A DNA stretch of 22,227 bases from a virus: IMG/VR virus record IMGVR_UViG_3300002242_003302, positions 11,417 to 33,643 of that record, one strand, 5' to 3'. Numbering within the stretch: the stretch's first letter is position 1; each line of letters opens with the position of its first letter. This document shows positions 1-22,227 of the stretch, one piece after another. Under the pieces are notes generated by a model. The model had not been told where the DNA came from, did not search any database, and saw only the letters and a list, made by a program, of their open reading frames with translations. The position numbers and the translations under genes were made by a program.

Positions 1-411
1 GGCACTTGCGTCCGCATAGGAATATATCCAGTCTCCAGTTACTAGCGAGATAATTTCATCAGTAACCGACCCCGTACTTGAGCCAAATTGAATGCCTCCG
101 TATTGCCCTAGACCGACGTTCCCATTAAAACCGATTGGCACTGCCAGCGCCGAACTTTTGCTAATAGCCCAGTCCGATTTAAACCAGAAAGAAATAGTGC
201 CAAGCGTCCCGCTAGAATCAATTTCCGCGTAATCGTTTGACCCATCAAAGTCTACAGAATATTCATTTGAAAATGAAGCTGGAACATGAATTACAGACTT
301 AAAATTTCCGCCCATTCTTTCGAGTAAGTGTTTTTCCATTCCGTAAACACCAGATTTACTAGCTCTTTTATCTTTAGCGCTTATAAATGAACTGTTAAAA
401 TTTCTTCTCAT
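1..411 (-). CDS. LamG-like lectin/tail adhesin, partial (C-terminus outside window)
   Basis: The first 137 codons are visible and the 3' end runs off the window. Its N-terminus is clearly paralogous to that of the next gene: both have a 'GVYG...KH..ER..GNFKS.IHVPAS.SN.YSV.FDG.NDY' pattern over about residues 20-62. The 'FDG.NDY' segment followed by 'TISFWFKSD' is typical of the start of LamG/concanavalin A-like jelly-roll domains, which bind glycans. In phages such domains occur in tail-tip or fibre proteins that contact the host surface. Translation is probably coupled to the upstream gene, since the start ATG overlaps that gene's stop as TAATG. No signal peptide is seen. The lectin role is inferred from domain resemblance, and the exact position on the virion is unknown. 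Confidence 0.75.
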   Translation of the reverse strand, partial: MRRNFNSSFISAKDKRASKSGVYGMEKHLLERMGGNFKSVIHVPASFSNEYSVDFDGSNDYAEIDSSGTLGTISFWFKSDWAISKSSALAVPIGFNGNVGLGQYGGIQFGSSTGSVTDEIISLVTGDWIYSYADASA

Positions 412-1190
412 TATGATGGCACTTCGCTCACTATAGTAGCTCCGTTTGTTAAAGTTCCGTTGTTTCCTCCAGACCCCTGATCCGTGATGGTAGTTCCTGA
501 ACCGCCATCGTTATCTCCCATTCGCCACCAGCCTAAAGGAGATAGCGAGCTGAGATCATCGGGGGTGCCGCTATTATAAATATTTTCGATTTGGGAGGCT
601 GATAGAACCGAGCTAAAAACTGCAAACTCATCAATTTCTCCGTCAAATTCACTCCACCCTGCAGATGTCATACTTGGATGGCCTCCGATAAAAGTAGTGC
701 TCGAACTAAAAGAGTTTCTAGAAAGAGTTCCCGATCCGTCTTGTGAGCCATTTAAATAAATAATTACATCATTTCCTGAAAAGGTTACCGCTGCATGGTA
801 CCAAGTATTTGTGAGTATGGTAGTTGATCCTGTAACTCTTGATCCCCAAATCTCAAAAGAAAGACCGCTCAAGATTTGCATCATACGAAGTTTGCCTGAA
901 GAAAAATCACCCCATCCTCCAATTGGCACATATCCTGCATGATAGTCGCTTCTAAACCAGCACGAAATAGTAAAATTAGTGTCAAGGTCTATAGCAGAAG
1001 TTCCCATCGTAATATAATCATTTGTGCCATCAAATTCTACTGAGTATTGGTTAGAGTATGAAGCTGGAACATGAATTAAAGACTTAAAGTTTCCTAAACT
1101 TCTTTCTTGCCTATGTTTTCTTAATCCGTATACTCCACCCTTGGATGACCTTTTGTCGACTCCAATGTATCCGCTATTTATATGACTCAT
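411..1190 (-). CDS. LamG/concanavalin A-like lectin domain tail protein
   Basis: This 259-aa protein has a short N-terminal module shared with its downstream paralog (residues 1-62) and then one full LamG-type jelly-roll. Visible LamG hallmarks are 'FDGTNDYITMG' (53-63), 'FTISCWFRSD', 'NTWYHAAVTFSGNDVIIYLNG' in the middle, and the closing 'GEIDEFAVFSSVLSASQIENIYN' followed by 'LGWWRMGD'. LamG domains bind sugars or calcium-dependent ligands, so a receptor-binding or virion-decorating role is likely. The start overlaps the stop of the 942-aa fibre gene by 4 nt (ATGA), and its own stop overlaps the start of the next lectin gene by 1 nt, so all three should be on one message. The domain call is strong; the ligand is unknown. 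Confidence 0.85.
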   Translation of the reverse strand: MSHINSGYIGVDKRSSKGGVYGLRKHRQERSLGNFKSLIHVPASYSNQYSVEFDGTNDYITMGTSAIDLDTNFTISCWFRSDYHAGYVPIGGWGDFSSGKLRMMQILSGLSFEIWGSRVTGSTTILTNTWYHAAVTFSGNDVIIYLNGSQDGSGTLSRNSFSSSTTFIGGHPSMTSAGWSEFDGEIDEFAVFSSVLSASQIENIYNSGTPDDLSSLSPLGWWRMGDNDGGSGTTITDQGSGGNNGTLTNGATIVSEVPS

Positions 1191-4015
1191 CGGACAAACC
1201 AGACATATGCTTCTGTAGAGTCATCTGAGGTATTTGCAGTAAGCGTTGATATGTCGCTATCGTTACTTAAGATTTGATCGTGAACAAACGAACCTGTCGT
1301 TACAAGGTTGCTAGTAAGTGTCGTAATGTCGCTATCGTTGCTTATAATCTGATTATGAACAAACGAACCTGTCGTTACAAGGTTTGCGGCGACTGAGTCA
1401 ACTTCCTCGTCTAGGAGTTGCCCTGTAGTGTTAAGGTTTGTTGTGAGTGTTGCAATATCAGTATCATTGCTGATAATCTGATTATGCAAGAAAGATCCAG
1501 TGGTTACCAATTCTGAAGACGAGCCTCCTTGCGACGCCTTCCAGCTTGCATTTCCGTCCGCGTCGCATGTAAGAACCCTATTATTGGCTTGGTTTCCGTC
1601 AGTCATTCTAAAACCAGAGACTGCAAGTCCGTCACTATTGACATGAAGTTTTGCTGATGGATTATCTGTGCCAATTCCAACCAATCCTCCAGTAGTAACC
1701 ATAAAGCTAGAAAACGCCCCAGTTCCTACATGTAGGTCATGGTCAGGATCGGGTTGTTGTATTCCAACTTGTCCGCTATTATTAATAACAAACCTTGTTT
1801 CATCAAAATGAGTGCTATCTTCTACTACAAATATATCTTGAACCGAATCGTCTGTATTTATTAGATGCAACAATCCAGTTGGGCTTATTGTTCCAATTCC
1901 AACATTTCCTCCGCTGTAATATATATCTCCCGCACTAACTCCAGTAGTCCATTTGCCTCCTTCTCCTATTTCGTTATGAAGAAAAGATCCCGTAATAATT
2001 AGATTCGCTGCTACTGAGTCGACCTCTTCATCTAATAGCTGTCCTGTAGTGTTTAGATTTGTGGTAAGCGTAGTGATATCTGTGTCGTTGCTAGCAATTT
2101 GATTATGAAGGAAAGATCCTGTAATTACTAGGTTGGCCCCTACAGAATCCACCTCTTCGTCTAGAAGTTGTCCAGTCGTATTTAGGTTCGTTGTGAGCGT
2201 AGAAATTTGATTATGAAGAAATGATCCAGTGGTCACAAGGCTTGGGATTATGCCAGACACCTCTAGGTTTCCGTCTACTATCGCTTTCCCTCCAACGTGA
2301 ATTAATGCTTGGGGATCGGCTTTTCCAACCCCAACCATGCCGCCATCTTCTATAAATATGCCATTATTTGCATCATCAACTAGATGCAGTCCATCTCCGT
2401 CTCTGGCTTTGATCTTATCTGTTAATATATGCTTTCCGTCTGCAGTAGTGACATGTTCACTGAAATCCCAAGAGTCTGTATCATTCTCCCAGAGAATCGT
2501 TTTATCTGTAGTTCCTTTTAGGGTGATTCCTCCCCCATCTGCTGTAATATCTGTAGGCGAGTCTACAGAGCCAAGTTCAATATTTTTATCATCAACAGTT
2601 AATGTTACTGAATTTATGGTAGTTGTGGATCCAGTAACGGTAAGATTACCTCCGATATGCACATCCCCTGTTACATGAAGTGTGGTTTGTGGATTTTGAG
2701 TTCCAATTCCAACTCTTCCTCCTTCATTGTAGAAAATATTTCCAGCAGACTCTTGCCATTTAATTTTTGATCCAGTTATTATTAGGTTGGCTGCAACAGA
2801 ATCCACTTCTTCGTCTAGGAGTTGCCCAGTGGTATTTAGGTTTGTTGTGAGTGTCGATACGTCGGTATCATTACTGGTAATCTGATCGTGCAAGAAAGAG
2901 CCTGAGGTCACCAAGTTCGCCGCTACTGAGTCAACTTCCTCATCAAGTAGTTGGCCAGTAGTATTTAGGTTCGTCGTGAGCGTCGATACGTCGGTATCAT
3001 TGCTGGTAATCTGATCGTGCAAGAAAGAGCCTGAGGTCACTAGGTTTGCCGCTACTGAGTCAACTTCTTCGTCTAGGAGTTGCCCAGTAGTGTTAAGGTT
3101 TGTTGTATTGATTACAATCGACTCTTCTAAAGTTATTCCAGTAAGCAGAAGGCTAGCGTTGGTTATGGCTTGCTGTTCTCTGATAAGAACATCTTCTTCT
3201 GCCAAAAACTGTCCTGTTGTATTTAGATTCGTGGTAAGCGTAGTGATATCTGTATCGTTGCTCGTAATTTGGTCGTGAAGAAAAGAGCCTGTCGTTACTA
3301 CGTTGTTGGAGAGGGTGTTTATGTTGGCTTGTAGGGTTTCTCCAGTAGTATTAAGATTATCTTTCGTTGATTGCGTTCCACTTGTTACCGCAAGCATAGT
3401 TCCGTCTTTTAGTCCGAGAACTAGAGCCTCATCTTCATTTACCCATAGTTTTGTTTCTCCTAAATATAAACTTGCGGATTCAGCATATACATGTCTAAAA
3501 GGTTTGCTTGGACTACCTAGATCTTGTGTTCCTGAGGATGTGGGAGTATAAAGTCGATCATGGAGATATAAACCCGTGGTTACTAAATTCGATGCGACGG
3601 AGTCTACTTCTTCATCAAGAAGCTGTCCAGTGGTATTAAGGTTGGTGGTTAAAGTTGTAAGATCGCTATCGTTATTGATTATCTGATCGTGAAGAAAAGA
3701 TCCAGTAATTACTAGATTTGCGGCAACCGCATCAACTTCTTCGTCTAGCATTTGGCCAGTGCGGTGAATTCCAGTTAAAACATTTATTCCATTTACTGTT
3801 AGTCCATCACTAAAATTTCCACTAGCAAAGACAATGTTGTCTGAGGTATTAAGGTTCTGGTTCATGGAGAAACCATCCATCTTATTGGAGTCTAAACCAG
3901 TAATTAGAACCTCATTTAGGTATAATGAATCATAGAATCCAGTCGCCCAGGGTTTCCCTAGCCGACCAATGCCTCCTTCTCCGCTATTTCTTGGAACTAA
4001 ATTCTTTGTGGCCAT
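1187..4015 (-). CDS. Large repetitive tail fibre protein
   Basis: This 942-aa structural protein contains about eight copies of a 43-residue unit built around 'LNTTGQLLDEEVDSVAANL' followed by '.GSFLH.QI.SNDTD..TLTTN'. It also has five 'VGIGT..P...LHV'-type segments (near residues 430, 560, 705, 750 and 780) and a 'TTINSVTLTVDDKNIELG' stretch at about 455-485. Such segments are common in long tail fibres and baseplate-associated fibres of marine myoviruses. The Leu/Val spacing in the repeats suggests trimeric coiled-coil or beta-helical shaft modules, with the VGIG segments as beta-rich spacers. The C-terminus ends '...DDSTEAYVWFVR' and overlaps the next gene by 4 nt. There are no Cys residues in the repeats and no obvious catalytic motif. 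The start ATG lacks a recognisable Shine-Dalgarno sequence. Fibre is a confident class call; the exact T4 equivalent is not. Confidence 0.85.
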   Translation of the reverse strand: MATKNLVPRNSGEGGIGRLGKPWATGFYDSLYLNEVLITGLDSNKMDGFSMNQNLNTSDNIVFASGNFSDGLTVNGINVLTGIHRTGQMLDEEVDAVAANLVITGSFLHDQIINNDSDLTTLTTNLNTTGQLLDEEVDSVASNLVTTGLYLHDRLYTPTSSGTQDLGSPSKPFRHVYAESASLYLGETKLWVNEDEALVLGLKDGTMLAVTSGTQSTKDNLNTTGETLQANINTLSNNVVTTGSFLHDQITSNDTDITTLTTNLNTTGQFLAEEDVLIREQQAITNASLLLTGITLEESIVINTTNLNTTGQLLDEEVDSVAANLVTSGSFLHDQITSNDTDVSTLTTNLNTTGQLLDEEVDSVAANLVTSGSFLHDQITSNDTDVSTLTTNLNTTGQLLDEEVDSVAANLIITGSKIKWQESAGNIFYNEGGRVGIGTQNPQTTLHVTGDVHIGGNLTVTGSTTTINSVTLTVDDKNIELGSVDSPTDITADGGGITLKGTTDKTILWENDTDSWDFSEHVTTADGKHILTDKIKARDGDGLHLVDDANNGIFIEDGGMVGVGKADPQALIHVGGKAIVDGNLEVSGIIPSLVTTGSFLHNQISTLTTNLNTTGQLLDEEVDSVGANLVITGSFLHNQIASNDTDITTLTTNLNTTGQLLDEEVDSVAANLIITGSFLHNEIGEGGKWTTGVSAGDIYYSGGNVGIGTISPTGLLHLINTDDSVQDIFVVEDSTHFDETRFVINNSGQVGIQQPDPDHDLHVGTGAFSSFMVTTGGLVGIGTDNPSAKLHVNSDGLAVSGFRMTDGNQANNRVLTCDADGNASWKASQGGSSSELVTTGSFLHNQIISNDTDIATLTTNLNTTGQLLDEEVDSVAANLVTTGSFVHNQIISNDSDITTLTSNLVTTGSFVHDQILSNDSDISTLTANTSDDSTEAYVWFVR
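1210..3770 (-). repeat. 43-aa (129-bp) repeat array inside the fibre gene
   Basis: Eight copies of the '[LM]LDEEVD' motif and ten of 'GSF[LV]H' recur across the fibre gene, some adjacent and some separated by beta-rich inserts. Two further units are diverged: 'TGETLQANINTLSNN' and 'TGQFLAEEDVLIREQQ'. The DNA copies differ mainly at third codon positions, so selection keeps the protein unit. One adjacent pair is almost identical at DNA level and is listed separately. Confidence 0.9.
2854..3111 (-). repeat. Near-identical tandem 129-bp repeat pair
   Basis: Two adjacent units are offset by exactly 129 bp; for example, 'tcgatacgtcggtatcat' occurs at 2854 and again at 2983. They encode the same 43 residues. 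The few differences are synonymous, which suggests a recent duplication by unequal recombination or slippage within the fibre shaft. Confidence 0.85.
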
Positions 4016-4039
4016 ATGGGTTTATTACACTATTGTTTG

Positions 4040-4540
4040 TTAAAATGATATATCTTCTGGAAAATCATCCGCTTCTTCCATTACTATATCTCCGTTTTCA
4101 TCTTTTACAAGCACTGCTGCGGTGCCCTGATTGTATCTCCATAGGTTTGCTCTAAGCTCTAGATTAAGCTCTTCTCCGTCATTATTAAGTATCCACATTG
4201 TATCTGAAACATATTCGCTTGATGTGGGTGTTACTTCTCCGTTTTCATCTATTTCGAAGGCCTCCTCCCAGTGGGTTACTCCCGAAGCGGTTGCATCTGA
4301 GCTTGAGGAAGAAGAACCAGTTGTTGATTCTTTCCATTCAACACCATTTGGGGTGCTTGTCAGTACATAGCCTTCTTCTCCAGTGCTTTCATTTGAGTCT
4401 AGTAAATATTTTATTGAAAGATTATCTACTAGTAGTTTCTTCCCTTCTATTGTTATTAGGGGGTCGAGGGGTCTAGTGCCGATAATATACTTATCGTTAC
4501 CTATCTTTCTGATATGTTTTTTATTTTCAAAAAACTCCAT
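4040..4540 (-). CDS. Hypothetical tail-associated protein with Ser-rich linker
   Basis: This 166-aa protein has two parts joined by a Gly/Ser linker, 'TTGSSSSSSDATASG', at about residues 73-87. The N-terminal part has 'GEEGYVLTSTPNGVEWKES', which resembles the short 'GQVL.S...G..W' elements seen at ends of phage fibre shafts. The C-terminal part is acidic and contains 'FEIDENGEVTPTSSEYVSDTMWILNNDGEELNLELR'. It lies between two other fibre-like genes in the same orientation, 25 nt upstream of the 942-aa fibre gene, and is probably a virion or fibre component. A GGAG about 10 nt upstream of the ATG could serve as ribosome binding site. I do not recognise a named family. Confidence 0.6.
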   Translation of the reverse strand: MEFFENKKHIRKIGNDKYIIGTRPLDPLITIEGKKLLVDNLSIKYLLDSNESTGEEGYVLTSTPNGVEWKESTTGSSSSSSDATASGVTHWEEAFEIDENGEVTPTSSEYVSDTMWILNNDGEELNLELRANLWRYNQGTAAVLVKDENGDIVMEEADDFPEDISF

Positions 4541-4545
4541 ATCAA

Positions 4546-5562
4546 TTAAATCTCCAAATCACCGCGATTTTTGTATGTTATAAAGTATTTTATGGTATAC
4601 CCTGAGATTGTATGCGGCCTTTTTACATAAATCCTTCCAGCTTCATCATTTTTTATATTAACAGACATATCTGAATCTAGGTATATCAAGTCTTCTGTTT
4701 CTGTTATGAGTCCATCGGTATGAGTAAATCTTCTGTCTGCAGTATGAAATTGAAGTGGATATGGAGCTTCATTGATTATAGTAATGCTTTCAGCTAGACC
4801 TCTATCATATAGATTGTTATAATCTTCTAATTCGTAAGAGTTTATGTTGCTAGCTCCACTATTTTCTTGTCTCATTCCATATGCTGTATCTGTGTGAAAA
4901 ACATCAACAGCTTCGACACATCTTCCAGTTTCCATATATTCTGCATGTATAAAATAGTCTGGGTGACCAGTTTCTAGTATACTTGGGTTTACTCTTGCGT
5001 TATTAAAGTGTGTGCCATATATGTCGTCCATAAGGCTTCTGTCTGTTCCGTAACAAGTTCCAGAGTAATTTCCAAACCTAACTTCATCAGGAACGCTTTC
5101 CAGTAAAATAAAGTCTTCATCTATTTTTTGATTAACTGTTTTTGTTCTTAGCTTTAAACCAGCACCTCCGCCAGTAATATTGGCATTAATGGTTCCTCCG
5201 TCTATATCAATATTGTCGATAGCTCCAGAAATACCAGAGAGTAGTCTATGGGTTTCTGCATCATCAACAGTCGCACCATCTATATTTAGATCCGAAAGTT
5301 CTCCAGATATTCCAGATAAAAGCCTGTGGGTTTCTGTGTCATGATCTAAGTCAACACCAATTTTTATATCATTGGCTAAAATACCAGATATAGATTTTAG
5401 GTATTCGTTTGAGCTCTGAAGGAATGTGTTTGTTTGATCTGGCTCCCAGCGACCCGATTCCCTGTTCCACTGATACGAAAACCCTGGTTGGGGGGTTAGG
5501 TGGTCTAGGTTCGTTATATCTGTGTATAACGGATTGTTTTTATAATCTCCAAAGTCGGGCAT
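4546..5562 (-). CDS. Putative tail/virion structural protein with duplicated segment
   Basis: This 338-aa protein starts at the ATG giving 'MPDFGDYKNN'; a TTG seven codons upstream in frame (5583) is possible but less likely. The N-terminal region has an internal duplication: 'DTETHRLLSGISGELSDLNIDGATV' is followed by 'DAETHRLLSGISGAIDNIDIDGGTI', roughly residues 75-130. A 'GGGAGLKLRTKTVNQKIDEDFILLE' linker precedes a C-terminal globular domain of about 190 residues rich in Tyr, Asp and His. The 'SGISG' repeats are similar in style to oligomeric fibre or baseplate proteins. It sits 39 nt downstream of the FmdB-like gene and 5 nt before the next gene. No family is recognised; the virion role is inferred from context only. 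Confidence 0.6.
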   Translation of the reverse strand: MPDFGDYKNNPLYTDITNLDHLTPQPGFSYQWNRESGRWEPDQTNTFLQSSNEYLKSISGILANDIKIGVDLDHDTETHRLLSGISGELSDLNIDGATVDDAETHRLLSGISGAIDNIDIDGGTINANITGGGAGLKLRTKTVNQKIDEDFILLESVPDEVRFGNYSGTCYGTDRSLMDDIYGTHFNNARVNPSILETGHPDYFIHAEYMETGRCVEAVDVFHTDTAYGMRQENSGASNINSYELEDYNNLYDRGLAESITIINEAPYPLQFHTADRRFTHTDGLITETEDLIYLDSDMSVNIKNDEAGRIYVKRPHTISGYTIKYFITYKNRGDLEI

Positions 5563-5601
5563 GGTAATAACAATTACACCCAAAAATGAGAGGCTTTACA
5601 T

Positions 5602-5949
5602 CTATTTGTCTGGATCTAGATGATGCTTGGTTCCATTCCGCTCTTTGGAATAGTTTTTGAACCACTTTTTTTGCACTGGATCGTAACCTAATTTATCTTT
5701 TCTTTTATCACTCATATCTTTACTTCTATCCATCATTTCCCCGTAAGTGCCTTTATTGCTGCCCGTTTTTTCTGAAAAAGCTTGCTGGCTAAACGGATCT
5801 ATGTTTGCATCAATACTTGCATTCGGTGAGTGAAATACCCTCTTCCATTCGACTCCTTCTTTGTCAATATAGATGTGATCGTCATTCATGCCTTGAAGTA
5901 CTTCTATAAGTTCTTCGGATTCTGGATGTTCGTATGTATATAGTGGCAT
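5602..5949 (-). CDS. FmdB-like small protein lacking the zinc-ribbon cysteines
   Basis: This 115-aa protein begins 'MPLYTYEHPESEELIEVLQGMND' and continues 'GVEWKRVFHSPNASIDANIDPFS'. The pattern matches the FmdB family start ('MP.Y.Y......EV.Q.M.D', then 'RVF..P'), but the CxxC pairs that give FmdB its zinc ribbon are absent: there is no Cys in the protein. The C-terminal half is charged and Lys-rich. Homologous small proteins are often encoded next to tail genes in marine phages, and their function is unknown. It is the first gene of the tail transcription unit; the promoter at 5955-5982 would put +1 at the start codon, so the mRNA may be leaderless. The name is a resemblance, not a function. 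Confidence 0.55.
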   Translation of the reverse strand: MPLYTYEHPESEELIEVLQGMNDDHIYIDKEGVEWKRVFHSPNASIDANIDPFSQQAFSEKTGSNKGTYGEMMDRSKDMSDKRKDKLGYDPVQKKWFKNYSKERNGTKHHLDPDK

Positions 5950-5954
5950 ACCTT

Positions 5955-5982
5955 ATAATATATATTAACTTGATTTTCTCAA
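5955..5982 (-). promoter_or_regulatory. Sigma70-like promoter for the tail unit
   Basis: On the minus strand, TTGAGA (5977-5982) and TATTAT (5955-5960) are 16 nt apart, and each matches consensus at 5 of 6 positions. Standard spacing puts +1 at 5948-5949, on the ATG of the FmdB-like gene. It lies directly beyond the terminator T tract. Confidence 0.5.
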
Positions 5983-5983
5983 C

Positions 5984-6018
5984 AAAAAAAGGGCCTCAGG
6001 AAAACCCTGAAGCCCTTT
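5984..6018 (-). terminator. Intrinsic terminator after the membrane-protein unit
   Basis: Arms 5988-6000 and 6006-6018 form a 13-bp stem with one mismatch and a 5-nt loop. Read on the minus strand it is followed by seven T (5984-5990). It ends transcription of the two-gene membrane-protein unit, 25 nt beyond the last stop codon. Confidence 0.9.
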
Positions 6019-6043
6019 AGATTATTATGAGAGAAAGTTTTTT

Positions 6044-6280
6044 CTACTTGCTCGTCTGTTTTTGCAATAATCCTACGATTAGGAGGAGGGTGATGAGACC
6101 AGCAAGGCTTGCGCCTTCTCCGACAAAGCCATTTACAATGACTTGAAGGTTGCTGATAACATTCATTCCAGCCGCTTCACCGAAAACTACTTGTGCAAGA
6201 ACAAGGAGTCCAATGACCGAAGTTAGTACTGCGAATAAACCCCCGATAGAGGTTTTTACTGTTTTTACTACGTTATCCAT
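6044..6280 (-). CDS. Small two-helix membrane protein
   Basis: This 78-aa protein has two hydrophobic segments, about residues 14-33 (LFAVLTSVIGLLVLAQVVFG) and 55-73 (GASLAGLITLLLIVGLLQK). They are separated by a mostly uncharged loop with 'AAGMNVISNLQVIVNGFVGEG', and the short ends carry charged Lys residues. Size and topology would suit a class II-type holin or another inner-membrane effector, but no lysis enzyme lies beside it, so holin is only one option. It shares a message with the outer-membrane barrel gene just upstream, and the strong terminator follows it. No Shine-Dalgarno is visible before the ATG; the upstream 20 nt are almost all A. Membrane location is confident, function unknown. 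Confidence 0.65.
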   Translation of the reverse strand: MDNVVKTVKTSIGGLFAVLTSVIGLLVLAQVVFGEAAGMNVISNLQVIVNGFVGEGASLAGLITLLLIVGLLQKQTSK

Positions 6281-6303
6281 TTTATTTTTTGTTTTGTTTA
6301 GGG

Positions 6304-6975
6304 TTAGAATCTGACATCAAGTCCAACTCCCCAAATTCTTTCTTGGGAACGAAGGTCTGAGTCTGATAGTCCAATATCAGCGTAGAGGCTAACATTGTTC
6401 TTGATTTGCTTTGAGGCGGTTACAGTGGCACCGCAATAGGTGCTGTCTGAGGCAGCCGAAAGCTCCGTATTGCCTAGGGTTCCAGCCAGTTCAAGTTCAA
6501 AAAGCTTTAGATCTACTCCCTGACTTAATTGACCTTCAAAAGTATACAGCTCACTCTCGTTATCACGATAAGCCGTGATCTTTGGCGAGAGCAGAGAATT
6601 TGCCTTAATAGAAATAAAGGTTTCAACCGTATTTCCAGAAGAGCTATTATCTGTGTTGTATACTCCTAGGTATGCGTTAATATTATCCTCGAATAAGGAT
6701 TTCCCAACAGCGACATTAAGTTCGATGTTGTCCGTGCCAGCGGAGTTAGTGCTTTGGTTTGTGAAAAACTCCCCAACAACATTTACCCCTGCAAGATCGA
6801 CACTAAGGTCTACTTGGGCTTGAATTGCTTCTTGTGACACGAGCTGTCCCCTGCGATCGTAATCGGAAGAGAACTTGGTTCCCATTCCTCCCTTAATCGA
6901 AGAGTCTTCTCCAGAAGCGGCGTTAGTTACTGCTCCCAAAAGGGCAGCGATAATTAGTACTAGTTTAGTTTTCAT
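6304..6975 (-). CDS. Phage-encoded outer-membrane beta-barrel protein
   Basis: This 223-aa protein has a Sec signal peptide (residues 1-19 or 1-20: MKTK, a hydrophobic core, then TNA/A) and ends '...GVGLDVRF', the terminal Phe beta-signal read by the BAM machinery. The body alternates polar and apolar residues in about 8-10 amphipathic strands (for example 'AQVDLSVDLAGVNVVGEFF', 'IELNVAVG', 'NAYLGVYN', 'VSLYADIGLSD'). 'FSSDYDRRGQLVS' at 35-47 resembles the 'SDYvfRG' motif near the N-terminus of the proteobacterial Gcw_chp (TIGR02001) family; that link is tentative. It has its own near-consensus promoter. Phage outer-membrane proteins often act in superinfection exclusion or surface change (lambda Lom is a known example), which I infer here. 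Alternatives are a porin or a virion component. Confidence 0.75.
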   Translation of the reverse strand: MKTKLVLIIAALLGAVTNAASGEDSSIKGGMGTKFSSDYDRRGQLVSQEAIQAQVDLSVDLAGVNVVGEFFTNQSTNSAGTDNIELNVAVGKSLFEDNINAYLGVYNTDNSSSGNTVETFISIKANSLLSPKITAYRDNESELYTFEGQLSQGVDLKLFELELAGTLGNTELSAASDSTYCGATVTASKQIKNNVSLYADIGLSDSDLRSQERIWGVGLDVRF

Positions 6976-6977
6976 AT

Positions 6978-6992
6978 ATTATTTTGAATAAT
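6978..6992 (-). promoter_or_regulatory. AT-only stem-loop filling the leader of the barrel gene
   Basis: A 6-bp perfect inverted repeat (ATTATT / AATAAT, 3-nt loop) occupies almost all of the predicted ~19-nt 5' leader, ending 2 nt before the ATG. It is weak in energy but could influence ribosome access or message stability. Confidence 0.35.
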
Positions 6993-7000
6993 AAAGATAT

Positions 7001-7029
7001 AGTATACAGCAAAAAAGACTGTTTGTCAA
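7001..7029 (-). promoter_or_regulatory. Near-perfect sigma70 promoter for the barrel gene unit
   Basis: On the minus strand, TTGACA (7024-7029, full consensus) and TATACT (7001-7006, 5 of 6) are separated by exactly 17 nt, giving +1 near 6994. The -35 box overlaps the TGA stop codon (7026-7028) of the upstream glycosyltransferase gene. It is the best promoter in the window and suggests strong expression by host RNA polymerase. Confidence 0.9.
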
Positions 7030-8102
7030 GAAAAAGTTTTCATTGAGTCGAGAATTTTGTTTAAAGTATTTTCGTAAGTGAGTTGTTTTCCTAGTTCAAT
7101 TCCTTCTTTGTTTTCGTTTTTGCACATTGCTTCTGCGGACTCCATTGCTGTCACAAACTCATCATCATCAAAGGTATATATGTTTCCTTGGTTAAACGGA
7201 GAACCTTCCTGAAAGAAAATTCCATCGTAAACTGGCTCTTTCCCATTAGGCTCTAGGAGTATACAGTTTTTATCGTTCGCCCAGTCTTTGTGTGAGCTAG
7301 CATTTAATACAATGCTCCACTTCCCAAGACATGTTGCGTTAAACGAAGGTAGGTTCCATCCTTCTGCGCCGCTGACTCCGCCGAGATCAATATCAATTGA
7401 GTTGATATAATCGTTTACTTGTGCGTTTTGCGGTAAAAACGGTATAAAATTAATGTTTCCATACCTATTACCTTCTAGAGCTTGGTTGATCATAGCTTCA
7501 AGTTGCTCTTTTTTTAAGAAAGGATTTGTTATGCAACAGCTTAGTTGATATTTATAGTTATTTCCATACTTTTTTGCCCAGGCTTTTAGTATCTTTGCTG
7601 TATGCTTTCTTTTTTCAAACTTGCCCATAAGTCCGAAATGGATTTTTCCTTGTAGGTATGTTTTATTTAATTTTTTAAAGTCTGGGTCAAGCCCTAGTGG
7701 CGAGCTAGATACATTGCCCTCGAAATTATTCGCAGCAAAGCGACTGCTAAATATAACTCCGTCTTGGAGTTCGCAAAGCTTTCTTTCTTGCTCTGTCGGT
7801 GAGTCCAGTTCGTAGAATGTATAAAGAAATTGGTTTCTAGATATTCTGTTTTCTGATCCATTGAGGTGCCACATTTGTAGCGTTGGAGTGTCTTTATCAA
7901 CTTTTAGACATCTGTTATTTACTCCGTCTTCGAGCCAAGCCTTAAATTCTTCATCTTGTGGCCCAAAGGCAGATACCTCAACATTTCCGATTGGGAAGAT
8001 TGCTGTCTCTATGCCTTTTTTGTATATCTCTCTAAGAAGATTGAATGATACATTCCCGAAGGATAGAGAGTTTAGCGGACCCTTAAATATTAATTCTTTC
8101 AT
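7026..8102 (-). CDS. GT-B fold glycosyltransferase (GT4-like)
   Basis: This 358-aa protein has the two-domain look of GT-B enzymes. The second domain carries 'SGAEGWNLPSFNATCLGKWSIVLNAS' at about 244-270, the counterpart of the GT4 'S..EGfGlp.lEAmA.G.PvI.s' donor-binding motif, although the second acidic residue of the usual E-x7-E pair is replaced by Asn. 'KIHFGLMGKFEKRKHTAKILKAW' (153-175) matches the start of the C-terminal Rossmann domain. It would transfer a sugar from a nucleotide donor to an unknown acceptor. It is the last gene of the operon with SSB and the sigma factor, and its start overlaps the SSB stop as TAATG. It is separate from the large plus-strand glycan operon, which is odd and may mean a distinct target. 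Confidence 0.75.
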   Translation of the reverse strand: MKELIFKGPLNSLSFGNVSFNLLREIYKKGIETAIFPIGNVEVSAFGPQDEEFKAWLEDGVNNRCLKVDKDTPTLQMWHLNGSENRISRNQFLYTFYELDSPTEQERKLCELQDGVIFSSRFAANNFEGNVSSSPLGLDPDFKKLNKTYLQGKIHFGLMGKFEKRKHTAKILKAWAKKYGNNYKYQLSCCITNPFLKKEQLEAMINQALEGNRYGNINFIPFLPQNAQVNDYINSIDIDLGGVSGAEGWNLPSFNATCLGKWSIVLNASSHKDWANDKNCILLEPNGKEPVYDGIFFQEGSPFNQGNIYTFDDDEFVTAMESAEAMCKNENKEGIELGKQLTYENTLNKILDSMKTFS

Positions 8103-8506
8103 TAAAATGGGATATCTGCAAATTCATCATCCTCTTCTTGAGGGGCGCTCTCGGGGCTTTCTTGCTTAGGTTCGGGTTTTGGGTTAGGAGATCCTTCTTC
8201 GGACTTACTGTCTAGAAATGTTACTATATCCGCCACACAAAAGACTTTGCTTCGGTTTTCTCCGCTCTTGGATTGCCATTTATTTAGCTGAAGCCTTCCT
8301 TCCACAAGAACCTTTCTTCCTTTAGATAGGAATCTACTGCAGTTCTCTGCAGACTTATTCCAAGTCTCTACGTCGATAAATGTGACGGAGTCATTGATTC
8401 TATTATTTATGGCTATGCAAAACTTACATACCTTTTTGTCCTGGCCGACAGATTTTGTTTCGGGGTCGCCAGTTAAATTTCCTATACCTATGAATTTATT
8501 TAACAT
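8102..8506 (-). CDS. ssb: Single-stranded DNA-binding protein
   Basis: This 134-aa bacterial-type SSB has an OB fold over about residues 1-102 ('MLNKFIGIGNLTGDPE', 'TFIDVETWNKSAENCSRFLSKGRKVLVEGRLQLNKWQSKSG', 'VTFLDSK'), a Pro/Glu-rich linker, and the acidic tip 'DDEFADIPF' that recruits partner replication and repair proteins. It coats single-stranded phage DNA during replication and recombination. The length is slightly below host SSBs (about 150-180 aa), owing to a short linker. It overlaps the sigma-factor gene by 11 nt and the next gene by 1 nt, so translation is coupled. The intact C-terminal tip suggests it can engage host SSB-interacting enzymes. Confidence 0.95.
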   Translation of the reverse strand: MLNKFIGIGNLTGDPETKSVGQDKKVCKFCIAINNRINDSVTFIDVETWNKSAENCSRFLSKGRKVLVEGRLQLNKWQSKSGENRSKVFCVADIVTFLDSKSEEGSPNPKPEPKQESPESAPQEEDDEFADIPF

Positions 8507-9101
8507 CTTCTTTGTCTTTAATGGTTTCTCTTATTGATTGTATTGCTGAGTTGTGGATGTTTATACATCCTTGAATGCTTAAGTTCATTTTTTTGCCTAT
8601 ATTCTTCCATGGCATTACTTTATTTTTCTTGCCAATAATATACCTCATATTGAATATTTTTTCAACTCTTTTATCTGGGTGACGGCTTATTAGCTGAAGA
8701 ACTTTGGTTAATGAGTCTTTTTTTAAATTCTCTTTTACCGAGTCCGAATAAAGCTCTAGATCTGGGTGGAGTAGGTCTAGAGTTTCCGTGGTTATCGTCG
8801 GGTGTCTTTTATTTTTATTGTATGTATTTAAGCATAGCCACTTTGTTTCATTACCTAGGTATGTACTAAATTTTGCGCCCCTATTCGGGTCATACTTAAC
8901 TGCGGCTTGATATATGTTGTAATTTTTGTCTTTAATTAATTCGTTTCTATCTATAAAGTTACTATCCCTTGAGGCGTATGTATTTATGATATCAAGATAT
9001 ATTCCACTATGCCTTTCGATCAATTCACTTAAATGTAGTGATGGATCTTCGTCTTTTTTAATTAAAGATATTAATTCTAAATCAGAGTAATTGGTGTTCA
9101 T
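8496..9101 (-). CDS. Phage RNA polymerase sigma factor (sigma-70 family, gp55-like size)
   Basis: This 201-aa protein starts at the ATG 'MNTNYSDLEL'; a TTG two codons upstream is less likely. Residues ~52-98 hold a sigma region 2 pattern: 'LIKDKNYNIYQAAVKYDPNRGAKFSTYLGNETKWLCLNTYNK', matching '...G...A..KfDp.rG.kFsTYa....r'. The C-terminal 'MPWKNIGKKMNLSIQGCINIHNSAIQSIRETI' (about 160-192) matches the region 4 helix-turn-helix that contacts the -35 element. It should bind host core RNA polymerase and redirect it to a phage promoter class, like T4 gp55 for late genes. Which genes it drives is unknown, since the promoters I can read here look like host sigma70. It overlaps the dNMP kinase gene by 20 nt and ssb by 11 nt. 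Confidence 0.8.
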   Translation of the reverse strand: MNTNYSDLELISLIKKDEDPSLHLSELIERHSGIYLDIINTYASRDSNFIDRNELIKDKNYNIYQAAVKYDPNRGAKFSTYLGNETKWLCLNTYNKNKRHPTITTETLDLLHPDLELYSDSVKENLKKDSLTKVLQLISRHPDKRVEKIFNMRYIIGKKNKVMPWKNIGKKMNLSIQGCINIHNSAIQSIRETIKDKEDVK

Positions 9102-9657
9102 TCTCAAAGAGGTTATTAAGTGTTTCTTGAATTGTTTCTATATATTTTTCTGAGTCATCCCCAATAGTGCTCCAGTGGACTCTCTCATTTGCCATCTCAA
9201 TGAGGATAGGTTCGTTGTCTGCTTCATCTTGGTTTGCTGGTCCAAAACCCTCTCTACTTATATGTACAACAGACCCACCGAGAGATTGAACCCACTCCGC
9301 CTCATTCCCAAACCTTACGTCTGTAATGATTGGGGTTCTGCCTTGAGCTAAGCATCTTAAGACATTAGATTCTACCTTCTTAATCCAGCAGTTCGGGTCG
9401 AGCCTCCTTCTAAGGTGCGTTCCGTATGTAACAAGGAAGGGTCTAATTATTTCCTTCTCGGATGAATTTTCTGTAAATGCAGAGATTCCTAGATTCTTTA
9501 TAAGGAATGAATCACACTCCTTTTTGAGTTCATCTGCAAAGGCAAATCTTACTGAGAGAACTTTCCTTTGATTTAGCAAATCCTTTGATACATTAAAGAA
9601 AGTGTCCTTTCCTGCTCTAGCATTGCCACATAATCCTATTACTGTTGGGCTTCTCAT
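9082..9657 (-). CDS. Deoxynucleoside monophosphate kinase
   Basis: This 191-aa P-loop kinase has the Walker A motif 'GNARAGKDT' at residues 11-19, 'FAFADELKKECDSF' at 38-51 (the usual 'aFAdpLKe' element after the P-loop), 'TYGTHLRRRLDPNCWIKKV' at 77-95 and 'IITDVRFGNEAEWVQSLGG' at 110-128. These match T4 gp1-like dNMP kinases, which turn dNMPs, including those from degraded host DNA, into dNDPs for phage replication. The start overlaps the previous stop by 4 nt (ATGA). The length is normal for the phage family (about 190-240). Substrate range, including modified bases, cannot be told from sequence. Confidence 0.85.
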   Translation of the reverse strand: MRSPTVIGLCGNARAGKDTFFNVSKDLLNQRKVLSVRFAFADELKKECDSFLIKNLGISAFTENSSEKEIIRPFLVTYGTHLRRRLDPNCWIKKVESNVLRCLAQGRTPIITDVRFGNEAEWVQSLGGSVVHISREGFGPANQDEADNEPILIEMANERVHWSTIGDDSEKYIETIQETLNNLFENEHQLL

Positions 9658-9965
9658 GTATCAAATATCTTCTTCATTGTTTTCGACATGTTGTGATATC
9701 CTGCATTTGCAAGTATCTTTGATGTAGAATGGAACAACATATTATCATCCTTTTCTGGATCCTCTGGGAGGTCAGACACATCTATTGAGATCATAACACA
9801 AGACAGTTTTAAGTTGTCCCCGTATTCCTCCATCATATAGCTTAGAGCTTCCGTACTCGCCTCATCGTGATCCGTGGACTCTACTGCGACAGACCAGTCC
9901 GAACACTTAATAAGAAAAAGCCGATTGTCTTTAATTTCGATTATCATAAAAACATAGTTTACCAT
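9654..9965 (-). CDS. Hypothetical small acidic protein, first gene of the nucleic-acid operon
   Basis: The protein is up to 103 aa and of no recognised family. It has a beta-rich start ('MIIEIKDNRLFLIKCSDWSVAVES'), an acidic middle ('DLPEDPEKDDN') and a basic C-terminal helix ('NAGYHNMSKTMKKIF'). Two starts are possible. ATG 9965 has only a weak GGA upstream. ATG 9947 (97 aa, MIIEIKDN) lies 2 nt from the +1 predicted by the promoter at 9956-9984 and gives a more natural protein start. It heads the operon with dNMP kinase, sigma factor and ssb, and overlaps the next gene by 4 nt. Confidence 0.65.
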   Translation of the reverse strand: MVNYVFMIIEIKDNRLFLIKCSDWSVAVESTDHDEASTEALSYMMEEYGDNLKLSCVMISIDVSDLPEDPEKDDNMLFHSTSKILANAGYHNMSKTMKKIFDT

Positions 9966-9984
9966 ATTATTCCAACAAAGTCAA
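9956..9984 (-). promoter_or_regulatory. Sigma70-like promoter for the nucleic-acid operon
   Basis: On the minus strand, TTGACT (9979-9984, 5 of 6) and TAAACT (9956-9961, 4 of 6) are 17 nt apart, with a TGn extension before the -10. Predicted +1 is 9949, just before ATG 9947. The weaker -10 makes this less certain than the other promoters. Confidence 0.45.
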
Positions 9985-10015
9985 CAAAAAAATAAGGGTG
10001 CCCAAAGGGTGCCCT
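9985..10015 (-). terminator. Terminator-like hairpin and direct repeat in the divergent region
   Basis: GGGTGCCC-AAA-GGGTGCCC is a direct repeat that also folds. On the plus strand it gives 9 bp (9995-10003 with 10007-10015) including two G-U pairs; on the minus strand those two pairs become mismatches. Seven T follow on the minus strand (9986-9992), so it is laid out like a leftward terminator, although no leftward gene lies upstream of it. Function is uncertain: a relic terminator, a block on antisense transcription, or an operator. Confidence 0.4.
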
Positions 10016-10109
10016 AAATTAGTTTACTAATTTTTATATATTATACCTCTATATATTAACATCGTACAATTATTTGCATGACCGACATTCAATTTTTTGA
10101 ATTTAAGGG

Positions 10110-10138
10110 TTGACTTTTTTATCGATATCGAATAATAT
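10110..10138 (+). promoter_or_regulatory. Sigma70-like promoter of the glycan operon with palindromic spacer
   Basis: TTGACT (10110-10115, 5 of 6) and TAATAT (10133-10138, 4 of 6) are 17 nt apart. +1 falls at 10145, exactly the A of the ATG, so a leaderless transcript is predicted. The spacer contains the perfect palindrome TCGATATCGA at 10122-10131, a classic operator position. Confidence 0.7.
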
Positions 10139-10144
10139 TAAATC

Positions 10145-10456
10145 ATGCAAAAGTTCATTCAAGTACCAATCGCAGTCCAAGAGGACGTTCTTTCAGGCAA
10201 ACTGATCGGAAATGACCTAGTCCTGTATAATTATCTTCTAGCAAAAGCGGGGCACGGGAAGCCAATCTATTTCTCAAACAAAAAGATATCGGAAGATCTA
10301 GGGGGTATATCCAATGGTAAGGTATCAGCCAGCTTAGGTAGGCTAGCAAGAGCGAAACATATCTTAAGGAAGAAAACCGCAAACAAGACATTAACTCAAC
10401 TGACTACAGTGGTCCTTGACAAGGATAATATTTACGTGAAAGGAAAACTATCTTGA
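10145..10456 (+). CDS. Small winged-helix-like DNA-binding protein
   Basis: This 103-aa basic protein has a fold pattern of helix (about 22-34, 'GNDLVLYNYLLAKAG'), helix (46-53, 'KKISEDLGG'), recognition-like helix (57-70, 'NGKVSASLGRLARAKHI') and a C-terminal beta wing ('LTTVVLDKDNIYVKG'). This resembles winged HTH proteins of the replication-initiator or MarR/GntR-like kind, without a family I can name. It is the first gene of the rightward operon, and the predicted transcript begins at its ATG. A role as autoregulator of the glycan operon is inferred from position and the palindrome in the promoter. The next gene starts within its stop codon region (TTGA), with AGGA 8 nt upstream. Confidence 0.6.
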   Translation: MQKFIQVPIAVQEDVLSGKLIGNDLVLYNYLLAKAGHGKPIYFSNKKISEDLGGISNGKVSASLGRLARAKHILRKKTANKTLTQLTTVVLDKDNIYVKGKLS

Positions 10457-11403
10457 AAATATCGGTGAGAATGGAAGGCGGTCTAGGAGATCATTTCGCG
10501 GCAAACCGATTTATTCCAGCGATTAAAGAAAAGTATCCCAACTGCGAGATTGACTTATTTTCAGACACAGAAGGTAATTCACATCAATCCGAGATATTAA
10601 ATAAAATGTGGCCATCCCACTTCAAGGAAACCCACGTAATCAAACAAAAGAAATACAAAAATTTCAGAATAAAGTCTTCAAACTTCCCAGAGGAAGACCA
10701 TCGAGGCAACATAAAAAATGTACCGAATAGTGAATGCAAAATCATGACAGAAGATTACGACAAGTTTTACGATCTTCACATAGATTCACTAGAATGGCTA
10801 AACCATGACTATGACTGGTTTAAGTACTTTAACATATTCCCAAAGCCAGAGAAAAGAATGGAAGCCCAGAGATCCCTGCCAGATAATTTCATTCTCGCGC
10901 ACCTTTACGCAAGAGATGACGCAGACTCAAACATGGAAAGCTGGTATATATCAAAACTACTAAATAATATTACCCAAGAATTTGATGTTGTAGTGCTTTA
11001 TGACGAAAACTCAAAAAACCAATACGAAAAACTAATAAGCGAGGACAACCCAAGACTCCGCTTCATACATGCAGACCTAAATGAAATATTTTTTATAGCA
11101 AGTAAATGCTCCGCAATGTTTGGGATTGATTCTGGAATTAGATATATCCCATACCATTTTGGAAAACCCGTATTTACGTTTTCGAAATACTGCAAGCAAT
11201 ATGGAGTTGTTCAATACTCATATCTCATTCGATGGCTGTTTAATGACAGGTATGTATTTCCACTTCACTACGAAGTAACAAGCGCTGGGCAGATCCTAAA
11301 AAATTGCCTAAGAAATCCAGCATACAGACTGTACCCACATCTATTAGATGACATAGAAAAGCTTGTTGCCCAAAGGGATATAACAGAATACATAACAGAA
11401 TGA
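10453..11403 (+). CDS. GT9-like (heptosyltransferase-type) glycosyltransferase
   Basis: This 316-aa protein starts at TTG, overlapping the previous TGA; AGGA lies 8 nt upstream, and the opening 'KISVRMEGGLGDHFAANRFIPAIKEKYP' is the beta1/GGLGD element of GT9 heptosyltransferases, which supports this start. The C-terminal half has 'ASKCSAMFGIDSGIRYIPYHFGKPVFTF' at 216-243, matching GT9 'p.sgp.HlA.a.GkP.i.lfG'. GT9 enzymes add heptose or related sugars to LPS cores from ADP-heptose. This one may use another donor, since no heptose biosynthesis gene is certain here. It is the first sugar-transfer gene of the operon, and its stop overlaps the next ATG by 4 nt. Confidence 0.7.
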   Translation: MKISVRMEGGLGDHFAANRFIPAIKEKYPNCEIDLFSDTEGNSHQSEILNKMWPSHFKETHVIKQKKYKNFRIKSSNFPEEDHRGNIKNVPNSECKIMTEDYDKFYDLHIDSLEWLNHDYDWFKYFNIFPKPEKRMEAQRSLPDNFILAHLYARDDADSNMESWYISKLLNNITQEFDVVVLYDENSKNQYEKLISEDNPRLRFIHADLNEIFFIASKCSAMFGIDSGIRYIPYHFGKPVFTFSKYCKQYGVVQYSYLIRWLFNDRYVFPLHYEVTSAGQILKNCLRNPAYRLYPHLLDDIEKLVAQRDITEYITE

Positions 11404-12188
11404 AAGTAGCACTATGTTTTAGCGGAAAGCTTGGAGACTGGAAAGAATGTTCGGAATCCATTATTCAAAATATTATATCTCCATTAAAGCCAGACATCTT
11501 CCTATCGACATGGGACGACGAACCGTATGAAGATTTTGTAAAGTTCTACAAACCCGCTAGCTGGCAGGCAATTAACTTCAAGGAAACAATGAAATTTCTT
11601 AAGCCAGAAAACCTTGCATACGAACCCAACGCAGGACTAATACCGATGCTCGCTGGCATTAAGGCTGTAAACTCTATATTTCAACGACACCAACAACTAA
11701 AGAAAAAAGACTACGATTTAGTTATAAGATTAAGGCCAGACGTGATGGTCTTAGAGCAAATTAAAAAGCACGAAATAAAAGATTGTTTAAAAAATAAAAA
11801 CATCCTACTACCTTTATTCGAAAGCGACAACATTTACGATCACGAAGAAGAATTAAAAAAAGAATTTTCCTTTAGTTTTGTTTACGACAAAGCATCTCTA
11901 CCAAATCAGATCAACGATCAAATAGCAATTGGCCGCCCAGACCAGATGAACAAATATATGAACAGCTTAATGAGCGTCGGGATGGCTATAAAAATGTTAT
12001 GGGACGAAGGATACCCAGAGTATATGATAAAGGTCCCAGAGTCGGTGATGACTATTTGTCTAAATATCCAACAATGCAGATACAACCAATTAACTGGGAC
12101 TAATTCTTTCGGAAATATCAAAACTATATTATGTAAAGATGGAAAAAAATGGAGAAACAAGGGACACAACTCTACTATAGTTAAGTGA
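11400..12188 (+). CDS. Putative glycosyltransferase, 'RLRPDV' family
   Basis: This 262-aa protein opens with 'MKVALCFSGKLGDWKEC' and has 'YDLVIRLRPDVMV' at 105-117, followed by 'INDQIAIGRPDQMNKYM' at 171-187. This pair (R.RPD plus nDqi..G..d.M..Y) marks a family of uncharacterised glycosyltransferase-like proteins frequent in polysaccharide clusters and marine phages. The Asp of RPD could serve as the metal-binding DxD-like residue. The donor and acceptor are unknown. It overlaps its neighbours by 4 nt on both sides (ATGA and GTGA), consistent with translational coupling. Confidence 0.6.
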   Translation: MKVALCFSGKLGDWKECSESIIQNIISPLKPDIFLSTWDDEPYEDFVKFYKPASWQAINFKETMKFLKPENLAYEPNAGLIPMLAGIKAVNSIFQRHQQLKKKDYDLVIRLRPDVMVLEQIKKHEIKDCLKNKNILLPLFESDNIYDHEEELKKEFSFSFVYDKASLPNQINDQIAIGRPDQMNKYMNSLMSVGMAIKMLWDEGYPEYMIKVPESVMTICLNIQQCRYNQLTGTNSFGNIKTILCKDGKKWRNKGHNSTIVK

Positions 12189-13147
12189 AAATATTTTTCC
12201 CAGACATACATATAACCTTAACGAGAAATTTTGGAAAAGCTCTTGAAGAAATTGGCCACGAACTAATTCTACCATCTAAAGATTACAAGGTGTCCCAGTA
12301 CCCTCCTCAGAAATGGGTCTGGAACGAGTCTCACGATGAACAAAACTTAGCCAAGCATGATTTCGGCAAAAACACAATCCTTGTAAATAATGAGCAATTA
12401 ATGGAAATAAAACCCGACGTTATATTTGTGTCTGCTTTCGAGAATCAATTTGAGGTGATTAATGTTATTTGGGAAGAAGCTAAAAACTGGGGAGCGAAAT
12501 TAGCTTTCTATAGCGGAAATGACTACTGGGATTCGGCATACCCATGGGACATAATTAAAAACTATCTACCAGCAGATAATCTCGCGGCATCTATATGCAA
12601 AGAGAAAGGCGTTCATCACCACCACTATAGGCCATGGATAGACTATGATATGTTCTCATATGAGGGGTCTAGCGAATCAAATAAGGTTGGAACCTATATA
12701 TGTGACTATCAAAATAATTTTTCGGAAGACTACGATATATACAATACCATAAGAAAACACACATCAAGCTTTCTGGATTATATATTATGCGAAGAATCTA
12801 CCAAACAAGAAACTGCGGAGATAATGAACGAAAGCGCATTTACCCTTCATGTAAAAAGCTTAGAGGGTTATGGTTTTGCCATTATTGAAAGTATGGCCAG
12901 AGGAAGGCCAGTGTTCCTCTTTGACCCTTTAACCGCAAACAAAAGCTTCCTTAAATGGAGCGAGCTGGGAACTACAGCATTTTCATTCACCAACGGGCAG
13001 AGCTACGAAGATCAAGTAAAGCGACTACTAAATGAACACGACTACCGAGCAGAGGTTCAAGAAAAGTGTGCTAAGAGAATTAGAGAGCTTGTTAATAATG
13101 AAGAGCAAAACGAAAAATTAAAAAACTTTCTAGAGAATCTTTTATGA
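12185..13147 (+). CDS. GT-B glycosyltransferase (GT4-like)
   Basis: This 320-aa protein starts at GTG, overlapping the previous stop as GTGA. The C-terminal donor-binding motif is clear: 'LHVKSLEGYGFAIIESMARGRPVFLF' at 221-246, with the E-x7-E spacing of GT4 (E227 and E235). The N-terminal domain begins 'MKIFFPDIHITLTRNFGKALEEIGHE', as expected for the acceptor-side Rossmann fold, and 'KLAFYSGNDYWDS' lies in the middle. It is shorter than typical GT4 proteins (350-400 aa). A four-His run (144-147) is noted with no assigned role. It overlaps the following GT17 gene by 4 nt. Confidence 0.75.
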   Translation: MKIFFPDIHITLTRNFGKALEEIGHELILPSKDYKVSQYPPQKWVWNESHDEQNLAKHDFGKNTILVNNEQLMEIKPDVIFVSAFENQFEVINVIWEEAKNWGAKLAFYSGNDYWDSAYPWDIIKNYLPADNLAASICKEKGVHHHHYRPWIDYDMFSYEGSSESNKVGTYICDYQNNFSEDYDIYNTIRKHTSSFLDYILCEESTKQETAEIMNESAFTLHVKSLEGYGFAIIESMARGRPVFLFDPLTANKSFLKWSELGTTAFSFTNGQSYEDQVKRLLNEHDYRAEVQEKCAKRIRELVNNEEQNEKLKNFLENLL

Positions 13148-14010
13148 AATTTTACGACTGTATTATGTTTAGAGATGAGCTGGATCTACTTAGATTGAGA
13201 ATAGATATCTTAAAAGATAAGGTTGATGATTTTATAATCTTTGAAGCGTTAAACGAACATCTCTCTGGTAAAGAAAGAGAGGTATTCCTAGATAGCAAAA
13301 AGCTCAAAAGCATAAGGTCTGAGTTTGCAGATAAAAACATCACTCATGTAAAAGTACAGCTCAATGAGGATACTGCATGGGGCAGAGAAAACGAACACAG
13401 AATTAAAATATATGACTATTTTAATGATTTAAACCCAGACCTAGAAGACACAATTTTAATATCAGATTGCGACGAAATCCCAAATCCTAAAAAACTAAAA
13501 GAATCAGCTAGGCATGATTTCGTTTTCTTTGATCAGATGTATTTTATTCACTTTCTCGATTTATACTCATCTAAAAATGTTACTGGAACGGTTGCAATTA
13601 AGTGGCACAAACTAAAACTAATACAAAAAAAATACAATAACGTAGCTTGCCAACTATTAAGAAATAACAAAGATTTTGGCCCAGAGATTAATGATGGAGG
13701 CTGGCACTACTCTTACGTTGGTGGGGTGGACCAAGTTACAACAAAAGCTAGAACAATAGCCGAAGGAGACCAAGCCTATGAGAGGGATTTATTTGTAGAG
13801 CAAATTAAAGAAGCTTTAGAAAATAAAAATAGCCCCTATTCCAGCGAAAAGCTCGTAAAGCTAGATGGAGATACAGACATGTATACAGGTAGCTATATAA
13901 AGCTTAGGGCGGGCAACATCACAAAACACCAAGACGGCAACGAACCCTTTCCTGAATTTTTATTAAATAATAAAGAAAAATATAAACACTTATTCTCTTA
14001 TGAAAATTAG
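13144..14010 (+). CDS. GT17-family glycosyltransferase, copy 1
   Basis: This 288-aa protein begins 'MKFYDCIMFRDELDLLRLRIDILKDKVDDFIIFEA', the GT17 signature start, with 'SDCDEIPNP' at 107-115 (DxD-type metal/donor site) and 'GGWHYSYVGG' at 185-194. GT17 is the family of eukaryotic bisecting N-acetylglucosaminyltransferase (MGAT3); bacterial and phage members occur in polysaccharide clusters with mostly unknown donors. A second, diverged copy lies at 15831. It overlaps the next gene by 11 nt. Confidence 0.85.
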   Translation: MKFYDCIMFRDELDLLRLRIDILKDKVDDFIIFEALNEHLSGKEREVFLDSKKLKSIRSEFADKNITHVKVQLNEDTAWGRENEHRIKIYDYFNDLNPDLEDTILISDCDEIPNPKKLKESARHDFVFFDQMYFIHFLDLYSSKNVTGTVAIKWHKLKLIQKKYNNVACQLLRNNKDFGPEINDGGWHYSYVGGVDQVTTKARTIAEGDQAYERDLFVEQIKEALENKNSPYSSEKLVKLDGDTDMYTGSYIKLRAGNITKHQDGNEPFPEFLLNNKEKYKHLFSYEN

Positions 14011-14779
14011 CATAGTTACCACTTACTATAATAGATGGCCTCAATTTGAATCAACACTAAAAAGATTTAACAAGCTTTACAAAGGTAGGCACGATTGGGA
14101 CTTAGTTGTTGTAGATGACTGTAGTGACGATGAACACGCCCTCACGAAAGAAAGATTGAAATTCTGTGATTTTAACGTGCAAGTCGTACAAATGCCCCCA
14201 GAAAAAAAATACTGCAATCCATGCGTACCCTTCAACGTTGGATTTGTCCACGCTTACGGAGATATCATTTTAATACAAAATCCAGAATGCACACATTACG
14301 ATAACATTTTAGATGACTGTCTAAACTTGGAGGATAATGAATATAGGGTCTACTCCTGTTTCTCAGCCGACCCAAATCAAACAGAAGCAATTAAGAAATC
14401 CTCACCAGAGCTGGATAACATATTCGAAGGTAATACAAAGTCAGCCTCTAGCGATGGTTCATTTGACTCGTGGTATCAACACAAGGATATAAGAGACCAT
14501 TCATTGCATTTTTGTGCCGCAATGAAAAATAAAGACCTCAGAGACCTGCAAGGCTTTGACCAAAGATACGCAAAAGGGGTCGGTTACGATGACAACGAAT
14601 TCCTTCACAGGATAAGAATGAAAAACATGAACATAACGTGCTCAGATAAGGTTGTATACCATCAATACCATAAAGGTTTTTGTGGCAATCAAGAATACAA
14701 ACCAGAGGTCGACAATTACTCCCTATACCATGGGTTCACCTTAAATAGAAAAAGTTACAAGTCCCAAGACAACGAATGA
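14000..14779 (+). CDS. GT2-like (GT-A fold) glycosyltransferase
   Basis: This 259-aa protein starts 'MKISIVTTYYNRWPQFESTL', the GT2 beta1 element, with 'WDLVVVDDCSDDE' at 33-45 (nucleotide-binding DD), 'PCVPFNVGFVHAYGDIILIQNPE' at 74-96 (the usual 'N.G...A.Gd...l.dpD' region, with E in place of the final D), and 'LQGFDQRYAKGVGYDDNEFLHRI' at 183-205, resembling the GT7 C-terminal/galactosyltransferase-associated segment. It is an inverting sugar transferase by fold; donor unknown. It overlaps neighbours on both sides (11 nt and 4 nt). Confidence 0.8.
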   Translation: MKISIVTTYYNRWPQFESTLKRFNKLYKGRHDWDLVVVDDCSDDEHALTKERLKFCDFNVQVVQMPPEKKYCNPCVPFNVGFVHAYGDIILIQNPECTHYDNILDDCLNLEDNEYRVYSCFSADPNQTEAIKKSSPELDNIFEGNTKSASSDGSFDSWYQHKDIRDHSLHFCAAMKNKDLRDLQGFDQRYAKGVGYDDNEFLHRIRMKNMNITCSDKVVYHQYHKGFCGNQEYKPEVDNYSLYHGFTLNRKSYKSQDNE

Positions 14780-15834
14780 AGACAATCATGACAGTTACTG
14801 GTATTAGGCCAGACTTCATAAGAATGTCTAAAATCTTTTCGGATTTAGATGAAAACTTCAATCACATCCTGGTTCATACTGGACAACATTACGACGAATT
14901 GCTTTCTGGGGTTTTCTTTAACGAACTAAACATTAGAAAGCCAGACTTTAATCTAAACATTGGCGCAGACGGAAAGAAGCATTATCATCAGTCGGCAGAT
15001 CTTCCAGTAAAACTTATTGAGTTAATTGAATCAAAAAATATAAAACCAGACCTCATACTTTTCCTTGGAGACTCGAATTCTGTATGTTGCGCAATGCAAC
15101 TTAAAAAGGAAGGTTACAAAATCGGACATATCGAAGCAGGAATGAGATCTGGAGACAAGAGAATGCTCGAGGAAATAAATCGCACAGTTTGTGATCACTG
15201 CTCAGATTTCTTGTTCGTATATCATGATGACTACAAGAACAACTTAAACAAAGAGAACATCACGAAAGGCGTACATGTTGTAGGGAATACAATAGTTGAA
15301 GTTCTTAATGACTGCTTTAACAATCAAGTTTTATACGAAAAGAGAAACAACCACATCTTACTTGATATACATAGACCAGAGAACTTTAAATACGAAAACA
15401 GACTCAAAAACATAATTGACTTCGCTAAGCATTGTCAAAGATCAATAGGTCTAAAAGTTAAATTTTTAAACTTTAAAAGAACAACCTCGTATTTGGAAAA
15501 ATTCAAAATAGACTACTCTGATTTAAACATGGTCGACTTAATGTCTTATAAAGATTTTCTATCAGAACAATACCACTCTAAGTTTATAATATCAGACTCT
15601 GGTACCGCCCAAGAAGAGCCTGCGCTACTAGGAACGCCAGTTATAGTCCCTAGAGACTATACAGAGAGGCCTCAGTCTGTAGAAAACGGTTGCTCCATGA
15701 TGATAAATGCAAATAAAAAGAACCTGCCAGACGAAACTTTAAATTTTATTCAAAACTTCAATCCTGATACCAAATGGCTTGGAGAGGGAAAAACTTCCGA
15801 AAAAATTATCAACATACTAAAACAAGAATTATGA
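14776..15834 (+). CDS. UDP-GlcNAc 2-epimerase family enzyme (WecB-like)
   Basis: This 352-aa protein matches non-hydrolysing UDP-N-acetylglucosamine 2-epimerases: 'TGIRPDFIRMSKI' (8-20), 'HTGQHYDELLSG' (34-45), 'FLGDSNSV' with D99, 'HIEAGMRSGD' with E120, 'LEEINR' with E132/E133, 'DIHRPEN' with H199, and the UDP-binding 'SDSGTAQEEPALLGTPVIVPRDYTERPQSVENG'. These correspond to WecB catalytic residues D95, E117, E131 and H213, so it should be active. The usual 'PEE.NR' proline is Leu here, and the GG of 'SDSGG' is GT. The likely product is UDP-ManNAc or an equivalent C2 epimer. Hydrolysing NeuC-type activity cannot be excluded. Confidence 0.85.
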   Translation: MKTIMTVTGIRPDFIRMSKIFSDLDENFNHILVHTGQHYDELLSGVFFNELNIRKPDFNLNIGADGKKHYHQSADLPVKLIELIESKNIKPDLILFLGDSNSVCCAMQLKKEGYKIGHIEAGMRSGDKRMLEEINRTVCDHCSDFLFVYHDDYKNNLNKENITKGVHVVGNTIVEVLNDCFNNQVLYEKRNNHILLDIHRPENFKYENRLKNIIDFAKHCQRSIGLKVKFLNFKRTTSYLEKFKIDYSDLNMVDLMSYKDFLSEQYHSKFIISDSGTAQEEPALLGTPVIVPRDYTERPQSVENGCSMMINANKKNLPDETLNFIQNFNPDTKWLGEGKTSEKIINILKQEL

Positions 15835-16631
15835 GAACCTTCGACTGCTTTACATTTTTTAACGAACTAGAGCTTCTTGAGTTCAGATTCAATGTTCTAT
15901 ATGAGCATGTTGATCGCTTTGTGATTGCAGAAGCAAATAAAACCCATACTGGCAAAGATAAAGATTTCATATTCGAGAGAAATAAAGATAGATTTTCAGA
16001 TTTTTTAGACAAGGTTATATACGTAAAGGTCTTAGACCTCCCTTCTTATAGAGAAGACATGAAGGTTCAAGGAATGGTAGATTGGATTCCAGAAAATTTT
16101 CAAAGAAATTGTCTAGCCAGAGGCCTAAACAACCAAAACTTAACTTCTGAAGATAGAATAATTGTCTCAGATCTCGATGAAATTCCAAATCCAGAAACCT
16201 TAAAAGCCAACTTGCATCATAAAGACTGGGTAAGCCTCAGGCAAAAACTTTACTACTATTACATTAATTGCGAACAAAAACAAATGTGGGACGGTCCAGT
16301 CATAGCTAGCCCAGCAACATTCGGAGCATGTCAAGACCTTAGAAATAATAGAGGAATTAATGCTATAGAAAATGGGGGTTGGCATTTCTCCTTTATGGGA
16401 GGCGCAAGCAGGATTCAGGAGAAGATTCAAAACATTGCAGAATCAAATCTTGTAAAACATAAAGTTATGGGAGTGGAGGATATAGAAAATAAAATGAAAA
16501 CCCAGACTGATTTATTTGACAGAGATGATGACTTTGCCCAAAAAAGAATAGTTGAAATAGATGACACGTTCCCAAAAGCAACTTTAGATTTTGTAAAAAA
16601 ATATCCTCAGTTTTTGTTTAGTGAAGATTAA
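15831..16631 (+). CDS. GT17-family glycosyltransferase, copy 2
   Basis: This 266-aa protein starts at the ATG overlapping the previous stop (ATGA); an in-frame extension upstream to 15774 reads through the epimerase gene and has no family similarity. The N-terminus 'MRTFDCFTFFNELELLEFRFNVLYEHVDRFVIAEANKTHTGKDK' is an even better GT17 match than copy 1. 'SDLDEIPNP' is at 113-121 and 'GGWHFSFMGG' at 182-191. The two GT17 proteins are clearly homologous but diverged, suggesting two distinct linkages rather than redundancy. It overlaps the next gene by 11 nt. Confidence 0.85.
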   Translation: MRTFDCFTFFNELELLEFRFNVLYEHVDRFVIAEANKTHTGKDKDFIFERNKDRFSDFLDKVIYVKVLDLPSYREDMKVQGMVDWIPENFQRNCLARGLNNQNLTSEDRIIVSDLDEIPNPETLKANLHHKDWVSLRQKLYYYYINCEQKQMWDGPVIASPATFGACQDLRNNRGINAIENGGWHFSFMGGASRIQEKIQNIAESNLVKHKVMGVEDIENKMKTQTDLFDRDDDFAQKRIVEIDDTFPKATLDFVKKYPQFLFSED

Positions 16632-17469
16632 CGTAGTCACGGTTGATTCTGGATGGATACTTCAGAAAATAGCAGAGAGAATATGCTCCGCTAAACCAGA
16701 TGTATTCTCACTATCTCATAATCCAAGAAATGATGTAGACGCCAATTTTTACATAGATATCCAGAACTGTTACAAAGGAAAAACCAGCACACTAGATATT
16801 GGGTTTTTCACACACTTGCACGAAGACTGCACGGACTACCTAAACCCCTATTGGCTTCAACTAGATTACATAGTGCATATGTGTTCTAGATATTACGAAA
16901 TGTTTTCTCCTTATTATACCAAAGAAAAAATGTCAGTTATGATGCCTGGAGAGTACTGCGAAAACTTTAAACCCAAAAAACAAACCATAGGAATATTTCA
17001 AAGAGGAATGCACGAAGGCAAGGGTTTCCATTTCATGAAAACAATGGCCGAAAAGAAAATCTTAAAAAAATTTAAATTTCTATTCGTGGGAAAAGATTGG
17101 GGAGAGGTCATAGATCTATTCAGGGAAAATGGTATAGAGGTTGAATCTGAAGAAGACGAGGTATATGAAAAGTATCCAGATCTATATGCAAAAATAGACT
17201 ACTTACTAATACCCTCCTTATGGGAAGCTGGCCCAATGTCAACGATTGAGGCTTTTAGTTGTGGAATTCCAATTATATCTTCCTATGTAGGGTGGATGGG
17301 AATAGACCTAAAGCCAGATTTCATATACAATGCAAATGCTGATATTGAATTAGAGTCTATTTTTGATAATATATTCAACAAGATCAGATCTAGGGTAGAT
17401 CAAGTAAAAGATTTGTCTTATAAAAATTATTCTAATAAAATCATAGAGATAGTGGAGAAAATTAAATGA
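16621..17469 (+). CDS. GT-B glycosyltransferase (GT4-like)
   Basis: This 282-aa protein starts at GTG, inside the end of the preceding GT17 gene. The second domain shows 'IGIFQRGMHEGKGFHFMKTMAEKKILKKFKFLFVGKDWG' (123-161) and the donor motif 'IPSLWEAGPMSTIEAFSCGIPIISS' (197-221), with the E-x7-E pair at E202/E210. The N-terminal domain is short (about 115 aa), so the protein is compact for GT4. It overlaps the methyltransferase start by 4 nt. Confidence 0.75.
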   Translation: MKINVVTVDSGWILQKIAERICSAKPDVFSLSHNPRNDVDANFYIDIQNCYKGKTSTLDIGFFTHLHEDCTDYLNPYWLQLDYIVHMCSRYYEMFSPYYTKEKMSVMMPGEYCENFKPKKQTIGIFQRGMHEGKGFHFMKTMAEKKILKKFKFLFVGKDWGEVIDLFRENGIEVESEEDEVYEKYPDLYAKIDYLLIPSLWEAGPMSTIEAFSCGIPIISSYVGWMGIDLKPDFIYNANADIELESIFDNIFNKIRSRVDQVKDLSYKNYSNKIIEIVEKIK

Positions 17470-17921
17470 AGTTAAACATTGGGTGCGGTAACGACTATAT
17501 GGAAGGCTGGACAAACCTAGATTCTGGAGACTGTAAATGCGACATCTCCCATAATATAGAGTTTACTCCTTGGCCTATAGAAAGCGATTCGGTTGAAGAG
17601 ATTTTGATGAAACACGTCCTAGAACATATAAGCAGAGACAATTTTCTTAATGTAATAAGAGAGCTTTACAGAGTATGTTGCGGCGGCGCCAAAATACATA
17701 TTCAAGTACCATATGCTGGTTCAGATAATTTCTGGACAGATCCGACTCACAAAATGCCCATCACTACAAGAACGCTGGATTATTTTGATCACAATAAGCC
17801 GCTTGGAGAAAATGGAAAAATTTACGGATGGCACGATGTCAACCTTTCTGTGGTTTCAGAGCTTGTGGACAACCCACCAAACGGGCCAGATGTTTTCTTT
17901 TATATATTAGTCAATAAATAA
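17466..17921 (+). CDS. Class I SAM-dependent methyltransferase (small)
   Basis: This 151-aa protein begins 'MKLNIGCGNDYMEGWTNLD', the glycine-rich SAM-binding motif I in the form common to methyltransferases of polysaccharide clusters, with 'IEFTPWPIESDSVEEILMKHVLEHIS' (31-56, motifs II-III with the 'VLEH' element) and 'GGAKIHIQVPYAG'. The likely role is O- or N-methylation of a sugar or end-capping of the glycan, inferred from the cluster. It is shorter than typical (about 200-250 aa), lacking the usual C-terminal strands, but the core is complete. Two nt separate it from the next gene. Confidence 0.75.
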   Translation: MKLNIGCGNDYMEGWTNLDSGDCKCDISHNIEFTPWPIESDSVEEILMKHVLEHISRDNFLNVIRELYRVCCGGAKIHIQVPYAGSDNFWTDPTHKMPITTRTLDYFDHNKPLGENGKIYGWHDVNLSVVSELVDNPPNGPDVFFYILVNK

Positions 17922-17923
17922 AC

Positions 17924-18715
17924 ATGTTCTCATATTATACAATTATAGGAAAAAACCTTAATCTATTAAAAGGTCACATAGATAACGTTAAAAATTACGC
18001 TGGATTTGATAAAATTGAGTGCGAAAAAGAACTCATAGTTATTGTCTACAAAAATAGGAATATACCACAAGAAACCACAACAGAAATTTTAAAATACTGC
18101 GACGAAGAAGGTTTGTCAACATTTATATACGAAGAGCAGACGGACAACTTCCTCCACAACCTATATGCATGCTGGAACCTTGGTTACGAAAAAAGTAAAG
18201 GGGGTAGGGTTTTTCGTGGGGGTTCAGACCAGGTATTCTCCAAGGACAGTTTCGTCTCTCTAGAAAGGTTATCCAGAGGCTTGGATAAAACCATTCTGCA
18301 AGCAAATACTATAGAATGTCTTCCCAGATTAAGGAAAATTGGAGCGACATCAAGACACATAGAACAAGACTTTGGATTTAATTTTGAAAACTTCGATTTA
18401 GAAAAATTTGAAAAATTCGTAGACTCCATGAATGAAAGTTGCGACAAGGAGCTTTTGTCTATCGACGAGTGCCTATACAGATGGGGAAAACCGACAGGAT
18501 TTAATTGCAGCCTCGGTCCCGTTAATCGGTGCGATGGTTGCTCATGGTTGATGACAAAAGAACAATGGAAAGAGTTTGGACCCATGCCTGAAATAGAAAA
18601 CGGAATTACTGGAGATGTCATAATACACGATAGAATGCAAAAAGCTGGATACAAAAGCTTCATGGTTAGGGACTGCGTTACATATCATTTCGTACAAGGA
18701 GAAAGCACAGAATAA
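17924..18715 (+). CDS. GT2-like (GT-A) glycosyltransferase, divergent
   Basis: This 263-aa protein has the GT-A order. An N-terminal Rossmann-like part ('KELIVIVYKNRNIPQETTTEILKYCDEEGLSTFIYEEQTDNFLHNLYACWNLGYEKSKGG') leads to 'RVFRGGSDQVFSKDSF' at 95-110, where SDQ stands in the DxD position. A C-terminal part follows with 'CSWLMTKEQWKEFGPMPEIENGITGDVIIHDRMQKAGYK', typical of GT2 '..d.d...R...aG'. Family resemblance is moderate, and the altered DxD could mean metal-independent or changed chemistry. It sits between the methyltransferase and the dehydrogenase with a TAATG overlap to the latter. Confidence 0.6.
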   Translation: MFSYYTIIGKNLNLLKGHIDNVKNYAGFDKIECEKELIVIVYKNRNIPQETTTEILKYCDEEGLSTFIYEEQTDNFLHNLYACWNLGYEKSKGGRVFRGGSDQVFSKDSFVSLERLSRGLDKTILQANTIECLPRLRKIGATSRHIEQDFGFNFENFDLEKFEKFVDSMNESCDKELLSIDECLYRWGKPTGFNCSLGPVNRCDGCSWLMTKEQWKEFGPMPEIENGITGDVIIHDRMQKAGYKSFMVRDCVTYHFVQGESTE

Positions 18716-19506
18716 TGAACATTGGCGTGATTGGGGTTGGAATTGTGGGGGAAGCATGCAAATATGGTTTCGAAAAGTTGGGCCATACAGTAATCTGTCA
18801 CGATATTAAACTAGACACCTCTATAGAGGACACCCTTTTTTGTGATGTTATTTATATCTGCGTACCAACCCCAACCCTAGATGACGGGAGTTGCGATATA
18901 TCTATTGTCGAGGAAACAGTTGTTAAACTCAGTTGTCTTGGATTTGATGGAATTGTTGCGATCAAATCAACAGTAAAACCAACTACCTCAGATAGGCTCG
19001 CAAGGGAAACAGGGCTAAAGATTTGTTTTGTACCAGAATTTTTAAGGGAGAGGTGTGCGATTACAGACTTCACAGAAAACCATGACCTATTAGCGGTCGG
19101 TACAGACAGTGAATATGTATATAAAATTATTAAAGAATGTCATGGTAATTTTCCCCAGAATCATGCAATGCTAGCAAGAACAGAAGCAGAGATGTTAAAG
19201 TATTACTCCAACGTAATCAATGCCCTTAAGATAGTTTTCGCAAACTCTATGTATGAGGTATGCAACTCCATAAACTGCGACTATACAAAAATAAAAGACA
19301 CATTTATTAAAAGAGGGACAACAAAAGATCTCTATCTCGATGTGAACACAAACTTCAGGGGTTACGCTGGGGTATGTTTGCCAAAAGACACAAAAGCCCT
19401 AGACTCTTTCGCTAAAGAACTCGGTTTAGACTTAAAACTATTTGAAACAATAGAACAAGAAAACAATAAATTTAAAAAAACAGTATTCAAAGGAATGAGA
19501 AAATGA
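18715..19506 (+). CDS. Minimal UDP-glucose/GDP-mannose dehydrogenase-family protein
   Basis: At 263 aa this is far shorter than ordinary UDP-sugar 6-dehydrogenases (390-450 aa). The NAD-binding 'MNIGVIGVGIVGEACKYGFEKLGH' (1-24), 'IYICVPTP' (46-53), 'KSTVKPTT' (84-91), 'VPEFLRE' (106-112), the central helix 'EAEMLKYYSNVINALKIVFANSMYEV' (157-182) and the active-site 'GYAGVCLPKDTKAL' (216-229, catalytic Cys221) are all present. The roughly 30 residues normally between beta2 and beta3 are missing, and so is the whole C-terminal UDP-binding domain. The catalytic set suggests real oxidation of a C6 alcohol, but how substrate is held is unclear; it may use a smaller substrate or a partner protein. 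Confidence 0.75.
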   Translation: MNIGVIGVGIVGEACKYGFEKLGHTVICHDIKLDTSIEDTLFCDVIYICVPTPTLDDGSCDISIVEETVVKLSCLGFDGIVAIKSTVKPTTSDRLARETGLKICFVPEFLRERCAITDFTENHDLLAVGTDSEYVYKIIKECHGNFPQNHAMLARTEAEMLKYYSNVINALKIVFANSMYEVCNSINCDYTKIKDTFIKRGTTKDLYLDVNTNFRGYAGVCLPKDTKALDSFAKELGLDLKLFETIEQENNKFKKTVFKGMRK

Positions 19507-20543
19507 AAGTTTTAGTAACAGGATCGCAAGGTTTTATAGGAAGCTACTTATGCAAAGAGCTGCTAGATAAAGGATACCATGTAGTAGGAGTGGACAATTA
19601 TTCCAAATATGGAGAGCTGTCAAGGCCCCACGACAACCACCCACACTTTACATTCTTCAACGAAGATATTTCGAAATGGAGGCATAATAATGTAGCATCC
19701 CATCCAGCTCTCGAACATATAGACTTCATAATTGCAGGAGCCGCAATGATTGGAGGTATAAGCTATTTTCATAAATACGCATATGATCTCTTGGCAAATA
19801 ACGAAAGGATACTAGCAAACACTTTTGATTTAGCTATTAAACTTTTTAAGAATAATCAATTAAAAAGAATTATAGTTCTTTCTAGTAGTATGGTTTTTGA
19901 AAATACAGAATTATACCCAACCCCAGAATCAGAAGTCCTAATAAGTCCACCTCCCTCCAGTACATACGGATTCCAAAAACTAGCTTCTGAGTACTTTGCA
20001 AAAGGTGCGCTTGAGCAGCATGGGCTTCCATATTCAATAGTTCGCCCTTTTAATTGTGTTGGAGTAGGCGAAGATAAAGCCCTGGGAGAGAGTGAGGTCA
20101 CAAGCGGAAATGTAAAACTAATGCTATCTCACGTACTTCCAGATATTATAAACAAAACACTAATGGGTCAAGATCCACTACATATTCTAGGAGAGGGCAA
20201 TCAAGTTAGATGCTACACCAACGGAAAAGACATCGCAGAGGGTATAAGACTTGTGATGGAAAGTGATAAAGCGGTAAATGAAGATTTTAATATCTCAACG
20301 CCCACAGCAACAACCGTACTAGAGCTTGCAGAGTGCGTCTGGAAATACCTTAATCCAGATAAACCCTTCAGATATGAAAGCGATGAGCCATTTTTATACG
20401 ATGTACAAAAAAGAGTTCCAGACACAACAAAAGCAAAGGAAGTCTTAGGGTTTGAGGCAAAGATAACCCTAGAAGAAAGCGTCAAGGAGGTGGCAGAATG
20501 GATGAAGGCTCAAAACACAGTAGTAGTATACAGCTTTTATTAA
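19503..20543 (+). CDS. NAD-dependent sugar epimerase/dehydratase (extended SDR)
   Basis: This 346-aa protein carries 'VTGSQGFIGSYL' (5-16, GxxGxxG), 'VGVDNYSKYGE' (28-38), the catalytic Ser run 'LSSSMVFE' (126-133), Y155-x3-K159 in 'SSTYGFQK', 'SIVRPFNCVG', and 'GEGNQVRCYTNGKDIAEGIRLVMES', the late substrate-domain motif of nucleotide-sugar epimerases. The reaction is probably epimerisation or dehydration of a nucleotide-activated sugar. The specific sugar is not readable from sequence; GDP- or UDP-linked 4-epimerases and 4,6-dehydratases share these motifs. It overlaps the next gene by 46 nt, the longest overlap in the operon. Confidence 0.85.
   Translation: MKVLVTGSQGFIGSYLCKELLDKGYHVVGVDNYSKYGELSRPHDNHPHFTFFNEDISKWRHNNVASHPALEHIDFIIAGAAMIGGISYFHKYAYDLLANNERILANTFDLAIKLFKNNQLKRIIVLSSSMVFENTELYPTPESEVLISPPPSSTYGFQKLASEYFAKGALEQHGLPYSIVRPFNCVGVGEDKALGESEVTSGNVKLMLSHVLPDIINKTLMGQDPLHILGEGNQVRCYTNGKDIAEGIRLVMESDKAVNEDFNISTPTATTVLELAECVWKYLNPDKPFRYESDEPFLYDVQKRVPDTTKAKEVLGFEAKITLEESVKEVAEWMKAQNTVVVYSFY
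20484..20490 (+). promoter_or_regulatory. Strong Shine-Dalgarno for the HAD phosphatase gene
   Basis: AAGGAGG lies inside the 3' end of the SDR gene, 7 nt before the ATG at 20498. It decides that start and allows independent loading of ribosomes. Few other genes in the window have so clear a site. Confidence 0.85.
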
Positions 20544-21001
20544 TAGATATTGACGGAGTAATGACCGATGGTACTAAAGCCGTCGACTCATTTGGTAATT
20601 TTGTATCGAAATCATACAATGATAAAGACTTTACAGCAATAAAACTCTTAAAGCTTTCTGGGGTTAAAATCTGCTTCTTATCTGGAGACAGGAAAAGCAA
20701 TGAAGCGATGGCAAAAAACAGGAATATAGACTTTATTTTTTCTAGGCAAAAACATAAAGATATTAATGATATATGTAAGATTTATTCTGTAGACATAAAA
20801 GATGTGGGCTACGTAGGGGATGACTATTATGATGTTCCAACCTTAAGAGTAGTGGGCCACAGTTTTTGCCCTGCAGATGCACCATTGGGAGTAAAAAAAG
20901 TTTGCAATAAAACCCTGAACGCTAAGGGCGGAACTGGAGTTATAGCAGAAATTTACGACAATGAATTTGATTGCCATCTCAATGAAGATTGGCTCAAGTA
21001 A
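20498..21001 (+). CDS. KdsC-like HAD phosphatase
   Basis: This 167-aa capless HAD-superfamily protein has motif I 'LIDIDGVMTDGTK' (15-27, nucleophile D17 and D19), motif II 'FLSGD' (60-64), Lys in 'RQKHKDINDI' (83-92) and motif III 'YVGDDYYDVPTLRVVG' (105-120). 'GGTGVIAEIYDN' near the end is the KdsC family C-terminal element ('GG.GavRE'). KdsC removes phosphate from KDO-8-phosphate; relatives act on nonulosonate phosphates or are fused to CMP-sugar synthases. The exact substrate here is not known. Its stop overlaps the next start as TAATG. Confidence 0.85.
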   Translation: MDEGSKHSSSIQLLLIDIDGVMTDGTKAVDSFGNFVSKSYNDKDFTAIKLLKLSGVKICFLSGDRKSNEAMAKNRNIDFIFSRQKHKDINDICKIYSVDIKDVGYVGDDYYDVPTLRVVGHSFCPADAPLGVKKVCNKTLNAKGGTGVIAEIYDNEFDCHLNEDWLK

Positions 21002-21687
21002 TGAAAGTGGGTCTTGCGGGAAGAGTTTATAAAGATACAAAAATCTTAATAACTAAATTATTTCTAGGAGATACAAACGGGGTTATTATGCCTCAATTAA
21101 GTAAGGGTGGAATATACAACATATCTCGCAACCTTAAACAAAAGCTTGACTTTTATAAATTTCCACAAGGCTCCAATACAGCCATAATAATCAGCGAGCT
21201 AAATTTCTCTAGAAGAACTTCCATCACTTATAATAAAAAAGAATCTCCATCAAAAAAAATAAATTACAAAAAAATAGACTGGCTTCACATTGCGTACATT
21301 GATGATTTACCAACATCCTGCAACATAAAAACAGACAAGTGTCCAGTTAGTATAGATTTCTGCACACTACAAGACAGAGAAGACTTTCTACCAATAATAG
21401 AGTCTTGTGAACTTGTTTTTGACTCCAGAGAAAGAAAAGATCTTTACAAAAACATAAATACAAAAACACCCATCATACTCCACGACAAACATGGATGCGA
21501 GTGCATTATAAATAACAAGATTATTCTATCAAAAGAAATCAAACCCGAAAAAAATCTTCAGGTAAACGGGGCGGGAGATATATTCGCTGGATTTTTCATC
21601 TCTAATTATTACAATAAGTCACTAGCCTATGCAATAAAAAAGACCGCAGGGCAAACAAAAAAATATATAACAAAAAATGAAATATAA
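21001..21687 (+). CDS. Compact PfkB-family carbohydrate kinase-like protein
   Basis: This 228-aa protein starts at the ATG 'MKVGLAGRVYKD'; a TTG start four codons upstream is possible but the TAATG overlap favours this one. The hallmark 'NGAGDIFAGFFISNYYN' at 189-205 matches the PfkB C-terminal motif (D193 as catalytic base), and 'GGIYNISRNL' at 36-45 matches the N-terminal 'GG...N.A..la' motif. 'SRRTSITYNKKE' fits the lid/beta region. PfkB proteins are normally 290-330 aa, so the lid and several helices are reduced. It may phosphorylate a sugar feeding the nucleotidyltransferase next door. Low identity to known members leaves activity open. Confidence 0.65.
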   Translation: MKVGLAGRVYKDTKILITKLFLGDTNGVIMPQLSKGGIYNISRNLKQKLDFYKFPQGSNTAIIISELNFSRRTSITYNKKESPSKKINYKKIDWLHIAYIDDLPTSCNIKTDKCPVSIDFCTLQDREDFLPIIESCELVFDSRERKDLYKNINTKTPIILHDKHGCECIINNKIILSKEIKPEKNLQVNGAGDIFAGFFISNYYNKSLAYAIKKTAGQTKKYITKNEI

Positions 21688-22227
21688 TTTACTGTTACCA
21701 ATCGCAGGTAAGGCTCAAAGATTTATAGACAAGGGGTATAACATGCCTAAGCCACTAATCATGGCAAAAACCAAACAGGTCATAGATTGGGCAATGAAGT
21801 CCATCAAGCTAGATCAATGTAATTTAATTTTTGCGGTCAGACTAGAGCATATTAATAATTTTTCAATAGATGATATTTTAAGAGATAAGTTTGGACAGGA
21901 CACTAAAATTGTAGTAGTGGACCATGATACAGATGGTTCTGTATCGACCTGCCTTCTAGCAAAAGAACATATAGATAATGATGATCCCTTAATTATATAT
22001 ACTCCAGATGTATACTTCGAACCAACCTTTGATCCCTCAACTATAGATGAATCCCTAGACGGCTTTCTACTTACCTTCAAGGCAAATAGCCCAGCCCACA
22101 GCTACATCTCAACAGATAAAGATGGATTTGCGACAAAAACGGCGGAGAAGTTGGTTATAAGCTCAGACGCTGCAGTTGGAGTTTATTATTTTAAGAGTGG
22201 ACAAATGTTTGTAAAATATGCCGAGCA
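21677..22227 (+). CDS. Sugar-phosphate nucleotidyltransferase-like protein, partial
   Basis: 183 codons are visible and the 3' end lies outside the window. The start overlaps the preceding gene by 11 nt. 'MKYNLLLPIAGKAQRFIDKGYNMPKPLIMAKTKQVIDWAMKSI' (1-43) is the NTP-transferase signature (L.P.AG.g.RF...Gy..PKPLI.v.....i....), with Gln in place of the usual Ser/Thr before RF. 'TDGSVSTCLLAKEHIDNDDPLIIYTPDVYFE' (85-115) supplies the uridine-loop and metal-binding region. It would activate a sugar-1-phosphate as a nucleotide sugar, and with the kinase and phosphatase genes beside it forms a plausible activation route. Confidence 0.75.
   Translation, partial: MKYNLLLPIAGKAQRFIDKGYNMPKPLIMAKTKQVIDWAMKSIKLDQCNLIFAVRLEHINNFSIDDILRDKFGQDTKIVVVDHDTDGSVSTCLLAKEHIDNDDPLIIYTPDVYFEPTFDPSTIDESLDGFLLTFKANSPAHSYISTDKDGFATKTAEKLVISSDAAVGVYYFKSGQMFVKYAE

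Follow-up and report, generated by a model that had tools for sequence, protein, structure and literature searches.

Introduction

Phages P2 and P4 encode small DNA-binding proteins, the late-gene activators Ogr and Delta, whose dyad sites are located upstream of the -35 element; Ogr is a zinc-binding protein. In the telomere phage PY54, the cI/cro immunity switch has divergent leaderless mRNAs and a 16 bp palindromic operator (PMC4488713). Here we describe a locus on an uncultivated phage contig that resembles the PY54 switch in its divergent phage promoters, predicted leaderless mRNAs, small regulator among the first genes and symmetric candidate operators; a literature search for a module of divergent promoters, dyads and a winged-helix gene retrieved no description. 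The whole stretch of DNA analysed, referred to as the window, is 22,227 nt long and corresponds to G000:C1:11417-33643 within a linear virus record of 46,750 nt.

The original prediction for this window was an autoregulated switch, in which a small protein at the head of a glycan operon would act on a palindrome within its own promoter. Comparison with related phages indicates that autoregulation is likely, since symmetric sites do accompany the gene, but that the palindrome is not the operator.

Results

The gene expected directly downstream of the promoter is present as an open reading frame, and its product is predicted to adopt the anticipated winged-helix fold (pLDDT 88, pTM 0.82).

10145 to 10456, plus strand: gene of the 103-aa winged-helix protein, first of the rightward operon (open reading frame, relatives and structure model)

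The protein shares the general fold of ArsR, MarR, CodY and Rep-type domains, and its generic matches also include Rep initiators and replisome organizers, with no relative in the PDB by sequence. Assignment to a family from structure matches was rejected, as those at Z 8-9 span many unrelated winged helices, and a Foldseek search of the PDB gave no match at E 0.001 or better, with many unrelated families tied. At the sequence level, Pfam HTH_36 (PF13730) scores 15.5 bits (E 0.015), below its gathering threshold of 25 bits, so that the protein is not assigned to this family; among the relatives, 9/28 match HTH_36 at E up to 1, the best at E 4e-4. The protein does match PHROG 22534 (E 9.1e-07, 29.8 bits, residues 13-89 against positions 17-90 of a 111-position profile), a family that carries no recorded function. 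Searching deposited phages for sequences similar to the regulator gave nothing meaningful.

Some 30 distinct virus contigs, with lengths of about 31-184 kb, encode homologues with 54-73% identity, and there the gene occupies the same place beside the same left-hand neighbours and, in most, precedes the same first glycan genes. None of 50,697 deposited phage records matched the portal protein at E 1e-5, and the terminase of one relative matched Firmicutes phages only, at just 24-28% identity, for which reason we draw no inference on the host. A search with the T4 Gp23 capsid gave no match and is uninformative, since the control was equally silent. The same winged-helix and glycan genes are also found on L065 (RFXU01000199.1), a 3.4-kb contig in a Flavobacteriaceae MAG bin that is probably a mis-assembled phage contig with a piece of a neighbouring gene fused upstream; being this short and apparently mis-joined, it was left out of host and operator inference. 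For promoter and operator comparison, the 215 nt upstream of the 103-aa gene were aligned for 27 phages with distinct sequence, the window included, and dyad statistics were calculated on 38 sites, from 19 representatives that share less than 85% identity.

The rightward promoter named in the original prediction, TTGACT-N17-TAATAT, is present in the window and is kept in the relatives.

10110 to 10138, plus strand: rightward promoter, with -35 TTGACT at 10110-10115, a 17-nt spacer at 10116-10132 and -10 TAATAT at 10133-10138; conserved in 27/27 phages

All 27 phages have TTGAC, 17 nt and a -10-like hexamer, with a start codon 6-10 nt further on (in L040 the script picked AATATT as the -10, TAATAT one base upstream suiting the alignment better), and in many relatives the core is near consensus, TTGACA/T-N17-TATNAT. 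It is this conservation that makes the promoter credible, because in the window taken by itself, promoter-like matches between 9000 and 12000 number 10 where chance predicts 9.1.

A second promoter, overlooked in the original prediction, faces left, so that the arrangement is divergent around position 10,000.

9956 to 9984, minus strand: leftward promoter, with TTGACT at 9984-9979, a 17-nt spacer, TAAACT at 9961-9956 and an ATG at 9947, 8 nt later; conserved in 27/27 phages
9654 to 9965, minus strand: first leftward gene, listed at 103 aa in the open reading frame list, no family match in Pfam or PHROGs
8102 to 9657, minus strand: genes of a dNMP kinase, a sigma-like protein and SSB, by family matches

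Across the 27 phages, the leftward promoter reads TTGACA/T, 17 nt and mostly TATANT, with TG one base ahead of the -10 in 25/27 and an ATG 6-8 nt after it in 27/27. Given this conserved position of the ATG, the true start of the first leftward gene is probably 9947. In the window, the rightward ATG at 10145 follows the -10 by 6 nt, so that +1 would fall on the A of the ATG. The idea that the first gene is translated from the first nucleotide of its message is thus supported by the comparison: with both -10 elements ending 6-10 nt (right) or 6-8 nt (left) before the start codon throughout the alignment, both mRNAs are probably leaderless or nearly so.

The leftward set further includes a glycosyltransferase and tail-like proteins. 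Its sigma-like protein (8496-9107), well conserved on more than 30 contigs, has a sub-threshold match to Sigma70 region 2 and matches PHROG 351 at E 1.5e-9, and is a candidate phage sigma factor. In a leftward protein of 942 aa (1187-4015), beside LamG-like tail proteins, a NLNTTGQLLDEEVDSVAANLV-like repeat occurs many times.

The window differs from its relatives in the segment that precedes the leftward -35. Relatives such as L014 and L030 share a conserved AT element, TATAAATATAAGA, shortly before this -35; the window lacks it and has in its place a GC hairpin, after which TTATTTTTTTG comes next on the minus strand.

9995 to 10015, no strand: perfect GC hairpin AGGGTGCCCAAAGGGTGCCCT, a short way upstream of the leftward -35; window only

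The hairpin could serve as a terminator for leftward transcripts arriving from the right. A shorter form of the AT element, TATAAATA, is found on the leftward strand in 22/27 divergent regions; it was considered as a T4-like late promoter and rejected, as its 9 occurrences in the record (5.7 expected) lie mostly in genes. The longer TATAAATATAAGA recurs in the relatives almost only at the divergent locus, and for this reason probably belongs to the left promoter; it could be an UP-like element or a single late promoter.

On the right, the operon retains the glycan character that had been attributed to it, but its size had been underestimated: in place of 16 genes, at least 31 co-directional genes run to the end of the contig.

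10453 to 22227, plus strand: glycan-synthesis genes that follow the regulator as far as the contig end; with the regulator, 31 genes

Most of the rightward genes overlap slightly with the next one, in many cases by 4 nt, and Shine-Dalgarno-like sequences are scarce (6/49 open reading frames in the record), so that translational coupling along the operon, beginning at its first gene, seems possible. The gene at L004:10126 is preceded by a 50-nt gap with a promoter-like sequence of its own, and the operon may therefore be subdivided at this point.

Conserved symmetric sequences lie upstream of the rightward -35, as two dyads with the consensus TWCAAnnnnTTGWA.

10065 to 10078, no strand: distal dyad TACAATTATTTGCA, centred at -73.5 from the nominal start, from the alignment
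10088 to 10101, no strand: proximal dyad TTCAATTTTTTGAA, centred at -50.5 from the nominal start, from the alignment
10054 to 10064, no strand: conserved block TATTAACATCG, abutting the distal dyad on its upstream side, from the alignment of 27 phages

The two dyads are 23 nt apart in 19/19 representatives, and 6 nt separate the proximal one from the rightward -35 in 24/27 phages, the other three having 5, 7 and, in the window, 8 nt. The distance from the distal dyad to the leftward -35 is 58-63 nt in 26/27 phages and 80 nt in the window, a gap longer by about two helical turns at the place where the GC hairpin is inserted. Within sites, the two arms complement each other at 156/190 pairs against 142.8 after reshuffling (p about 0.0004, 38 sites), a statistic in which some optimism remains because the alignment was already in view when the dyads were defined; when each phage has the arms of its two sites exchanged, a control that preserves relatedness, 143/190 pairs complement. 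Degenerate single sites exist, for example the proximal dyads of L035 and L040, and further recognisable versions were read by eye in L077, L078 and L087. The TATTAACATCG block is found in most relatives and is possibly a third binding element.

The pair is the sole match in the 46.7-kb record (2 sites seen, 0.02 expected) and is found only beside the winged-helix gene. Extra single matches in related records lie mostly inside long open frames, and a genome-wide dyad regulon was rejected. An RNA element is argued against by the position of the dyads, which lie upstream of both promoters and are thus transcribed by neither. In six more distant relatives, which retain the small leftward gene together with that of the sigma-like protein, the winged-helix gene is nowhere in the records and no dyads lie beside the leftward gene, and three of them have a glycosyltransferase gene directly at the regulator's place; these six are also the most distant relatives, and two of them, L045 and L046, are near-identical. 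From this joint absence, the gene and the dyads appear to behave as one cassette.

Discussion

In the mechanism that we favour, RNA polymerase would start at back-to-back sigma70-type promoters, each giving a leaderless or nearly leaderless mRNA, and the rightward message would encode the winged-helix protein first and then at least 30 co-directional genes, mostly for glycan synthesis. The winged-helix protein would bind, as dimers, the TWCAAnnnnTTGWA dyads, whose centres lie near -71 and -48 at a spacing of 23 nt, and on the sequence comparison we regard it as probable that it autoregulates its operon through both of them, with one sign or the other. Whereas the promoters, the dyads with their geometry and their co-occurrence with the gene are seen in the comparison, we infer the identity of the binder, its dimeric state, the sign of control, any effect on the leftward promoter and the truly leaderless state of the mRNAs. 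The preferred sign is negative: the near-consensus core promoter would give an early burst, and shut-off would follow once dimers fill the stretch meant for the alpha subunit of polymerase. Negative feedback is slightly preferred on account of this core and of the proximal dyad over the alpha-subunit region, and taken by itself it is a plausible reading, if somewhat short of a probable one. Against it stands the fact that activators use upstream positions such as -48 and -71 no less often than repressors do.

The same autoregulation could also have the opposite sign. Dimers near -71 and -48 would then recruit polymerase via alpha or sigma and turn the glycan operon on, much as small phage activators of the P2 Ogr type do from their dyads, as is suggested by sites that lie upstream of the core promoter, not over it, at a fixed distance to the -35; a near-consensus core should need no such help, however, and we hold a positive switch to be possible but rather doubtful.

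It is unlikely, though still worth weighing, that the winged-helix gene is a bystander and that the dyads are bound by another factor (a nucleoid protein or regulator of the host, or a further protein of the phage) or serve the polymerase alpha subunit as an A-tract UP element. Both dyads have central T-tracts, and the proximal one, at -57 to -44, suits an UP-like stretch, but an UP element needs neither dyad symmetry nor co-variation of the arms nor a fixed 23-nt duplication, and another factor would fit poorly with the joint absence of dyads and gene in the six relatives. A replication origin, with tandem iteron-like repeats by an AT-rich stretch and a Rep-type winged-helix initiator binding them, appears improbable: the fold matches do include Rep initiators and replisome organizers, and the direct repeats at 23 nt adjoin a 60-nt segment of 13% G+C, but there are two repeats only, with no more in the 46.7-kb record, they keep a fixed distance to the promoter -35, and the protein is a lone 103-aa winged-helix domain at the head of a glycan operon.

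The weakest candidate for the operator is the palindrome originally proposed, which was said to fill the centre of the 17-nt spacer and is indeed within it, but off centre, at spacer positions 7-16.

10122 to 10131, no strand: palindrome TCGATATCGA, judged a chance feature from its chance frequency and its absence from all relatives

Perfect 10-nt palindromes are no more frequent in the window than in first-order Markov sequences (22 against 27.7 +/- 5.4), and about 2.7% of shuffled spacers contain a palindrome of at least 10 nt. Across the 27 spacers, two such palindromes are seen against about 0.7 expected, and their sequences are unrelated, the second being AAAAAGCTTTTT in L001. TCGATATCGA was sought in all other phage loci fetched and found in none, including the 26 other aligned phages that keep the gene and the promoter; its absence in relatives that retain the gene was named beforehand as an observation that would speak against the operator. 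The spacer is moreover the least conserved promoter segment, with a mean pairwise identity of 0.43 in the 27-phage alignment against 0.90 for the -35 and 0.76 for the -10. It is thus very improbable, in spite of the location of TCGATATCGA between -35 and -10, that this sequence is the operator of the winged-helix protein, and on these comparisons it is a chance feature of one phage. With it goes the proposal that bound repressor blocks polymerase from inside the spacer, the conserved symmetric sites being instead upstream of the -35.

Returning to autoregulation through the dyads, the nearly constant distance between the distal dyad and the leftward -35 makes it possible that the winged-helix protein also affects the leftward promoter. 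The locus would then have a rigid layout, in which about 60 nt separate the left -35 from the first dyad, 9 nt the two dyads from each other and 6 nt the second dyad from the right -35, and would oppose glycan synthesis to the sigma-like, SSB and tail genes. That one protein sets two leaderless operons against each other in this way, as a growth timing switch conserved in a large group of uncultivated phages, is a speculative proposal that we think unlikely to hold in full. The left gap of 80 nt in the window, in place of 58-63 nt, is a single case, and the difference of about two turns fits helical-phase control.

These data provide a concrete candidate operator and regulator for an uncultivated phage group and suggest a way in which its members might control the timing of their glycan operon (about 25 kb), whose products could modify host or virion surfaces. 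The locus is also a further conserved example of divergent phage promoters whose messages are apparently leaderless.

With respect to known systems, the protein described here differs from P2 Ogr in being a predicted winged helix that is encoded inside the operon and has two sites, and Ogr is not among its Pfam or PHROGs matches, so that it is not placed with the Ogr-type proteins. The layout resembles that of cI/cro, with symmetric candidate operators between divergent promoters. No sign of a second repressor was seen; a DNA-binding protein is recognised on the right only, and the first leftward gene matches neither Pfam nor PHROGs. PY54 is temperate and has two repressors and one operator, whereas the present locus has one winged-helix gene and two dyads 23 nt apart; the fold also differs from that in PY54, and the operons that diverge here are those of glycan synthesis on one side and of the sigma-like, SSB and tail genes on the other.
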